Of a stretch of 64,000 nt of DNA, positions 1 through 64,000 are shown piece by piece. Under the pieces are notes generated by a model. It saw nothing but the letters and a program-made list of their open reading frames with translations. It was not told the DNA's origin and searched no databases. The DNA comes from Candidatus Poseidoniaceae archaeon. Its GTDB lineage: Archaea; Thermoplasmatota; Poseidoniia; Poseidoniales; Poseidoniaceae. The position numbers and the translations under genes are program-made. Numbering within the stretch: position 1 is the first letter of the stretch; every line of letters begins with the position of its first letter. The stretch spans positions 1 through 64,000 of the forward strand of contig CALHIR010000039.1 of NCBI GenBank assembly GCA_938030705.1, written 5' to 3'.

Positions 1-1
1 C

Positions 2-151
2 TACGTTCGTGGTGTTTACCTTCCAGGCTTCGAAGTCGTTCCTGCCATCTCGATGATCGCCCTCGCTGGCGCTGTGGCTGGCCGACGCTTCCTCAACACC
101 GAAGAAGACGGTGAGGAAGAAGTCTGGCGAGAGTCGGCTCCCGGCCTTTGA
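2..151 (+). CDS. C-terminal end of a surface protein with a PGF-CTERM-like anchor (partial)
   Basis: Only the last 49 codons are present; the gene begins upstream of the window. The visible tail reads LPGFEVV followed by a hydrophobic stretch of about 16 residues, then GRR and an acidic tail ending at TGA (149-151). A PGF tripeptide, a transmembrane segment and an Arg pair are the plan of archaeal PGF-CTERM signals, which archaeosortases process to attach surface proteins to lipid. The tail after the Arg pair is about 20 residues, longer and more acidic than in haloarchaeal examples, so it may simply be a single-pass anchor. The frame is open from base 2 and shares its amino-acid style with the other envelope proteins here. 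Confidence 0.6.
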   Translation, partial: YVRGVYLPGFEVVPAISMIALAGAVAGRRFLNTEEDGEEEVWRESAPGL

Positions 152-241
152 CAGACCCTCTGCAAAACCGTTCCCTGCGACTCATACAGGGGTTGGATTC
201 ATAACACCGTTCGCAAAACGATGCGATAACGGGGATTGACC

Positions 242-1453
242 ATGGGTGGATTACTGGACAAAGCCAACGCAGCCAAAGAAACTGAAACAGAGGCAAAAGC
301 GGCTGAGCCTCAGCCAGTTGTTGCCAAATCGGCACCAGAGCCAGTAGCTCAGAAAACGGGCGCTGCTTCACCCCCGGGCGACGGCGGTTCGCTTTTCGAG
401 AGGTTCAGTAAACCAGGAATGGCCCTTGGTGGTCTGGCATTCATATTCACATGGTTCCTCGGAAGTTACGCATTGGAAGACCTCACTGGACCGGTTCCCT
501 TTGGTCTAGTTGTTCTCCTTATGTTCATCGGTTCTTTCTATCTTGTCTGGCAATCGGTTGACCGAGAAAAAACTGTGGTGCTTGCCGTTGGTTATCTCCT
601 GCTTGCGGGCGTTCCGTACGGTGTCGGTTTGCTCGGAGATGGATTCGTTGGGATTACGGATATTGATTACAACGAAGACGGGGATGAGTTGATGTTCAAA
701 GTACGTGGAAGTTTCAATTCCGTAGATATCTCCATTCGAGCAGATGGAACCGAGGTCTGGTCGGGGGGTGAAGATCTTTCCAACGAGATGAAGAATTTCA
801 AGATTCCAATCACTGAGATGTTTGCAGGAAACGGAGAATTGTTTGATGGAAATGCGGATGTGGAGTACACAATCTATGCTGAATCATCAAACGGTCTTAC
901 CAACGAAGTTCCCATACCCAGCAAACTCGTGACACGTGAGGCACAAGATGCAGGCATTCGTATTGCTCCGCTACAGAACAGCAACAACAACGATGAGTAT
1001 TTGGGTATCACGATTGAGGCATTGGTTGGCCTCATCAACCCTAACTTCAACAACAGCAACGGTGGCGGATTCCAAGCTGTCGGCCTCCGACCTATGAACG
1101 GTGATTACACCGTTGATGTCACGGTTAGTGGAGGTGATGCTTGGAGCGAGAGCACCATCACTGTTGATGAAGACACAGCCACATGGGCTTCCCAAAGCAC
1201 AGGCACCGGAAGTGCAACGACCACGGGTTGGTTTGGTTTGACGGGTACCGAAGAAGATGTCAACGGTGTGCTTTACCTCGACAAGAGTGATTTCTATGAT
1301 GACCCTGGTTGCTACACATTTACCGTTGACATCGTTAACACCGTGAGTCCAACCACAACTCACACAACCTCATGGAGTTGGGAAATTGATCTAAGCTCTG
1401 GGGACGGTGAAGCCAGTGTGGCAAAGGGCTTTGGTATCGGTGATACCTGTTAG
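242..1453 (+). CDS. Membrane protein with three N-terminal TM segments and an exported beta-rich domain, unknown function
   Basis: A protein of about 403 residues. I start at ATG 242 (MGGLLDK) rather than the in-frame TTG at 236. The first 60 residues are rich in Ala, Glu, Lys and Pro and probably cytoplasmic. Hydrophobic segments follow at about residues 60-80, 87-106 and 112-132. The rest is a Ser/Thr/Gly/Asn-rich, probably extracellular region with a pattern suggesting Ig-like or beta-sandwich domains, ending in GIGDTC. I recognise no enzymatic motif. The preceding 90 bases (152-241) are intergenic and would hold the promoter. Confidence 0.8.
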   Translation: MGGLLDKANAAKETETEAKAAEPQPVVAKSAPEPVAQKTGAASPPGDGGSLFERFSKPGMALGGLAFIFTWFLGSYALEDLTGPVPFGLVVLLMFIGSFYLVWQSVDREKTVVLAVGYLLLAGVPYGVGLLGDGFVGITDIDYNEDGDELMFKVRGSFNSVDISIRADGTEVWSGGEDLSNEMKNFKIPITEMFAGNGELFDGNADVEYTIYAESSNGLTNEVPIPSKLVTREAQDAGIRIAPLQNSNNNDEYLGITIEALVGLINPNFNNSNGGGFQAVGLRPMNGDYTVDVTVSGGDAWSESTITVDEDTATWASQSTGTGSATTTGWFGLTGTEEDVNGVLYLDKSDFYDDPGCYTFTVDIVNTVSPTTTHTTSWSWEIDLSSGDGEASVAKGFGIGDTC

Positions 1454-1508
1454 TTGGACAGAATTACCGGCTAAAGGCTGATGAAGCCGTTTCGTCTAGG
1501 ATTCTTCC

Positions 1509-1694
1509 ATGGAGGAGACGTTCTGGTCGCTTGAGGAGGATGCGGACCTCCCACCGCCTGTCAAAGCCACAGGTCAACCTGAACGGTCAACATCGGCTCA
1601 ACAGCCTTCTGCTCACAACGGGGTGGACATCATTCCGCTCAAGCATACATTCGACGATATCATTGCGTTCGCTGTTTGTTTGTCCCAACAGTGA
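1509..1694 (+). CDS. Possible small protein, 61 aa, unknown
   Basis: A short frame between two convergent genes. It starts with ATG preceded by AGGATTC, a weak ribosome-binding-like stretch, and stops two bases before the end of the minus-strand surface gene. The product is acidic at its N-terminus (MEETFWSLEEDAD), with a Pro/Ser/Gln-rich middle. There is no recognisable domain, and it may be chance coding in a 243-base spacer. Confidence 0.3.
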   Translation: MEETFWSLEEDADLPPPVKATGQPERSTSAQQPSAHNGVDIIPLKHTFDDIIAFAVCLSQQ

Positions 1695-1696
1695 AT

Positions 1697-3505
1697 CTAG
1701 TCCTTGCTTTCCTGTTGAAGGTCGTAAATCGATGAGGTTGAATCTTCTTCCATCTCTTCTGAGGCTTCCTCATCATCATCTTCCTCTTCTTCGACTCCAT
1801 CGTCATGGGCATCCGACGTTTCATCGTCTTCGGTGCTGTCTACGACATGGTCTTCTTCGTGCAGCGTGTAGGCCTTTGGCTGTGCCTGTCTGCGAGTTTG
1901 CGAAGCAATGAACAAGGCAAGACCAACGAAGCCTGCGAGAGCGACAATCAAGATAATGAGGGGGAAGTCTTCGATTTCCTCTTCGTATTCCCATGTTATG
2001 ATATCTGAATCCGCACCGGTGGTGTCAACAACCAAATCCGAGATTCCGCTCAAAGCCGAGGGTAGCAATGGTTTGCAGGTCAGGGTGACCTCACCGGCTT
2101 CGTACATGTACCACGTGAACGGCACATCCTTGGATTCACCAGCCGTCAAACTGACCACGATTTGGGTTGTATCAACAACCTCGTCACCGTTGTAGCACCA
2201 AATACTCACGCCTGAAACATCCGCATCACCGGTGTTCGAGACGCTGACCATGCCAGAAACACTCTTGTTGGCAACGGCCGTGGTTGATTCAGGTGAAACA
2301 GAAGTCACCGCAACGTAAGGGAGGTCCAATTCGATGCTGCCTTCGGTCGTGGAGGGGGCGTCAATCGTTTTGGAGAAGGTCCCCCAACTGCTTGTGATGG
2401 AAAGGGTGATGGTCGCCTCCTCTTGGTGGAGAACGCCGTCGCCGTCCATCCATTCCACCATTCGCTTCCACTCGTTGGTCGCTCCGGGTTCTACGAAGAT
2501 AATGTCACCGTTTTCATCGGTCAAATCGTTCCAATCGTTTGCTCTGTAGCCGATGTCATAAATGTCAAGGCTGCCGTTTGGAATGTTGGTGGAAAGACTG
2601 CGTTGTGAGAGAAGTCGGACCCAAGCATCGGTGGTGCCGCCGGTCCCCTGGCTGTTGGTGTAGGTGATTTGCGCCTGATCGTGAAGGATGATGTCTTCGT
2701 CCGACCTCGACCCACTGATGATGCTGTTGAGCACGGCCACCGATGAGGTGGACGCCGCCTCGACCGGTGCACTTCCAACCAGTTCCGTATTGTCGAACCG
2801 GCAGAGTCCTTCGCAGCGAATGTCTGCGCCAGAGATGGTGCTGCTGGTGGCCGTGAAGTCGCCGTGAGCTGTGATGTTGAATCCTGATTGGAACCAGTAC
2901 AGTGGGGCGTCCGACGCCTCAATGTCTTGTGCGAGGAGCGTCTCGGTGTTTCCTCCTCCGTAAATCGCCTTGGCCCAGAGTACATAGGTGGGCGTGAAAT
3001 AATACGAATCAAAGGTGATGATGAGGTCCGTGTTGTTCAACGGGGCATCAAATTGGACAATGTCAAGGCCGGAAGCGTTGATCGTTTCGTTTCCGAGGGT
3101 GATGTTCATCTTGGAGCTCGCATCGATTGCATGGTTGAATTTCAGTTGAAGGGCACCCTCGTCAGCCAAATCGCCAAAATTGAGGGTCAACGTGGCAAAC
3201 ATGCTGTTGACCATCAGGCCTGCGTTAAGGTCGTCGCTCAGCAGGGCGCCGTTGGTGACGACCAATTGCCCACCGTCCTCCACGGTGATGGACGAACCCG
3301 TCTCCATGGTGATGTTGGCGTTCACGGTCAAGGTTGAACCGCTGGACACCACGACATGGCCGTTCATATGAGCATCTTCGGTCCATGTCTCCGAAGATGC
3401 GATGGTGTTTGTCTCTCCTCCTGCCGGTGGAGCGGCAGCAGCCAGAGGGGCCGTGAGGAAAAGCAGACTCAGGATGAGGGCGAGCGGATGAAGTCGTGTT
3501 CGCAT
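1697..3505 (-). CDS. Single-pass surface protein with acidic cytoplasmic tail
   Basis: A protein of 602 residues with a clear Sec signal peptide (MRTRLHPLALILSLLFL then an Ala-rich cleavage region). The exported part is rich in Thr, Ser, Asn and Asp. The N-terminal half has beta-solenoid-like wording (SGSTLTVNANITMETGSSI). A CARDB/Ig-like domain lies around residues 390-490 (SVSNTGDADVSGV). A transmembrane helix near residues 520-540 (FPLIILIVALAGFVGLALF) is followed by basic residues and a tail dominated by Asp and Glu. The topology is outside domain, one membrane pass, acidic cytoplasmic tail. Its ligand is unknown. It is divergent from purD across about 100 bases. Confidence 0.85.
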   Translation of the reverse strand: MRTRLHPLALILSLLFLTAPLAAAAPPAGGETNTIASSETWTEDAHMNGHVVVSSGSTLTVNANITMETGSSITVEDGGQLVVTNGALLSDDLNAGLMVNSMFATLTLNFGDLADEGALQLKFNHAIDASSKMNITLGNETINASGLDIVQFDAPLNNTDLIITFDSYYFTPTYVLWAKAIYGGGNTETLLAQDIEASDAPLYWFQSGFNITAHGDFTATSSTISGADIRCEGLCRFDNTELVGSAPVEAASTSSVAVLNSIISGSRSDEDIILHDQAQITYTNSQGTGGTTDAWVRLLSQRSLSTNIPNGSLDIYDIGYRANDWNDLTDENGDIIFVEPGATNEWKRMVEWMDGDGVLHQEEATITLSITSSWGTFSKTIDAPSTTEGSIELDLPYVAVTSVSPESTTAVANKSVSGMVSVSNTGDADVSGVSIWCYNGDEVVDTTQIVVSLTAGESKDVPFTWYMYEAGEVTLTCKPLLPSALSGISDLVVDTTGADSDIITWEYEEEIEDFPLIILIVALAGFVGLALFIASQTRRQAQPKAYTLHEEDHVVDSTEDDETSDAHDDGVEEEEDDDEEASEEMEEDSTSSIYDLQQESKD

Positions 3506-3574
3506 GGCCCTTTCACTTTCTCTTGGTGGATAAGCATTCTTCCAGTTTGGTCGTACAAGATGGGCTCGCGAAGG

Positions 3575-3583
3575 GCTTATTCA
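3575..3583 (+). promoter_or_regulatory. TATA-like element of purD
   Basis: GCTTATTCA lies 23-31 bases upstream of the purD ATG at 3606. This is the usual archaeal TATA-to-start-site distance, and no ribosome-binding sequence stands before the ATG. Together these suggest a leaderless or nearly leaderless transcript. This is inference from spacing only. Confidence 0.45.
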
Positions 3584-3605
3584 ATGCCGGGATGCCCGCC
3601 AATGC

Positions 3606-4880
3606 ATGAATGGAGCAACGGTGGTCGTCGTCGGCGGCGGTGGACGGGAACATGCGCTCTGCCTGTCTCTAAATGCGTCTGCCCGTGTGGATGCTCTTCA
3701 CTGTGTTCCGGGAAACGCTGGAACCGCCCAAATCGCCACGAATCACACCTTGGGCATGGACATTGTTGGCCTGGTCGGGCTGGCGGTGCAACTCAAAGCC
3801 GATTTGGTGGTTGTGGGTCCTGAGGCCCCGTTGTGTGATGGTCTGGCCGATGCGTGCCATGAAGCCGGCATTCCCTGTTTTGGTCCGGTGGCGGCGCTCG
3901 CTCATTTGGAAGGGTCAAAACTCCATGCCAAGCAGACGATGGAGGAAGCCGGTGTTCCGACTGCGGCTTATCAGCGCCTTGACGCTGCCAGTGACCTCGA
4001 TGCGGCCTTGGATGCTTTTGCTGGCGACCCTTGGGTGGTCAAGCGAGATGTGTTGGCCGGTGGAAAAGGCGTGGTCGTTACCTCTGACAGAGGCGAAGCC
4101 AAGGCCTTCATCGAAGCCTCCATCAAGTCGGACGGTTTTGTGCTGTTGGAAGCCTTTCTCCCGGGCGAGGAAGCGAGCATGCTCGTGGTCATGGACGGCA
4201 CGGCCTACCGTACACTTCCTGCGAGTCAGGACCACAAACGGGCTTACGACGGGGACGAAGGGCCCAACACGGGAGGCATGGGGGCCTACTGCCCTGCCCC
4301 GGTCGTTTCTGCCAGCGTTCACGAAAAAATCGTCCAGCGCATCGTTGAACCGATGCATCGTCATCTTGCACGTCAAGACACCCCCTATCGGGGTGTGCTC
4401 TTTATTGGCTTGATGATCGATGAACACAACGACCCCTACGTGGTCGAATTTAACGTTCGTTTTGGCGACCCAGAATGCCAAGTGACCCTCCCGCTGCTGA
4501 AAACCGACATGTACGCCCTCCTTCACGGGGCGGCGACCGACGGCCTTGGAGATGTCACCCTCGAACTTCATGCCGGTTCAGCGGTCACCGTGGTCCTTGC
4601 CTCCGAGGGATACCCTGCTTCCCCCATCAAAGGGCGCCCGCTTCGTGGGCTTGATTCACTGCTGGAGAAGACGAGTTACGGTCAAGCTTGGGTCAATTTT
4701 GCAGGCGTTTCAACCGATGAAAACGGTCAGTTCATCGCCTCCGGAGGTCGTGTTCTTTCCTGCACAGCCCTTGGTGCCGACCTTTCCGTCACCCAACAAA
4801 CATCCTACGAATTGATGAACGCCATCAGCCTAGAAGGCGGCCATTTCCGAACCGATATCGCCCATCGGGCCATCGACTAA
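3606..4880 (+). CDS. purD: Phosphoribosylamine-glycine ligase (GAR synthetase)
   Basis: A 424-residue ATP-grasp enzyme of de novo purine synthesis that joins glycine to 5-phosphoribosylamine to give GAR. The N-terminal GGGGREHAL motif (residues 8-16), the PEAPLCDGLAD segment, the ATP-grasp glycine-rich loop VLAGGKGVVV, the GPNTGGMGAY signature and FNVRFGDPE metal/ATP site are all intact, and the length is normal for PurD. ATG 3606 is the only start that keeps the N-terminal beta strand intact. No other purine gene is visible nearby, so it appears monocistronic with its own TATA-like element. Confidence 0.97.
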   Translation: MNGATVVVVGGGGREHALCLSLNASARVDALHCVPGNAGTAQIATNHTLGMDIVGLVGLAVQLKADLVVVGPEAPLCDGLADACHEAGIPCFGPVAALAHLEGSKLHAKQTMEEAGVPTAAYQRLDAASDLDAALDAFAGDPWVVKRDVLAGGKGVVVTSDRGEAKAFIEASIKSDGFVLLEAFLPGEEASMLVVMDGTAYRTLPASQDHKRAYDGDEGPNTGGMGAYCPAPVVSASVHEKIVQRIVEPMHRHLARQDTPYRGVLFIGLMIDEHNDPYVVEFNVRFGDPECQVTLPLLKTDMYALLHGAATDGLGDVTLELHAGSAVTVVLASEGYPASPIKGRPLRGLDSLLEKTSYGQAWVNFAGVSTDENGQFIASGGRVLSCTALGADLSVTQQTSYELMNAISLEGGHFRTDIAHRAID

Positions 4881-4940
4881 AATTCCATGAATCACGCCCC
4901 TCCTCAAAACGCCTGAAAAAGAGCGACTGAACCACCGTCC

Positions 4941-4950
4941 GCTTTTATGA
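4941..4950 (+). promoter_or_regulatory. TATA-like element upstream of the AglB-like gene
   Basis: GCTTTTATGA lies in the 147-base spacer after purD, 78-87 bases before the ATG at 5028. This leaves a leader of roughly 55 bases that contains GAGGGA eight bases before the ATG, a plausible ribosome-binding site. The spacer holds nothing else I recognise. Confidence 0.4.
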
Positions 4951-5027
4951 AACAGGCATCTTCAAAAGGGGTTCAGAAGTGGCCAAGGACGCCAGCCTTG
5001 AGGCTGGACCTAAAATGAGGGATACAA

Positions 5028-8000
5028 ATGGAAGAAGAAACGGAAACGAAGGCTGAACAGCCTACTGCCATCATGGGGTTGCTACTTGCACCTCTGGCCG
5101 TGCTGCTCGCTCTTGCCACCACCAAAGTCGTAGGCATTGAGTACGACTTGACATTGAACAACATGATGCCGATGCTCGTCGTCGCCATCGCATCCATGCT
5201 GGCCTTGGTGCCACGCATTGTTCTGGCATCACGACCCGACTTGTCCACCTCCACCGTTTCCCTCGGCGTGTTGGTTTTTGCCCTTGTCGGTGCTGAAGGC
5301 CTCTACATGTTTGCGGGTGTTGACGCCGTTGCTGCATTGATGTTTGCCGTCGTGCTCGTTCTGGGCTCGAACCTTGACCAACGCGGCCGCCATGAGTGGA
5401 TGACCGCCTTGGCTTTCGGTGCTGTTGGCTTTTGGCTGGCACTGGCCGCTGCAGGCGATGCCCTTGCTGCCCTTCCTTCCACCTACTCGATGGAAAGCGG
5501 GCAATTGGTCTCCACCATGAACTTGGAACGCCAAGCCACGGCTTACGTGTTCTTTGCTTACCTGTCGTTGTTCACCGTGGCCGGTTTGCTCGCTGGTGTG
5601 ATCGCTCGTGGCGTCTTGAATCCCGCCGCCTCAGAAGGATGGTTTTCGTTCTTGGGCCAAAAGACTGGGTTTAACCGAAACGCCCTCCCCTTGATGGTGG
5701 CCCTCGGTGTTTGGATTCTCGCGTTCGCTGGTTCACTCTACCACTTCAACTCGGTCAGCGTTGTTGACCAGTTGGGCATCACCACTGAAGAAGGATACCA
5801 CGGCTACATCGGCTATTGGACGGCCTTCCTCACCGGTGTCGTTGCGCTCATTGTCGCCGGCATGGTGGCTGAACGCTGGTTCACTCGTGCCATGCTCATC
5901 GGCTCAATGTGGGGACTCTACCAGGTGGCTGCCTGGTTTGAGGCTGGCATTTGGTACTCAGAAGACCTCGACGGAACGTGGGGCGCCTTGATTTGGCTTG
6001 GCTTCACGTTTTTCTTGGGCGCCGGAATCTACTACCTCGGCAATCACGAAAAGTACGGCGGTTGGGCCAACCTTGGAGAACACGAGCCATCACAGGCTCG
6101 TCTCTTCCTGCGCGCTCACGGAGCAAGCATGATGGTGGCCATGGCCTTCTTCATCGGCCTTGCCATCCGCATTCAGTGGTACGCTGTCCCATCAATGAAC
6201 GCCTTTGGAACCGGTAACTGGGACATGACCGGGGGTTCTGACCCGTGGTACATGAAGCGTGTTGTCGACTATATCTTGGCCAACAACGCCCACCTGGTTG
6301 TAGACGCTGACCGATGGTACCCCGTCGGTGGCATCAACCCCCGACCACCGCTCTTCACGTGGTCAATGGCCATTGGCGCCATGTTGCTCGAGCCGTTTAT
6401 CGGTACACCCGAAGATGCCGTTTGGTGGAGCATGCTCGCTCTGCCTGCTTTGTACGGCGCTCTGACGGTCTTCCCGATCGCCGCCATCGCCCGTGATCAC
6501 TTCGGAAAGGGCGCAGGCGTTCTGGCCGCATGGCTCATCGCTTTCATGCCGGCTCACGTCACCCACTCGACGTGGGCCCTGGCTGACCACGACTCCTTCG
6601 TGATGCTCTTCATCTCTGTTGGCTTCATGTATTGGCTGCGTGCAGTGAAATATTCCGGGTCTGCCCGTATCACCAAAACCATCTCAATTCACCCCTTGTC
6701 GTTCCTTCGTGCCTTTGGCGACGTTGCGAAGTATCGCCAAGCGGCCATGGCCAACGCCGTGTTGGCTGGTGTTGCTTTCGGTATCGTCTCACTGGGTTGG
6801 AAAGGGTTCGTTGTCGCTCCTTCGATTTTGTTCTTGGCCTACGCTCTGCAAGTCGCTCTGAACATGTTCCGTCGTCGCGATTCCACAACCTTGAGCGTGA
6901 TGTTCCTCGTCATGTTGGCCACCACGTTCTTGATGGCCATCCCGTTCTATGCCCATCCACAATTCGACCTCGTGTTCGATGGAACTGGCCTGCAACCCTT
7001 CCTGTTCATCTTCGGCTTCACGTTGGCCATTTCCTTCGTGACCACCGGGTTCCGAGACAAGCCTTGGTTGTTGGTCCTTGGTACACTTGCAGCACTTGCT
7101 ACCGTGTTCTTTGCCGTTCTCTACGTGCTCAAGGCACTGGATATTTCCAACGCTTGGGACGTCTTGCTCACCGGCAGCGGCTACTTCACAAAGACCAAGA
7201 TTTTCGGTACCGTTGCTGAAGCAAACGCACCAAACCGTGCGCAACTCTTTGCCTCGTTTGGTCCCATCACCTTCATGCTGGCCCTGATCATGGGCGGCGG
7301 CTTGCTCTGGCGAGGTTTGCGAAGCCGAAACGCCACCGCCTTGGTGTTTGGTGTTTGGGTCTTCGCTGCGACCTTCATGGCTTGGAACGCTGCTCGTTTC
7401 ATGTTCAACGCTACGCCCATCATGGCCGTTCTTGGTGCTGCAGGCATCATGTCGTTCTGGCAGTGGGCCAACTGGAGCGGGCTTGTTCGTTCGTGGAAGA
7501 AATTCGGCATTCGAACACCAGCGGACCGGATTTCCGGCGCACGAAAGGCCGTATGGCGAACACCGCAGTTCTCTGCTGTGTTCTTAGTGATGATCATGAT
7601 CTTCGGTCAACAAGCGACCTATGGTTTGGATTCCGCCATTCCAGGCACGTCCAACCAAGAGTCTGAAATCGATGAGCGCATCTACAACATCGTTCCTGAT
7701 ATTCTCCGCTTTGACGGCCTTGGCTTTTCCATTCTTGACAGCAGCAACTACGACGGCCGTTGGTACTTAGGGAGCTTTGGTTCATCCTTCAACGATAACG
7801 GATGGAACGCCGCTTACGATTGGTTGGCCAACCAGGATACAGACATGGCTTATTCGGATAAACCCGCCTTTGTTTCATGGTGGGACTACGGTTTCCAGGC
7901 CATGAGCACGGGTGAACACCCCTCGGTCTCTGACAACTTCCAGAACGGTATTCCCGCAACGGGTAACATGCTTTTGGCACGGAACCAAGACGATTTGACG

Positions 8001-11000
8001 GCCATGTTCATTTGGCAGTTGGCTGAAGGCGATCGCTCCTATGCCACTGAAGGCGAGGACTACCGTCTCACGCCGACTTTCGAAAACACGGTTAAGAAGT
8101 ACCTCTCTGAGGAGCAATACGACGATTTCCACACCATGCAGACCACCTTTGATGACACCATGATCGACTTCATTGAACTGCGTTCGTTCAATGTCCTCAA
8201 AACCAACCGAGACGTCGTCATGGCCGAAGGATACACCCATGAAGCCGGTGTGTTTGATGCCAGCACCAAGGTCTACAAGATTTGGAAAGGGAGCGAAATC
8301 ATTCCCTGTACGGATGCCGTTTCCACTTCGTGTGTCGGCGATGCATGGAGTTCTGAGGAGCAAGCTGACATCACGTTCAACAACAATGTCCGAACCTCTG
8401 AAGAAACGGTAGAGGGGCGCACGCACACCATCTTTGGTGAGTATTGGTACACCGATGATTTGCTTGACGAGTTCCTTTCTGTCTCAACGGCCCTTCACCG
8501 AAAGAACGCACGTTTGGCCATGACCACGCAACTGTTGACGGCTGCGTTTGATGCCAACTCCGACCATACCATCCACGACCTGTACAACGACCTGATCAAC
8601 CTTGAAGGTCTTTACAAGGTTCAGAATTACGAAGGGGCTCCCGGGGAAATGATTTCCCGAGACCACGAGATTCGGTACTTCGCTATCGATGACCGACTTT
8701 ACCCTCGTGCAGGTCGCTACACGGCTGACGCCAACTACAACCGCGGACAACCCATGGGTATCTTCGGGGCACCAACCATCCTCGCAGGCCAAGACATCAC
8801 CACCTACATGAACGAAGTTTACGAAACGGTTCGTGGAGACTTCCAGGATGAAATGACTCGAGAAGAAGTGGATGAAGCCATGCAAAAGGACTTCCTCAAC
8901 CAGCAAGCGGGTGCAGATATCGACCCCTTGCAAATCGAGGACGTGCGCGTGGACCACAATCCCGCTTTCTTTGATACCATGGTGGCCAGAACCTACGTTG
9001 GATACGGTGCTTCGACCCTCGGTCTAAACGCTGGCTCGAGCAACCCACAACCCTCTCAGCACTTCGGTCAATCGGGTTCACCCGGTACCATTCTGACCAA
9101 CGCTTTGCCGCTCCCAGGTGCGATGATGAACCATTTCGTCATCTCCAACTGGTACAGTGAGGTCCCTGAAGACCAAATTCAATCCACCAACACGCTTGTG
9201 AAGATCCTGAAGTACTATCCCGGTGCTGAACTGACCGGTCAAGTCACGATGAGTGATAACGGCGAAGGCCTTCCCGGCGTTCGTTTGCTCATTGAGCGTG
9301 ATGCATTCTCGGGCGAAGGCCCGGTGGACTTGGATGAGGACACTTACTGGGTCCCCATCGGCTTTGTTGACGCTGACGAAGACGGACACTACAAGTTCCT
9401 TGCACCCGCTGGAAAGATTCGAATTTCGGCCTTTGCCGGCGACTTTGACGCCAGTTCCGCCCGAGACAAGATTCGAGACGGTTCCTACGGTGAGCGCCTC
9501 GGCGACATTCTGACGGACACCAACGACGACCGTGAAATCAACGAAATCACGGCCATTCTTGGTCAAGTCGCTAACATGACTTGGTTAGGAGAAGCCCAAC
9601 TCAACGTCACTGCCGATCAGGCCAACCGAATGGTCGACCTGCAAGACACCCTTGACATCGCTGTAGAGAGTAGCGGTGTTTCCGGCACGGTCTCATGGTC
9701 CGGCGATGAAGCCTTCAACGGCGATCCCATTGCTGAAACAACCTTTGTTCTTCGAAATATTTGGTCGATGACTGACAACTACACGGTGGAAACCACCAGT
9801 GGTTCGTTCACCTCAGAGGAATCTCGCATCCTCCAAGGAACGGGTGAAGCCACCCTCGTCGAGAACGGTTCCTTTGACAGTGAAGGCATCGCTCTTGCAA
9901 GCAACTTCATCGGAGATTTCACTCGTGATATCGGCGACGAACGTACCTTCTTTGCAAACGGCACATGGACCGGATTTGGTATCATCGAGGCGACATGGGT
10001 TGAACCAACCGATGTGATCGCTTGTGATGTCGACAACGAATCCGACTCCGATAACCCCGTCCCCGTCATGCCCGCCAACGAGACCTTCTGTCTTATCGAC
10101 GACACCGGCGACACACCGTCCTACCGGCTTGAGGGAACGGTTGATGCCTTTGGTACATTCACGTCCGAAGGAACCTCAACGCTCACTCGAACCTACGGCG
10201 ACGCCGATGCCGGTCAAGGCGAGACCATCGAAGGCGCAGGTCTCTTTGAGGGAACGGGTACCTTCAACGGTACGGGCTTGTTCATCGGTGTGGGTACCTT
10301 CTCGGGCCCCATGGTCGAAGCCGGTTCGTTCTACAAGACGGGTCTGCTTCCCGGAACCTACAACATGATTGCACAACTTGCCAACGGAAAGGAAGTTCTT
10401 CTCCCAGACCCCGTTGAGATTGGCATTGACCCAACCTACGATCTGGCCATGACCATGCCGGGCGCTATCTTCAAGGACACCCTCAAAGATATGCACGGGG
10501 ATGCCATGCCCAACCAAACGATTGAGTTTGTTGATGTTGAACTCGGTGAAGCATATGCCGTCATGATCACCACCGATGAGGAAGGCAATTTCTCCTACGG
10601 TCCCGTCGCACCCGGCGAGTATTATTATCGCGGGGATGTTGACGGTGATGGCTGGTACGATTACAACGAATCCGCCTTTGTCAACGACGACATCACCAAC
10701 ATTACGTTGGCGTTGAACGTTCCTGATACAGCCGACGTGACCTTGACACTTGTCTCTCCGCTTGACCCAATCACGCAGGAACCCCTGTTTGATGTGGCCA
10801 ACCGTACCATCACGTTTGAGAACGAGCTGGATGTACTCCTTCCCGTCAATGTCACCAGTGATGAAAACGGCGAAATCTACGCTGAACTCCTGTTCGGTGT
10901 GTGGAACATCCGAGACGATGTTAACCCTGAGTTCGTTCTGTTTGACCAAATCGAATTGGAACCAGGCACTGAAGATATTGTTCGGGACGTCACGTATGCT

Positions 11001-14000
11001 CAAGCGGTCTTCATCAACGGAACCATGCGCTCCTACCCCGGTGTGACCATCGAAGAATACGACCAGTGGTCGGAGATGACGCCAGAGGAGAACCGTGAGG
11101 AAACCACCGAGGCAGCCTCGGCCTTGACGGTCAACTTTGTTTCAGGCAGTCTTGAGTTCACCGCCGTGACCAATGTTTCCGGTCACTTCTCCGTTCGTGT
11201 GCCATCTGGGTTTACCTATCACATGACCACTGAGAGCGTCATCATCAACCGTGGACTGGGACAACTTGTTCAGGCCGATACCGGCGATGATGTGGACCTC
11301 GGTTCGCTCTATCTTGAACCGACCACCACGGTGAACGGCGTTGTTTACCTTTACGACAACGGCAGCCGATGGGATGCTTCGCTCCCAACATGGGAAGCGC
11401 CAGAGGTTGTGGCGACCAACCAAGACGGGCTCATGTGGCGTGCCACAGCCAGTGAACTTGGGGAATTCGCCCTTGATTTGACGGACGGTACATGGGACCT
11501 TTCCGTGGATGATGCACGTTTGAACGTCAGCGGTGCTGACGGCCTTCTTGTGAATCACTCCGACACCACGGTCCTTTCCACAATGGAACTTATTGCCAGC
11601 CCTGATCCCATCGAAGTGACCATGCATGTCTACTTGAATTCCGATGAGGACGGGTCGTTTGAAAACGGCACCAAGGCCACACCAGAATTCACGCTGCGAC
11701 CTATTGATGAGAACCGAGAGAGTCTCTACTTCGCTGCAGACGACTACAGCGAACCGGGCATCATCACCGTGCCGCTCACACCCGGTGGATACGATATCGT
11801 GTTCAACCGCACGACGGCCGACAACGAAAACGCCACGGATTACGACCTCGTTGGCGAGCAGTTCTTTGACGCCCTCCGGATTGGACTGGATTCGGTTGAC
11901 GAGCCTGTCGAAGTGCCGCTCAAGAACACCTACCTTGTCTCCGGAACCCTGGTCAACACCACGGACGATGGCATTCAAAACGACTTCTTGCTTTACAACG
12001 AGGCTGACGATGTTTGGTTTAACATCGGCTCTGACGAAAACGGCTCCTTTGCCGCCTATGTCCCTGCTGGAGAATGGCTCATCATCGTTGCACCGTTTAC
12101 CAACGGAAACCATACAGAAACGCTGCGCCAACCTGTCTCGGTTGCTTCTGGTTCCGACCGTTTGGGTCTTGAACTTAAGACAAATATCAGCGTTGAAGTC
12201 ACGCTACAACTCTGGGAAGAAACCACTGAAGCCAAACTCGGGGACATGACGGTCACCGCCGTGAGCCATGAGGGACTCGGCAACATCACCTTCGAACGAA
12301 CCGATGACAACGGCAACTCTACCGAGTTGCTCATGCCCGGTGTGTGGAGCCTGTATCTAAACCGAACCATCGGTACAAAGTCGTGGTTCATGGACACCAG
12401 CGAGACTCCATTTAACACCCAGGCGGCCGTGAACAACAGCTTGGTTCTGGAGCCTGTGAACGCCACCCTCCAAGTTGAGATCGGTGGAAAGGTCTACTGG
12501 GACCTTGACAACAACAGCGCTCCAAGCCAAGGTGAAGGTCTGCCCGAGATGAACGTCACCGTTCAAGGCGACAACAACTCCGGCTTCTTGGAAACGGTCA
12601 TGACCGACGACGAAGGTGTTTGGCGAGTCTTTGTTCCAATCCGTGATGTCTACAACGTCACCGTTGAGAAAGAAGGCTTCGAGACCGTTTACTACGAAAC
12701 TGAAAACCAATCCGGCTACACCGTTCGCGACAGTCCAGATTCGACAGATATCGAAGTGACCGCCGGTCTGGTCGATGTCATCGGTTCGGTCACTGACCAA
12801 CTTGATGCTGCCAGACTCGTCGACGCAAGTATCGTTCTCTACCCCATTGCGGGTGTTGAGCGAGACGCTGTCCACGTTGACGGCGTGATGAACGGTACCA
12901 CCCTCGAGTGGTCGAGCAGTGTTCAGCCCGGAGAATGGGTGGTCATCGTAACGCAATCCAATCCAGGCCAAAACGGTGGCGGCGTAGCCATCGGTCTGCT
13001 CGATGCAACGGTTTCCAACGGCGGAAACATCACGATGGTCATGGCTCTGGGCGGCTATGTTGAACTGGCTACTGCATGGACCGATATTCAACAGAACGAC
13101 CACAACGCTGGTTCCGGCGACACTGGAGCGGCTATGATTCAAGACGGTGTGGAGTTGGAAGTGACCTTTGGCGACATGAACTGGATGATGCCTGTTCCTG
13201 AAAACGGTGAACTGCGTGTTCTGCTCCCCGAAGGAAGCGTTTCCTTTGACAGTGAATTCTTGACGGTTCAACACAGCACGAACCTTGAGATGGAGTATTA
13301 CGGTGGTCAAACGACCACGGTTTCGGCAGATTCAACCATCGCCGCTACCTTGCAGTTCAACCGCCGTGTGAATTCCGCATTGGACATCACCTTCAACGAC
13401 GCTTCGCTGACCGATGCTACACTGCTAAGTGCGGTTGATGCTGAGGTGGAAGCCATGGTTTCTACGACCAATACATCCGTTTACAGGACCATTACGTTCG
13501 ACTATGATGTCGTTTACAACGGAACGGAGCTCATGGATGTGTTCACTGTTTCCGGTGAAATGGGACTTGCACAAGATTCCGACCTATGGACGGTACAGTT
13601 CTGGAACGCTTCTGCGGATGAAGGTACTGGTGCTTACGAGGACAGCATCAGTGTCGCTCTCGGCATAGGTGATGACGCGACTCCGGCCGTTCTTTCGCAG
13701 ACCGTCAAGGTGCAGATCACCCTGCCAGATGTCGAGGATGCTTGGAAATTGACCAACGGTCATCGGATGACCATGCGTCTGCAAACGGACATCGGCGAGG
13801 CATCCCAAGCTTCAATCAAGGTGTTCGTGCCCCAAACCTACGGCTTCACCATTTCTGACGCAACCGAGGAGCTCGGTATGGCGAGCCTCGTTGAGCGCCA
13901 GTTCTCGTTTGACCTCACCAACAACGGAAACGGTCAGGACTCCTTTACCATTGAATTGGGTGAAGTTCCTGAGGGTTGGTCGGTCACACCGATGACCTCC

Positions 14001-14633
14001 ACCTTGACCCTGAGCAAGGATGAAACCCGAACGCAACAATTCACCGTCTTTGCTCCCGAATCGTATCAAGAGGGCGATTTCGATCTCACCGTTTACATCA
14101 ACAGCGTAGGCTACATCAACAGCGAGGACTATGTCCCTGGCGTGAGTGAGGATCTTTCGGAAGAAGTTGTTGTCAGCATCCAGAAAGCCATGATTAAACT
14201 GACCTTGAACACGGCTGACATCGCCACACAATCCGACCTCATCGCAGGTCAAGACGGTGCGGTGAGAATCCCTGTGAAGAATATCGGTCTTCTCGATGCA
14301 CCATCGGTCATCGTCTATCTTACGCCACCCGGTGGGGCGGAGATGACCCAGAGCATTTCGGTGCCTGCCGGCGGTGAAGGTGTGGCTGTCTTTGAGGGCC
14401 TGTCGTTTAATGCAGGCAACCAGCGGTTTGACTACCGAATGGAAGTGGCTGGTCCGGAGAGCGATAGTGTTGAATCCATTCCTGCTGCCGATGACTTCAG
14501 TTTGGAGTACAACATTGAATCCTCTGCTGACGGTGAGTCGCCTTGGATGACCCTGCTCATTGCTCTGCTTGCGATTTTGGTCGTTTACGGCGGTATTCGT
14601 ACCGCTCGTAGCCGTGGTGGAACCAAGTTCTGA
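5028..14633 (+). CDS. aglB: Giant AglB/STT3-type oligosaccharyltransferase with a long exported C-terminal extension
   Basis: The protein has 3201 residues; most archaeal AglB proteins are under about 1100. AglB moves a lipid-linked glycan onto Asn of N-x-S/T sequons on the outer membrane face. Residues 1-360 hold about ten TM segments that precede the usual STT3 core. The core then shows GGSD405PWY (first acidic motif), AD520HD522SF (second), many TM helices and the catalytic WWDYG at 951-955. A peripheral region with YYPGAELTG (about residue 1400) matches the known end of AglB. After it come roughly 1700 extra residues: repeated carboxypeptidase-regulatory-like beta domains, a four-copy hexapeptide repeat (1735-1758), a NEW3/CARDB-like region near 2960-3150, and a final TM helix with a basic end (RTARSRGG). 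The extension is full of N-x-S/T sequons. The frame is unbroken. The core assignment is firm; the role of the extension is unknown. Confidence 0.93.
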   Translation: MEEETETKAEQPTAIMGLLLAPLAVLLALATTKVVGIEYDLTLNNMMPMLVVAIASMLALVPRIVLASRPDLSTSTVSLGVLVFALVGAEGLYMFAGVDAVAALMFAVVLVLGSNLDQRGRHEWMTALAFGAVGFWLALAAAGDALAALPSTYSMESGQLVSTMNLERQATAYVFFAYLSLFTVAGLLAGVIARGVLNPAASEGWFSFLGQKTGFNRNALPLMVALGVWILAFAGSLYHFNSVSVVDQLGITTEEGYHGYIGYWTAFLTGVVALIVAGMVAERWFTRAMLIGSMWGLYQVAAWFEAGIWYSEDLDGTWGALIWLGFTFFLGAGIYYLGNHEKYGGWANLGEHEPSQARLFLRAHGASMMVAMAFFIGLAIRIQWYAVPSMNAFGTGNWDMTGGSDPWYMKRVVDYILANNAHLVVDADRWYPVGGINPRPPLFTWSMAIGAMLLEPFIGTPEDAVWWSMLALPALYGALTVFPIAAIARDHFGKGAGVLAAWLIAFMPAHVTHSTWALADHDSFVMLFISVGFMYWLRAVKYSGSARITKTISIHPLSFLRAFGDVAKYRQAAMANAVLAGVAFGIVSLGWKGFVVAPSILFLAYALQVALNMFRRRDSTTLSVMFLVMLATTFLMAIPFYAHPQFDLVFDGTGLQPFLFIFGFTLAISFVTTGFRDKPWLLVLGTLAALATVFFAVLYVLKALDISNAWDVLLTGSGYFTKTKIFGTVAEANAPNRAQLFASFGPITFMLALIMGGGLLWRGLRSRNATALVFGVWVFAATFMAWNAARFMFNATPIMAVLGAAGIMSFWQWANWSGLVRSWKKFGIRTPADRISGARKAVWRTPQFSAVFLVMIMIFGQQATYGLDSAIPGTSNQESEIDERIYNIVPDILRFDGLGFSILDSSNYDGRWYLGSFGSSFNDNGWNAAYDWLANQDTDMAYSDKPAFVSWWDYGFQAMSTGEHPSVSDNFQNGIPATGNMLLARNQDDLTAMFIWQLAEGDRSYATEGEDYRLTPTFENTVKKYLSEEQYDDFHTMQTTFDDTMIDFIELRSFNVLKTNRDVVMAEGYTHEAGVFDASTKVYKIWKGSEIIPCTDAVSTSCVGDAWSSEEQADITFNNNVRTSEETVEGRTHTIFGEYWYTDDLLDEFLSVSTALHRKNARLAMTTQLLTAAFDANSDHTIHDLYNDLINLEGLYKVQNYEGAPGEMISRDHEIRYFAIDDRLYPRAGRYTADANYNRGQPMGIFGAPTILAGQDITTYMNEVYETVRGDFQDEMTREEVDEAMQKDFLNQQAGADIDPLQIEDVRVDHNPAFFDTMVARTYVGYGASTLGLNAGSSNPQPSQHFGQSGSPGTILTNALPLPGAMMNHFVISNWYSEVPEDQIQSTNTLVKILKYYPGAELTGQVTMSDNGEGLPGVRLLIERDAFSGEGPVDLDEDTYWVPIGFVDADEDGHYKFLAPAGKIRISAFAGDFDASSARDKIRDGSYGERLGDILTDTNDDREINEITAILGQVANMTWLGEAQLNVTADQANRMVDLQDTLDIAVESSGVSGTVSWSGDEAFNGDPIAETTFVLRNIWSMTDNYTVETTSGSFTSEESRILQGTGEATLVENGSFDSEGIALASNFIGDFTRDIGDERTFFANGTWTGFGIIEATWVEPTDVIACDVDNESDSDNPVPVMPANETFCLIDDTGDTPSYRLEGTVDAFGTFTSEGTSTLTRTYGDADAGQGETIEGAGLFEGTGTFNGTGLFIGVGTFSGPMVEAGSFYKTGLLPGTYNMIAQLANGKEVLLPDPVEIGIDPTYDLAMTMPGAIFKDTLKDMHGDAMPNQTIEFVDVELGEAYAVMITTDEEGNFSYGPVAPGEYYYRGDVDGDGWYDYNESAFVNDDITNITLALNVPDTADVTLTLVSPLDPITQEPLFDVANRTITFENELDVLLPVNVTSDENGEIYAELLFGVWNIRDDVNPEFVLFDQIELEPGTEDIVRDVTYAQAVFINGTMRSYPGVTIEEYDQWSEMTPEENREETTEAASALTVNFVSGSLEFTAVTNVSGHFSVRVPSGFTYHMTTESVIINRGLGQLVQADTGDDVDLGSLYLEPTTTVNGVVYLYDNGSRWDASLPTWEAPEVVATNQDGLMWRATASELGEFALDLTDGTWDLSVDDARLNVSGADGLLVNHSDTTVLSTMELIASPDPIEVTMHVYLNSDEDGSFENGTKATPEFTLRPIDENRESLYFAADDYSEPGIITVPLTPGGYDIVFNRTTADNENATDYDLVGEQFFDALRIGLDSVDEPVEVPLKNTYLVSGTLVNTTDDGIQNDFLLYNEADDVWFNIGSDENGSFAAYVPAGEWLIIVAPFTNGNHTETLRQPVSVASGSDRLGLELKTNISVEVTLQLWEETTEAKLGDMTVTAVSHEGLGNITFERTDDNGNSTELLMPGVWSLYLNRTIGTKSWFMDTSETPFNTQAAVNNSLVLEPVNATLQVEIGGKVYWDLDNNSAPSQGEGLPEMNVTVQGDNNSGFLETVMTDDEGVWRVFVPIRDVYNVTVEKEGFETVYYETENQSGYTVRDSPDSTDIEVTAGLVDVIGSVTDQLDAARLVDASIVLYPIAGVERDAVHVDGVMNGTTLEWSSSVQPGEWVVIVTQSNPGQNGGGVAIGLLDATVSNGGNITMVMALGGYVELATAWTDIQQNDHNAGSGDTGAAMIQDGVELEVTFGDMNWMMPVPENGELRVLLPEGSVSFDSEFLTVQHSTNLEMEYYGGQTTTVSADSTIAATLQFNRRVNSALDITFNDASLTDATLLSAVDAEVEAMVSTTNTSVYRTITFDYDVVYNGTELMDVFTVSGEMGLAQDSDLWTVQFWNASADEGTGAYEDSISVALGIGDDATPAVLSQTVKVQITLPDVEDAWKLTNGHRMTMRLQTDIGEASQASIKVFVPQTYGFTISDATEELGMASLVERQFSFDLTNNGNGQDSFTIELGEVPEGWSVTPMTSTLTLSKDETRTQQFTVFAPESYQEGDFDLTVYINSVGYINSEDYVPGVSEDLSEEVVVSIQKAMIKLTLNTADIATQSDLIAGQDGAVRIPVKNIGLLDAPSVIVYLTPPGGAEMTQSISVPAGGEGVAVFEGLSFNAGNQRFDYRMEVAGPESDSVESIPAADDFSLEYNIESSADGESPWMTLLIALLAILVVYGGIRTARSRGGTKF
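10230..10301 (+). repeat. Four tandem hexapeptide units (xGxGxF) within the AglB extension
   Basis: Eighteen-base units encode EGAGLF, EGTGTF, NGTGLF and IGVGTF (residues 1735-1758), with looser copies on both sides. The periodic Gly/Phe pattern suggests a small beta-solenoid or stacked beta element in the exported part of the protein. Confidence 0.75.
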
Positions 14634-14697
14634 TGTTCAGTTTTGACTGGATTTTCAAACAAGGGTTCATGAGGCCATCCATTGGATAGCGTAAGCC

Positions 14698-15906
14698 ATG
14701 GAAGGTCTTCGGGATGTCGAGTACCTTCCTGAACCCTCCGACCGACGCATTGTTTCAGCCGTTGATCCCACCGTGATTGGGTTTCAAAATGAGTGGCGTT
14801 CTGAAATTATGGGGTGGGCGCCTTACGAGGTTGAGCCTGTGGTCCGACCACGACGAAAGGCCGTCACGGTTCCAGGCGTGGTGGTCTTTGCGCTGCTCGT
14901 TTCAGCCAGTTTACTCATGTGGCAGAACCAGTGGCTGGTCGTGGACCTACCTCTTCCAGAATCAGAGTGGGCCTTCGAAGACACGTCCATCCGTTCCTTG
15001 CAAGAAGAGGGTCTCACCGGAGCGGGTGTTCGGGTCTGCATGGTGGATACCGGTGTGGATGCGACGCACGATGCTTTTTCATCCAGCCAGATTGATTTTA
15101 GGGATTTGGTCGGCACTTCTCGCACCCCCGTTGATTACGGCGCAGTAGCCCACGGGACGTTGATGGCTGGATTACTCCTTTCTACGTCGCATCAATCGGG
15201 AGCCGCCCCGAATGTCTCTTTTGGAATGGTGGCCGCATTGAGCGATAACGGCGCAGGCGAGAACACCGGCTCTGATGCAGATGTGGCTGATGCGATTCGA
15301 TGGTGCCAATTTGAGTTTGAAGCTGACATCATTTCCTTATCGCTAGGGGGTAATGAAGGTGCAGGAAGGTCTGAAGGCGGTTCCTCGGCCGCAACACGTC
15401 AAGCGACGGACGCAGGGATTTACGTCATCGCTGCTGCTGGAAACGATGGCCAAGATGACGACGGTGATGTCGCCTCTCCTGGTAGCGTCGCCCTTTCCAT
15501 CTCTGTAGGTGCTGAAACGCGAACGGGCTCATTATGGGCCAATTCTTCCATGGGCTCCCTCTTGGACCGGGGCGGAGAACAACGGCAAAGTCCTCACTTG
15601 AAACCCGAAGTCACTGCCCCTGGTGAGCGAATTATCAGCACCGGTGAAAACAACCTGTGGTATTCCAGCAGCGGCACCTCGGATGCAACGGTGTTCGTCG
15701 CCGGTGCCCTGGCGTTGATTTTGGAAGATCAACCATGGCTCAAACCACAGCCAGGTGGAAACGCCTCGTGCTTGATTCAAGTGAAGCAAGCCCTGATGGA
15801 TTCTATGAGGGTCGACGGGGTCAGTCAACACGATGCTCGGGGTGGCTATGGTTCTCTTGATGCCAATGCTTGGCACCAAGAAACTCGGACGATTTCAGCG
15901 TGTTGA
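14698..15906 (+). CDS. Membrane-anchored subtilisin-like serine protease (family S8)
   Basis: A 402-residue protein. The catalytic triad is visible: Asp117 in VDTGVD, His152 in AHGTLMAG and Ser328 in SSGTSDAT; the oxyanion Asn is N249 in AAAGND. About 55 mostly hydrophilic residues precede a single TM helix at about 57-75, so the protease domain should face outside with an inside N-terminus. No cleavable signal peptide or long propeptide is evident. The serine loop is GTSDATVF rather than the common GTSMAAP. It lies 64 bases after the AglB-like gene on the same strand and may be co-transcribed. Processing or turnover of surface proteins is a reasonable role, by inference. Confidence 0.93.
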   Translation: MEGLRDVEYLPEPSDRRIVSAVDPTVIGFQNEWRSEIMGWAPYEVEPVVRPRRKAVTVPGVVVFALLVSASLLMWQNQWLVVDLPLPESEWAFEDTSIRSLQEEGLTGAGVRVCMVDTGVDATHDAFSSSQIDFRDLVGTSRTPVDYGAVAHGTLMAGLLLSTSHQSGAAPNVSFGMVAALSDNGAGENTGSDADVADAIRWCQFEFEADIISLSLGGNEGAGRSEGGSSAATRQATDAGIYVIAAAGNDGQDDDGDVASPGSVALSISVGAETRTGSLWANSSMGSLLDRGGEQRQSPHLKPEVTAPGERIISTGENNLWYSSSGTSDATVFVAGALALILEDQPWLKPQPGGNASCLIQVKQALMDSMRVDGVSQHDARGGYGSLDANAWHQETRTISAC

Positions 15907-15937
15907 GTCGCATTTGTAAGAAATTGAGGCCCATATT

Positions 15938-15954
15938 GGCCCCAGATTGGGGCC
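15938..15954 (+). terminator. Possible hairpin terminator after the subtilase gene
   Basis: GGCCCC-AGATT-GGGGCC forms a perfect six-base-pair stem with a five-base loop 32 bases after the stop codon, followed by TGCTTTGTAC. The weak T-run fits archaeal termination only loosely. Confidence 0.35.
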
Positions 15955-16075
15955 TGCTTTGTACATGAAATGGCCATTTATCTGCTCTATTCCAGTGTTC
16001 TTCTTCCATAATTCGGCGTCCTAATTGATACGGAAACAGATAAATGATATTCTTAATTCGGCAAATGAGGCGCAG

Positions 16076-16084
16076 TATTATATT
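16076..16084 (+). promoter_or_regulatory. TATA-like element of the beta-helix surface protein gene
   Basis: TATTATATT stands out in an A/T-rich 212-base spacer and lies 35 bases before the chosen ATG at 16119. This leaves room for a short leader carrying AGGTGA (16105-16110). Confidence 0.5.
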
Positions 16085-16118
16085 CGTGGCGTTCATGGAC
16101 AATTTAGGTGAATCACCG

Positions 16119-19100
16119 ATGTCTCGAAAAAACCAAACAAAATCCGTATCGCTTGTCATGCTCTACATGATGTCCCTCATGTTGGCGATGGTTTCCGTTC
16201 CGTCCGTGATGGCCGTCAACGAAACCACGCAGGGGACCGTCACCGGCACCGAAACATGGACCGGGACAATGAACCTTCAAGGTGACGTGACCGTTGCCGA
16301 GGGTGCGCAACTCATTATCAACGCTGGTACGACGGTGAACATCCCCTTCGGGCAATTCATCGACGTCAAAGGCGCCATTTGTATCGGGGACACATCGTGC
16401 GGTGCGAGCGCAGGCTCAGCATCATCCCAAGCTCGGTTTATTTGGTCGCTACCAACCGATTATGACAAATCCGGTCGTTGTTTGCAAAACAACAGCAACG
16501 TCTTCACGAACTCAGACGCTGCGTGTGGCTCCGGGATGGTCATTCGAGACACCATTGACCAAGCCATCACTTCGATCAACTTCGCTCACTTCGAGAACGC
16601 TTACGGCTACCCCATTTACGTGGCATCACTGCAATCTCTTCAATACGGGGCTCTCGTCTTTGACGGTTCATCGACCACGGCACGGGGTCTTTCGTTCACC
16701 GACATTAACACCTCCAACGTCATTGCTGTTGACCTCGCCTCCCCGTTGCTCACGGACTCAAGTTTTGAGTTGGGGATTGACGGTCGTGGATACGACGCTG
16801 CGGCGGTTCGTGCCTACGGTGCAGGTGCAGGTATTTTGTCGACGTTTGAAGTGAAAAATTCGGACTTTGTCGGCGCCGACACCGACTGCGGTCAGCAAGG
16901 CGGCGGTCGTGCGGTTATTTACATCGAGGACTCTTACATCGACATGGAAAACCTTGACATCTCTCAGAACAGTTATGGTATTTTGATGAAATCAAGTTCT
17001 GGTACATTAACCAACTCTGATATCAATGTGAAGTGTAACGCTGTTGACACCAACTCACTCAAGACCACGGGCACCATTGAGCATACGCTTGAAGTTAACA
17101 ACAACATCATCACGACCGCAGAAGGTGCTGGATTGACAGCCTACGACGGTGCCAAGGTGTACGCAGAGCGCAACACCATCTCCGGTGCGTCCGAAGGCTC
17201 GGGTGTTGGTATCCGAAGTTCGGTGGTCGAACTCCACGAAAACACCATTGGTCCTGTTGGTGGATGGAACGGCTTGTGGATTTACGGTACATCGGACGTG
17301 ATTGCTGAAAACAACACCATCCAAGACACTGGAAAGGAACCGATCTTGATCGGTGAGTACCACTACCAAGACCAAGGCTGGCAAGTTCCAGCCCCGTCGG
17401 CTGCTCGCTTGTACCTTGCAAACAACATCATCTCCAACAATTCTGGGACGTGTAATTCACAAATGTACGACGGCGACTTCCCTTGTCCTGCCGTCCACGT
17501 CTTCCGTTCTTCAGCCACCATCATGGGCAACACCATCTCCGGAAACACCGGCGACATCATTCGTGCAAAGGGTTCGCTCATCAACGTTCAAGATAACTCG
17601 GCAGATTCTCAAGGAGGATTTGCCGGAAACGTGAGTGTCCACGACGACAACTACGGCAACAAGTACGGTTCAATCGCCTACTTCTCTGGCAACACCTGGA
17701 CCGGTGTGTCCCAAGTTTACAACGTGACTGAATCCCGTGTCACTGTCCAATCGGAACAAATTCCTTCACCTGGCTTCGGTGAACTATATCCTGTCAGTAT
17801 CAGTTGGCTTGGTGCAGAATGCCCGTTCGTTCAGGATGAGTGCCTTCAGGTCCCCGGGACCGTGGCTTTGCCTCCCGCACAAATGCCACTTGCGTTGGAA
17901 TTGGTGGAGAACGCAACGGTGTTTTCCTTTGCCGACCTCCAGAACTTTGATTCCTCCATGATCCACGTGCAGAACCAAAACACTGCCTGGGGCTCCCAAG
18001 TTCGTGAAGGTGAGTTGGTCCGCTACCAAGTCAAGGCGAAGAACTCCAATGTTGAAGGAGCAACCGTTGTCATCAAGGACGCTACGGGACTTCCTCTCTA
18101 CGAACTCACAACCGATGCGTTTGGCTTCACTCAAGAAGTCTCCCTTCCCTCCGACTTCCTTCTTGACCGAAACTGGAACCACGTTGTTGGCGATAAGAAC
18201 GCCGCCATTCCGGGTTCGAACGATGGCACCGGTCAGCCCATTGTGGTCGACGAGGATTCGTGTGCTGACGGTATTGACAACGATGGAGACACCCTCGTTG
18301 ATGGGGATGACTCCGACTGTATCACCGGACGTGAGCGTCCTTTCTACTCTGTGGAGGCTTTCAAGTTCGGCAGTGGACAAGATGACTTTTCGTACGTTCT
18401 CTCCGGACCGATTGACGACATCATCAACCTCGATAACCTTCGCCCGGGTGTGAGCGTCAACGAGCCTGACGGCTATTCATACGCAACGACCGTTCGAATC
18501 ACCGGTCAAGCATGGGACGGTACCAAGTGGCCCTACGCAAACGATAACACCGCCCAGCAGGCTCAATTTGGATTGATTAAGCGAATTGAGATTCAACCAC
18601 CCGGCTCTTCAGATTGGTTCTACGCCTCCGATGTTTCTGGTTCAAACGGGGACATCACGATGGAAAACCACCCCTTCAAGAATTGGGTCTATGAGTGGGA
18701 CGGCGCTGCACACCCTGAGGGTGAAGGCGACATCACCTTCCGTATCCGTTCCTACGATGGCTTAGATTACTCACCGGTTGAAGTTCGCCAGTACAAACTC
18801 AACCTCGTTCCCCCGACCATTTTGGTCGACGTGCCAACCGAAGGTAGCGTTCATCAAAACGGAAAAGTACTGTTCCAAGGAACAGCTTCCGACCCCTACC
18901 AAGGCACTTACGGGAGCGACATCAAGCAGATTTGGTTCCACATTACCGGCCCCAACAACTTCGAGCAGCAATTCTTCAACCAAGGTTCGACCAGTTGGTC
19001 GTACGAATGGAACGTCGCCGAATTACCATCAGGTGAATACACCATAGATGTCTGGGCGGCTGACAGTGATTTCTGCATTGATAACGCGAGCGAGTGTGTG

Positions 19101-20522
19101 GTCGAGACCCGCACCGTCACCATCAACAATGACAACGTTCCCCCGAACCTCCAACTGTCTTGGATCGGTGCAGATGACCAATCCTCTGGCGGCATCGACG
19201 GCGATACCGTCCGCGCCTCCACCGAAACGAAGATCATCGGCGTTGCACGAGACATCGGTGGCTTTGTGACCCGTGTTGAGATTGAGATTACCGATCTCGC
19301 TAACGGATTGGTGTTGAACGATGGCCCGTTGCCGGTCACGAACTTTGCTGTTGATGGTTCATGGGTGGCCAACTGGGACACGTCTGACCTTCTGCACGAC
19401 AGCGTCTATTCCGTTGCTGTTCGGGCCTACGACGGTGATGATTATTCAGAATGGGTCACCTGGAGAATGACGATTAACAACCCGCTGGATGCAGAAAACA
19501 TCGACCCGGTGTTCAACGAGACTGACTGGGTTGGTACATGGACCATTTTCTGCGATGAATTTACGGGCTATCTCGACCGATGTGGCGGCGGTGTTTCGTT
19601 TGAACTCTCAGAGTTCTTCAGCGACCCTGACGGAACCGGTGTATCATCCGACGACTTGGAATTTTATGTGTTCAACAATCCGGACACCGGGCTTGATGAC
19701 GAACAAGAATATTTCGTGACTGTTTCTCCTCTCGGCAAAGTTTCCTATGACCCGATTACATCCGGAATGTCAGCAACAACCAGCGAAATTTCGGAATGGT
19801 CACTGTCAGAGGTCGTTTTCTATGCCGTTGACGACCAAGAATCCAAGGCCTACTCGCTGAAGGTAAATTTCCTGGTGCGTGCTGTTTCGTTCTCGGTTGA
19901 GCGAGTTGATACCGGAGACATCACCGTTGACGATCCTGCAACTTTCAGGGGAGAAGGCCTGCCCGGTAGCATCGTGAATGCTCGCTTTGCTGACGGCAAC
20001 GGACGAATCAATTCCACCAAAGTACTCTCCGACGGTTCATGGACCATGGACCTCACGGCCGGCCAATTGAGCGGTGTCGAAGGGAAATCCTACGTCATCT
20101 TTGAAATGAACGACCAAGAATTCAAGTTTACCAGTCAAGATGATGATGCAGCAGAGTTCTCGATTGTCGTTTCCAGCGGTGGTGATGATGGAACCGGTGT
20201 TCTCGGCATTGCCTTGATCGTGTTGGCTGTGCTTGTTTTGTTAGGCGCAGGTGCATTCTTCTTCATTGAATTTGAAGACGTCATTGACGAAGACGAACTG
20301 ACCGGAGCAGATGCGCCTGAGGATGAGGACCCCTATGCGTGGGCCAAGGCCAAACAAACACCGAGCATACCCGAGCAAGCCCCGGTTGCGCCCGCACAGG
20401 CTGCACCCGCCGTTCAAGAGGCTGCTACGGGCGCCGCATCACAACATCCCGGCTGGCTTTGGGACCAAGCATCCAACCAATGGGTGCCCGACCCCAATTA
20501 CCAGCAACCCCCACAACAGTGA
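16119..20522 (+). CDS. Parallel beta-helix surface protein with TM anchor and cytoplasmic tail
   Basis: A protein of 1467 residues. I start at ATG 16119 (MSRKNQTK) because AGGTGA precedes it and a signal peptide follows at once; upstream in-frame ATGs (16044, 16095) would bury the signal. Residues about 45-560 read as right-handed beta-helix rungs (repeated NNTI, GNTI, ENT). A CADGIDNDGDTLVDGDDSDC segment near 18260-18325 is the MopE-type metal-binding pattern. Several Ig/cadherin-like domains follow, then a TM helix near the C-terminus (ALIVLAVLVLLGAGAFFF). The tail is acidic and then Pro/Ala/Gln-rich, ending in PGWLWDQASNQW. Beta-helices of this type often bind or cleave polysaccharides, but I see no catalytic set. 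It probably shares a transcript with the STAND regulator. Confidence 0.9.
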   Translation: MSRKNQTKSVSLVMLYMMSLMLAMVSVPSVMAVNETTQGTVTGTETWTGTMNLQGDVTVAEGAQLIINAGTTVNIPFGQFIDVKGAICIGDTSCGASAGSASSQARFIWSLPTDYDKSGRCLQNNSNVFTNSDAACGSGMVIRDTIDQAITSINFAHFENAYGYPIYVASLQSLQYGALVFDGSSTTARGLSFTDINTSNVIAVDLASPLLTDSSFELGIDGRGYDAAAVRAYGAGAGILSTFEVKNSDFVGADTDCGQQGGGRAVIYIEDSYIDMENLDISQNSYGILMKSSSGTLTNSDINVKCNAVDTNSLKTTGTIEHTLEVNNNIITTAEGAGLTAYDGAKVYAERNTISGASEGSGVGIRSSVVELHENTIGPVGGWNGLWIYGTSDVIAENNTIQDTGKEPILIGEYHYQDQGWQVPAPSAARLYLANNIISNNSGTCNSQMYDGDFPCPAVHVFRSSATIMGNTISGNTGDIIRAKGSLINVQDNSADSQGGFAGNVSVHDDNYGNKYGSIAYFSGNTWTGVSQVYNVTESRVTVQSEQIPSPGFGELYPVSISWLGAECPFVQDECLQVPGTVALPPAQMPLALELVENATVFSFADLQNFDSSMIHVQNQNTAWGSQVREGELVRYQVKAKNSNVEGATVVIKDATGLPLYELTTDAFGFTQEVSLPSDFLLDRNWNHVVGDKNAAIPGSNDGTGQPIVVDEDSCADGIDNDGDTLVDGDDSDCITGRERPFYSVEAFKFGSGQDDFSYVLSGPIDDIINLDNLRPGVSVNEPDGYSYATTVRITGQAWDGTKWPYANDNTAQQAQFGLIKRIEIQPPGSSDWFYASDVSGSNGDITMENHPFKNWVYEWDGAAHPEGEGDITFRIRSYDGLDYSPVEVRQYKLNLVPPTILVDVPTEGSVHQNGKVLFQGTASDPYQGTYGSDIKQIWFHITGPNNFEQQFFNQGSTSWSYEWNVAELPSGEYTIDVWAADSDFCIDNASECVVETRTVTINNDNVPPNLQLSWIGADDQSSGGIDGDTVRASTETKIIGVARDIGGFVTRVEIEITDLANGLVLNDGPLPVTNFAVDGSWVANWDTSDLLHDSVYSVAVRAYDGDDYSEWVTWRMTINNPLDAENIDPVFNETDWVGTWTIFCDEFTGYLDRCGGGVSFELSEFFSDPDGTGVSSDDLEFYVFNNPDTGLDDEQEYFVTVSPLGKVSYDPITSGMSATTSEISEWSLSEVVFYAVDDQESKAYSLKVNFLVRAVSFSVERVDTGDITVDDPATFRGEGLPGSIVNARFADGNGRINSTKVLSDGSWTMDLTAGQLSGVEGKSYVIFEMNDQEFKFTSQDDDAAEFSIVVSSGGDDGTGVLGIALIVLAVLVLLGAGAFFFIEFEDVIDEDELTGADAPEDEDPYAWAKAKQTPSIPEQAPVAPAQAAPAVQEAATGAASQHPGWLWDQASNQWVPDPNYQQPPQQ

Positions 20523-20543
20523 GGCTGGACCGAGGGTTGTGTC

Positions 20544-23069
20544 ATGGCCGTACGGGCAAAACCAGGCGTGCAGGAACGTATCCTGTTGCATTTGTTGGAT
20601 TATTCCGACTACAAAGACAGCATTGAGGTCCCGTTCGCTCTTTCACAGATGGGCATTGCCAACGCCGTGGCCATCGCTCGTTCAAATGTACCACGAGCGA
20701 TTGCGGGTTTGAAAGACCAGGGTATTTTGGTTGAACGTCAAGCGCACGTGAAGGGCGTTTCCCGAAAGCGTAAGGCGTACTTTCTTACCGATTCGGGCGT
20801 CGTTCTCGCCAACGAAACATGGGAGCGCCTTTCCGATTTCCCCGTTCGCTGTATTCTTGATGACCAACCTGCGGTCGCAACAACGCTCGCTGGCGCCAAA
20901 TCGGTTTTGCCCTTTGAAATGAGGCCCGTCGACATCATCCGGTACATCGACGAAAACAACGCCTTGGATGTTCGGAACCTTTCGGCCGACCTCGTGGAAC
21001 GGGATTTGTCGAAACATGTGGAAAAACAACTTGTCACTTCACTCGCAGACCTTCCAAGGTTGAGGCACTTTTACGGCCGAACAACGGAACTTGACAACAT
21101 GGTCAACCTGCTGGAGGCGAGGGCCACCACCCTTCTGGTCCCCGGCATCGCTGGTATCGGGAAGACCACGGTCGCCTCAAAACTGATCGAGCGGTTCATG
21201 CACCGGCGGAATTTGCTGTATCATCGGTGTCAAGATTGGGAAGGTTCCCGTTCTTTTTTCGAATCGGTAGCGGATTGGTTGTCGAGCATTGGCAATGCCG
21301 ATTTCTCAACCTACCTTGCGGCTACGCCGGTTCCTCAACCTGCTGACGCTGCTCGGATTCTGGTTGAAGCGCTCGAGGGAACTCCTTCTCTCTTGGTGAT
21401 CGATGATTTTCACAAGGTTTCCGACATGGTGCTGCACCAAACCTTCCAAGCCATGTCGCTGGCCTTATTGGGCAGTGAGGAAAAGATTGGGCTGGTCATC
21501 TTTTCCCGTTCCTTCAAACCGGTCGTCCCAACCAAAGACGCCGAAGGTCGTATCGCCAGTCTTGTGCTTCCACTTGACGGGTTGGACCCAGCGTCCGGTC
21601 GGAAGCTACTGACCAGTTTTGAAACCTTAGAGGATGAGCAGTGGTTGCACATTCACGGCCTTTCTCGTGGCCATCCACTGGTGCTGGAACTCATCAATCG
21701 TGGTGCCTCGGCGGGCGCCTTTCACGAGACCCTTGAAAATTATGTGGCCGTAGAGATTTTCTCAAAATTGAGTGCAGAACAAAAGCGTGTGCTTTCGGCT
21801 CTTTCGATCTTCCGTGAGCCGGTTGAACTTGATGCACTGGCTCAACAACAACTGAATACGGATGAATTGGACGGTTTGGTTGAGTCCGGTTTGGCCCGCC
21901 AAGCCGATGCTGAAACCTACGATGTACACGACCTGATTCGAGAATTCCTCTTGCGTAGCCTCTCTTCTGCTCTGCGTCAGGAATTCCACGCAAAGTGTGT
22001 TGAATGGTACCAAAAACAATCTCGTAACCACGACATCCTGATTGAATTGATTTACCACTCCATCCAAGCTGCCCAATACGAAGAAGCCTCCAAACTCGTG
22101 GTATCCGAAGGCAGGCAACTCATATCGCAGGGCTACATGGAACTGCTCGGATTGATCGAGCAAATCGAAACAGCGGAGCTTGAATCTGTGATTCTCGTAC
22201 GGATGGCTCAATTGCAAGGAGACATTCTTGCTCTCCTCGGTCGACTGGACGAGGCAGAGGAAGTGCTCAGCACCTCCCTCGAGCGAGCGAAAAAGAACGC
22301 TGATGAATTCACCCAAGCTGAAATTCTTTCATCGATGGCCGACGTGAGTCGCAAACAAGGCGATAGCGACCTTTCTTTGAGTCGTCACAAGCAGGCCTTG
22401 AAGCACTACATCGCCCAAGGCCATGCTCGATGGGCCGCTCGGACCTACAACAACATCGGTTATCTCCTCCGTCGAAAGAACGAACGTTCCAAAGCCTTGG
22501 AAGCCTATGGGGAAGTCGAGGCGATTTTGGCGGATTCCAATGATGATGAACTGATCAACAGCCAAATCACCCTCGCCAGAGCGCTCATTTCTTTGGGTGA
22601 GGTGGACCGTGCTCGGGAACACGCCATGGCGTCCCATGAACGAACGTCCGAACTCGGTGATGTTTTGCTCCATGCCCGAGCTCAAGGTGTCTTGGGGCGA
22701 TACTACTCCAAGGTCGATCAATCCGAGTTGGCCTTGTTCCATTATTCCGAGGCGCTCGAGGCCATGACCGAAGCAGGTGATGTTCAGTCATTGGTGGAGA
22801 TCACCATGCTCCTGGGCGAGGTTTTGCAAGATGCCGGACGAACCGATGAAGCGATGGAGCATTACAGCCAAGCCTTGGTACTCGCAGAAGCCAACGATTT
22901 GCGGATGCAAATCGGAGAATTGCTCACCCGTCTTGGCGGGGTTGCTCCCGACCGTCAAGGTCGTATGGAATACCTTCAGCGAGCGTTGACCGTCTTCCGG
23001 GAACTCGGTGCAAAGGCACGAATGCGTGAAGTCCAAACGATGGTTCATCGAGCGGTCATGAGCCGTTGA
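20544..23069 (+). CDS. STAND-type ATPase transcriptional regulator (winged helix, NTPase, TPR)
   Basis: An 841-residue protein. Residues 1-95 look like a MarR-type winged helix (SNVPRAIAGLKDQGILVER, then a basic wing and YFLTDSG). The NTPase has Walker A GIAGIGKTT at 201-209 and Walker B LLVIDDF with D287 and D288. A helical arm follows, then a long TPR array from about 540 (repeated A..Y.NIGYLLRR, EALEAMTEAGD). This is the MalT-like STAND layout, in which a signal on the TPR part permits ATP-driven assembly; the inducer is unknown. It begins 21 bases after the beta-helix surface gene and ends two bases before a convergent pilin gene. Cytoplasmic. Confidence 0.9.
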   Translation: MAVRAKPGVQERILLHLLDYSDYKDSIEVPFALSQMGIANAVAIARSNVPRAIAGLKDQGILVERQAHVKGVSRKRKAYFLTDSGVVLANETWERLSDFPVRCILDDQPAVATTLAGAKSVLPFEMRPVDIIRYIDENNALDVRNLSADLVERDLSKHVEKQLVTSLADLPRLRHFYGRTTELDNMVNLLEARATTLLVPGIAGIGKTTVASKLIERFMHRRNLLYHRCQDWEGSRSFFESVADWLSSIGNADFSTYLAATPVPQPADAARILVEALEGTPSLLVIDDFHKVSDMVLHQTFQAMSLALLGSEEKIGLVIFSRSFKPVVPTKDAEGRIASLVLPLDGLDPASGRKLLTSFETLEDEQWLHIHGLSRGHPLVLELINRGASAGAFHETLENYVAVEIFSKLSAEQKRVLSALSIFREPVELDALAQQQLNTDELDGLVESGLARQADAETYDVHDLIREFLLRSLSSALRQEFHAKCVEWYQKQSRNHDILIELIYHSIQAAQYEEASKLVVSEGRQLISQGYMELLGLIEQIETAELESVILVRMAQLQGDILALLGRLDEAEEVLSTSLERAKKNADEFTQAEILSSMADVSRKQGDSDLSLSRHKQALKHYIAQGHARWAARTYNNIGYLLRRKNERSKALEAYGEVEAILADSNDDELINSQITLARALISLGEVDRAREHAMASHERTSELGDVLLHARAQGVLGRYYSKVDQSELALFHYSEALEAMTEAGDVQSLVEITMLLGEVLQDAGRTDEAMEHYSQALVLAEANDLRMQIGELLTRLGGVAPDRQGRMEYLQRALTVFRELGAKARMREVQTMVHRAVMSR

Positions 23070-23070
23070 T

Positions 23071-23550
23071 TCACTGGACGGCTTGGGGTCGGTCCAGTGA
23101 GAGGAAGGTTGTACCGTCATCGTGAACAACCCATAATCGTTCAACACCGGCGAGCGGCACCCGCCCCTCGTGGGTACCCGCCCCGGTTCCCGAGAGCGAG
23201 ATTTCTGTATCGAGCGGTCCACCTTCGTCCACGAGGATCAGAGCGGTATCGTGCAACTCCAGCCAGAAAAGCGACTCATCGGCTTCCGTTGGTCGCCAAC
23301 TGATCTCTTCGGCGTAGGATATGTTTCCTCCAAAGCGGCTGGCTTCATCCGCTCGTTCAACAGCCGCCGCGATATCGTCCATGTTAGCTTGGATTGCTTC
23401 TTCGTTCCACCGCATGCGTGTGTTCGTTTCGATATCCCACGCCCACACGCTGAACATGCTCATCAGCAATACGCCCAAAAGGAAGGTGAAGATGTACCCC
23501 AATTCGGTGGCGGCGGCTCTGGTATCGTGCGTCAACCTTCCTCGCATCAT
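23071..23550 (-). CDS. Type IV pilin-like protein (small, third of operon)
   Basis: A protein of 159 residues. I start at ATG 23550 because it overlaps the stop of the preceding gene as ATGA; a longer open frame runs upstream inside that gene. A short charged leader (MMRGRLTHDTRAAATE) precedes LGYIFTFLLGVLLMSMFSVW, followed by helix and beta-rich sequence. A hydrophobic segment directly after a short charged leader is the archaeal pilin plan, with cleavage by a PibD-like peptidase. It resembles small accessory pilins of haloarchaeal pilin-like clusters rather than a main subunit. Translational coupling implies a shared complex with its neighbours. Confidence 0.75.
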   Translation of the reverse strand: MMRGRLTHDTRAAATELGYIFTFLLGVLLMSMFSVWAWDIETNTRMRWNEEAIQANMDDIAAAVERADEASRFGGNISYAEEISWRPTEADESLFWLELHDTALILVDEGGPLDTEISLSGTGAGTHEGRVPLAGVERLWVVHDDGTTFLSLDRPQAVQ

Positions 23551-25781
23551 ACCAGCACCTCCCGTGTTGTCACGTCGATGGAGGCCAACTGGAGGGTAAA
23601 TTCGATGATTTCCCCGTCGGTGTGCCAAACCGACTCGGCCGTTCCATAACTCGGGTCAGGCACCCAGCCCACATAATCGGTTAACAAATCCAATCGGCCC
23701 GGATAGATGGTCCAGTCTTCACTGGCCTCAAGGCCGATACCGGCGTCATCGGCGATGGCGGTCCCGTAGGGCTCTGACCAACCGCGGCGAACTTCGTATG
23801 CCGGTGTAGACGCCAGGGAGGTGCGATGAACCAGTTCGATGTCAAGCTCTAACACACCAGCCCCGCTTTCACTGGATGCCGTGGGGTGAAGCGAAGGTAT
23901 GGTCGCAGCGAACCGAGGTCCTGGCCCTCCTCGGTCAGATGGAGGGACCACCACATAGGGGTTGAATTCAGGGTGGTTCGTCACCACCGCTCCGCCGCTA
24001 AAGGCGACCTCCATGCCTTCGATGGATGATGCGAACTGGTAGGAGAGGCGGGACAAGTGGAAGGCCCATACCGAACCGATTGAACCGTGCGAGGAGAGGC
24101 CGTCGTCGCCGAGAACATCAATGCTCAAACTTGCAGGATGGCGTCCATCATGCCATGCCTCTTTCGTGTCGATTTCGCCTCGGCCACCGAGACGCTCCCA
24201 TGGCAAGTCGGTGGTGATCCAGCCGCTGGCTTGGGTGTTGATGCTGGTGCAACGGCGCTCACCGTCGTGAGGTAAGTGCAAGAGGCCGGCTTGGCCTGCA
24301 TTGCGGAGAACCCGCAGGGGATGGCCGGTCTCAACGCGGACCGATGTCTGACCTTCCTCGAGGGTGATGGATTGATGCCGCTCGTTTTCCAAAAACACGC
24401 CAGTCTGGGAATTTCCACCGGTGACGTTCCAGCTGGAGGTATAGCCTGCAAGTCGGATGAGGAGATTTTCCTCCGTTTCGTTCAGGCTATTGGAATAGGA
24501 AAAGAGGCCACCGGATATGGCGCCAGTGTCATCGGCCGGAAGCAGCATGGTGCCGTTGATGCCGTCGGTGCTGATGCCGGAAGTTGATGCGCCCCATGTC
24601 ACAAACACATCCCCGTCTGCATCCAACGTCGCCGCCCCGCTCTCATAGGCAGGGGGCCACGCAACGTGTTCGACGCCTCCAGCCGCCACAGAGATGCCAC
24701 CGCCTCTCCAAGTGATGGTGACCACGTTTTGGCCGGGGTTGGTCAACCGGAGTGTGCCGTTAAGGTGCGGTGGAAGGAAACTGTTTCCGAGATAAGCGCC
24801 GTTGGAGGAGGGCCATGCTGTCAGGCCATCAGCGGAACTTGTGTTTGTTTTTAGCAGAAGTCGAGATGATGTGCTGGTGGTGATGTGAATAACACTGTCT
24901 TCGCTAAGGTTGACTTCGTGATTGAAATGAACGCCCGTTCGAGCAAGTCCGGTGGGTACGGCGTAGTGGATGCTGGTTTCTCCATCAACGGTCATGTGTA
25001 CCTGATTGGCTTTTTCACTGAGTAGGTGGATGGTGTGCTGGCCTGCCATGACTGGGATGGACCATGCCTGCCCTCGCTTGTCGGCTGGTTCGGGTGAATT
25101 TGGAAGAACATAGGTCGCTCCGCTGGTCCCCACGAGTCCATGGACGTTCAAGGCGTGGCTTGATGTCAAGACGGCTTCGTCGATGTTTTGCAGGTCAAAG
25201 GTTGCCATTTCGTCAACCCTCAGCGAGGTGATGAGGCGTTCTTCTCCGTTTTCGTACAAGGTCACGTCGATGGGTCCAAGGGGCATAGCCAGTCCGGGAG
25301 TAACGGTGACCAGCGCTGTGTCAAGGAGCGCCTCGAGCGTGTAGTGGTAGGGGCGGTCGGGGCCCAAGCGAAGGTCGGTGATGCAGACCGCCTCAATGAA
25401 ACTCTCGGGATGGCGAATTTCCAAAGTATCATCAAAATCCAAGGCGCCTCGTGCTCGCAGGCTCATGTCTTCAGCCCACGTTGCGGAATACCACATGCCG
25501 CCTCGTAAACTGTCCCACACCAACTCTCCGTCAACGGGTATCAACGTGGCTTGCGCCACATCACCGGGCATACCACGTTCGCTGAGCGAAGAGGTTTCGT
25601 GGGCGAGCAGGGTCATTTGTGAGGACATGTCGTGGCGTTCAACCGAACCTTCCATTTCGTCGATGACGGGCATCATAGAGACCATCATCAATCCGATGAT
25701 GGAGAGGACGCCTCCAAACAACATGACCGTCGCAACGGCGGCAGATACGGCCTCTTCGTCCCTGCGCATGGCCCCGTTCAA
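23547..25781 (-). CDS. Large type IV pilin-like protein, 744 aa
   Basis: The N-terminus MNGAMRRDEEAVSAAVATVMLF is an archaeal class III signal: basic/acidic leader, then AVSAAVATV opening a hydrophobic helix of about 22 residues. The remaining 700 residues are beta-rich and Ser/Thr/Gly-rich, with many sequons and no second TM segment. Typical archaeal pilins have 100-300 residues, so this may be a tip adhesin or minor pilin carrying a large globular head. Its start overlaps the upstream pilin stop (ATGA) and its stop overlaps the next start. Confidence 0.82.
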   Translation of the reverse strand: MNGAMRRDEEAVSAAVATVMLFGGVLSIIGLMMVSMMPVIDEMEGSVERHDMSSQMTLLAHETSSLSERGMPGDVAQATLIPVDGELVWDSLRGGMWYSATWAEDMSLRARGALDFDDTLEIRHPESFIEAVCITDLRLGPDRPYHYTLEALLDTALVTVTPGLAMPLGPIDVTLYENGEERLITSLRVDEMATFDLQNIDEAVLTSSHALNVHGLVGTSGATYVLPNSPEPADKRGQAWSIPVMAGQHTIHLLSEKANQVHMTVDGETSIHYAVPTGLARTGVHFNHEVNLSEDSVIHITTSTSSRLLLKTNTSSADGLTAWPSSNGAYLGNSFLPPHLNGTLRLTNPGQNVVTITWRGGGISVAAGGVEHVAWPPAYESGAATLDADGDVFVTWGASTSGISTDGINGTMLLPADDTGAISGGLFSYSNSLNETEENLLIRLAGYTSSWNVTGGNSQTGVFLENERHQSITLEEGQTSVRVETGHPLRVLRNAGQAGLLHLPHDGERRCTSINTQASGWITTDLPWERLGGRGEIDTKEAWHDGRHPASLSIDVLGDDGLSSHGSIGSVWAFHLSRLSYQFASSIEGMEVAFSGGAVVTNHPEFNPYVVVPPSDRGGPGPRFAATIPSLHPTASSESGAGVLELDIELVHRTSLASTPAYEVRRGWSEPYGTAIADDAGIGLEASEDWTIYPGRLDLLTDYVGWVPDPSYGTAESVWHTDGEIIEFTLQLASIDVTTREVLV

Positions 25782-26863
25782 CGGCTCACCTCCACGCGTT
25801 GGATGTCGACTTCAAAGTAAAGGGGGAGGTTTTGGGCGGAGATGCTGAAGCCATCGGCACCACTTGCCCGTTCATAGGGTGCGAACCCGATGTAGGTGTC
25901 CAACGTGCCGGCCGAGCGCTGTACGGTGTATTCTGAAAGCCAGCTGTTGTGATATTGAGGTGTGATCACTTCGTGAAGGGCGTTGAACACGTTGAAGTTG
26001 ACGTTGTAGGCTCGACCGGTAAACAATGTCATTGGCCCCTGAGAGACGAATTGCATGCCAACGTTCGATCCTGAACCGATGCTGCCGTTGGACGTGATGT
26101 CGGTCAACAAGATGGAAAGGCGCAACTCGTCGTTGGCCATGCGGTCGAATTCAAGCGAAGGCATGGCACTGACCTTCCATGCTTGGTTTGGGAACCGTTC
26201 TGCTCGGGCGTTGTTCATCAACGCAATTTGGTGTTCGCCTTGACCCAGCGAGGTCGTGATTTGTAATCCAGAAAGGGTCCAGGTGACTTCCCGGTGGAGT
26301 GGTTCATCGTCAGCGCCGTATACGGTGACGATCATCCAGTGGGATGCGCTGGCATTGTGGGTGATGAACACCTCCAAATGGCTGCCAGCGACGTCGTCTT
26401 CAAAAAAAACGCCGGGCGATTGTACCGAGATGGAACGCGCTGTTTCGTTGGCCGCGAGGACGGCAACGGTCGTATCGTTCACGTGACGTAACTGTATCTG
26501 TTCTCGGTCGGTTAAATCAGCGCTGATGGTCCAGTGCTCAACGTTCTGTACGGTGCGAATGGCCGTGGATTGAATGGCGAGTGTGTTTCGGAAGCCGGTT
26601 CCTTCTGGTGCATTGCCTGCGACTTCAAGTCGGTCCTCGATTCGATCGGCCAATCCGGTGGCTGAATTCCAGTTGGTATTGTCCTCAAAATCAGATAAGT
26701 AGGGATTGAGAAACACCCAGACACCGCCCATGATGGTGATGACCATCGCCAAGAGCATGACCACGCCGAGGACTTCGCTCACAGCACGGTCCTCATCGCG
26801 CAACCGATGGGACGCAACTTGGCCGGGGCGTCGGTTCACAAGGTTGTTACAACCCCGTATCAT
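25778..26863 (-). CDS. Archaeal type IV pilin, N-terminal domain protein, 361 aa
   Basis: RDEDRAVSEVLGVVMLLAMV (residues 22-41) is the canonical archaeal pilin signature: a charged leader, cleavage before AVSE, and a hydrophobic assembly helix. The leader is about 26 residues, longer than usual, so the true start could be internal. The C-terminal part is a beta-rich domain with N-x-T sequons. It starts 32 bases after the MBL gene and is coupled to the 744-residue pilin gene by ATGA. No pilus ATPase or platform protein is in the window, so assembly must rely on genes elsewhere. Confidence 0.88.
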   Translation of the reverse strand: MIRGCNNLVNRRPGQVASHRLRDEDRAVSEVLGVVMLLAMVITIMGGVWVFLNPYLSDFEDNTNWNSATGLADRIEDRLEVAGNAPEGTGFRNTLAIQSTAIRTVQNVEHWTISADLTDREQIQLRHVNDTTVAVLAANETARSISVQSPGVFFEDDVAGSHLEVFITHNASASHWMIVTVYGADDEPLHREVTWTLSGLQITTSLGQGEHQIALMNNARAERFPNQAWKVSAMPSLEFDRMANDELRLSILLTDITSNGSIGSGSNVGMQFVSQGPMTLFTGRAYNVNFNVFNALHEVITPQYHNSWLSEYTVQRSAGTLDTYIGFAPYERASGADGFSISAQNLPLYFEVDIQRVEVSR

Positions 26864-26895
26864 TTAGCCATTCACCTCAAAGTTGGAGCCACCGG

Positions 26896-27708
26896 TCAGT
26901 TGGTCGCCTTTTTCCCGGTCTCGACCATCTCGTGTTTTTTTCCGATGTAGTGGGAGAAATCTGGGCCGTCCTGTGCGGATATGCGCAGATCGCCTGAGAA
27001 CACTTCGTCAATGAAATACAGGACCGTTGATTCGGCGAGGTGGGGCCTGTTGTTTTTCTCGCTCAAGTGGGTCAAGGTGATGCTTCGTGTCTTTTCAGTG
27101 CAAACCTCGGCCAAGAACTGGCCCGTCTGTTTGTTGGACAAGTGACCGCCTCGCCCCGATATTCGATCTTTGAGTGAATAGGGGTAGGGGCCGTACATGA
27201 GTTTGTTCTGGTCGTAATTGGCTTCGATGGAAATGTGCTCGCATCCACGAACATGGGTTACGAGTTCATCGGTCCATGAGCCGAGGTCGGTGATGATGGC
27301 TGCACGCTCGCCGGCGTGGCTCGCCACAAACGCGACGTTTTCTGAGCCGGCATGGGGCACGGGCACGGGGAGAATCGCCAAGTCATCACCCACGCGCACA
27401 AGGTCAAGCGCTTCAAAATACGTTGTCAATTCAGGAAGAAGGCCCAGTTCCAAAGCCGTTCGTTCGTTCGCCAAGACGCGAATGTTCCACCGTGTTTGGA
27501 GTACTTTGGCGCCACCACCATGGTCGCCATGGTGGTGTGAGATAAACACGCAATCAATGTCTTCTGGTTTCAGATTCAACCGAGCCAGTCGCTTGGCCAA
27601 TTGTGCACCGCTGAAACCTTGGTCCACCAGTACCTTGACCGTTGGGGTTTCAAGCAACGTCGAGTTTCCTCGGCTGCCGGTGCCCAAATGGGTGATGGTC
27701 ATGGTCAT
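26896..27708 (-). CDS. WalJ/YycJ-like metallo-beta-lactamase-fold hydrolase
   Basis: A 270-residue protein. I start at ATG 27708 (MTMTITHLGTGSRGNST) because GGAGGG lies upstream and the family begins here; the frame runs 25 codons further. Key motifs are GSRGNST near the N-terminus, metal site SHHHGDHGGG (HxHxDH), IEANYD, the GPYPYSLKDRI...GGHLSN segment and THLSEKNN. All are diagnostic of the YycJ branch, single-domain phosphodiesterases reported to act on DNA in bacteria. It is first in a minus-strand run with three pilin genes. The positions suggest co-transcription but not a shared function. Confidence 0.92.
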   Translation of the reverse strand: MTMTITHLGTGSRGNSTLLETPTVKVLVDQGFSGAQLAKRLARLNLKPEDIDCVFISHHHGDHGGGAKVLQTRWNIRVLANERTALELGLLPELTTYFEALDLVRVGDDLAILPVPVPHAGSENVAFVASHAGERAAIITDLGSWTDELVTHVRGCEHISIEANYDQNKLMYGPYPYSLKDRISGRGGHLSNKQTGQFLAEVCTEKTRSITLTHLSEKNNRPHLAESTVLYFIDEVFSGDLRISAQDGPDFSHYIGKKHEMVETGKKATN

Positions 27709-27896
27709 GTGAACATCGTCCCTCCGGCGCGGGAGGGACTTGAATGCACCGATAAAAGGGGCTGCAAGGCGTCTCTTTTTCAACCAAATCCGCGCTTTGG
27801 AAGAAGGATTTGTATGAACAATGTTCCATCACCCTCATAAGCAATCTTAGCAAGGTGAAAAGAGAGCGAGGCGGAGCCTTTGCCGACGGTGAGTTC

Positions 27897-30800
27897 ATGC
27901 GACGAAGTCAAACAACCATCTTGACCACGCTTGCCGTGATTGCCAGCCTTCTCTTCATGTCGCAATTCCCGACCATCTCTAACGTTTCAAACATCCATCC
28001 CGACAACACGGATGGTACCCCTCCCCCCAACACCGACACCGATGGGGATTTGATACCGGACGTACACGAAACGTTGTTTGAAGAATGGATGAACTGGACA
28101 GCGGTTGACGGGCGTGAGGTCGTCATCCCGGGGCTTGACAAAAACAACGCATCGGATGCTTCCACTGACCGAGACCTCGATGGACTCAACGCCACCGAAG
28201 AATTCTGTTGGCCGTACCCAGCCAACTGTACGGCGCCAGGTTTTCCTCGGGGTCTGACCGGCCAGCTGGATGAGAACAGCGATCGCATTTACCTCGACCC
28301 CCGCATCTCTGACTCGGACGGCGACGGAATGCCCGACGGTTACGAAGCCTACATGTGCCACCGAATGGGGGGTTTTGACCCAGTTGCTCTTCGTTATTCC
28401 TGCCCTTCTTTTGACCCGCTCAACGGCAGTGACCTGACGCTGGATGGAGATAACGATGGATTTGACGTTGACAGGGATGGCATCCTCAGCGATGCCGAGC
28501 GCTACACGGCGCCTGAGGAATACGCCTATGGTTCTCCTTCAAATTTCACGGCTGAACTTGACGGCCTTTGGTGTCATGCGACGCTACCCGAGGGTGCAGC
28601 GCTGAAGAATTGGCCTTACCTCACCTCGGGCTCCAACGCGACCTTCCACAACCTCCTCAGCGCCTGTACCTCCCGCGCCGTCAATCCGGTCGGTGAAGAT
28701 CTCTGGTTAGGGACCGACCCTCTGCTGGACGATTCGGACCGCTACCTTTGGGACGGGTTTTCCATACGCCCGCTCTATCCTTCTTTTGGTGATGGCATTC
28801 CCGACGGCTGGGAAGTTCATTTCGGGCTCGACCCGTTGAACCGGTCCAACGCCTTGGATGACCCTGATATGGACGGCTGGGACACCAATCGAGACGGTGG
28901 CGTTTCCGAGGATTTGGCACGCACATTGACGGCTCTGAAAGTTGGAGAAGCGTTGTCCACTCTGGAGGAATACCTCGTGCATTACGATGACGGAAACACG
29001 GTCTACCCCGGACTCAAGTCCACCTTGCTGGGTGATGAAAGCGGCGTTGATACCATGCCCCTTGTTTACGATGCCACCGAGGATGTTCTCGCCGTCATGC
29101 ACCATGACGTTCGAGCCTTGGAAGAACACGATGGCACGGTCTATGCGATGACGAAATACGGGGTGAGTGTACTCAATCAGGAAACGAATTCACAAAGCCA
29201 TCATTGGCTACCACAAGGCGTCCTCCTCCACGATGGTTTCCTCGCCTTTTCCGACGGCATGCCCTATGCCGCCGTGATGGGGACCAGCGTTGGTTTCGCT
29301 GTCGCACCACTTTTGGCTGATGGCAGCCTTGGGTCCATCGCTACATGGGACTGGTCCCTCTCTGAACCCTTGCATGCCGTTGCCCCGCTCGCCGGTGAAG
29401 ACGTGAATCTTCACGCCATCGGTTTAGGTCACGCAGGAGATGGCACCATCGTTGAAATTGACAACACCGCTTCCATCGCTGCAACCTTTGGCCTCGGCGC
29501 TGGATTGCAAGCCGGTTTGGGTGAAGCCAATGCCAGCGTCACCTCCATTCAGCACGGGATGGTTGTCGGTACCAACTTCAAACTCTTCGTCGGTACCGAC
29601 CGAGGCTTGTTTACGGTTGATACGGCGTCAGCCCGTGATGAAGCAAGCGGGACGTGGCGATTCTATTACACTCCCGAAGCGACCTCTCTTCCAACCGATG
29701 TCGACGAGGTCCGGAGCTTGCCTCTCGGTTCAAATGACAATCCGGCAGAAATCAGGGATTTGGTCCTTGATGGTCCTTCGGCCTCCAACGCTCAGGCGCT
29801 ATGGTTTGGTACCCCTGCCGGTCTGCACAAACTGGATTTAAACGATGATTTCATCGAACACAGCGGCCTCATGGCACACCCGGGTGTTGATGGAAAACTC
29901 TCGCGTCAATCCAATAACATTCACGCCATTTTTCCTACGGGTGATGAACTGCTCATTGGCTCTGAATGGGGTCTTTGGGCCTTGGCGGGCGATTATACGG
30001 CGGTCTACGGTCTTCAAGACCAGACGCGAATTCCGGGGGAGATCGTCGCCATCGCTACATCCGCCGGTGAGGAAAACTTGACCGTTTACGGTGCATCTTC
30101 ACCCGGTCAATACGCCAATCTTTTGCTTATGGATCCAGGTGCTAACGATTCCGATGCCGACGGCATGCCCGATGGTTGGGAAGTCGTACACGGCTTGGAC
30201 CCAACCGATCCTTGGGACGCCCTGTACGACAACGATGCTGACGGTCTTGACTTGGACCAGTCAGGAGACATGAATCTAGAGCGTCTTTGGACAAACCTTG
30301 ACGAATTCCGCTATACGAAACTCACGCCAGAGGGATACAATTCCACCGACCCACGAGAAGGTGACACCGACGGCGACGGGCTTGGCGATGGCGCTGAATA
30401 TTACGGCTTCTTTTTCGAACAAACCAACCTTTGGTGCTATTACACGGTCCAATTGGTCTATGTTTGCGATGAGGCCAAGGGTGCGGCGGCCAACGCCACT
30501 TACCTTTCGATGGCCAACGTGGATGCTGCTATCGACCCGACCAATCACGACACGGACGGCGACGGAATGCCGGACGGCTGGGAAATCGAACATCGCCGTT
30601 GGGTTGGTGACACCTTCTCCGGCGGAAACAATTGGAGCCTGGACCCGTTGCGCCCCGAGGACGCTAACTGGGATGCCGACGGCGATGGCCTGCCCAACCT
30701 CTGTGAGTACCAATGGTCGGTCGTTCGGCTGATGGGCATCAACGGTGAGTTGTTCGATGAATACGGTGAGTCTCCCGAAGCTGCCGAGGCGTGGTCGGTC

Positions 30801-33647
30801 GCCGATCCGAACCTCGTGGATTCAGACGGTGATACGCTGCCCGATGGGTGGGAATCCAAAGGCTTGTGCTCTTGGGACCCTTCTCGCGTCGGTGTAAACC
30901 CGCTCAATGGCTCGGATGCCTTTGAAAATCCCGATGGCGACGGCTATGACATCAACCGAGACGGCGTCCTTTCGCCGGACGAAGCCTTCGTAAATTATCT
31001 TGAATATCACGTTCGTTCAGATTTGTTCAATGGAAACCAAACGCTTGACGGGGAACCACTCCCGGAGGGTTTCACCACCCAACTCTTTGACAACATCGGG
31101 GATTTGGGTGAGCCTGATGACACCTTTGCTGGCCAAGCCTCTGGTTCGGTCACGGCAGGTCTTTCCGCCTACAGCATCGGCGCAGCAGATCCGCTAAGCG
31201 CCGACACGGACGACGATGGTATGCCCGATGGTTGGGAGATTTGGTTTGCCCGATGGAATCTTTTGGATGACGCTTGGACGCTGAACCCGCTTGATTCAAC
31301 CGACCGCTGGCAGGACGCCGATGATGACGGGATGACCAATTGGGAAGAGTACAACGTCATTTCCCCTTTGCTCTCCGAAACGGATGCCAACCGCTCCTCT
31401 CCCCAGTGGTTTGTCACCACCATTGGGGTCGCCTTTGCAATGCAGCAATGGCCGGGCATTCCAACATCGCTTTCCTTTGGTGACTTCCTCTCGGAAAACC
31501 AAACCAACCTCACGGGCTACACCTCGGACCCTAACAATGTCGACACAGACGGTGACGGCATGTTGGACGGTGTCGAATTGCTTTTCACATCGTGGAACGT
31601 TTCCGCCGGCACGTGGACCCTCAACCCACTGGTTGCAGGTGATGGCGATTTCGACAGTGATGAGGACGGTCTCATCGACCGCCAAGAATTCGCCCTCGCT
31701 TCGCAACAACCGGACAACGGTATCGACCACCCAAGCGATGCCCCGCTGTTGCACATCGACGGGGATTTCCAACAGCCAACCGAAAAGGCTCAACGGGTGT
31801 TCAACATTTTGATTTCAAAAGAAACCCGGGGGAAGCGTCTGCTCAATGACTTCAACGCGTGGCAACAAGGTGAACCTCCCAATGCCTTCATTGAAGTGGT
31901 GCTCGGAATGACCGACCCCACCATCGCCGACACCGACGGCGACGGCATGTACGACGGTTTCGAATATTGGTTCACTTCGTGGGATTTGGACCAGAACCGG
32001 TGGTCGATCAACCCGCTCATCGACGGCGACGTCAACTTCGATTCCGACCAGGACAGTTTCGATTGTAATGGCGACGGCGATATCGATGCGAACGAGACCT
32101 TCAGTAATCTCCGGGAATGGGAGTCCAGAACATGGGGGAAGTTCCTCACACGCAACACCGTCCCGGCGAACCTGGGGATCATTGATTTCGGTGAAGACGC
32201 CATGGCAGCCTACCAAGAAGAACAGGGATTCACCCCTCTTCAAGCCCAACAGGCCTTGTATCTGGACTTTGTCAAGAAGGGTCCTGAATCGGTTGACCGC
32301 ATGGAGAAAATCAACTCGCTTGATGATGAAAACTTCAATCGGAGCCTTCGTGGCGTTGCAGACCCAACACATCCTGATTCAGATAGCGATGGTATTCCCG
32401 ACGGTTGGGAATATTGCTATGCGACCTATGGCATGGAGGACATCACCACCCAAAACCACTGGGCAGCCAATCCGCTCAATCCATGGGATGTCAATTACGA
32501 CGGGGACCGCGACGGATGGTACGACCGCACAAGTTTCGATACGCCAGCGGCTCAGGGCTCGTGGGATGACCGTGTGTTCACCCCCTCCGGTATCGTCGTG
32601 CAAAATGGCCCGGGTGATCTCCCGTTCACGAACTTCATGGAGTATGATAACCAAACACGCCCCGATCTGAACGACAGCGATGAAGACAGTCGGACTTACA
32701 TCACCACGACCGTGAACGGTGCGGTTGTTTCGCACGTCCGTGACTACAATTACTCAGACGGCCGTGAAGTGTTCAAGTACGGTTCAAATCCAAGCGATAA
32801 CGACACCGACGGCGACATGTTGCCGGACTGGTACGAGTACAAGATGGCCTGGAACGAGAGCAACGACAACTTCAGTTCTTATCTGGATATTCGTGTGGTG
32901 TGGATCGATGTCGCCACGGGTGGAGCCTGCAACACGGACACAACTTCCTGTTTGCCTTTGTCGCAGGACGGCTCGGGTGGAACCCTTGCACGCCCCGATA
33001 CTGAATTGACCTGGTTTACCCTTGACCCAGCAGACCCTGACGATGCCAATTTCGACCCCGACCAGGACGGTAATTGGGATTGTTCAGGAGCGGGTTGTAC
33101 CTACGAATCATACACCAACTTCCAGGAATTCTACGCCATCACGACCACCGATTATTCCTCTCCAAACGCCGTTCGATTGAGTGGCTTGACCTACGACGGG
33201 ATGCCGGTTACCGAAGGCTGGCAGTTCAGAGCGGCGCTTCTCGGTTTGGGCCAGTCCAACGAACTTATTCTGAACTACCTCAAGTTGGATAAGTTTGGAG
33301 GGCCAGACAATCAGTACGGTTACATCGTTGATGACAAGGATACAAACTTCCTCATCGTCGACCCTTCCGATGACACGGTCCTCATGGCAGGCAACCGAAC
33401 CGATGCGTGGGATATTTACTACGCAGGTTCACCGAACACGGCACCGGTTCGAAGCGTTGGCGAGCACGAATACGGTTGGTATCTTCTCGACTTTGACGAC
33501 GACCATCTCGCTGAAGGAAGCAGCCCGATCAATTGGGACACGGACGGTGATTGGATGAACGATTGGTTTGAGGTCAGGGACGACGAAGAAGACGGTGTTC
33601 GAGGGGATTCCTCTCCCATCCGGTACGACTCCAGACAGACCAGTTGA
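27897..33647 (+). CDS. Giant secreted protein with many thrombospondin type 3-like calcium-binding repeats
   Basis: A protein of 1916 residues. I start at ATG 27897 (MRRSQTTILTT), which has GGTGAG before it and a signal peptide after it; the frame opens at 27810. The bulk is a set of modules, each holding an Asp-rich calcium loop such as DTDGDGMPDGWE, a W...NPL segment and a second loop ending WEEY or FRE. Around 20 Asp loops can be read. Between about 29040 and 30120 the loops stop, and repeated short strands suggest a beta-propeller. No C-terminal TM or sorting signal is visible, so it is probably released or held by another protein. The 188-base spacer before it also serves the divergent MBL gene. 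Confidence 0.9.
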   Translation: MRRSQTTILTTLAVIASLLFMSQFPTISNVSNIHPDNTDGTPPPNTDTDGDLIPDVHETLFEEWMNWTAVDGREVVIPGLDKNNASDASTDRDLDGLNATEEFCWPYPANCTAPGFPRGLTGQLDENSDRIYLDPRISDSDGDGMPDGYEAYMCHRMGGFDPVALRYSCPSFDPLNGSDLTLDGDNDGFDVDRDGILSDAERYTAPEEYAYGSPSNFTAELDGLWCHATLPEGAALKNWPYLTSGSNATFHNLLSACTSRAVNPVGEDLWLGTDPLLDDSDRYLWDGFSIRPLYPSFGDGIPDGWEVHFGLDPLNRSNALDDPDMDGWDTNRDGGVSEDLARTLTALKVGEALSTLEEYLVHYDDGNTVYPGLKSTLLGDESGVDTMPLVYDATEDVLAVMHHDVRALEEHDGTVYAMTKYGVSVLNQETNSQSHHWLPQGVLLHDGFLAFSDGMPYAAVMGTSVGFAVAPLLADGSLGSIATWDWSLSEPLHAVAPLAGEDVNLHAIGLGHAGDGTIVEIDNTASIAATFGLGAGLQAGLGEANASVTSIQHGMVVGTNFKLFVGTDRGLFTVDTASARDEASGTWRFYYTPEATSLPTDVDEVRSLPLGSNDNPAEIRDLVLDGPSASNAQALWFGTPAGLHKLDLNDDFIEHSGLMAHPGVDGKLSRQSNNIHAIFPTGDELLIGSEWGLWALAGDYTAVYGLQDQTRIPGEIVAIATSAGEENLTVYGASSPGQYANLLLMDPGANDSDADGMPDGWEVVHGLDPTDPWDALYDNDADGLDLDQSGDMNLERLWTNLDEFRYTKLTPEGYNSTDPREGDTDGDGLGDGAEYYGFFFEQTNLWCYYTVQLVYVCDEAKGAAANATYLSMANVDAAIDPTNHDTDGDGMPDGWEIEHRRWVGDTFSGGNNWSLDPLRPEDANWDADGDGLPNLCEYQWSVVRLMGINGELFDEYGESPEAAEAWSVADPNLVDSDGDTLPDGWESKGLCSWDPSRVGVNPLNGSDAFENPDGDGYDINRDGVLSPDEAFVNYLEYHVRSDLFNGNQTLDGEPLPEGFTTQLFDNIGDLGEPDDTFAGQASGSVTAGLSAYSIGAADPLSADTDDDGMPDGWEIWFARWNLLDDAWTLNPLDSTDRWQDADDDGMTNWEEYNVISPLLSETDANRSSPQWFVTTIGVAFAMQQWPGIPTSLSFGDFLSENQTNLTGYTSDPNNVDTDGDGMLDGVELLFTSWNVSAGTWTLNPLVAGDGDFDSDEDGLIDRQEFALASQQPDNGIDHPSDAPLLHIDGDFQQPTEKAQRVFNILISKETRGKRLLNDFNAWQQGEPPNAFIEVVLGMTDPTIADTDGDGMYDGFEYWFTSWDLDQNRWSINPLIDGDVNFDSDQDSFDCNGDGDIDANETFSNLREWESRTWGKFLTRNTVPANLGIIDFGEDAMAAYQEEQGFTPLQAQQALYLDFVKKGPESVDRMEKINSLDDENFNRSLRGVADPTHPDSDSDGIPDGWEYCYATYGMEDITTQNHWAANPLNPWDVNYDGDRDGWYDRTSFDTPAAQGSWDDRVFTPSGIVVQNGPGDLPFTNFMEYDNQTRPDLNDSDEDSRTYITTTVNGAVVSHVRDYNYSDGREVFKYGSNPSDNDTDGDMLPDWYEYKMAWNESNDNFSSYLDIRVVWIDVATGGACNTDTTSCLPLSQDGSGGTLARPDTELTWFTLDPADPDDANFDPDQDGNWDCSGAGCTYESYTNFQEFYAITTTDYSSPNAVRLSGLTYDGMPVTEGWQFRAALLGLGQSNELILNYLKLDKFGGPDNQYGYIVDDKDTNFLIVDPSDDTVLMAGNRTDAWDIYYAGSPNTAPVRSVGEHEYGWYLLDFDDDHLAEGSSPINWDTDGDWMNDWFEVRDDEEDGVRGDSSPIRYDSRQTS
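28012..33570 (+). repeat. Degenerate DxDxDG-type calcium-loop repeats within the giant protein
   Basis: Asp-rich loops recur, for example around 28312, 30550, 31200, 31545, 31930, 32380 and 32800, commonly reading D(S/T)DGDGMPDGWE. They are protein-level repeats with diverged DNA, not identical tandem DNA. Confidence 0.8.
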
Positions 33648-33710
33648 CGGTGTGTCGTTCTCCGTCCTCAAACCGCATGGTTCAAATGGTGATTAAAGCG
33701 TGTAGCGACC

Positions 33711-36700
33711 ATGCAAGGGAGCGGACAGCGTAGATTTCACGCAAGGGCCGTTTTCCTGCTCCTCGTTTCGTTGATGTTTCTCACGCCGCTCGGTCCATTC
33801 GCAGAACTGTTCTCAACGGAGGCTGAAGCGGCACCGGGGACCCGACACGTCTACGAGTTCAGCGACGGTTCGGTTGAACATGTCGCCCTCTATCAGGGGG
33901 CGAACCCGGACATGGGTGCTTCGGTTTCCCTTCCACGGGGCGCACTGGTCACCGATGTGACCATGACCCTTTCCGGCGCCTCAGCGACCGGATGGTCCCA
34001 GGTCGTAGCCGACGACCGCGCCCACTGGATTCGAGGCGCTGAGAGCGATGTGGATGACCGCTCGGGCGACCTAACCTTGGGTCTTGACAACATCAGCCGA
34101 AATTTCCTGCCCCACGGGGATGATGCATACATCCATCCAAATTCCGATGCTTGGTTGGACAACGGGTCGTACGCCTTGCGACAACCTCACACCTCCAACG
34201 CAACCGAGGCTCTCTACTCTCAACAGTTGACCAAGACCTCTTCGAGTTTCATGGCACAAAGCCAAGGGGCCATTCTCAAGCATCACGATTGGTTATTCCT
34301 TTCCACATGGTCTTCCTCAACCTTCCACAACATCGTGGAACGCCTTTACCCGAACAACGCCACTCGCGAATCGGTCATCACGCTCGACCAAGCATCCTGC
34401 ACCCTCCCGCAGAAGCATTCCTCCTCTTACTATGGCTACTATGGTTTCCGTGATTGGACCGTTACCGACGACGAGCGATTGTTTGGTATTCTCTCGGGCT
34501 ACCGCTACACCTACGGGACAACCGCTCCGGTGAACTATCACCGCGTGATGGAAATGGATATCTCCCGTGATGACACTTGGACATGCATTGATTCCTACGA
34601 TATTTCACCTTCAGTTGGTGAATACACGGGCATTGCCTACGACCGCGATACGGGCAAAGTCTGGGTCGCTCACAACGCCATGAATCGGCTCTATGCCTAC
34701 GATTTTGCTGGTGATGGGACTTCGACCTACACCCGAGCACAAGAATTCTACAGTTATACCTCAGCGACCGGTTCCAGTTGGGAATGCGGTGGAAGCTATG
34801 GCAGCGGCTCCAAGCAGATGCTGCGAGGCTTGGAAATGAACGGCTCAACGTTCTACATGCGCTGTCAAGAGGACTCTCCTTACAACGACCGTGATCAACT
34901 GGAGGCATGGTCTATTTCCGGCACCTCTTCTGCGCTTATCCCGGAATCGACCACAAGGCAAATCTCTCGTCTTGGCTACGGTCTTCAGTTTGACGGCGAG
35001 CGTTTTGTATCGGTTGACTGTGGGTACTCGACCTGGTCGGGAGCAACCCTGTATTATCGTGAATTCGGCACAGGCTGGATGTACGAGACCACACCGGCCC
35101 CCGGCACCACGACATGGTACGGTGAGGTTGTTGAATCCGGCGATGATATTCTTTCTGCTAACGTGCAGACGTACTGGTCGGCCGCCTCGATTGGCGACCG
35201 TGTGGATTACTGGATCTCTGCCGACAACGGAACCCACTGGGAGGAAGTTGAATCGGAATCCACCATCCACTTTGACTACCCCGGAAAGGAACTTGTGTGG
35301 AAGGCCCAACTGATTGGTTCCACCGCCGTTTCATGGTGGGTTGACATCGAATACGCCACTGCCTACCAGACCTCTGGCGACTGGACTTCACCACATTTCA
35401 ACACCGGTACCAAGGTCGGCAAAGTTCGCCCTCAGTGGACGGCCGATGTCCCCTCGGGAGCGACCCTTCAGGTGGTTGTCTCCAACGATAACGGCAGCAC
35501 TTGGTTGGATGCGACCAACAATCAGGAGACCAGTTTTTCCACCGAAGCAGCGGGGAACACGCTCCGCTATGCGGTCTTCATGACCGCCTCAAACACCGGT
35601 GCGACCCCCTCCGTTGACCGGTTCGTCCTCGAATACGAGGAAGGTTATCCCGACCGACCCATGCTTGACATTGGTGGCGATGGGACATACGACTGGGAAT
35701 CGGATATTTTCCTCAACGAATCATCGGTTGTGGCCTCGGATGATTCCCCCGTTGGCTCCGTGGTTAAACGCGCCCCCACCCTCGTGGACGCCTTCAACGA
35801 CCACATTCCAGAAAACGGTGACGGAACCGTGGACATTCCCATTGCAGTCAAAGCGGCCAGTTCCGGTCGTGTGAAAATATCCAACATCGATATCACGTAC
35901 GCCATGCAGACCCGTGCGGTCGACGCTTCCTTTGAAGGCGGTCTTGCCGCTCCTGACGGCCTGTTCAGGAACTTCATCACGCGGGTCGCCCCCGGCGATG
36001 AAGTCGATTACGTGACCAAGGCGGTCATCGCTATCGAGCACACCCACGGCGACAACCCAACGTTCACGTGGGAGCGAGGCGATGTTTGCAACGTGAATTC
36101 TGACGCTGACGGCATCGTTGTTTTCGATGCGGGCAACTGCACCTCAACCGAAGATGCGAACGGTATTGTCTCGATTTGGATGCCCACCAAGGTCAACTGG
36201 TCTTGGGACGATGAAGGCGGCGCAGAGGCCATCATTACCGTGGAAGACGCACTGGGTGTCGCTGTTAACCAATGGACCACCTCCAAAATGGAACTCATCG
36301 TTGAGAACGATATCCAACTCGATGGACTTCGCGTTTGGGAAGAAACGGGACGACAACTCTTCCCCATGGATTGGGTCAGAGGTGGATTCAACCTGAGCTT
36401 CAGCGGTTCAATCCACTTCCAAGACTCTCAATTGATGCCGCCTGCCGGTAGTTTCTCATTGCGAGTTATCGGTCAGAACGTGACGTACGACGGCGACCCT
36501 ATGGGCGAGCCTATGGTCCTTTACGAGGAAGTCAACCCGGCCTTTGGCGCCTACAACATGACCTTTACCTCACCGATTGAATCCCAACCAGGTGGAATGA
36601 TCTTCTACGTTCAGGCCGTGAATTTGGAGAACGGTTCAACCTACACCAACCCCAATTACAATTCCATCCGTTTGATCCTTGACGGCAACTCACCGTTGGT

Positions 36701-39134
36701 TTTGAGTGCCACACCAATGGACGGCGAGGAACGGCATGCTGGTGCCTCGGGCGTTGGTCAATCCGTCTCTGTGGTTGTCCAAGATTCCGTGGACCCGCCC
36801 CGACAACTCAGCCTCCACTATTGGATCGGATGCAAGGCCAGCGACGCCATTGGTTGTACCGATTACAACTTTGACGGTCTGCCCAACGAGGATGAATACG
36901 AGTTGATTACCTTGACTTCACCTGAGACCCAACCGGGTGGTCTCAACATCTTCGAAGGTTTGATTGACGATTCCATGCTTCTGCACAAGCAACGTGTCTC
37001 GTTCTATGTCTCAGGACAAGATGAGCAAGACAATGAAATCGCCATGGGTCGGGGCCCCGTTTGTCCCGTTTCTTCTATCACCTGCGGCTATCGTCCCGGC
37101 GAGGTGCTTCCTGACTGGGACGCTGACTTGGTGACCTATCACATCCGTCAAGAGTTTGAACCCGAAGTCGACTTGGGCAATTCGTCCATCCTCGGCCATG
37201 ATGACTACGAACCGCTTCACCCAGGTATACCCTACACGGCCCAAATCAAACTGAGCGACACCAATGGCTGGCAGGACATTCAATACGTTCAAGTCGCCCT
37301 TGCCGGAAACTTTGACGACGACGAGTCGTCCTTGTTCATCTCCCTCGCTGAAGGTGAGGACGGTCATCCAATGGCCGTCATGACTTCTGGCTCGGATAAT
37401 ATCGCCGTATCCAACCTCTACTCCTCGGTGAGTTTGGAGGAGGATAACGAATCCGTCGTGATCATACAAGCTCGGTTCCAACTGACTTGGATGTTCCCAG
37501 AGATGTACGATACCGATGGGGAATCTCACTTCCTCCCTCGTATCAAGGTCACGGATATGCCTTGTAACGACAACGAAATAGTTCCGTGTTTCGAGGTGGA
37601 GGAAGGATTGGGTGATGATTGGTGGAGCCTGGACAATGATTTCCGGTTTGATACGGAATCGGGGAAGATTCGGGCCATTGAACTTCGCAACAGCGAGAAC
37701 CACTACAATCCAGAAAATTTTGAGACCATCATCGGAGCGGGCCAAGCCCTTCGTGTTTCAGGTCGCGTCCTGTTCGCTGAGGACGAGACACCTGCACCAC
37801 CTGGTTCGTTTGATGTTGTCTTCGGCGACTTTGAAAATAACTGGCGAACTTCCACCCGAGAAGACGGTGAATTCAGTCTTGACTTGCTGGTCCCTTCGGT
37901 TCGGTCTGGTCGTCTTGACCTGCGCTTGAGCATGGACGATATGCCGGGACTTGCTCTGGATGAAACAGCCTTTTCCCCCCGGGTTCGCTTGGCGGTTGAC
38001 AGCGCCCGACCAACCATTGACAGCATCTCCCTCAACGGTGTCCCAGAAGGCGCACCCATTTCCATCGGGGAGGCCAACAACCTCGAAGTGATTCTCATTA
38101 CCAACGATGAAAATGGGTTTAATTTCGCTGAATCCGCTGTGCTCCACTACAGGGTCCGAGCGGGCGAAGCAGAAATCTCCCGTGGTAGCGTGTTGCTGCC
38201 TGACATTACGCCATTTGGTCAGCAATACTTCTGGAGCGGTTCGCTTGATTTGACGGATTCGGGGGCGACAACGCTGTTGCCCTCCTATGCGGTCGATGTC
38301 TGGGTATCTGGTTCTGATGAAGCGGGCAACCCTTACGACACCGAGTCCAACTCCATGAGCGAACCCTTCGCCTCGTGGCCCTTGGCCTTGGTCGGTCCTC
38401 GTATTGACCTTCAAGCCCCGTCCACGACCCTGCAGTGGGACGTTCCAAGCCCGTATGTGGGCGACACCTCCAACATGGTGGTAACGGCCGACAACCTTGG
38501 CGGAAACGGTGCTGTTTCCTTTGCACTTCAGGAACTTGTGGACGGTGGCTTTTGGTCCACGGTTACGATGGTTGAACTTCAGGCCACGACCGGAAACCCG
38601 GTGTCGGCTTTGTTGCCGGTCGTTGCTGATGCACCCGTGGGCTCAAGCATTGACTATCGCGTGATGGTGTTGGTTGACGGGGTAGAAATGGACCGTCATA
38701 CCGTCGATTCGTTGCTCATCAAAGAAGAAACCGTGCGAGACGGTGAGGCCTTGACGCAACAGCTTTCCACCGATGTCTTCAGTGTGTCGCTGTTCATCAT
38801 CGCCCTGGCCTCGGTTTCCTTTGGACTCTATGCGATGGTCTTGCGCCGACGTATGCTTGCCCCAGAATCTGAGGAAGAAATGGCCGACCAAACCGAGGTA
38901 GTGGCCGAGCAAATGAAGGCTGGTAAGGCCGTCCCCGAACTTTCCCAACCGCCCGCTCCCATCGGCGCCATTCCACCCCCGCCAAAGGCTGCAGGCCCGG
39001 TTCCACCGCCTCCCAGCGGTCCAGACCGAACCCAAGCCCCACCTGTACCTCCGACCGGGCTTCCTGAGGGTTGGACAGAAGCGCAATGGAATTCATACGG
39101 CTGGCAATACATCGACGCACTATCCAAACAGTGA
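33711..39134 (+). CDS. Giant single-pass surface protein with Pro-rich cytoplasmic tail
   Basis: A protein of 1807 residues. It opens with a basic N-terminus and signal peptide (RAVFLLLVSLMFLTPLG). The exported region includes a possible beta-propeller (residues about 150-480) and many Ig-like stretches. A TM helix lies near 1688-1708 (SLFIIALASVSFGLYAMVL). The cytoplasmic tail is Glu-rich, then has Pro runs (PPPPKAAGPVPPPPSGP), and ends GWTEAQWNSYGWQYIDAL. Function unknown; the tail suggests binding to a cytoplasmic partner. It follows the calcium-repeat gene by 63 bases and may share its transcript. Confidence 0.88.
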   Translation: MQGSGQRRFHARAVFLLLVSLMFLTPLGPFAELFSTEAEAAPGTRHVYEFSDGSVEHVALYQGANPDMGASVSLPRGALVTDVTMTLSGASATGWSQVVADDRAHWIRGAESDVDDRSGDLTLGLDNISRNFLPHGDDAYIHPNSDAWLDNGSYALRQPHTSNATEALYSQQLTKTSSSFMAQSQGAILKHHDWLFLSTWSSSTFHNIVERLYPNNATRESVITLDQASCTLPQKHSSSYYGYYGFRDWTVTDDERLFGILSGYRYTYGTTAPVNYHRVMEMDISRDDTWTCIDSYDISPSVGEYTGIAYDRDTGKVWVAHNAMNRLYAYDFAGDGTSTYTRAQEFYSYTSATGSSWECGGSYGSGSKQMLRGLEMNGSTFYMRCQEDSPYNDRDQLEAWSISGTSSALIPESTTRQISRLGYGLQFDGERFVSVDCGYSTWSGATLYYREFGTGWMYETTPAPGTTTWYGEVVESGDDILSANVQTYWSAASIGDRVDYWISADNGTHWEEVESESTIHFDYPGKELVWKAQLIGSTAVSWWVDIEYATAYQTSGDWTSPHFNTGTKVGKVRPQWTADVPSGATLQVVVSNDNGSTWLDATNNQETSFSTEAAGNTLRYAVFMTASNTGATPSVDRFVLEYEEGYPDRPMLDIGGDGTYDWESDIFLNESSVVASDDSPVGSVVKRAPTLVDAFNDHIPENGDGTVDIPIAVKAASSGRVKISNIDITYAMQTRAVDASFEGGLAAPDGLFRNFITRVAPGDEVDYVTKAVIAIEHTHGDNPTFTWERGDVCNVNSDADGIVVFDAGNCTSTEDANGIVSIWMPTKVNWSWDDEGGAEAIITVEDALGVAVNQWTTSKMELIVENDIQLDGLRVWEETGRQLFPMDWVRGGFNLSFSGSIHFQDSQLMPPAGSFSLRVIGQNVTYDGDPMGEPMVLYEEVNPAFGAYNMTFTSPIESQPGGMIFYVQAVNLENGSTYTNPNYNSIRLILDGNSPLVLSATPMDGEERHAGASGVGQSVSVVVQDSVDPPRQLSLHYWIGCKASDAIGCTDYNFDGLPNEDEYELITLTSPETQPGGLNIFEGLIDDSMLLHKQRVSFYVSGQDEQDNEIAMGRGPVCPVSSITCGYRPGEVLPDWDADLVTYHIRQEFEPEVDLGNSSILGHDDYEPLHPGIPYTAQIKLSDTNGWQDIQYVQVALAGNFDDDESSLFISLAEGEDGHPMAVMTSGSDNIAVSNLYSSVSLEEDNESVVIIQARFQLTWMFPEMYDTDGESHFLPRIKVTDMPCNDNEIVPCFEVEEGLGDDWWSLDNDFRFDTESGKIRAIELRNSENHYNPENFETIIGAGQALRVSGRVLFAEDETPAPPGSFDVVFGDFENNWRTSTREDGEFSLDLLVPSVRSGRLDLRLSMDDMPGLALDETAFSPRVRLAVDSARPTIDSISLNGVPEGAPISIGEANNLEVILITNDENGFNFAESAVLHYRVRAGEAEISRGSVLLPDITPFGQQYFWSGSLDLTDSGATTLLPSYAVDVWVSGSDEAGNPYDTESNSMSEPFASWPLALVGPRIDLQAPSTTLQWDVPSPYVGDTSNMVVTADNLGGNGAVSFALQELVDGGFWSTVTMVELQATTGNPVSALLPVVADAPVGSSIDYRVMVLVDGVEMDRHTVDSLLIKEETVRDGEALTQQLSTDVFSVSLFIIALASVSFGLYAMVLRRRMLAPESEEEMADQTEVVAEQMKAGKAVPELSQPPAPIGAIPPPPKAAGPVPPPPSGPDRTQAPPVPPTGLPEGWTEAQWNSYGWQYIDALSKQ

Positions 39135-39145
39135 GGGTGCCTCCA

Positions 39146-39586
39146 ATGCCTGACGACCTCGTGGACGGTTTGGTCACGCTGACCGAACGGATGGTGAATT
39201 TGATCAAGCAACTCAATATGCCGCTGGTTGAAGTCTCCTTGGTGCTCCAAAAGCACATCAATCAACTCATGGGGACATTGAATCAACATTTGGAGGCGAC
39301 CGGTCAAACTGTCAGCGAACAGGTCCGTTCACCCTGGCCTTTGGCGACATCGGAGACTTCCTCGAGTTCGAATTTTGCCCTTGAGAAGGTGATGGATATC
39401 GTTGATCAACAGCGAATGGACATCCTCGACACCCTCGTCCGGGTCACGTTGATCGAGATTGATGTCACGGTCATCGAAGCCATTCTTGCGCTTCGACAAT
39501 GGGAGCACCTTGCCCGTACACAACTCGCTTCAGCCACCGGGCCTGGCCAACTCTTCTCTCCACTGGATGTTCCCGAAGAATGGTAA
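39146..39586 (+). CDS. Small helical protein, unknown function
   Basis: A protein of 146 residues. I start at ATG 39146 (MPDDLVDG), 11 bases after the giant surface gene and preceded by GAGGGTG; the open frame extends into that gene. The sequence is amphipathic helix throughout, with a Ser-rich linker near residue 75, no TM segment and no cysteine. The heptad-like spacing of Leu, Val and Ile suggests coiled-coil pairing. It could be a cytoplasmic partner of the preceding protein, on position alone. Confidence 0.7.
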   Translation: MPDDLVDGLVTLTERMVNLIKQLNMPLVEVSLVLQKHINQLMGTLNQHLEATGQTVSEQVRSPWPLATSETSSSSNFALEKVMDIVDQQRMDILDTLVRVTLIEIDVTVIEAILALRQWEHLARTQLASATGPGQLFSPLDVPEEW

Positions 39587-39622
39587 GCAGAGATTCAAAA
39601 AGAGCCGACGTGAGGAAAGACC

Positions 39623-40411
39623 ATGGCACAACGTGCATCGCTCACCGTTCTTCTCGTGAGCATGATGCTGGCGTGTGGCCTTTCAGGGTGTTTGGGCGAT
39701 GAAGCCCTGGATCTCCTCCCGGAGAAGAAAGGGGTGCCGGGTGGACTCACATTGGCGTGTCTCCGCAGCACCATGTACACCTCCATGGTCATTGAAATAG
39801 ACCACGAACCGGGCTATCGCCCCTTTACGAGCAGCACGGAGATGTTGATTGAGCGCTTGGAACAGGTGTGCGACAAACCTTCGGGCATTTCCATCGAGTA
39901 CTCTGAGGTCTCGTTTGAACACGAGGGTACATGGTCGGCACAAGATGTGCGTGACAAAGGTTGGTCTACCAAAGACCAATCTCCCCGTGACGGAACCACA
40001 CTTTACTGGCAGGTGTTGTTCCCTGCAGGCACCTACGAAACCGATTCCGTTCTCGGCGTGGCCGTTGATGCCTCGACCGTGGCGTTGTTCAGCGATTCCA
40101 TCGATGAAGCAGAGGGCCCCTTCGGACGACCCTCCGTAGAAGATGTGGAGAACAGCGTTCTCGTTCATGAGGTGGGCCATTTGCTTGGTTTGGTCAATTT
40201 GGTTTATCAATCGCCGGTGGATCATGAGGACGACGAACACCCGGGTCATTCCAATAACGACGATTCGGTCATGTATTGGGCCGTTGAGTCGTCCGACCTC
40301 CAGAATTTCATCTTCGGTGATTTACCCAACGAGTTTGATGCCGACGACCTCGCAGACTTGGCTGGATTAGCCGACGGTAGCATTGCTGTCCGAGATCAAC
40401 TCTGGCCCTGA
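39623..40411 (+). CDS. Exported lipoprotein zinc metalloprotease, metzincin-like
   Basis: A 262-residue protein. The signal peptide ends in a lipobox (LSGC, Cys about residue 25), so the protein should be lipid-anchored outside. The zinc motif HEVGHLLGLVN lies near residues 182-192, followed by a His/Asp-rich loop (DHEDDEHPGHS) and SVMYW, which can be the Met-turn. Classical metzincins have a third His where this has Asn, so a His in the following loop may be the third ligand. It starts 36 bases after the small helical gene. The last 45 bases overlap the convergent membrane gene. Confidence 0.85.
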   Translation: MAQRASLTVLLVSMMLACGLSGCLGDEALDLLPEKKGVPGGLTLACLRSTMYTSMVIEIDHEPGYRPFTSSTEMLIERLEQVCDKPSGISIEYSEVSFEHEGTWSAQDVRDKGWSTKDQSPRDGTTLYWQVLFPAGTYETDSVLGVAVDASTVALFSDSIDEAEGPFGRPSVEDVENSVLVHEVGHLLGLVNLVYQSPVDHEDDEHPGHSNNDDSVMYWAVESSDLQNFIFGDLPNEFDADDLADLAGLADGSIAVRDQLWP

Positions 40412-40738
40412 AGCTGTCCCCATGAACGACACAGCGTCTCGCCAAGCGTCGATGATGGACCATAGGTAAAGTCCTATCCACAAAATCACGGTAAAGGCAA
40501 GGGGAACCTGCAGAAAGGACCACTCGAATCCCCGTCGGTGTTGCCGGTTGAAGTGTTGCCCTAAAAACAGGAACGGGACGGCTGCAAGCAAGGCTGCAAC
40601 CAACGGGCGCAATGCCCCCCACGTCCCTACGCCAAAGGTGATTTCTCGCCAAATTTCTTTGATGATTCTGATCGGGAGGATACCGCTGGTTTTGGAATCG
40701 GTTTCCGGGGTTAACTGAACCACCAACTCCTCTTCCAT
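40367..40738 (-). CDS. Small membrane protein, two TM segments, unknown
   Basis: A protein of 123 residues with an acidic N-terminus (MEEELVVQLTPETDS). There are hydrophobic segments at about 45-62 and 76-95 (PLAFTVILWIGLYLWSII). The pattern is typical of small integral membrane proteins with no active-site residues. It overlaps the end of the metalloprotease gene by 45 bases tail to tail and diverges from the Pcp-Nudix gene across 52 bases. A competing minus frame at 40308-40652 lacks this hydrophobic organisation. Confidence 0.65.
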   Translation of the reverse strand: MEEELVVQLTPETDSKTSGILPIRIIKEIWREITFGVGTWGALRPLVAALLAAVPFLFLGQHFNRQHRRGFEWSFLQVPLAFTVILWIGLYLWSIIDAWRDAVSFMGTASGPELISDSNATVG

Positions 40739-40790
40739 GGGGTTCGGTATGCTCTCCTATTTGTCAAGATGACGCAGGTTAACCGGGAGG

Positions 40791-41849
40791 ATGTATCAAA
40801 AACCCGTGCGTGTCTTCAAGCGCATGGACTCTGAATTCACGGTGCTCATTACCGGGTTTGAGCCCTTCGGAGACCATGAGACCAACATCAGTCAACTTGT
40901 TGTCTCTGGCATGGCCGGTACTCGCTTTCTTTTCTGCCCGTGGACCGGTTCCAATCTGCACATCAAGGTGGAAACCGATGTACTCACCGTGGATTCCAAG
41001 GGGGCACAGAGAACCTCTGACCGCCTCCTCAGCGGAGAACACTGGGATGCGATTCTTCATGTTGGCCTGTGCGACTCGTGCGAAGTGCCGCGTATTGAAC
41101 GCCTTGCCCAAGACAGGTTGAACATGCGTTTACCTGATAATGCAGGTCGTCAAGTGGTTGAGGCGACCATCGATGGTGCAGGGGACCGAGGGTGCTGGAT
41201 GGACCTGACCGTGTGGGACGCGGAAAAATTTCCGACAAACTACACCCTTTCGGTTGATGCAGGGGCGTACCTTTGCAACGAAACGTACCATGCCACGCTC
41301 AAGGCTCTTTGTCAGCTTGGTGGCCACATTCCGCTTCCTTCTCCTGCGCTTTTTTTGCATCTGCCCAGCGAAAAACACCTCTCCCTTCGTGATGGTGAGG
41401 CCTTTGTTGACGTCTGTCTCGCCCATATGTTGCGCCCTTATCCTACCGTCCCGGTCCATGTGGTGGCAGCAGCCTTGCCTCGCGAAGGTGGCTACCTCAT
41501 CACTCGCAGAAGTGAACGTGAAGCCGACGCTGGACGATGGGAGTTTCCCGGGGGAAAGTGCGACCCAGGTGAGGATTGGCGTCAGGCCATCGTCCGAGAA
41601 TTAGAAGAAGAACTTGCCATCAACGTTCACGCACTGCATCCCATCGGTTCGTGGTACCGAACACGGGGTGAGTCAGCCTTTGTGATTCATCTTGTAGCAT
41701 GTACGTTGGACGGCGCAGAGGTTGAACCCTCGCTGACGGTCCATGATTCGTACGTGTGGGCAACCGAAACCACCACGGGCAAACTCCCTTGGGCAGGTCG
41801 GGATGGGGAAATGTATGCTTTTTTGCAAGAAATCTCAAACCCACGTTGA
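40791..41849 (+). CDS. Pyroglutamyl-peptidase I (C15) fused to a Nudix hydrolase
   Basis: A frame of up to 352 residues. The family-like start is probably ATG 40824 (MDSEFTVLITGFEPFG); ATG 40791 is the longest choice. The N-terminal half is Pcp: TGFEPFGD, HVGLCDS, Glu103 in RIERLAQD, Cys162 in GAYLCNETYH and His190 in LFLHLPS (numbered from 40791), so the C15 triad looks intact and it may remove N-terminal pyroglutamate. The C-terminal half has a complete Nudix box from Gly255 (GKCDPGEDWRQAIVRELEEEL), as in MutT-like nucleotide-cleaning enzymes. The frame is continuous across the junction near residue 220. No signal peptide, so cytoplasmic. The physiological link between the halves is unknown. 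Confidence 0.9.
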   Translation: MYQKPVRVFKRMDSEFTVLITGFEPFGDHETNISQLVVSGMAGTRFLFCPWTGSNLHIKVETDVLTVDSKGAQRTSDRLLSGEHWDAILHVGLCDSCEVPRIERLAQDRLNMRLPDNAGRQVVEATIDGAGDRGCWMDLTVWDAEKFPTNYTLSVDAGAYLCNETYHATLKALCQLGGHIPLPSPALFLHLPSEKHLSLRDGEAFVDVCLAHMLRPYPTVPVHVVAAALPREGGYLITRRSEREADAGRWEFPGGKCDPGEDWRQAIVRELEEELAINVHALHPIGSWYRTRGESAFVIHLVACTLDGAEVEPSLTVHDSYVWATETTTGKLPWAGRDGEMYAFLQEISNPR

Positions 41850-42350
41850 CGATTCACCGTCTTGGTCCATTGAATGCTCGTCATTGATTTGGCGAGGAAC
41901 TTGACTTCGCCCAGGGTGCCAAGTCGCCGCTTGCAACCAATCGGTCAGGCCTTTTCCGACGATGGTGATCTCGAAGACACCACCAAGAGGTCGGTCGCCG
42001 GGTATGGGGAAGGCAATTTTTCCAACAACGGCCGCCAGTCTGCCAATCTGGAATGTCGTCGATTCCTCCTGCATGTTCAACGACATGGCATCCAAGGCAG
42101 TGTCGAGAATTCGCTGTTCGTGAAGTTGGTTGAGAAAGGTGGCCAGTGAAAGGTCATCAAACGACCAAGTCGCGCCCGAGGCACGACCGAATGTGGGCTC
42201 CTCGGGGAGTTCACCCACCACGGCATCGGGGAAGATGTGGTGGAGGGCGTCCATGACCCTCTGGGGGGAATCGGCACCGGAAAGAACGGTGCGTACGGTG
42301 GTGGAGAAACCTTCGCCCGTTCCCGTGAGTCGGAGACGAGTGCCTTCCAT
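41835..42350 (-). CDS. UPF0201 (DUF54) family protein, probable RNA-binding
   Basis: A protein of 171 residues. Family features are an N-terminal strand leading to VMDALHHIFPDAVVGE, the central LHEQRILDTA and a C-terminal FQIGRLAAVVGKIAF...LGGVFEITI. UPF0201 proteins are archaea-specific, about 140 residues, and proposed to bind RNA. This one carries about 30 extra hydrophilic C-terminal residues (SMDQDGESSTWV). The end overlaps the convergent Pcp-Nudix gene by 15 bases. Confidence 0.8.
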   Translation of the reverse strand: MEGTRLRLTGTGEGFSTTVRTVLSGADSPQRVMDALHHIFPDAVVGELPEEPTFGRASGATWSFDDLSLATFLNQLHEQRILDTALDAMSLNMQEESTTFQIGRLAAVVGKIAFPIPGDRPLGGVFEITIVGKGLTDWLQAATWHPGRSQVPRQINDEHSMDQDGESSTWV

Positions 42351-42439
42351 GGTTCGGGGACGGGTTGCTCCTCAAAGAACATGCGGCGAATCTCATTGTT
42401 TGGCGAAGAGGTGAAAACAGGTCCTGCTCAGCCCGGTCC

Positions 42440-43474
42440 ATGAATGGGGATGGCATGCCGATTTTGGCAACGGTCATTCCGGTTCTCAACGAAGTTCGAT
42501 TCATTGAACGCTGCGTTGAGAGTTTTCTCAATCAATCGCTTTCGCCTTCGCAACACATGATTTTGATTCTCGATGGTGGCTCAACCGACGGGACCGTCGA
42601 AGTGATTGAACGTCTCATCGCAGAACATCAGGGTGAGGCGTGGCCTCGTTTGGTTTTGGAGATAAACCCCCAAAGGACAGTCGCCCATGCTCGCAATCTC
42701 GCCCTTGCCTTGTTGCCAGAGAGTGTTCACTTCATCGTGGAAATGATCGGCCATGCCACGGTTGAACCCGAACACCTCGAACAGCGTCTGCGGGCGTGGG
42801 AATGGTGTGAATCGCAATCGCCCGAAGGTCTGGCCGGTGTAGGCGTCCGAGTGGTGGGAGATGGACATCGTACCCGCACAGGCGATTGGGTCGAGGGAGC
42901 CCTTGCTTCACCTCTCGGCCGAAGCGGCGGTCAATTCAGTCAGTTCAACACTCCCGAGCTGACGAAGGTCCCGGCCTTTGTCATGCATCGTCGTGAAGTT
43001 TTGACGGAGGTAGGGGGTTGGGATGTGGATTTCATCACAAGCCAAGACAGCGACCTTTCCATGCGGCTGTTGAAAGCGGGTTATCGCCTCTATCGGCACC
43101 CACTTCCTACCGTACAGATGCACAAACGAAGCAGCCTGAGGCAATGGTGGAGAATGGGCCATCGTTATGGTTTCTGGAGGACAAAAGTTCTCTTGAAGCA
43201 CCCAAGTCGTGCAAAGTGGCAGGAATTTTTGCCACTGTTCGGACTTCTTTCATCGGTCCTGCTGGTTGCTTTTTCCTCCCCTTTGGTGGCCCTTCCCTTC
43301 GTCGTCTACGGTCTCGCTCTAGCGACCAGTGGTGCTCTTGAATCACGACGACAGCGACGCTTTTCGTCCTTGTTGGGTGTTCCGCTATGTTTGTTGATGC
43401 TTCACACCAGTTTTTCTCTCGGGCTGGTCGACGGCTTGCTACGGAAAGGACGGCTGCCCAAGGACCGCCAATGA
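42440..43474 (+). CDS. GT2 family glycosyltransferase, ExoA-like, membrane-associated
   Basis: A protein of 344 residues. I start at ATG 42440 (MNGDGMPILATVIPVLNE); 42455 is also possible. Family 2 features are VIPVLNEVRFIERC, LDGGSTDGT, the acceptor-side SQDSDLSMRLLKAGY and the later QWWRMGHRYGFW. The C-terminus has two TM stretches (LFGLLSSVLLVAFSSPLVALPFVVYG). The layout is that of ExoA/succinoglycan-type transferases, which load sugars onto lipid carriers. Where many relatives have a DGH, this one reads MIGHATVEP. It is a candidate supplier of the glycan used by AglB, but the two genes are 28 kb apart. Confidence 0.87.
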   Translation: MNGDGMPILATVIPVLNEVRFIERCVESFLNQSLSPSQHMILILDGGSTDGTVEVIERLIAEHQGEAWPRLVLEINPQRTVAHARNLALALLPESVHFIVEMIGHATVEPEHLEQRLRAWEWCESQSPEGLAGVGVRVVGDGHRTRTGDWVEGALASPLGRSGGQFSQFNTPELTKVPAFVMHRREVLTEVGGWDVDFITSQDSDLSMRLLKAGYRLYRHPLPTVQMHKRSSLRQWWRMGHRYGFWRTKVLLKHPSRAKWQEFLPLFGLLSSVLLVAFSSPLVALPFVVYGLALATSGALESRRQRRFSSLLGVPLCLLMLHTSFSLGLVDGLLRKGRLPKDRQ

Positions 43475-43528
43475 AACAAGAAGCCAATAGATACATGAGG
43501 CCCTCATTAGAACAAGAGCGTGAAGCAG

Positions 43529-44464
43529 ATGACAGAAAACAAGGGCATCACCAGTCGGAGTTTGAGCGCATTGCCGCTCCTTTTGATGGGGGTGACCCAC
43601 CTTTCACTGCCACCGCTTCAGTCCATGTTTGAGTTGGAACCTGTCTTGATGTACGCCTGGTACGGTGTAGCGATCGTTTTGGGCGTTGTAATCTACCGAC
43701 GTACTGGCGTTGTCCGAGACCATGAGTACAACAGGGCCAAAGCCATGAGGAAAATCAAACACGTTTACGAGGCAGAAAAGGCAGGGGTGTGGTCAAAAGA
43801 TGTGCACCTTGATGGGACGATGGACCAACAAACACAATTTGGATTGTCGCGCTCGGTCGGGGAAATATCAGGAGAGGCGCCTGAAATGGAATTGGACGAC
43901 GAAGCCAAAGTCGAAGTTCGCATGCTCAGTGAAGCAAATCATGTCGTGAAAGCCAACGCTCGGGTCACGGGTGGCTCAACGCTTGATGACGAGGCCATCA
44001 CCGGGACCATCGGGGCCCAGCGAAAGGCAGGGCCGATGGACCGCTTCCTTGACGGACTGTTCGGGCTCTTTGGCTTCGACAGCCGTGCTGACCGCGAGGC
44101 CGAACGCCTTGCAAGGCTGCGCCGGGCGGCCACTTCGTCGCCGGTTACGGCTCAGCGTCCAGTGGCCCCCCTTCGGTTGAACAAAGCCAACGACGATTCG
44201 GAAGTTAACATGACCTCCATGAGTGATTCTGGCGGCGTTGAGACGGTCTTGACCACTTCTGGAATGGTGAAGAGTGATGTTGAGGCTCCTTCCTCCTTCA
44301 AGCAAGTACCCGATCTGGCGGAATCCTTGGAGAGCATGGCGATGATGGGTTTGGCCCCATCGGCCACCACCCAAATTGCAACCACTGGCCCGCAATGCCG
44401 TGGCTGTTCAGCACCGGTCAGCCCAAGCGAACGCTTCTGTCCGCATTGTGGTCTTGACCTTTGA
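43529..44464 (+). CDS. Membrane protein with C-terminal zinc ribbon, unknown
   Basis: A protein of 311 residues. I start at ATG 43529 (MTENKG) rather than the in-frame GTG at 43520. There is a hydrophobic segment at about 12-32 and a TM helix at about 41-60 (MYAWYGVAIVLGVVIYRR). A long charged, low-complexity region follows, then CRGCSAPVSPSERFCPHCGLDL, a four-cysteine zinc ribbon at the extreme C-terminus. A cytoplasmic ribbon tethered to membrane suggests protein or nucleic acid binding. dnaJ follows 56 bases downstream and may be co-transcribed. Confidence 0.8.
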   Translation: MTENKGITSRSLSALPLLLMGVTHLSLPPLQSMFELEPVLMYAWYGVAIVLGVVIYRRTGVVRDHEYNRAKAMRKIKHVYEAEKAGVWSKDVHLDGTMDQQTQFGLSRSVGEISGEAPEMELDDEAKVEVRMLSEANHVVKANARVTGGSTLDDEAITGTIGAQRKAGPMDRFLDGLFGLFGFDSRADREAERLARLRRAATSSPVTAQRPVAPLRLNKANDDSEVNMTSMSDSGGVETVLTTSGMVKSDVEAPSSFKQVPDLAESLESMAMMGLAPSATTQIATTGPQCRGCSAPVSPSERFCPHCGLDL

Positions 44465-44520
44465 GAACGATGCGTGAGGTTGAAAGCAGGTCCCACATCG
44501 TGGAGAACGAGGACGAGGGC

Positions 44521-45642
44521 ATGAGCGACAAACGAGACTACTACGAAGTCTTGGGCGTTGAAGCCTCAGCCACGGCCGGCGATTTGAAGAATGCCTTTCG
44601 TCGGTTGGCCAGAAAATACCATCCAGACCGAAGCACGGAGGAAGACGCCGAAGACCGGTTTAAGGAAATCCAAGAGGCCTATGCTGTCCTCTCAGACGAC
44701 CAAAAGCGAGCTCAGTACGACCGTTTTGGTCATGATGGCCCACAAGGTTCCCCGTTCGGAGGTTTTGGCGGTGGCATCAACATCAACCTCGAAGACATTC
44801 TTGGCGGCGATTTCTTTTCTTCCTTTTTTGGGGGTGGTTCCCGTCGAAGACAATCCCGCCGTGGAAACGATATCCTTCTTCGCCATTCTGTTGATCTCGA
44901 AGACGTCTACCTGGGCCGGGAACAGGAAGTGATTCTGGATTTGCCTGAGCCGTGCTCAACCTGCGAAGGTACGGGCGCCAAAGATGGAGACCTCAAGACC
45001 TGTTCGTCTTGCTCTGGCCAAGGTCAAGTTCGTGTCCGGCAACAGGTTGGTCCGTTCATTCAAGAGTCGGTTCAACCCTGTCAGGATTGCAACGGCCGAG
45101 GAAAAGTCGCTGAACAGTCGTGCGAGGATTGCAACGGTCGTGGGCGGGAGATGAAATCAAACACGCTACGGTTCAACGTTCCAGAAGGTGCCGATTCAGG
45201 CACACGTCTGCGAATGCGAGGAAAGGGGGAACCCGCCCCACGAGGTGTAGGAGAGCCAGGTGACTTGTTCATCGAACTTGAGGTTGAGGCCCATCGCTGG
45301 TTTGAACGGTCGGGTTCGGACCTCATCATGTCCTTGCCACTTGGTTATGCTGACCTCCTTCTCGGTACGACCGTTGAGATTGAACACCTTGATGGGAAAC
45401 CACTTCAAATCAAGGTGCCGGCCTATTCGAACTCTGGTGAGACCATTGAGGTTCGAAAGCGAGGTTTACCCCGTCAGCGGGGAGGTGGCCGCGGTGATGT
45501 CGTGGTGTTGCTCAAGTTGCACATGCCAAAGAAAGTCCCTAAATCCACAAAGAAAAGTTTGGAACATCTCAGAGATGACCTCGCTCCAAACGACACAGAG
45601 CAGAGTATCCTCGATGATGCAAATGAGCGAAGAACCTCATGA
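44521..45642 (+). CDS. dnaJ: Molecular chaperone DnaJ (Hsp40, type I)
   Basis: A protein of 373 residues. I start at ATG 44521 (MSDKRDYYEVLG), with GAGGG before it; 20 upstream codons are open but lie outside the family. The J domain occupies 1-70 with HPD at 34-36, followed by a Gly/Phe-rich linker and four CxxCxGxG zinc repeats from Cys145 to about 215 (CSTCEGTG, CSSCSGQG, CQDCNGRG, CEDCNGRG). Then come the two substrate-binding beta domains. DnaJ delivers unfolded clients to DnaK and stimulates its ATPase. No dnaK or grpE lies in the window. The final six bases overlap the convergent surface gene. Confidence 0.97.
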   Translation: MSDKRDYYEVLGVEASATAGDLKNAFRRLARKYHPDRSTEEDAEDRFKEIQEAYAVLSDDQKRAQYDRFGHDGPQGSPFGGFGGGININLEDILGGDFFSSFFGGGSRRRQSRRGNDILLRHSVDLEDVYLGREQEVILDLPEPCSTCEGTGAKDGDLKTCSSCSGQGQVRVRQQVGPFIQESVQPCQDCNGRGKVAEQSCEDCNGRGREMKSNTLRFNVPEGADSGTRLRMRGKGEPAPRGVGEPGDLFIELEVEAHRWFERSGSDLIMSLPLGYADLLLGTTVEIEHLDGKPLQIKVPAYSNSGETIEVRKRGLPRQRGGGRGDVVVLLKLHMPKKVPKSTKKSLEHLRDDLAPNDTEQSILDDANERRTS

Positions 45643-47868
45643 TGTCTCGTCGCCTCGCACCAGCGACTCAGGAATGCGTGCAGCGAATGGTTCGCCATCC
45701 ATGCGCCCGTTGAGCTCGAGGTCGACTTGGGCTGAAGTCCCGCTCAATTCAACCACCAAGTACGTCTTGTGTCCTGGGCCCATCGTGTCGAGGAACACCT
45801 CTTCACCTTGGAACAAAAAGCGAGGTTCAACGTGCGATACTTCGTACGCCTCTCCCTCGGGGGCGTCAAACCGAAGGGCCGCTAAGTCCCAGGTGCCGTT
45901 CATGACGTGAATGCCAACCACGACGGGCCAACCCCCTTTTGTGGTTGCAAGCCGTTTATCGACATTCCAAACGGCCAAAGCCACGTCTTCGGTTCGATGT
46001 TCCAGTCGTTTTGGACCCCACGCTTCAAGACCGTCTTCCCATTCAAGTTGGGCAACGGCATGAAGCGCTTTGGCCATGTCAATTTGCGCTTGCTTTACGT
46101 TGCTCTCGCCGCTGTCCAGTCGGGAACTGTACCATGCAAGTCGCTGTTTCTTTTCCGCCACTGAAGCGGCATAAGTCCTCGACCGTTTTACATGGACCGC
46201 GAGGTAGAGGACAGGGAAGAGAAACAAGATGCCCATGAACCAACGAGCGATGTTCCCCCAATAGACCGCATCTTCACTCGGGGGGAACCAGGGCTCTTCC
46301 CCTTCATCGATGAGGGAATAGGACGGCTGGATGATGTAGGCTCGTGATTCTACATGTTCGCCCCAGAGATGAGGTGTGGCTTCCGAAGCGTTTTGGAAGC
46401 GAATTTGGAGATAATGCGTACCTCGGCCGACCTGAAGACCGATTTTGAGTTGTTCACCAATCGGCCGGGTGATATCGGTGGAGAGTGTTGCTGAGGTTGA
46501 TTGGTCCATGTCCCAAAGTTGCAACTCCAAACCCTCTGTTTGGCCGTCCACCACAAATTGGACGAAGTGAATGGAGTCCTCCCATCCGTCCACTACAATT
46601 CGGTAGGTGTCGGTCGTGTCGTGGACCGACAGGGTGAACTCGCCGTTGGTGGGCTCACTCAAATTGATCGCCGGCCATGTGGTGTTGTCGATTTCCAGAT
46701 TTTCTGGCAGGTAGGAGGGGGCGTCCACGCCGTTATGGTCGGCAAAACTCTGGAGGTGTACATCGAGAGAAAACACGGAGGTGTTGATGATGTGTATGCG
46801 GCCAACTTCCACATCAGGATAGGGATAAACGGACAGCGTCTGCCCGCTTTGCAGCACGTTGCTCCCCCCTTCTACCCATGCACCGTTGAGCAATTGGTCA
46901 ACACTGACCTCAACTTCACTACCCCGTGCCTGAAGCGACAAAACTTCAACCTCTGACCAGTCAAAGGGGGAAGTCGTGTTGGCGTGTCCGACGATGTTTA
47001 CCCCTTCATTCAGGTTCAATCCGACCAGTGATTCCACGGGGCGATGCGGATGGAGGAAGGCGTGAGCTCCCCACAACGCCTGTGCGTCATCGGTGGAAAT
47101 TCGTGCGACAAATCGACCGTCTTTCGGGGCCGTCCAATATGACGACATCACGCTTTGCTGGTTCACCTGTGAAAAGGCTTCACTGGACGAGAATTGCCCC
47201 TCAAGCAAACGTTCCTCCCCAGAGGTTTGGTGGTACATCTGAAGATTGACGGCATGGGTGGAAGCGAGCCACTGCCACTCCAAGGTATCCCCTTGAGAAG
47301 CGTTGAACACCATGTATTCAGGCTCCGAAACTTGGACATCTCCTGAATGGAGGAAGAGGGTCTCGTTCGAGATGTTGGTCGTGGACGCCAACGAACCCGT
47401 TGCCGAATCAATGCATTCGTTCGCTTGCTCGCAGACACCTAGGTGTGCGGAAACCACCGGCGTACCGGGCGAGGGCCGCAAGGAATGTTGTTGGTCGTCG
47501 TTGATGTTTTTGAACACCATGAGGGTCATCGTTTCGTCAGTCGAGGTTGAGATGCTCACATCGATGATCGCTGTTTCTTCACTGTGAACGCTCAGCATGG
47601 AGGGGCCGTGGGTGGTGGTTGTTATGGGCGTCTGTGGCTCGTCAACGCTCACGGTGCATGATGAACAGGCCCAGGACAAGAGAAGAGAAGAATTGCCGCT
47701 CGTTTCAATTTGAACCAACAAGGCCTCGGCTGGGTCAAGGTCGATGATGTTCATGCGTTGGTCGAGGACGAGTGGCGTTTCTGCTTGTGCACCGTTGGTG
47801 GGCAGCACGACCAGCATCAACAGGGCGGTCAGAAACACGGCACGTGCGCTGCGGTACGACCAACCCAT
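45637..47868 (-). CDS. Single-pass surface protein with large cytoplasmic domain
   Basis: A protein of 743 residues. The signal peptide is SARAVFLTALLMLVVLPTNGAQA (residues 7-29). The extracellular part of about 510 residues is beta-rich with several sequons. A TM helix near 545-565 (WFMGILFLFPVLYLAVHV) is followed by basic residues (KRSR) and a cytoplasmic part of about 175 residues: first a helical segment (AEKKQRLAWYSSRLDSG), then a compact beta-like domain. The structured inner domain differs from the acidic or Pro-rich tails of its relatives here and might transmit a signal. It is divergent from arcS across 66 bases. Confidence 0.85.
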   Translation of the reverse strand: MGWSYRSARAVFLTALLMLVVLPTNGAQAETPLVLDQRMNIIDLDPAEALLVQIETSGNSSLLLSWACSSCTVSVDEPQTPITTTTHGPSMLSVHSEETAIIDVSISTSTDETMTLMVFKNINDDQQHSLRPSPGTPVVSAHLGVCEQANECIDSATGSLASTTNISNETLFLHSGDVQVSEPEYMVFNASQGDTLEWQWLASTHAVNLQMYHQTSGEERLLEGQFSSSEAFSQVNQQSVMSSYWTAPKDGRFVARISTDDAQALWGAHAFLHPHRPVESLVGLNLNEGVNIVGHANTTSPFDWSEVEVLSLQARGSEVEVSVDQLLNGAWVEGGSNVLQSGQTLSVYPYPDVEVGRIHIINTSVFSLDVHLQSFADHNGVDAPSYLPENLEIDNTTWPAINLSEPTNGEFTLSVHDTTDTYRIVVDGWEDSIHFVQFVVDGQTEGLELQLWDMDQSTSATLSTDITRPIGEQLKIGLQVGRGTHYLQIRFQNASEATPHLWGEHVESRAYIIQPSYSLIDEGEEPWFPPSEDAVYWGNIARWFMGILFLFPVLYLAVHVKRSRTYAASVAEKKQRLAWYSSRLDSGESNVKQAQIDMAKALHAVAQLEWEDGLEAWGPKRLEHRTEDVALAVWNVDKRLATTKGGWPVVVGIHVMNGTWDLAALRFDAPEGEAYEVSHVEPRFLFQGEEVFLDTMGPGHKTYLVVELSGTSAQVDLELNGRMDGEPFAARIPESLVRGDETS

Positions 47869-47934
47869 GGTGTTGGGTAGGGGCGGGGTCTTTCAAATCC
47901 ACCCCCGTTTGATGTTCAAACCCTTCAAGAAGCC

Positions 47935-49731
47935 ATGGCGTTAGCCTTGGCCATGGCCGATGTTTTGGGACGTACCGTCTTGCATCGGGACCGGTATGCT
48001 CGTGTGTGGGGTCTTGGCGATCGAAAATCACCGGCCACCATAACGCCAGCACTCGTCTTGATGGAAGACGACCCGCCCCTTCCCCTGACCTATGCCGGCT
48101 TCACCACTTCGAGCACATCCTCTCTCCCTTCAACCCTCAATGTCACGGCCCGTGCGGCCTACATGCCACCAGAATTTGGACAGGCCGGGCCCCACTACTC
48201 GGTGAATCTCGGCCACGTTTTACCGCCATCGCTTGAAGATGCGAACGCCGGAGAAGAGCAAGGGACCTCCCCTCTTCTTCCCGTCTCTTGGCAGCGAATG
48301 AACCACGACGATGGCCTAACAGACGCCGCCCTCCTCCCTGAGATTGTCGTGCTGACCGACGCACTGCAACTTGCCAGCCAACCTGGGAAATTGCCGCAAG
48401 CCATTTTGACATTAAAACACCGATTTCCCGGGGCGCTTCTGTGGACGCCAGGACTTGGCGGACCTGACAATGTGGCCGTCCTTGCCTCCATGGGCGTGGA
48501 TTTGTTTGATTTGGCCCGTTGCCGTGAAGCAGAAGCAAACGGTGTTCTCCTGACCTCTTGGGGGCCGCGCCTTCCCCTTGTTCACGAAGAAACCACGTTG
48601 GAGGCTCAAGCCTATCATTTCATGAAAGCCTTGGACGAAGTGCGGTCATCTGTCGAGAACGGAACCCTTCGGGAGCTGGCTGAAAAGCAAAGTTTGTCCA
48701 GCCCTCGCCTTGTGGAGCACCTTCGCCGTCATCAAGCGTTGATGTCTGAACGCCATGGGAATCTAGCCTCCCATCGTCCATCAAAGACGGTGTTTCCTTG
48801 TTATTCATCAAACGCCCTCATCGACCCGTTGATCGAAGATTGGGAACGCTTCATGACGCAGGACTATCAAGCACCGGTGAAGGTGCGGGAAGTCATGGTT
48901 TTCTTGCCCTGTTCGGCCCGAAAACCCTACCGTCTTTCAAAATCACACAGCCAATTCTTTCGGGCCATGGCCTCAACAGGTTGTCATGAGGTCATGATGA
49001 CCTCGCCTCTTGGCCTCGTCCCTCGGGATTTAGAGGATGTTTGGCCGGCGGCCAACTACGATGTGCCCGTCACCGGGGATTGGTCGTTGGACGAACTTGC
49101 TCGAGTTCAACGCATGCTCACTTCAATGGTCGAACGTTTCGGCTACAAGCGAATCATTAACCACACCAACATGGACCTCGGATTCTTGGACATTGAAGTG
49201 GTCAACACCCGTGAAGGTCAAGGAGCCACTCATTTTGATGCTCTCGGGCGACTGAGCGCCGCCGTCAAGGCCGCCGTGGCGGATTATGAATTGCGCAACC
49301 AAAAAAACAATCACCGTTTGAAGGAACAATTCATGAGCATCGCGCGCAAAACCACAGGCACGGACGCTTGGCTCGGGGACCTGACGGTCAAAGGGAAACT
49401 GCCTCGGTGGCGGTTAGAACTTGACGGGACCCAAATGGCCGTTTGGTCGATTGACCGTAATGGCTTTTCTTTCTCCCGAGCAGCCGTGGATTGGCTCCAT
49501 GAGCACAACGCTCTTCGAGTCGTCGAACTCAAGGAAGACGTCGTATGGCGTGGCGATGTCTTCTCACAAATGGTCCAGCGTTTCGACCCCTCCATCCGTC
49601 TTGGCGACGATCTTCGTGTCGTGCAGAGTGGAGAGATCATCGGTTTGGCTCGAGCTGTCGCTCATGGTTGGGAGTGGGGAGGCACCCCGGGAACCCTTGC
49701 CAAATCGCATCAGCGAAAGAAAAAGGCCTGA
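47935..49731 (+). CDS. arcS: Archaeosine synthase ArcS (TgtA2-like, with PUA domain)
   Basis: A 598-residue protein. ArcS acts on the 7-cyano-7-deazaguanine at tRNA position 15 in the pathway to archaeosine. The N-terminal third is a TGT-related region that appears catalytically reduced. The diagnostic FLPCSARKPYRLSKSHSQF lies at 323-341, followed by TSPLGLVPRDLE...YDVPVTGDW. The C-terminus (about 485-585) is a PUA domain (MAVWSIDRNGFSFSRAAVDWL, then LRVVQSGEIIGLARA) for tRNA binding. The paired TgtA is not in the window. ATG 47935 begins directly with MALALAMADVLGRT; there is no better alternative. rps15 follows 73 bases later. Confidence 0.9.
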   Translation: MALALAMADVLGRTVLHRDRYARVWGLGDRKSPATITPALVLMEDDPPLPLTYAGFTTSSTSSLPSTLNVTARAAYMPPEFGQAGPHYSVNLGHVLPPSLEDANAGEEQGTSPLLPVSWQRMNHDDGLTDAALLPEIVVLTDALQLASQPGKLPQAILTLKHRFPGALLWTPGLGGPDNVAVLASMGVDLFDLARCREAEANGVLLTSWGPRLPLVHEETTLEAQAYHFMKALDEVRSSVENGTLRELAEKQSLSSPRLVEHLRRHQALMSERHGNLASHRPSKTVFPCYSSNALIDPLIEDWERFMTQDYQAPVKVREVMVFLPCSARKPYRLSKSHSQFFRAMASTGCHEVMMTSPLGLVPRDLEDVWPAANYDVPVTGDWSLDELARVQRMLTSMVERFGYKRIINHTNMDLGFLDIEVVNTREGQGATHFDALGRLSAAVKAAVADYELRNQKNNHRLKEQFMSIARKTTGTDAWLGDLTVKGKLPRWRLELDGTQMAVWSIDRNGFSFSRAAVDWLHEHNALRVVELKEDVVWRGDVFSQMVQRFDPSIRLGDDLRVVQSGEIIGLARAVAHGWEWGGTPGTLAKSHQRKKKA

Positions 49732-49804
49732 ACGGCTTCTTGCCCTCCATTGGCGGAGTGGTTAAGAAGGGGAGATAAGTCGGAAGGCCGCTTGGTGGTG
49801 TGAT

Positions 49805-50263
49805 ATGGCACGAATGTACAAGTCCCGAAAAGGTCAAAGTGGCTCTACGCGCCCTCACGTCAAGGAAGCACCAGAGTGGTCAAACACCGACAAAGATGCC
49901 GTTCAGTCCCTCATTCTGGACTTGGCAAAGACCGGAATGTCCACCGCTGAAATTGGTACGGTTTTGCGAGACAAGCACGCCGTTCCCAACGTCCGACTTG
50001 TCCTCGGAAAGCGCATCGGCCAAGTTCTCGCTGAGACCGACATGGCCGGCACCTATCCCGAGGACATGATGAATTTGATGCGACAAGCTGTGGCCATCAT
50101 CAATCACCTCGGTTCTGGAAACCACAAGGACATTCACAACAAGCGAGCGCTTGAGATCACGGAAGCCAAAATCCGCCGTCTTGCCTCGTACTACATCGCT
50201 GAGAAGCGCCTCCCAAGTGATTGGCGCTACAAGCGAGACGAATTGCGTCTGATGGTCGAGTGA
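49805..50263 (+). CDS. rps15: 30S ribosomal protein S15 (archaeal, S13e type)
   Basis: A protein of 152 residues, the archaeal/eukaryotic length with an N-terminal extension (MARMYKSRKGQSGSTRP) before the S15 helical fold. Conserved pieces include GMSTAEIGTVLRD, VPNVRLVLGKRI, the LGSGNHKDIHNKRAL stretch contacting 16S rRNA and IAEKRLPSDWRYKR. It binds the central domain of small-subunit rRNA. Two unknown genes follow on the same strand. Confidence 0.97.
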   Translation: MARMYKSRKGQSGSTRPHVKEAPEWSNTDKDAVQSLILDLAKTGMSTAEIGTVLRDKHAVPNVRLVLGKRIGQVLAETDMAGTYPEDMMNLMRQAVAIINHLGSGNHKDIHNKRALEITEAKIRRLASYYIAEKRLPSDWRYKRDELRLMVE

Positions 50264-50288
50264 GCGAATTTCCGCCACGAACACCTTC

Positions 50289-51233
50289 ATGAGGAACCCG
50301 AGGTTCCTCCTAACCGTTCCCATGCGAGATGTGTTCACATCACCGATTTTTTCGCCGGTCTCATCGGTGCTCATATCCTACGGTGAACGAATCAAAGATG
50401 CCAGTATGGTTCACATCGGTGCGCCCGCAACCCTGGAAGGTGTGTTGGCGCTCGGTCAGTTGGAGGCGGCCTGTTTGGACCTGGGGCTGAAATACCGACG
50501 GCGCCTCTACACACCACGGCATCATCTTCCAAGAGACGCACCGCCGGCGTGGACGGAGGAAAGCAAGGGCCTGACGGTCATTGCCGATGTTGAAGAAGCG
50601 ACGTGGGAGGTCAATGACCGCCCTGAATCCTCACACATACATCTTGTGCCTTTGAACACAAGCATCGAGATGGGTGAGAAAAACAGACCCCTACGGGGCG
50701 CACTTGACCCAGTGGTCCAAGCAGGTGCCCTCGCAGCATGGTTGGCTCCTAATGGTCGGCGGGTCAGAAAGATGCGCCCATACGTTTCCTTGGGGCTGTG
50801 GTTGCGTGGTGCCTTGGACGCCAGCATGGACCCGGTCCATACGACCATGTTGAACCATCTCAAAGAGGAGGGTTCTGTACGTGTCGTCCCCCTGCCGGAA
50901 GTCGCATCCCCGTCTCAAGGGATGATCCCCGGGCTCTCCGAACGTCAGTTGAAACGGTTATCGAAGGTTTGGTCCTCAATGGACGTCGAGCAACGGAGCC
51001 TGGCTTTGAGTGAACTTCTCTTGCCCAGTTTGCTCGAAAAAGAACTCTCTACGCCGCGATTGGAGGAACTGGTTTGGCATCGGATGGTGGTCGGCGAAGC
51101 TGAAATGGACCTGGCCAGTCAAGCCCACACCATCAAAGCAGAATGGCCAGAGGACGAAACGGCCTCCAAATTATTCGCTTCTGCACTGCTTGACGGATGG
51201 TTGAGTACGGGTTTGTTGAAGTCCAACCAATAA
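50289..51233 (+). CDS. Unknown protein after rps15; possible degenerate DHH/RecJ-like
   Basis: A protein of 314 residues, soluble, with no TM or signal. It begins MRNPRFLLTVPMRDVF, 25 bases after rps15; ATG 50322 is an alternative. I recognise no conserved catalytic motif. In many archaea rps15 is followed by a RecJ/Cdc45-like DHH protein. The region IGAPATLEGVLALGQLEAAC, then KYRRRLYTP and GLTVIADVEE, loosely recalls the DHH order of strand, helix and strand, but the acidic DHH residues are missing. The family assignment is therefore only a hypothesis from position. The reading frame and codon use look like a genuine gene. Confidence 0.75.
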   Translation: MRNPRFLLTVPMRDVFTSPIFSPVSSVLISYGERIKDASMVHIGAPATLEGVLALGQLEAACLDLGLKYRRRLYTPRHHLPRDAPPAWTEESKGLTVIADVEEATWEVNDRPESSHIHLVPLNTSIEMGEKNRPLRGALDPVVQAGALAAWLAPNGRRVRKMRPYVSLGLWLRGALDASMDPVHTTMLNHLKEEGSVRVVPLPEVASPSQGMIPGLSERQLKRLSKVWSSMDVEQRSLALSELLLPSLLEKELSTPRLEELVWHRMVVGEAEMDLASQAHTIKAEWPEDETASKLFASALLDGWLSTGLLKSNQ

Positions 51234-51270
51234 GCGACGGATTCAAACCGTTGGTGTGCATGGGCATTGC

Positions 51271-51621
51271 ATGGCGATTGAGCGACTGCTGACCGGAAGC
51301 ATCCAAAACCAACTTCAGGACTTGATGTCAACCGAAGACTTGGTGATAGAAGCCTTCAGAGATTTGGTCAAGGATGAACTCAAGACACATATCCGAGCGA
51401 AGGTGGATGAAGACCCCGAACTCAAGGCGGAGATTAAGGAAGCGGTGGCCTATTACTTCCAATCCAAAGCACGCAGCATTTACGCCGAACTGAAAGCTAC
51501 ACGGGCTGCCACCCGCCTCGGTCTTCGCCTTCTCCCCGATGAATTACAAGGCGAAGTTGGCGAAGCCCTCGTGACCCTGTTCGAAAAGGAACTCGGGGCG
51601 CTTCTCGAAAAGGCACTTTGA
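51271..51621 (+). CDS. Small all-helical protein, unknown
   Basis: A protein of 116 residues. I start at ATG 51271 (MAIERLLTGS); the upstream GTG 51256 would add HGHC, which looks unnatural. Long amphipathic helices rich in Glu, Lys, Leu and Ala fill the sequence, with no cysteine, TM segment or motif. It lies 37 bases after the unknown 314-residue gene. It might be a small subunit or adaptor; nothing firmer can be said. Confidence 0.65.
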   Translation: MAIERLLTGSIQNQLQDLMSTEDLVIEAFRDLVKDELKTHIRAKVDEDPELKAEIKEAVAYYFQSKARSIYAELKATRAATRLGLRLLPDELQGEVGEALVTLFEKELGALLEKAL

Positions 51622-51687
51622 GCCTTTTTACCTCACGGTCATGAGTTGAAGTTATGAGCCAAAGGCTCTTGGGTTGTTTGAGAACCA

Positions 51688-53709
51688 ATGCGACAAGCCT
51701 TCCTCCTCACGTTTGTTCTCGTGTTGACGGTGTTTTCACCGGTTTTGACCCATGCAGAAGCAGCCTCGACGGATGACACTCTGGTCTGCTGCGATGCAAC
51801 GCCTGTCGACCTTTACCTCATTGGAAGTGATTCCAACAAGCGTTTGACACCCTTTGTTGCGGATTTGGCCGAAGAGCCACAAAGCGTTGGTGTGGAAACC
51901 TCCATCGCTTCTCAAGAGAGCATCGGTCGCTGGCTTCTTCCCAACACATGGGCGGGTACCGTGCCCTCTTCGACCTGGTCGTTTTCAATCAACTACGAGG
52001 TGAGCAATGCGGCCGGGGTCCAAATCAACGCTACCGTCACTGTCAGCGTCGGTTCCAAGAGTTTCAGCGCAGAAACGGAACCGGGTTCCTCTTTCCTCGC
52101 CCAAGGAACGGGTTCACTTCGTTTTGACATCGACGTGGAAAGTTTCGCCGCCAGTGGCTCGTCCAATATCGAGGTGGAGTTAACAGTTCAAGCGGTGTTG
52201 TTCAGTGTGCCAGCGTCCGATGCAAAGTTGGAATTTTTTTGGGGAAGTGAATCCGAGGATTCAAGCCTTGAAGCGACCATACCCCTGTTGGACATTTTGA
52301 TGGTCGAACCGGAAGTTGAGGGTTCCGACGTCTATTTGGCTGTCCGCTTGGACTCCCCGTGGGGTTTGACCACCTTGGCGATGGCTGAATCCATCACGAT
52401 GAAGGTGAACGGTAACCCCGTTTCCGGGGACCCCATTGAAACAGCGGTCGGTGATACCGTCCGGGTGACATGGACGTGGACAGGGGCTGCAGGCGGCGAG
52501 GAAACCATCAACGTCGAGGTTGAATTACAATTCCAACCGGGTCAACCAGCCCTCCGGGGTTCTTCGACCTACACCATTGAGACCTTCGATACCGGTGGGG
52601 GGACGGGGACGTATTATCCACCGGATGAACCACTGCGTACCGATGGTGGGGGAAGCAGCATGGCCCTCGATATCAGCATGACCCTTGTGCAGCAAGACGG
52701 TGGCCTGATGCTGGAGCGAGTGACGAGCATCACCATCGATGATGAAATCGCCTTTTGGATGCGTTGGGGAATGGACCACATCGGGGATGAGAACCCTGCA
52801 CTCTCCCCCATGCTTCGTGCTTTTTCGGCAGGACCTGTGACAGATGAAGACCGAGTCAGTCGTTTCATAGAAGACATAGAACTTGCAGAGTTTGAACGTC
52901 AAATGGTCAACCTCGGTCCGATGTACATGAACGATGGTCTTGGACTTGATACCGAGGAACTCCTGGGTGATTTCCGAGCGTTTAACGAATTGAAAATTGA
53001 GGTTGACCTTAACGGTCAATCGGCCGTGATCAATCATCCGGTGACCCTTCGGTTTTCCACCACAGAACTCGTTCAAGATGGAAAGCGAATCGACCTGCTG
53101 AGAAATTTCATCGTTGTTCAGCCCGCACCGCTGTGGAGCGATTTCACCCTGACGCTTGATGCTCGTTCATCTTCCCTCACGGCTCTCAGCAACAGCATCG
53201 TTCGTGAGTCTACAGCGTTTGATTTCTCTGTCTCACGTTTGCCGTGGGGCGATCGCATTCACCTCGAGGGGGAGAATCTAGAGCAAAGTGAGAATTTTGC
53301 TCTGTCCACCCTGCCCACGGCCAACCTGATTTATGCCCCTCTCACGCTGTCAATCTTGACGTTGGTGGGTCTGCTTGGTGCTTTTGTTGTTGGCCTTCGT
53401 TTGACCCGTTCCCGGCGACGAACCTACCTTTACCTCGAGTTGGTTTTGGTTCCCCTGGTTATGCTCGTGACCTTGTTCGGCTATCCACCGGTGTTCATTG
53501 GAACGGCCGTGGGTGCAATCTCGCTGATCTGGCTGGTCACGGCCATCGGCAGTCCCCGGCTTATTGGAGGGCCAAGGCGTCCTACTTCGGCCAACCACCC
53601 TAAGATTCCCTGTCCAGCATGCCAAACGACCAATGCGGTGACCACCGATGAACGCCCACACCGCTTTTCGTGCAGGGGCTGTCAGCGTGTCATCAAGTTG
53701 GTTGCCTGA
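51688..53709 (+). CDS. Exported-domain membrane protein with C-terminal zinc ribbon
   Basis: A protein of 673 residues. The signal peptide is LLTFVLVLTVFSPVLTHAEA. The extracellular part of about 520 residues has Ig-like patterns and a linker TGGGTGTYYPPDE near residue 305. Three closely spaced TM helices follow from about 547 to 625 (LTLSILTLVGLLGAFVVGL; LVLVPLVMLVTLFG; IGTAVGAISLIWLV). The tail carries CPACQ...CRGC, a zinc ribbon on the inner side. This is the same combination as in the protein at 43529: membrane segments joined to a cytoplasmic ribbon. Its stop (TGA) abuts the reversed stop of the next gene. Confidence 0.85.
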   Translation: MRQAFLLTFVLVLTVFSPVLTHAEAASTDDTLVCCDATPVDLYLIGSDSNKRLTPFVADLAEEPQSVGVETSIASQESIGRWLLPNTWAGTVPSSTWSFSINYEVSNAAGVQINATVTVSVGSKSFSAETEPGSSFLAQGTGSLRFDIDVESFAASGSSNIEVELTVQAVLFSVPASDAKLEFFWGSESEDSSLEATIPLLDILMVEPEVEGSDVYLAVRLDSPWGLTTLAMAESITMKVNGNPVSGDPIETAVGDTVRVTWTWTGAAGGEETINVEVELQFQPGQPALRGSSTYTIETFDTGGGTGTYYPPDEPLRTDGGGSSMALDISMTLVQQDGGLMLERVTSITIDDEIAFWMRWGMDHIGDENPALSPMLRAFSAGPVTDEDRVSRFIEDIELAEFERQMVNLGPMYMNDGLGLDTEELLGDFRAFNELKIEVDLNGQSAVINHPVTLRFSTTELVQDGKRIDLLRNFIVVQPAPLWSDFTLTLDARSSSLTALSNSIVRESTAFDFSVSRLPWGDRIHLEGENLEQSENFALSTLPTANLIYAPLTLSILTLVGLLGAFVVGLRLTRSRRRTYLYLELVLVPLVMLVTLFGYPPVFIGTAVGAISLIWLVTAIGSPRLIGGPRRPTSANHPKIPCPACQTTNAVTTDERPHRFSCRGCQRVIKLVA

Positions 53710-54126
53710 TCACAGTTTGAGGCCTTTGAGGTTGTCAACGAGTTGAACGGCTTCTTGGTAGTCTCCGGGTGAGAAATAACCAACAAATTCCTTGTTCTCA
53801 TCGACGGCCACAACGGCTTGGGGGCTTCGGGCTTGAATCTCTGCAAGCACGGCTTTGAGTGAATCCTTGAGTTCAACTTGCATGAAGTCCATTTCCATGT
53901 ATTCATGGCATTTGGTTGTACTTCCGTCCACGCCTTCGCTCATGGCTTTGATAAGTTGGCGTTGCCCGAGCACACCTTTCACGCCCTGGTCATCATCGAG
54001 CACCACCACAATGCCTCCCGCTATGGTCAGGAATCGGTTTGCGGCTTCTTGGAGGGTATCGGCAACACCCACCGTCATGTGTTCATCATCAAGCGTCAGG
54101 TCGGCTACCGTCTTTCCCATAACCAT
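53710..54126 (-). CDS. CBS-domain pair protein
   Basis: A protein of 138 residues forming a Bateman pair. The first CBS motif is about residues 8-65 (VGVADTLQEAANRFL, GIVVVLDDDQGVKGVL) and the second about 70-130 (VELKDSLKAVLAEI, AVVAVDENKEFVGYF). CBS pairs bind adenosine nucleotides and tune a partner. No effector domain is attached. It lies 33 bases after gltX and probably shares that transcript. MGKTV at 54120 is an alternative start. Confidence 0.88.
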   Translation of the reverse strand: MVMGKTVADLTLDDEHMTVGVADTLQEAANRFLTIAGGIVVVLDDDQGVKGVLGQRQLIKAMSEGVDGSTTKCHEYMEMDFMQVELKDSLKAVLAEIQARSPQAVVAVDENKEFVGYFSPGDYQEAVQLVDNLKGLKL

Positions 54127-54159
54127 ATGAGAACGGTTGAAGGCTTTGGTTCTTGCTTC

Positions 54160-55887
54160 TCACTCCGCTTGAAGTTCTTCATGGCAGAGCATCAGATTTC
54201 CGTCTTCCATGATGCGCGCATAACCGACACGTTCCAGCTGAACAATCGTTCCAACCGGGTGCTTATGCCGTTCAACTCGACCTTCGATGTGAAGGTGGGT
54301 ATCGTCTTTGGTCCCCACCAGGACGCCCTCGGTGCTGTTTTGATCGGAAAGCCAGTGCACAATGGGCCGTTTATCGAGACGCTCAATGCTTTCCAAACGG
54401 GCTTCCCTATCGTGCAGGGCCACATCTGCGAATTCCTTTAGCCGAAGGTCCATTTTCTCAAGGTCTTCGCTTTCAATCCAGATTTTTCCATTTGAAAGAT
54501 TCCAACGACGAACGCCCATTTGGGGGTGGTTCGGGTGATGTGGCAACTCGATGCTGTCTTGGTGATCTCCGACCAAGTCAAAGGAGACGGGGTGCCTGAC
54601 GAACGTCATTCGGGGAGCGTCATCATCAATCACCTTGGTGTTGTGTGCATAGAGCGTCGCCAACGGAACGGAGATGTCCTTTTGCGTAATGCCCAGTTCA
54701 AGCCAGAAATTTCTGAGCGCAAGGGCTTGCGTCCCTCGCTTTTTCAATCCTGCAAGGGTGGGGAGGCGAGGGTCGTCCCACCCGCTGTACTTCCCATTCT
54801 CGATGTCGTTGCGCATTTGGGAGGTTGAAAAGCCACCCCATTCGTGAACTTTCACCCTTCCCCAGTACAGTGTTTCTGGGTATGTCCACCCGAAGTGCTC
54901 GTAGAGGAGGGTCTGTTTTCGGGTGGAATCCATGAGGTCCTTTCCTCGAATGATATGAGTGACACCTTGAAGATGGTCCTCAACTGCACTCTGGAAGTCA
55001 AGCAGGGGCCACACCACGTAAGTTGAGCCGATTTCGGGGCGAGGGTGGGGGTGGGCTTTGGTGTCCTGCAAGCGCAGAGCAGGCCAGTCTCTTAAGGCCG
55101 GATTTTTGAGGGTCATGTCGGTTTTAACCCGGACCACGGCCTCTCCTGGTTTGAAATTCCCGTTCAACATCCGCGTCCAGAACACCATGTTGTCTTGGGG
55201 TGTTTGTGTTCGACACGGGCAGCTCGTTTTGGAAACTCGGTGTTCCTTGAATTCCTCAGCGCTGCAGCGGCACACGTACCCAAATCCTTGTTCCAACATG
55301 TTCGCAGCGTGTTCGTAGTAGGTCTCAATGCGGTCGGAGGCGAATACGACTCGATCGGGCTGACGACCAATGAGCCATTCCGTCTCATCCTGGATTTGTT
55401 TGTAGGCTTCGAGCATGGGCGGTTTGACCTTGGTGTCGGTGTCGTCAAAGCGAAGGATGAATTCCCCATCGTACATTTCTCGGTAGGTGCTGTTGATGAC
55501 CAGTCCTCTTGCGTGACCGAAGGAGAGTGGTCCGTTCGGATTGGGGGCAAACCGTAGCACTACCTTGCCTTTGGTGGCGTTGTTCAAGTCAGGGAGGCCT
55601 TCTCGGCGAGCCTTCGTTTCCCTTTTTTCGAGAAGGTGAGGTGCTTCGTTTTCAAGAACGGACCGAACCGCATCTAAACCCTGCTCACTCGCCATGGTGT
55701 TGGCTTGACCAACCTCCTTGGCCACCAATCCAGTGACGACTTTGCCGTGTTGCTTGAGATCGTCCCGCATGCCCATAATTCGGCCGATAACGGACCCAAC
55801 GGCCGCCTTTCCTTCGTATTCGAGAACATTCTGCATAGCGACATGTCGAATGAGGTTCAGCGTTTCTTCGTCTGGACTCCATACCAT
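54160..55887 (-). CDS. gltX: Glutamyl-tRNA synthetase, archaeal type
   Basis: A 575-residue class I synthetase. I start at ATG 55887 (MVWSPDEETLNLIRH), because the longer frame to 56040 would overlap rnhB. The first 105 residues are the archaeal N-terminal helical region, then RFAPNPNGPLSFGHARG (112-128) is the HIGH-type ATP site. Cysteine-containing CRCSAEEF and CPCRTQ lie in the tRNA acceptor region; the second class I signature appears as FSTSQM. The C-terminus has the beta-barrel anticodon domain. In archaea this enzyme commonly charges tRNA-Gln with Glu as well; no GatDE gene is nearby. Confidence 0.95.
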   Translation of the reverse strand: MVWSPDEETLNLIRHVAMQNVLEYEGKAAVGSVIGRIMGMRDDLKQHGKVVTGLVAKEVGQANTMASEQGLDAVRSVLENEAPHLLEKRETKARREGLPDLNNATKGKVVLRFAPNPNGPLSFGHARGLVINSTYREMYDGEFILRFDDTDTKVKPPMLEAYKQIQDETEWLIGRQPDRVVFASDRIETYYEHAANMLEQGFGYVCRCSAEEFKEHRVSKTSCPCRTQTPQDNMVFWTRMLNGNFKPGEAVVRVKTDMTLKNPALRDWPALRLQDTKAHPHPRPEIGSTYVVWPLLDFQSAVEDHLQGVTHIIRGKDLMDSTRKQTLLYEHFGWTYPETLYWGRVKVHEWGGFSTSQMRNDIENGKYSGWDDPRLPTLAGLKKRGTQALALRNFWLELGITQKDISVPLATLYAHNTKVIDDDAPRMTFVRHPVSFDLVGDHQDSIELPHHPNHPQMGVRRWNLSNGKIWIESEDLEKMDLRLKEFADVALHDREARLESIERLDKRPIVHWLSDQNSTEGVLVGTKDDTHLHIEGRVERHKHPVGTIVQLERVGYARIMEDGNLMLCHEELQAE

Positions 55888-55916
55888 GTCGCTCAACTCA
55901 ACCAACGGACACCCCT

Positions 55917-56654
55917 TCAAGAAATGCGTGTATCCTTTGGTTGGATGAGTCGCTCTTGAACGGTACGTCGTTGCCCCCTGACGGGAACCTCTCCGTTGCG
56001 GTGAGCGGCCCAAAACCGCTCCACTGTCGCCCATCCCCAACGAACATCAGGGTCGATTTCAGATTGAAGGACAAGGTCGGGCAGTGCAGTTTTGGTGTTT
56101 GGGTCGCTGGGATAGCCTGAACCAACGTTGAAACCCAGCCTTTCTTTCATCGCAGCGATGCTTCGGTCTCGTTCCTCTTTGGCGAGAATACTGGCCATGG
56201 CCACCACTGGATAGCGAGCATCGGCCTTGTGTTCGGATACCATCTGACTGTTTGGCCATGGCCATTGAGCCAAACCGGTCAGGATTCGCTCAGTAAATCG
56301 TTCAGCGTTCACATCACAGGCATCAGCAAAAATATGCACATTTTCTCTGTTGGGCAAGGCTTCCAGCGCAGAACGAAAACCATCGACTTCAAGCCAGTTC
56401 AATCCTTTTCCCTGCAGGGCAAGGTCAACGGTTTCTGCAGAAAGGGAGATGGTGGTGCCGTACCAGCCGTTTTCCTCGCTGGTTTCCTTGAACCATGTCT
56501 CAATTTCACGTCGCCGAGATGCTGTAAGATCTTTTGAATCCTTGACGCCAGCCTCCACCAACAAGCCTTCTTTGTCATCGGGGATACAGCAGATGCCGAT
56601 GACCAGCGGACCGAGAACCGGCCCACGCCCAGCCTCATCAATGCCCGCTAACAC
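55917..56654 (-). CDS. rnhB: Ribonuclease HII
   Basis: A 245-residue enzyme that removes RNA primers and single ribonucleotides from DNA. It opens with GIDEAGRGPVLGPLV (Asp6 and Glu7 of the active site) and DSKDLTASRR; FADACDVN supplies the third acidic residue, and YPVVAMASILAKEERDR and GSGYPSDPNT complete the family pattern. It sits between a surface gene (9 bases upstream) and gltX (29 bases downstream), all minus, so a polycistronic message is likely. Confidence 0.96.
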   Translation of the reverse strand: MLAGIDEAGRGPVLGPLVIGICCIPDDKEGLLVEAGVKDSKDLTASRRREIETWFKETSEENGWYGTTISLSAETVDLALQGKGLNWLEVDGFRSALEALPNRENVHIFADACDVNAERFTERILTGLAQWPWPNSQMVSEHKADARYPVVAMASILAKEERDRSIAAMKERLGFNVGSGYPSDPNTKTALPDLVLQSEIDPDVRWGWATVERFWAAHRNGEVPVRGQRRTVQERLIQPKDTRIS

Positions 56655-56663
56655 ACGATCACC

Positions 56664-59075
56664 TCAAAATTCCAAATCGTCCACCGAATCGGTTGGATTG
56701 GCCGTTGACTCGGGAAGCGGTACATTTGGTTCAGACCTCGGTTGAAGGAATTCGTTCTCAAGGGGGCGTTGATGTCGTTCTCCATCTTGAACTGCATCGA
56801 GCAGGGCGTCTGCTTGCGCTTTTTTTGCCTCTTGCGTCCGGGCATCGAGCACGACCGTTGCAGCAGAAACGAGGTTCGTATCCACGGGCGCTGGAGTTGG
56901 TTGGGGTGCGCCGTGTTGTTGGCGGAACATGGCCTCAAAGGTTGCCTTTGGGACTTCTTTTTCAGGCTGAGGTGATGCCGGTGGCGCCTCTTCAACCTCC
57001 CTTTCTCCGTATTGACTCAACCAACTTTCGGCGGACGTATCCGGTTCTTGGTAAGGGAGGGTGGCCTGTTGCTCAAGACGTTGCTCTCGGTCGATCAACG
57101 CCTTGTAAATGATGACGCCGGCGAAGAGGATGCTGGCCACCATGCCCCACCAGGCTTTGGCATACAACACGACGGTGTTGGCCATGCCGCCCCAATCAAC
57201 ACCCTCATCCACTTCGGGGTCTGGTTGCCATTCAATGCCCAGGTAGTCTCCCGTACTGGTATGGACAAACGGAAGTTCCGGTGAGAGCCTTGAACGGATG
57301 GTGGTGTTCACATAGATGGTCCCGTTGCTCGATTGGTCTTTCGGGAGGTCGACCCACGCTCGGATGGTGAAATTTGAGTTAAGTGGAAGGTTGTTGATCT
57401 CAAAGGAACGGGGGTATTCCAGACCGTCCTCGTAGATTGCAATGTCGGGAGGAATAAAGCCCATGTCGACGGAGTGGCTTGATTGAAGCTGGACGGTCAA
57501 ACCATCAACGGCGTTTCCTTCATTTCGAACTTCCATGGCAATGGACAATCGCCCTTTGGCGTCCACCTGTTCCTCCACGTTTCGGAAACTCCATTCAATG
57601 ACCGGGGCGACTTTCAGGGGAACCGTAACTTGAGCCACCGGGGTGCCCGTGTCGTCCAAGGTTTCAATGGTTGACTCGCCAAGGGTGAAGGCCAATGCTT
57701 CTGATGAAGCCCGTAGTGTTGCAGCGGTGAAGGTCTTGATTTCGTTGGGTTGGAGCAAGAGCGACTCACTTGGAAGGTCGAGGGTGAACCCGTCGGTGGT
57801 TCCTCCGTTTCTCAAGAGGTAGGTGTTGTATGAATTGCCGGTGTTTTGGACATGCAACACAACTTCGCACGTTTGGTTGGGAAGGATTTCTTGGCAACCT
57901 GAGGCTTCGTAGGTGAGTGAGGCAGCGGACGTTCGGTTGATCTGTACCAGGGTTCTTGCTGACATGGTGTTGGCCTTCGCCCCATTCGCGAAGACCTGCA
58001 ATTCAACATGCATCTCACCTTGGAATTCATTCGGTGCTTGAAAACCGATTTCCACGGTTCGCGACTCATTGGGTTGGAGCACCACGTCTTCCAACCCACC
58101 GAACAAGGCGACGACCCACCCGCTGTCGTTGAACCGGTCGGAAGGGGTTTTGTTCGGGAGCGGGTCGCCGTTTGCGGTTAAGCCCTGAAGCGTGATGTTG
58201 AGGGTATTGGGGGTGTTTCCAACATTTCTGACCACGGCATTCACACGAACGTCTTGGTTGGGGGCCACTTCTGCCAAAGGGTCGATGCCGTCGATGCTAA
58301 CGTTTCTTTTTTCGTTCATTAAGAGGTCGAAACTCCATGTTGAAACGGCCCTGTCCAATCCCGAGGTGGCAGAGAGCGTGAACCTCGGTCCAGTTTCAGC
58401 GAGAGGTGCGCCATCGATGACGGCCGGCACCTCAACCCAGAGGTAAACGTAAGACAGCGTGTCGGGGGCCATGGTAAGGTAGGCTTCTGTGCCGTTCGTA
58501 TCGCCCATATCCCAACCCCAATCCCAGTCGGAAGAGGTGGACAGGGTGAAGGTTACATCGTCGGTGAAGGTGGCGTTGTTGGACAGGTTCACGGCGACGG
58601 AGGTGCGTACCAGTTCATCCACCGTGAAAGCGATAAAATCGTCAACGCCGAAGGAGAGGTTGGACCAAGGTACGACATGAACGGTCATCTCAACTGTTTG
58701 ATTGAGCGAGGCGTCAAGGTCACTTGTAATCGAAAAAGAAACGGTGTAATTCTGGAGGGCTGCGTCCGCATCGGCTTGAATCCCAAACGCCATTTGTTTG
58801 AGGTGGTTCGGCACCAAAAGCTCGGTTTTCGGTAATCCCACCACGCTGAGCGATCCGGGTAATACTTGAGTCTCAATGGTGAAAGCTTGGTTTTGGTCTG
58901 CCTTGTTGTGAACCGTAATGTAAGTGCCAACCGATTCGTTGCGATGGACATAGACCTCGCTCGGTGCGACAAAATCCATGATGGCCTCATCTCGACCTTC
59001 ATCGGTTGCGAGGCCGGCGACGATGGGAAATGCGAGGTGGGAAATGAAGACGGCCAGAAGCAACGCCCATCTCAT
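56664..59075 (-). CDS. Single-pass surface protein with NEW3/CARDB-like domains
   Basis: A protein of 803 residues. I start at ATG 59075 (MRWALLLAVFISHL), a clear signal peptide; the longer frame uses TTG at 59105. Repeating domains of about 120 residues each carry the phrases V.NVGNTPNTLNITL, VQNTGNSYNTYLL and VRNEGNAVDGLTVQL, typical of NEW3 or CARDB beta-sandwiches. A TM helix lies near 645-665 (WGMVASILFAGVIIYKAL), then a Gln/Pro/Glu-rich cytoplasmic tail of about 130 residues. Function unknown. It is first of a minus run that includes rnhB and gltX. The divergent spacer to 59170 is about 94 bases. Confidence 0.87.
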   Translation of the reverse strand: MRWALLLAVFISHLAFPIVAGLATDEGRDEAIMDFVAPSEVYVHRNESVGTYITVHNKADQNQAFTIETQVLPGSLSVVGLPKTELLVPNHLKQMAFGIQADADAALQNYTVSFSITSDLDASLNQTVEMTVHVVPWSNLSFGVDDFIAFTVDELVRTSVAVNLSNNATFTDDVTFTLSTSSDWDWGWDMGDTNGTEAYLTMAPDTLSYVYLWVEVPAVIDGAPLAETGPRFTLSATSGLDRAVSTWSFDLLMNEKRNVSIDGIDPLAEVAPNQDVRVNAVVRNVGNTPNTLNITLQGLTANGDPLPNKTPSDRFNDSGWVVALFGGLEDVVLQPNESRTVEIGFQAPNEFQGEMHVELQVFANGAKANTMSARTLVQINRTSAASLTYEASGCQEILPNQTCEVVLHVQNTGNSYNTYLLRNGGTTDGFTLDLPSESLLLQPNEIKTFTAATLRASSEALAFTLGESTIETLDDTGTPVAQVTVPLKVAPVIEWSFRNVEEQVDAKGRLSIAMEVRNEGNAVDGLTVQLQSSHSVDMGFIPPDIAIYEDGLEYPRSFEINNLPLNSNFTIRAWVDLPKDQSSNGTIYVNTTIRSRLSPELPFVHTSTGDYLGIEWQPDPEVDEGVDWGGMANTVVLYAKAWWGMVASILFAGVIIYKALIDREQRLEQQATLPYQEPDTSAESWLSQYGEREVEEAPPASPQPEKEVPKATFEAMFRQQHGAPQPTPAPVDTNLVSAATVVLDARTQEAKKAQADALLDAVQDGERHQRPLENEFLQPRSEPNVPLPESTANPTDSVDDLEF

Positions 59076-59169
59076 GGGTCTACGGTGCTCCTCTCCCCCT
59101 ATCAATCACTCCCTTTGCTGAACATGTCGCTGTCGGTGGCTTCATGAAGAGCGGGTTGATGGGAGGGGC

Positions 59170-59577
59170 ATGCCACCGTTTTGGCCCTTCAAGAAAAAGG
59201 AACCCACGGCACAACTCGACGAAGCACCTCCCGCTCCGATTGTCTACAAGCGAGGGGAAGACCCTAACGCAAGGCGTGATGTTGCGACCGACTCAGGAGC
59301 ATACAAAGATGCCCTCGCCTTGTTTGGCGGAGGTTCTCAAGATGTAGAGGCCGCCAGCGATCAATCCGTCCATTACGACGGGGTAACAGCCGCATCGTCT
59401 GAGTCTGCTGAGTCCGCTTTAACCACGCCTGATGTGGAAACTCCGGTCGAAGAAAAAGAGGCATTCACATGGGTTCACCACACCGACGGCTATCACTACA
59501 AGCGTCGTGCTGACGGTTCTTTTGAGCCCACGGCCCACACCATGAACGAGGACGGCACCTACTCGCCGTATTCTTGA
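59170..59577 (+). CDS. Small acidic cytoplasmic protein, unknown
   Basis: A protein of 135 residues with an N-terminal MPPFWPFKKKE, then a long low-complexity acidic, Ala/Ser-rich stretch and a compact C-terminal aromatic part (WVHHTDGYHYKRRADGSF then EDGTYSPYS). There is no signal or TM. The C-terminal aromatic unit resembles the short Trp/Tyr motifs at the ends of surface-protein tails in this window. It overlaps the convergent SRAP gene by 19 bases. Confidence 0.7.
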   Translation: MPPFWPFKKKEPTAQLDEAPPAPIVYKRGEDPNARRDVATDSGAYKDALALFGGGSQDVEAASDQSVHYDGVTAASSESAESALTTPDVETPVEEKEAFTWVHHTDGYHYKRRADGSFEPTAHTMNEDGTYSPYS

Positions 59578-60245
59578 TTGAACAAGCCAGGTAATGGTTT
59601 CACCAAGCCGGGGTGGTCGTTTTGAACACTGTTGACCTCCCTTGAAACAGGATGCCGGTCGAGCACGCCTGCGCCCGGTTGTTGAGGTAGTGTTCCCGAT
59701 GCGAACCAAGGTTCAATTTCATGAGCTTCCAGCATGACAGGCATTCGGTCGTGAACGTCAATGCAGTCCTCGTTGGCTGCCTGTGTAAGCACCACACATG
59801 ACTCAAGATGCTGGTCTTCGCTGGTCCATGTTTCCCACAACACGGCGAAGTGGGAAATTCGTCCGTCCAAGCGATGGTGGAACCAAGGGACCTTTCCTTG
59901 AGGTGTGGTCATCCACTCATACCACCCATCGGCAGGTACCAACCCTCTCCTGTTTCTCGCAGCCTTTCGGAACATTGGTTTCTCATGCATGGTTTCGCTT
60001 CTGGCATTGATTGGCTCTCTGTGGGAAGGTGTTGACCACGATGGACGGAAGCCCCAGCGCATTAGACGGAAATGGCGTGGGACATCCGTTTCACCGTGGA
60101 CCCCGATTTCAGTGCTGACCGGGATGAAGGTTTGCGGCGCAACGTTCCATGACGGTTCAAACGGCGTCAGGTCCGATAGGGGTTCGGAATCCGTCATCTT
60201 TGCCAGTTCATGCATCGGGGTGGAGATGGCGAAACGACCGCACAC
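59559..60245 (-). CDS. SRAP-family abasic-site processing protein (YedK/HMCES-like)
   Basis: A protein of 228 residues. I start at GTG 60245 so that the protein begins Met-Cys-Gly-Arg-Phe: SRAP proteins use the Cys next to the initiator Met as nucleophile for DNA-protein crosslinks at abasic sites, and a start at 60251 would place it fourth. The other family residues are present: NARSETM, GWYEW and VHDRMPVML. The length is usual. It lies 9 bases after pheT and probably shares its transcript. Likely role: protection of abasic sites in single-stranded DNA. Confidence 0.92.
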   Translation of the reverse strand: MCGRFAISTPMHELAKMTDSEPLSDLTPFEPSWNVAPQTFIPVSTEIGVHGETDVPRHFRLMRWGFRPSWSTPSHREPINARSETMHEKPMFRKAARNRRGLVPADGWYEWMTTPQGKVPWFHHRLDGRISHFAVLWETWTSEDQHLESCVVLTQAANEDCIDVHDRMPVMLEAHEIEPWFASGTLPQQPGAGVLDRHPVSREVNSVQNDHPGLVKPLPGLFNQEYGE

Positions 60246-60254
60246 GACCACACC

Positions 60255-62003
60255 TCAGACAGGGTCTTCTATGGTTGCCATCAACGCACTCACGTCCAAC
60301 TCAGCACCGTTGAGCGGCACTCGTAAGTCATATTGGGAGGTGATGGCGGGGTCCAGTTCTCCAAAGCACCCGACCCAATGGCTGTTGATCAGCAATTTGG
60401 CTCCCCGGCCTGTCAGCCATGGGCCATCGCCCTCTTCCAGAGGTTCGGCGTTCCATTCCTTGACGCCCAAATCGTTACACAATGCTTGGATTCGCCCACG
60501 AACGGCTGCAAACCCTCCACTTCGTTCTGCGGTGAGAAAAGCCAGGCGGTCTTCGTTTCGATGGTTTCGGACCACCGTGCCGAGTTCATAGACGGCTTGG
60601 GGGAGGTCATGGTGACGATTGGCAGCTAAGAGTTTCAACAAACCAGGGAGCAAGTGCTGTCTCAGAATGGTATGGTCAACCGTAATGGGATTGGTGATGG
60701 TCGTAACCTCATGGTTGGGGCTCCAGCGCATGTTGGTGAACTGGTCCTCTTCGTTGGAGAGGGTAAGGGATTGAATTTGCACCATTCCAAGGCCTTGCAT
60801 TGATTCTCGCAGGCGGCGTCGCAAATGGTGGTCTTCCCGTGGTTGGGCGGTCAGGGGTGCCCTTGGAAGGTCTTCACCGAGATCTTCGTAGCCGTGGCCT
60901 ATCGCCAATTCTTCCACAAGATCCACCGGATGGAGGATATCAAACCGCCACCGGGGCATGGTAAACAATAACTCAGAGGTGCCAGCGCTGGCTGTCGCCA
61001 TTTTATCGGCGTGCTTCGGTGCGTCAGACCGGGCAGGTTGTCGACCGTCGAAGTTGCCTCCCATGCGTTGAATGGCGTTGTTGAGTTCCTCGTCGGTGAA
61101 CGAGCGACCGAGAAGCTGGGTGACCAATTCTTCGGGCACGGTGTGTTGTTGTCCATCGCCCATCGGAGTGGAAACGTTGGTGCCTTCACAAGTGGTGACC
61201 TCAACAGATTGGACCTCGCCTCCCCGTTGGGCGAGCTGAAGGCAGACCAACATGAGCGATGCTTCACACGCACGTTCGTCCCACCCCGTCACGTCGATGA
61301 AGAAATCCCTCGTCTCGTGAGTGACGGTGGTGTGGTCGCCGTTGATGATGGGTGGAAAGGACAACACGTCGTCGTTGCTGTCGAGAATCATTGGATAGGC
61401 CGACATGCCTTCGAGGAGATGAGCATAGTCAACACCTTTTGGATGGTGTTCAAGAATCTCTGAAACACTCATGGCCTCTTCACAGGCCAATGGAACAAAA
61501 CGATGGGTGGCGGGTACCGAAACAACCCGGAACGGGGGGGCGAGTTTGGACAGGTCGTGGACACCGATGGAGGCCCGGCGGCGGCCGCGGCCTAAGGCGA
61601 AGTGAAGTTTCTCTTGGTGATCCATAAGGCCCTTGATGAACAGCTCCCGTTCTTCTTCGTCCTCCGGGAGATGAACGCCTTTCACGACCGCACCGAAAAT
61701 TACCGGTCGTATGGATTTCAAACTTTTATCCACGGTCATGGTGATGCCGCTCTGACCCACCTTGAGGTGCGGTTTTGCAGGTGCGTTGTGAATGAAGTTC
61801 GCCATGGCGAAGGCCAGCGTTTCCCCGCTGAGGAGGTCGGGTCGGTCCGGGAAAATCTCAATGTCCAGTTGGTCCTCAGTGCACGCATCAATATCGGTGC
61901 CAAGGAGGGGGAGTTGTTCGTTAACAACGGCGACATCGTGGTCAAATCCTTGTTGGGCCATCAGCGACCTCAGAAGCGATTGTGGCACGGAGATGGTAGG
62001 CAT
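60255..62003 (-). CDS. pheT: Phenylalanyl-tRNA synthetase beta subunit
   Basis: A protein of 582 residues of the archaeal/eukaryotic beta type, shorter than the bacterial one. I start at ATG 62003 (MPTISVPQ), since GAGGTGA lies upstream; a GTG at 62012 overlaps the preceding gene. Visible features are DIEIFPDRPDLLSGE near residues 45-60, a B3/B4 editing-type region (ITVLDSNDD and neighbours), a B5-like segment (TVPEELVTQLLGRSFTDEEL) and the class II-like domain FDILHPVDLVEELAIGHGYE. The partner pheS lies outside the window. Confidence 0.95.
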   Translation of the reverse strand: MPTISVPQSLLRSLMAQQGFDHDVAVVNEQLPLLGTDIDACTEDQLDIEIFPDRPDLLSGETLAFAMANFIHNAPAKPHLKVGQSGITMTVDKSLKSIRPVIFGAVVKGVHLPEDEEERELFIKGLMDHQEKLHFALGRGRRRASIGVHDLSKLAPPFRVVSVPATHRFVPLACEEAMSVSEILEHHPKGVDYAHLLEGMSAYPMILDSNDDVLSFPPIINGDHTTVTHETRDFFIDVTGWDERACEASLMLVCLQLAQRGGEVQSVEVTTCEGTNVSTPMGDGQQHTVPEELVTQLLGRSFTDEELNNAIQRMGGNFDGRQPARSDAPKHADKMATASAGTSELLFTMPRWRFDILHPVDLVEELAIGHGYEDLGEDLPRAPLTAQPREDHHLRRRLRESMQGLGMVQIQSLTLSNEEDQFTNMRWSPNHEVTTITNPITVDHTILRQHLLPGLLKLLAANRHHDLPQAVYELGTVVRNHRNEDRLAFLTAERSGGFAAVRGRIQALCNDLGVKEWNAEPLEEGDGPWLTGRGAKLLINSHWVGCFGELDPAITSQYDLRVPLNGAELDVSALMATIEDPV

Positions 62004-62008
62004 GGTCT

Positions 62009-63583
62009 TCACCTCGCAAACCAGTGAGGAAGCGGTCGTTCGTATCCGGCCAGACGAAGGCCACTCACGGCCGCAGTTTCGTGGTTGAGCGCCCGCAAAT
62101 GTTTGCGTTCCAACATATCGATGCTCTTCACGCCGACTCTGCGCAGTTCATTGGCCAGGTCTTCTTGTGTCCCTTGCAGCCAATAAGCGATGTCTTCGCT
62201 ATCGGCCATCGGAGCTGCACAACTGACGATGTCAACACCTGACGACATGAGGACAGCAAGGTCGTGGCCGCTGGCAGCAAAACCGAGCAAAAACCCGGTT
62301 TGCGTTTGTTCGGAGCCAAGGTGCTCTTTTTTCGAGCGACCGGTCATCGGCAAAGCCGAGGCTTCCGAAAGGCCCGACCCGTCCTCGATGCGGGCCATGG
62401 CGAGGTCGATGTGATGGTGGGCTGCCCGGGCGTGGAGGGCTTGAACTCGGCTGATGGCTTCGATCAACGCAGCGGGCACGTTGTCCTTTGCCATGGAGCG
62501 CAAAGCCACGAGAAGGCCATCGAGTTGTTCTGCGTCCATGGGGGGCAGACGCTGGAGGTCAACGGCAAATCCTCCGGCGACCGGTAGGGCGTCGCGAATA
62601 CCGAGAAGGTTTTCTTTCGCCACCATCAACATGTCCACTGAACGGGGTTGTTCCAACACCATGGAGGGGTGGCGGTTCAGCACGGTGTGAACCGCTTCGG
62701 CGACGTTCTTGGTGGCTTGCATGGTCGCTCCGGAATCAATGCAAGGCAGGAGTGGAAGGGGAAGGGCAAGCGATTGTACGTCGTCCGACAAACCAATGAG
62801 GGCGACCGTGTCAACGGTTTCGTAGACTCGCAGTGGTTGGTCATCACTGGTGAGTCCAATGTTTGAGAGGTCATCCGATGAGACAGAAAAACCGGCCGAT
62901 TCAATGAGAAGTCCTTCTTGGGGGACCAAACACACGGCATCGGAGGGGACGTGCATGCTTTCGTCATCGATGAGTCCATTGATTTCTGAAACCTCCTTCT
63001 TGCTCAGTGGGCGCAACAACACCCCGGGAGGTGGGGCCGGACAACGGCCGTTAACAACGATGCGACCGCCCGTCATGCCTGCTCCAGGATCGGGACCTAC
63101 ATCGCCGTGAACGAGAATTAGGCCGTCTTTCATGCCGCCACCGACTCGGGCTCCAGTCGCACCTCGGACAATGAGGTGGCCGCCACGCATCTCGGCGCCT
63201 GCATCGTCACCACTTCCATCCAAGACGGTGATGGAACCGCTTTCCATCATGTAGCCGGTGAAATGACCTGCCATTCGTTCACAGAGGATGGTCGTGCCTT
63301 GATTGGCGGCGCCGAGGAAACTGCCCGCATCACCTTGCAGGGTGAACGAACCTCCGCTTCCGAAAGCCGCTACCCAAGAACCGAGTACACCGAGTGCGCG
63401 GAGTCTTGCACCTTCAGGAAGGGCAGGGCACAAGCCAAGTTCACCGTTTTTTGGGACGGGGTCGCCAGCGTTGGTCCACCCGATTCTGAGAATGGCGTTT
63501 TGTTCTGCTGCAGCAACGAGCCGTGGGCCCAATTTTTCATTGATGTTCATCGAGCGCAAGACGACCTCGGAAACACCCGCCAT
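62009..63583 (-). CDS. GXGXG-domain protein fused to a divergent glutamate synthase-like domain
   Basis: A protein of 524 residues. Residues about 70-200 form the beta-helical GXGXG domain (GSGGSFTLQGDAGSFLG, then RGGHLIVRGATG, MKDGLILVHGD, MTGGRIVVNG), as in GltB and formylmethanofuran dehydrogenase FwdC. The C-terminal 260 residues recall the FMN/Fe-S domain of glutamate synthase, notably DIAYWLQGTQEDLANELRRVGVKSID near 470-495. However, the order is reversed, the three-cysteine 3Fe-4S pattern is missing (one Cys in IVSCAAP), and no amidotransferase domain is present. Catalysis is therefore doubtful; a regulatory or structural role is possible. pheT begins five bases after its stop. Confidence 0.8.
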   Translation of the reverse strand: MAGVSEVVLRSMNINEKLGPRLVAAAEQNAILRIGWTNAGDPVPKNGELGLCPALPEGARLRALGVLGSWVAAFGSGGSFTLQGDAGSFLGAANQGTTILCERMAGHFTGYMMESGSITVLDGSGDDAGAEMRGGHLIVRGATGARVGGGMKDGLILVHGDVGPDPGAGMTGGRIVVNGRCPAPPPGVLLRPLSKKEVSEINGLIDDESMHVPSDAVCLVPQEGLLIESAGFSVSSDDLSNIGLTSDDQPLRVYETVDTVALIGLSDDVQSLALPLPLLPCIDSGATMQATKNVAEAVHTVLNRHPSMVLEQPRSVDMLMVAKENLLGIRDALPVAGGFAVDLQRLPPMDAEQLDGLLVALRSMAKDNVPAALIEAISRVQALHARAAHHHIDLAMARIEDGSGLSEASALPMTGRSKKEHLGSEQTQTGFLLGFAASGHDLAVLMSSGVDIVSCAAPMADSEDIAYWLQGTQEDLANELRRVGVKSIDMLERKHLRALNHETAAVSGLRLAGYERPLPHWFAR

Positions 63584-63678
63584 GGACCTTGGTCGTGCCC
63601 CTCACACAAATACACTGCTGTTCACTTGTCCACTGAATTTTGATTTCCAAAGGACGGAACCTTCGGGCGGTAAAGAAG

Positions 63679-63687
63679 CCTTTATTG
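63679..63687 (+). promoter_or_regulatory. TATA-like element of the GAPDH gene
   Basis: CCTTTATTG follows an A/G-rich stretch (TAAAGAAG). A start site about 25 bases on falls near 63708, at or just before the first in-frame ATG. The 136-base divergent spacer (63584-63719) holds nothing else I recognise. Confidence 0.45.
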
Positions 63688-63719
63688 ACGGCCTTCATGA
63701 GCACAGCATGGAGAAGGTC

Positions 63720-64000
63720 ATGACCATCAAAGTCGCCATTAACGGATACGGAACCATCGGTAAACGAGTCGCAGATGCGGTCGATGCCCAAGACGATATG
63801 GAGATTATCGGTGTGACCAAAACCCGCCCGTCCTTTGGATGCGACCTCGCCGTTCGCAAGGGCTACCCTCTGTACTGCACGTTCAACGACGCTGAGAAAA
63901 TTGCTGCGTTTAGACCGGCTGGCTATACCTGCCATGGGGGGCTGGACGATCTGCTTGCTGTTGCTGATGTCGTGGTGGATTGCTCCCCCGGAAAGGTCGG
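63720..64000 (+). CDS. gap: Type II glyceraldehyde-3-phosphate dehydrogenase, N-terminal part
   Basis: Ninety-three codons are present before the window ends. MTIKVAINGYGTIGKRVADAV is the Rossmann N-terminus of archaeal type II GAPDH, with the following VTKTRPSFGCDLAV and a VVVDCSPGKV stretch that agree with the family. The enzyme oxidises glyceraldehyde-3-phosphate in archaeal glycolysis and gluconeogenesis. ATG 63708 (MEKV) is a possible earlier start; I prefer 63720 because GGAGAAGGT lies before it. Confidence 0.93.
   Translation, partial: MTIKVAINGYGTIGKRVADAVDAQDDMEIIGVTKTRPSFGCDLAVRKGYPLYCTFNDAEKIAAFRPAGYTCHGGLDDLLAVADVVVDCSPGKV

Follow-up and report, generated by a model that had tools for sequence, protein, structure and literature searches.

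Archaeal oligosaccharyltransferases (OSTs) serve as a simple single-subunit model of N-glycosylation. No published description of a long form of the archaeal enzyme, AglB, or of the arm and N-terminal module analyzed here was found in the literature searched; Nikolayev et al. 2020 (cited in PMC8993221), which is reportedly a survey of AglB across Archaea, may have noted long AglBs. Among the closest described systems, AglB-L of A. fulgidus (PDB 5gmy/3waj; 875 residues in the crystal construct) has an STT3 core, two DXD-type motifs, a TIXE motif, a WWDYG motif, and a C-terminal globular domain that ends in a beta unit. The TIXE motif and the roles of AglB motifs have been defined previously, as has the DGGK motif of euryarchaeal AglB, which is presumed to bind the lipid-linked oligosaccharide (PMC8342417). 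Variants of another motif, DK/MI (located on the kinked helix; Ser/Thr pocket), that contain insertions need a structure to be recognized (PMC3703281). A related protein family, TIGR04154, comprises OSTs associated with the archaeosortase A system. Outside the OSTs, NOMO of the BOS complex consists of a chain of transthyretin-like domains, and this luminal chain ends in a C-terminal transmembrane (TM) anchor.

Poseidoniales are uncultivated archaea that are abundant in the surface ocean. We analyzed a 64,000-nucleotide stretch (the window) of contig CALHIR010000039.1 from a Candidatus Poseidoniaceae archaeon (GCA_938030705.1), in which AglB is about three times its usual size (Table 1). The sequence-only reading of this DNA had described an AglB-like enzyme extended at both ends in an unbroken 3201-residue frame; a true AglB-type enzyme with both extensions is supported, and the frame is exactly as described. 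The protein resembles A. fulgidus AglB-L in its STT3 core, all four motifs, and the globular domain, the KYYPGA region of which aligns to the terminal beta domain of AglB-L (approximately residues 753-828, with a weak single-domain score), and differs from it in size and in having a ten-helix module, an arm, and a second anchor. The accompanying statement that known AglBs end shortly past the YYPGA region holds for the characterized ones, given this alignment and their length of 754-1054 residues (PMC5131992), and because of that length the residues before ~355 and after ~1480 are considered extra.

Table 1. Features of the giant aglB locus and its flanking genes in the window (residue numbers refer to AglB)
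Feature	Residues	Position	Strand	Basis
Whole AglB/STT3-type oligosaccharyltransferase frame	1-3201	5028..14633	+	ATG start; 3201 codons unbroken; full length kept in relatives
N-terminal module, ten predicted TM helices, N-terminus inside	1-355	5028..6092	+	Hydropathy, positive-inside rule
STT3/GT-C membrane core	365-900	6120..7727	+	Pfam STT3, TIGR04154, profile match to 5gmy (E 9e-34)
First DXD-type motif, GGSDPWY	402-408	6231..6251	+	Invariant, 34/34
Second DXD-type motif, ADHD	519-522	6582..6593	+	DHD 34/34, A 33/34
TVAE, the TIXE motif (external loop 5)	728-731	7209..7220	+	T(V/I)(A/G)E in 34/34, with T and E invariant
WWDYG catalytic motif	951-955	7878..7892	+	Invariant, 34/34
C-terminal globular domain, sequon-depleted from 991 on	900-1480	7725..9467	+	Conservation; 50 sequons vs 127 reversed-motif controls, 34 sequences
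KYYPGAELTG, opening the beta domain that is the last one in characterized AglBs	1395-1404	9210..9239	+	Profile alignment
Exported arm with 41 sequons; chain of beta domains resembling transthyretin/CarboxypepD_reg and NEW3/CARDB	1481-3160	9468..14507	+	Domain matches
Best-scoring CarboxypepD_reg of the arm	2501-2559	12528..12704	+	E 6e-14; in 21/21 relatives
Membrane-proximal NEW3/choice-of-anchor-T-like domain, sequon-poor	2924-3032	13797..14123	+	NF041740 E 9e-7, below its cut-off
C-terminal membrane anchor, basic tail	3172-3190	14541..14597	+	In every complete Poseidoniales copy
purD, phosphoribosylamine-glycine ligase, upstream neighbor (context only)		3606..4880	+	Pfam GARS_A/N/C; synteny in both families
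S8 subtilase protease, N-terminal hydrophobic segment, downstream neighbor		14698..15906	+	Pfam Peptidase_S8 full length; synteny

The giant frame is real, far beyond chance, given its recurrence in relatives, low dN/dS, and the number of long open frames. The full frame recurs with 71-87% identity in close relatives and 31-54% in distant ones, and a protein search retrieved 17 Poseidoniales loci, 13 of which cover residues 1-3201, one (L018) residues 1-3175, and three only a part. Among the matches listed, 108 of 150 Poseidoniales loci, from both families, contain an open frame of 3063-3324 codons; thus, related genomes carry the same fusion and not two genes joined in assembly. Two loci with shorter frames (L085 and L086) run off the end of the contig stretch examined. 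An STT3 match was detected in 185 of 194 Poseidoniales genomes, one in each, and the source genome likewise has a single one. Comparison with four relatives gave dN/dS values of 0.05-0.21 in every segment, both extensions included, which are rough values, since synonymous changes approach saturation at some places; judged by these ratios, all regions are under purifying selection.

The Pfam STT3 model matches residues 393-645 (E 1e-13; 52.1 bits, above the cut-off of 24.5). TIGR04154 aligns with residues 368-988 (E 3e-48) at 165 bits, below its curated cut-off of 450 bits, and the C-terminus of the Poseidoniales proteins, unlike that system, has no PGF-CTERM-like signal. On these scores, the core is related to TIGR04154 but is not a full member of it. 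The match to the A. fulgidus AglB structure 5gmy was obtained with a profile built from the core and its Thermoplasmatota relatives. All the motifs of the full STT3 core that had been named from the sequence (GGSDPWY, ADHD, and WWDYG) were located, with the two DXD-type metal/lipid motifs assigned to external loops 1 and 2; conservation was scored over 34 Poseidoniales homologs. The DK/MI motif could not be placed by sequence alignment, and the structure model was too poor to show it. Because the catalytic motifs are intact, activity is to be expected. In addition, an oligosaccharyltransferase gene of coastal Poseidoniales has been listed among differentially transcribed genes (PMC9723583), which suggests that the giant aglB may be expressed.

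As for the N-terminal extension, which had been described as about ten extra TM segments, ten helices are predicted to precede STT3 TM1 by hydropathy and the positive-inside rule. The choice between nine and ten was decided by positive-inside counts, and the loop charges agree both with an N-terminus on the inside and with how STT3 TM1 is known to be oriented. A profile search detected this module in 59 of 60 Poseidoniales genomes, covering both families, and it belongs to the long frame in every case where the contig extends far enough. The same profile found nothing in 15 other Thermoplasmatota genomes (three of them of the same class), with the 59 positives serving as positive control; by this search, the module is specific to Poseidoniales. 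Its identity between the two families is low (19-35%), and E282, W323, and F328 are invariant. A relationship to a known transporter or enzyme was considered and rejected, since no Pfam or PDB sequence match was better than E 0.01. Poseidoniales therefore add an orphan membrane module to AglB. Two other Thermoplasmatota loci (L089:2928-3611, + strand; L090:7150-7848, - strand) encode an AglB with an N-terminal addition of 8-9 helices and about 100 sequons. Homology of the module to this addition, or to the N-terminal part of L093, was rejected (hhalign probability <1%). As the additions in Poseidoniales and in L089/L090 are unrelated, N-terminal membrane additions to AglB probably arose at least twice.

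The other extension had been read as an exported chain of beta domains held by a second membrane anchor, and this is supported by the domain matches and by a single predicted TM segment. CarboxypepD_reg-like domains are found in the arms of all 21 Poseidoniales members compared, and domains of the NEW3 or CARDB type lie close to the membrane. Significant off-register alignments of the arm point to internal repetition. Alignment with the arms of other Thermoplasmatota by hhalign was highly significant (e.g., E 6e-102 over 1707 columns, including the preceding globular domain). In a length survey covering Thermoplasmatota, AglB frames outside Poseidoniales usually had 1830-2740 codons, with a minority of 1170-1430, and every complete long form examined has a hydrophobic terminal anchor, mostly with a basic tail. 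Hence, whether the extension is common in ordinary AglB has a divided answer: the arm is usual in Thermoplasmatota, while only Poseidoniales have the N-terminal module and arms of the largest size. The long forms of other Thermoplasmatota (L087-L099 and L103-L105) share the homologous arm and terminal anchor, but they have 2080-2740 residues, mostly a single TM segment before the DXD loop, and no Poseidoniales module. To judge from this distribution, the arm, present in most of the phylum, and the module have different histories. Most Thermoplasmatota families thus use an AglB two to three times the characterized size, and the conserved, predicted extracellular arm must enter any account of acceptor access. 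The arms encoded at L097:5236-8952 (- strand) and L105:4740-8384 (+ strand) end, by eye, in PGF-CTERM-like tails, as if archaeosortase processed the OST.

By profile comparison, the beta domains of the arm share their type with the beta domain at the end of AglB itself and also resemble the luminal domains of NOMO. When the arm profile was compared with PDB sequences at E 0.001, NOMO2 (9c7v_B, E 8.5e-6) alone matched; among Pfam models, NOMO1-like_9th fails in the giant AglB (20.7 against a cut-off of 27), and NOMO_5th lies above its cut-off in arms of other Thermoplasmatota. NOMO differs in being a separate protein that is not fused to an OST, and the similarity may only reflect a very common domain type. 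If it were to go beyond this, it would bear on the origin of exoplasmic beta-domain scaffolds around the translocon. Among Pfam and NCBIfam matches at E up to 1, there was no S-layer family. Structure predictions, which had low confidence because only 14 close homologs were used (mean pLDDT 35 for residues 1-1200 and 43 for 1385-2584), are unusable beyond secondary structure and do not establish the fold of either extension. Foldseek searches with the arm model returned local matches to pilins, SdrD, and NOMO-type domains, which were set aside because query TM-scores of 0.04-0.11 are no evidence of overall fold. In a tree of the core, short forms nest among long ones; owing to deep-node support of 0.1-0.96 and midpoint rooting, the tree does not decide between loss and gain of the arm.

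N-X-S/T sequons are unevenly distributed along the protein. Summed over 34 sequences, the arm contains 1426 sequons versus 553 reversed motifs and 568 expected from composition (about 2.6-fold), and the globular domain (residues 991-1480) contains 50 versus 127 reversed and 115 expected, i.e., sequons are depleted near the active site. In 20 spread copies, the arm has 844 N-X-S/T versus 321 S/T-X-N, with forward motifs exceeding reversed ones in all 20. There was no N-P-S/T in these copies although N-P occurs 53 times, which is consistent with proline exclusion from arm sequons but not strong, because the S/T-P-N control numbers only three. Sequon density per 100 residues is 1.7-4.2 at residues 1501-2700, 1.0-2.8 at 2701-2900, and 0.6-0.7 in the last 300. 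Other exported proteins within the window are also enriched in sequons, about twofold; therefore, the arm may be nothing more than another surface protein that carries glycans, and it appears to behave like one, somewhat more so than the others in the window. Outside Poseidoniales, the enrichment varies and is weak in several lineages (e.g., 10 vs 13 in L095). Since each genome has one recognizable OST, the glycans of the arm would come from AglB itself, which probably modifies the arm either in cis or in trans. The earlier suggestion that the catalytic core glycosylates its own extension is thus likely in view of the enrichment and the single OST. Self-glycosylation as such is known, because Haloferax AglB is itself N-glycosylated (PMC8241124); what would be new here is its extent.

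The explanation that fits best as a whole, which we put forward tentatively but with a substantial chance of being right, is that the sole recognizable OST of these organisms is an order-specific giant form with a self-glycosylated, doubly anchored scaffold arm and a docking N-terminal module. The core would perform the ordinary OST reaction, and the arm would form an extracellular loop, attached to the membrane at either end. The same enzyme would heavily N-glycosylate most of the length of the arm, in cis or in trans, leaving the catalytic face and the membrane-proximal end bare. Less certainly, the glycosylated arm may act as an exoplasmic scaffold that holds the enzyme beside emerging, folding surface proteins, much as NOMO, or accessory subunits of the OST, do at the translocon of eukaryotes. 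Docking to a partner in the membrane, for instance the translocon or the lipid-linked-glycan supply, would be the task of the N-terminal module. The one line of evidence that points to a scaffold role is domain resemblance, and CarboxypepD_reg-like domains are very common.

It is also conceivable, albeit unlikely, that the arm is mainly a structural glycocalyx, so that AglB copies form a glycosylated surface fuzz in which catalysis and coat are combined in one chain, an arrangement most useful where there is no S-layer. The size of the arm (~1680 residues), its 24-65 sequons per copy, and its double anchoring would suit such a coat, as would the spread of long arms in a phylum that commonly includes organisms without a wall (an S-layer is missing from Cuniculiplasma and from most Thermoplasmatales; PMC5155288). 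However, a membrane enzyme would need very high abundance to cover the cell, and the arm, less conserved than the core, nevertheless keeps a constant length and anchor, which is not required of a coat. A scaffold is preferred over a coat because the arm is related to the last domain of AglB and to NOMO.

With a similarly low probability, and in line with the earlier sequence-only reading, the beta domains may act as a tether or chaperone that binds nascent acceptor proteins or lipid-linked glycans and passes them to the active site. The arm adjoins the catalytic domain, its profile is similar to NOMO, and characterized AglBs already have variable peripheral beta units, P1 and P2 (PMC3703281). 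Nevertheless, no conserved binding surface was identified in the arm, which from ~1800 on is among the parts least conserved between families (16-33% identity), and its heavy sequon decoration would mask a binding face.

The gene neighborhood bears on another, quite unlikely, possibility, namely that the chain is cut after translation, which would release the arm as a surface glycoprotein of its own and leave an AglB of normal form. The S8 protease gene, which starts 64 bases downstream of aglB, encodes a possible processing partner; the order purD-aglB-S8 is kept in both Poseidoniales families, with order-wide synteny of purD-aglB-S8-beta-helix protein, and each half of the chain would have its own membrane anchorage. 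On the other hand, no cleavage motif was identified, an S8 neighbor has many other possible reasons, and the synteny is absent outside Poseidoniales, though long arms are common there. A bolder proposal, which we regard as about equally unlikely, would make AglB its own principal substrate and coat. In Thermoplasmatota, a phylum with many members that have no S-layer, it would have become a surface glycoprotein that is anchored twice and glycosylates itself; in Poseidoniales, it would in addition have taken up a membrane module linking it to the translocon or to the lipid-linked glycan supply.

The idea that assembly or annotation fused two genes, which the two frames of the single-contig Poseidoniales genome G002 might seem to favor, is ruled out by unbroken frames across the order and in independent genomes, one of which (L015, isolate AH-287-P07) probably derives from a single cell, the frame change in G002 falling at the core-arm junction exactly where there is a run of 15 Ns. 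Automatic annotation of that locus (L116; G002:C1:1438500-1453500), where the 15-N run breaks the aglB frame, may wrongly give two genes.

Two other genes of the window are also worth recording. A 1945-residue, probably exported protein (27810-33647, + strand) that has 31 sequons versus 10 reversed motifs as controls, and next to no match in Pfam, is a possible major surface glycoprotein. Moreover, a single frame at 40791-41849 (+ strand) encodes an unusual pairing of pyroglutamyl-peptidase (Peptidase_C15) and NUDIX domains.
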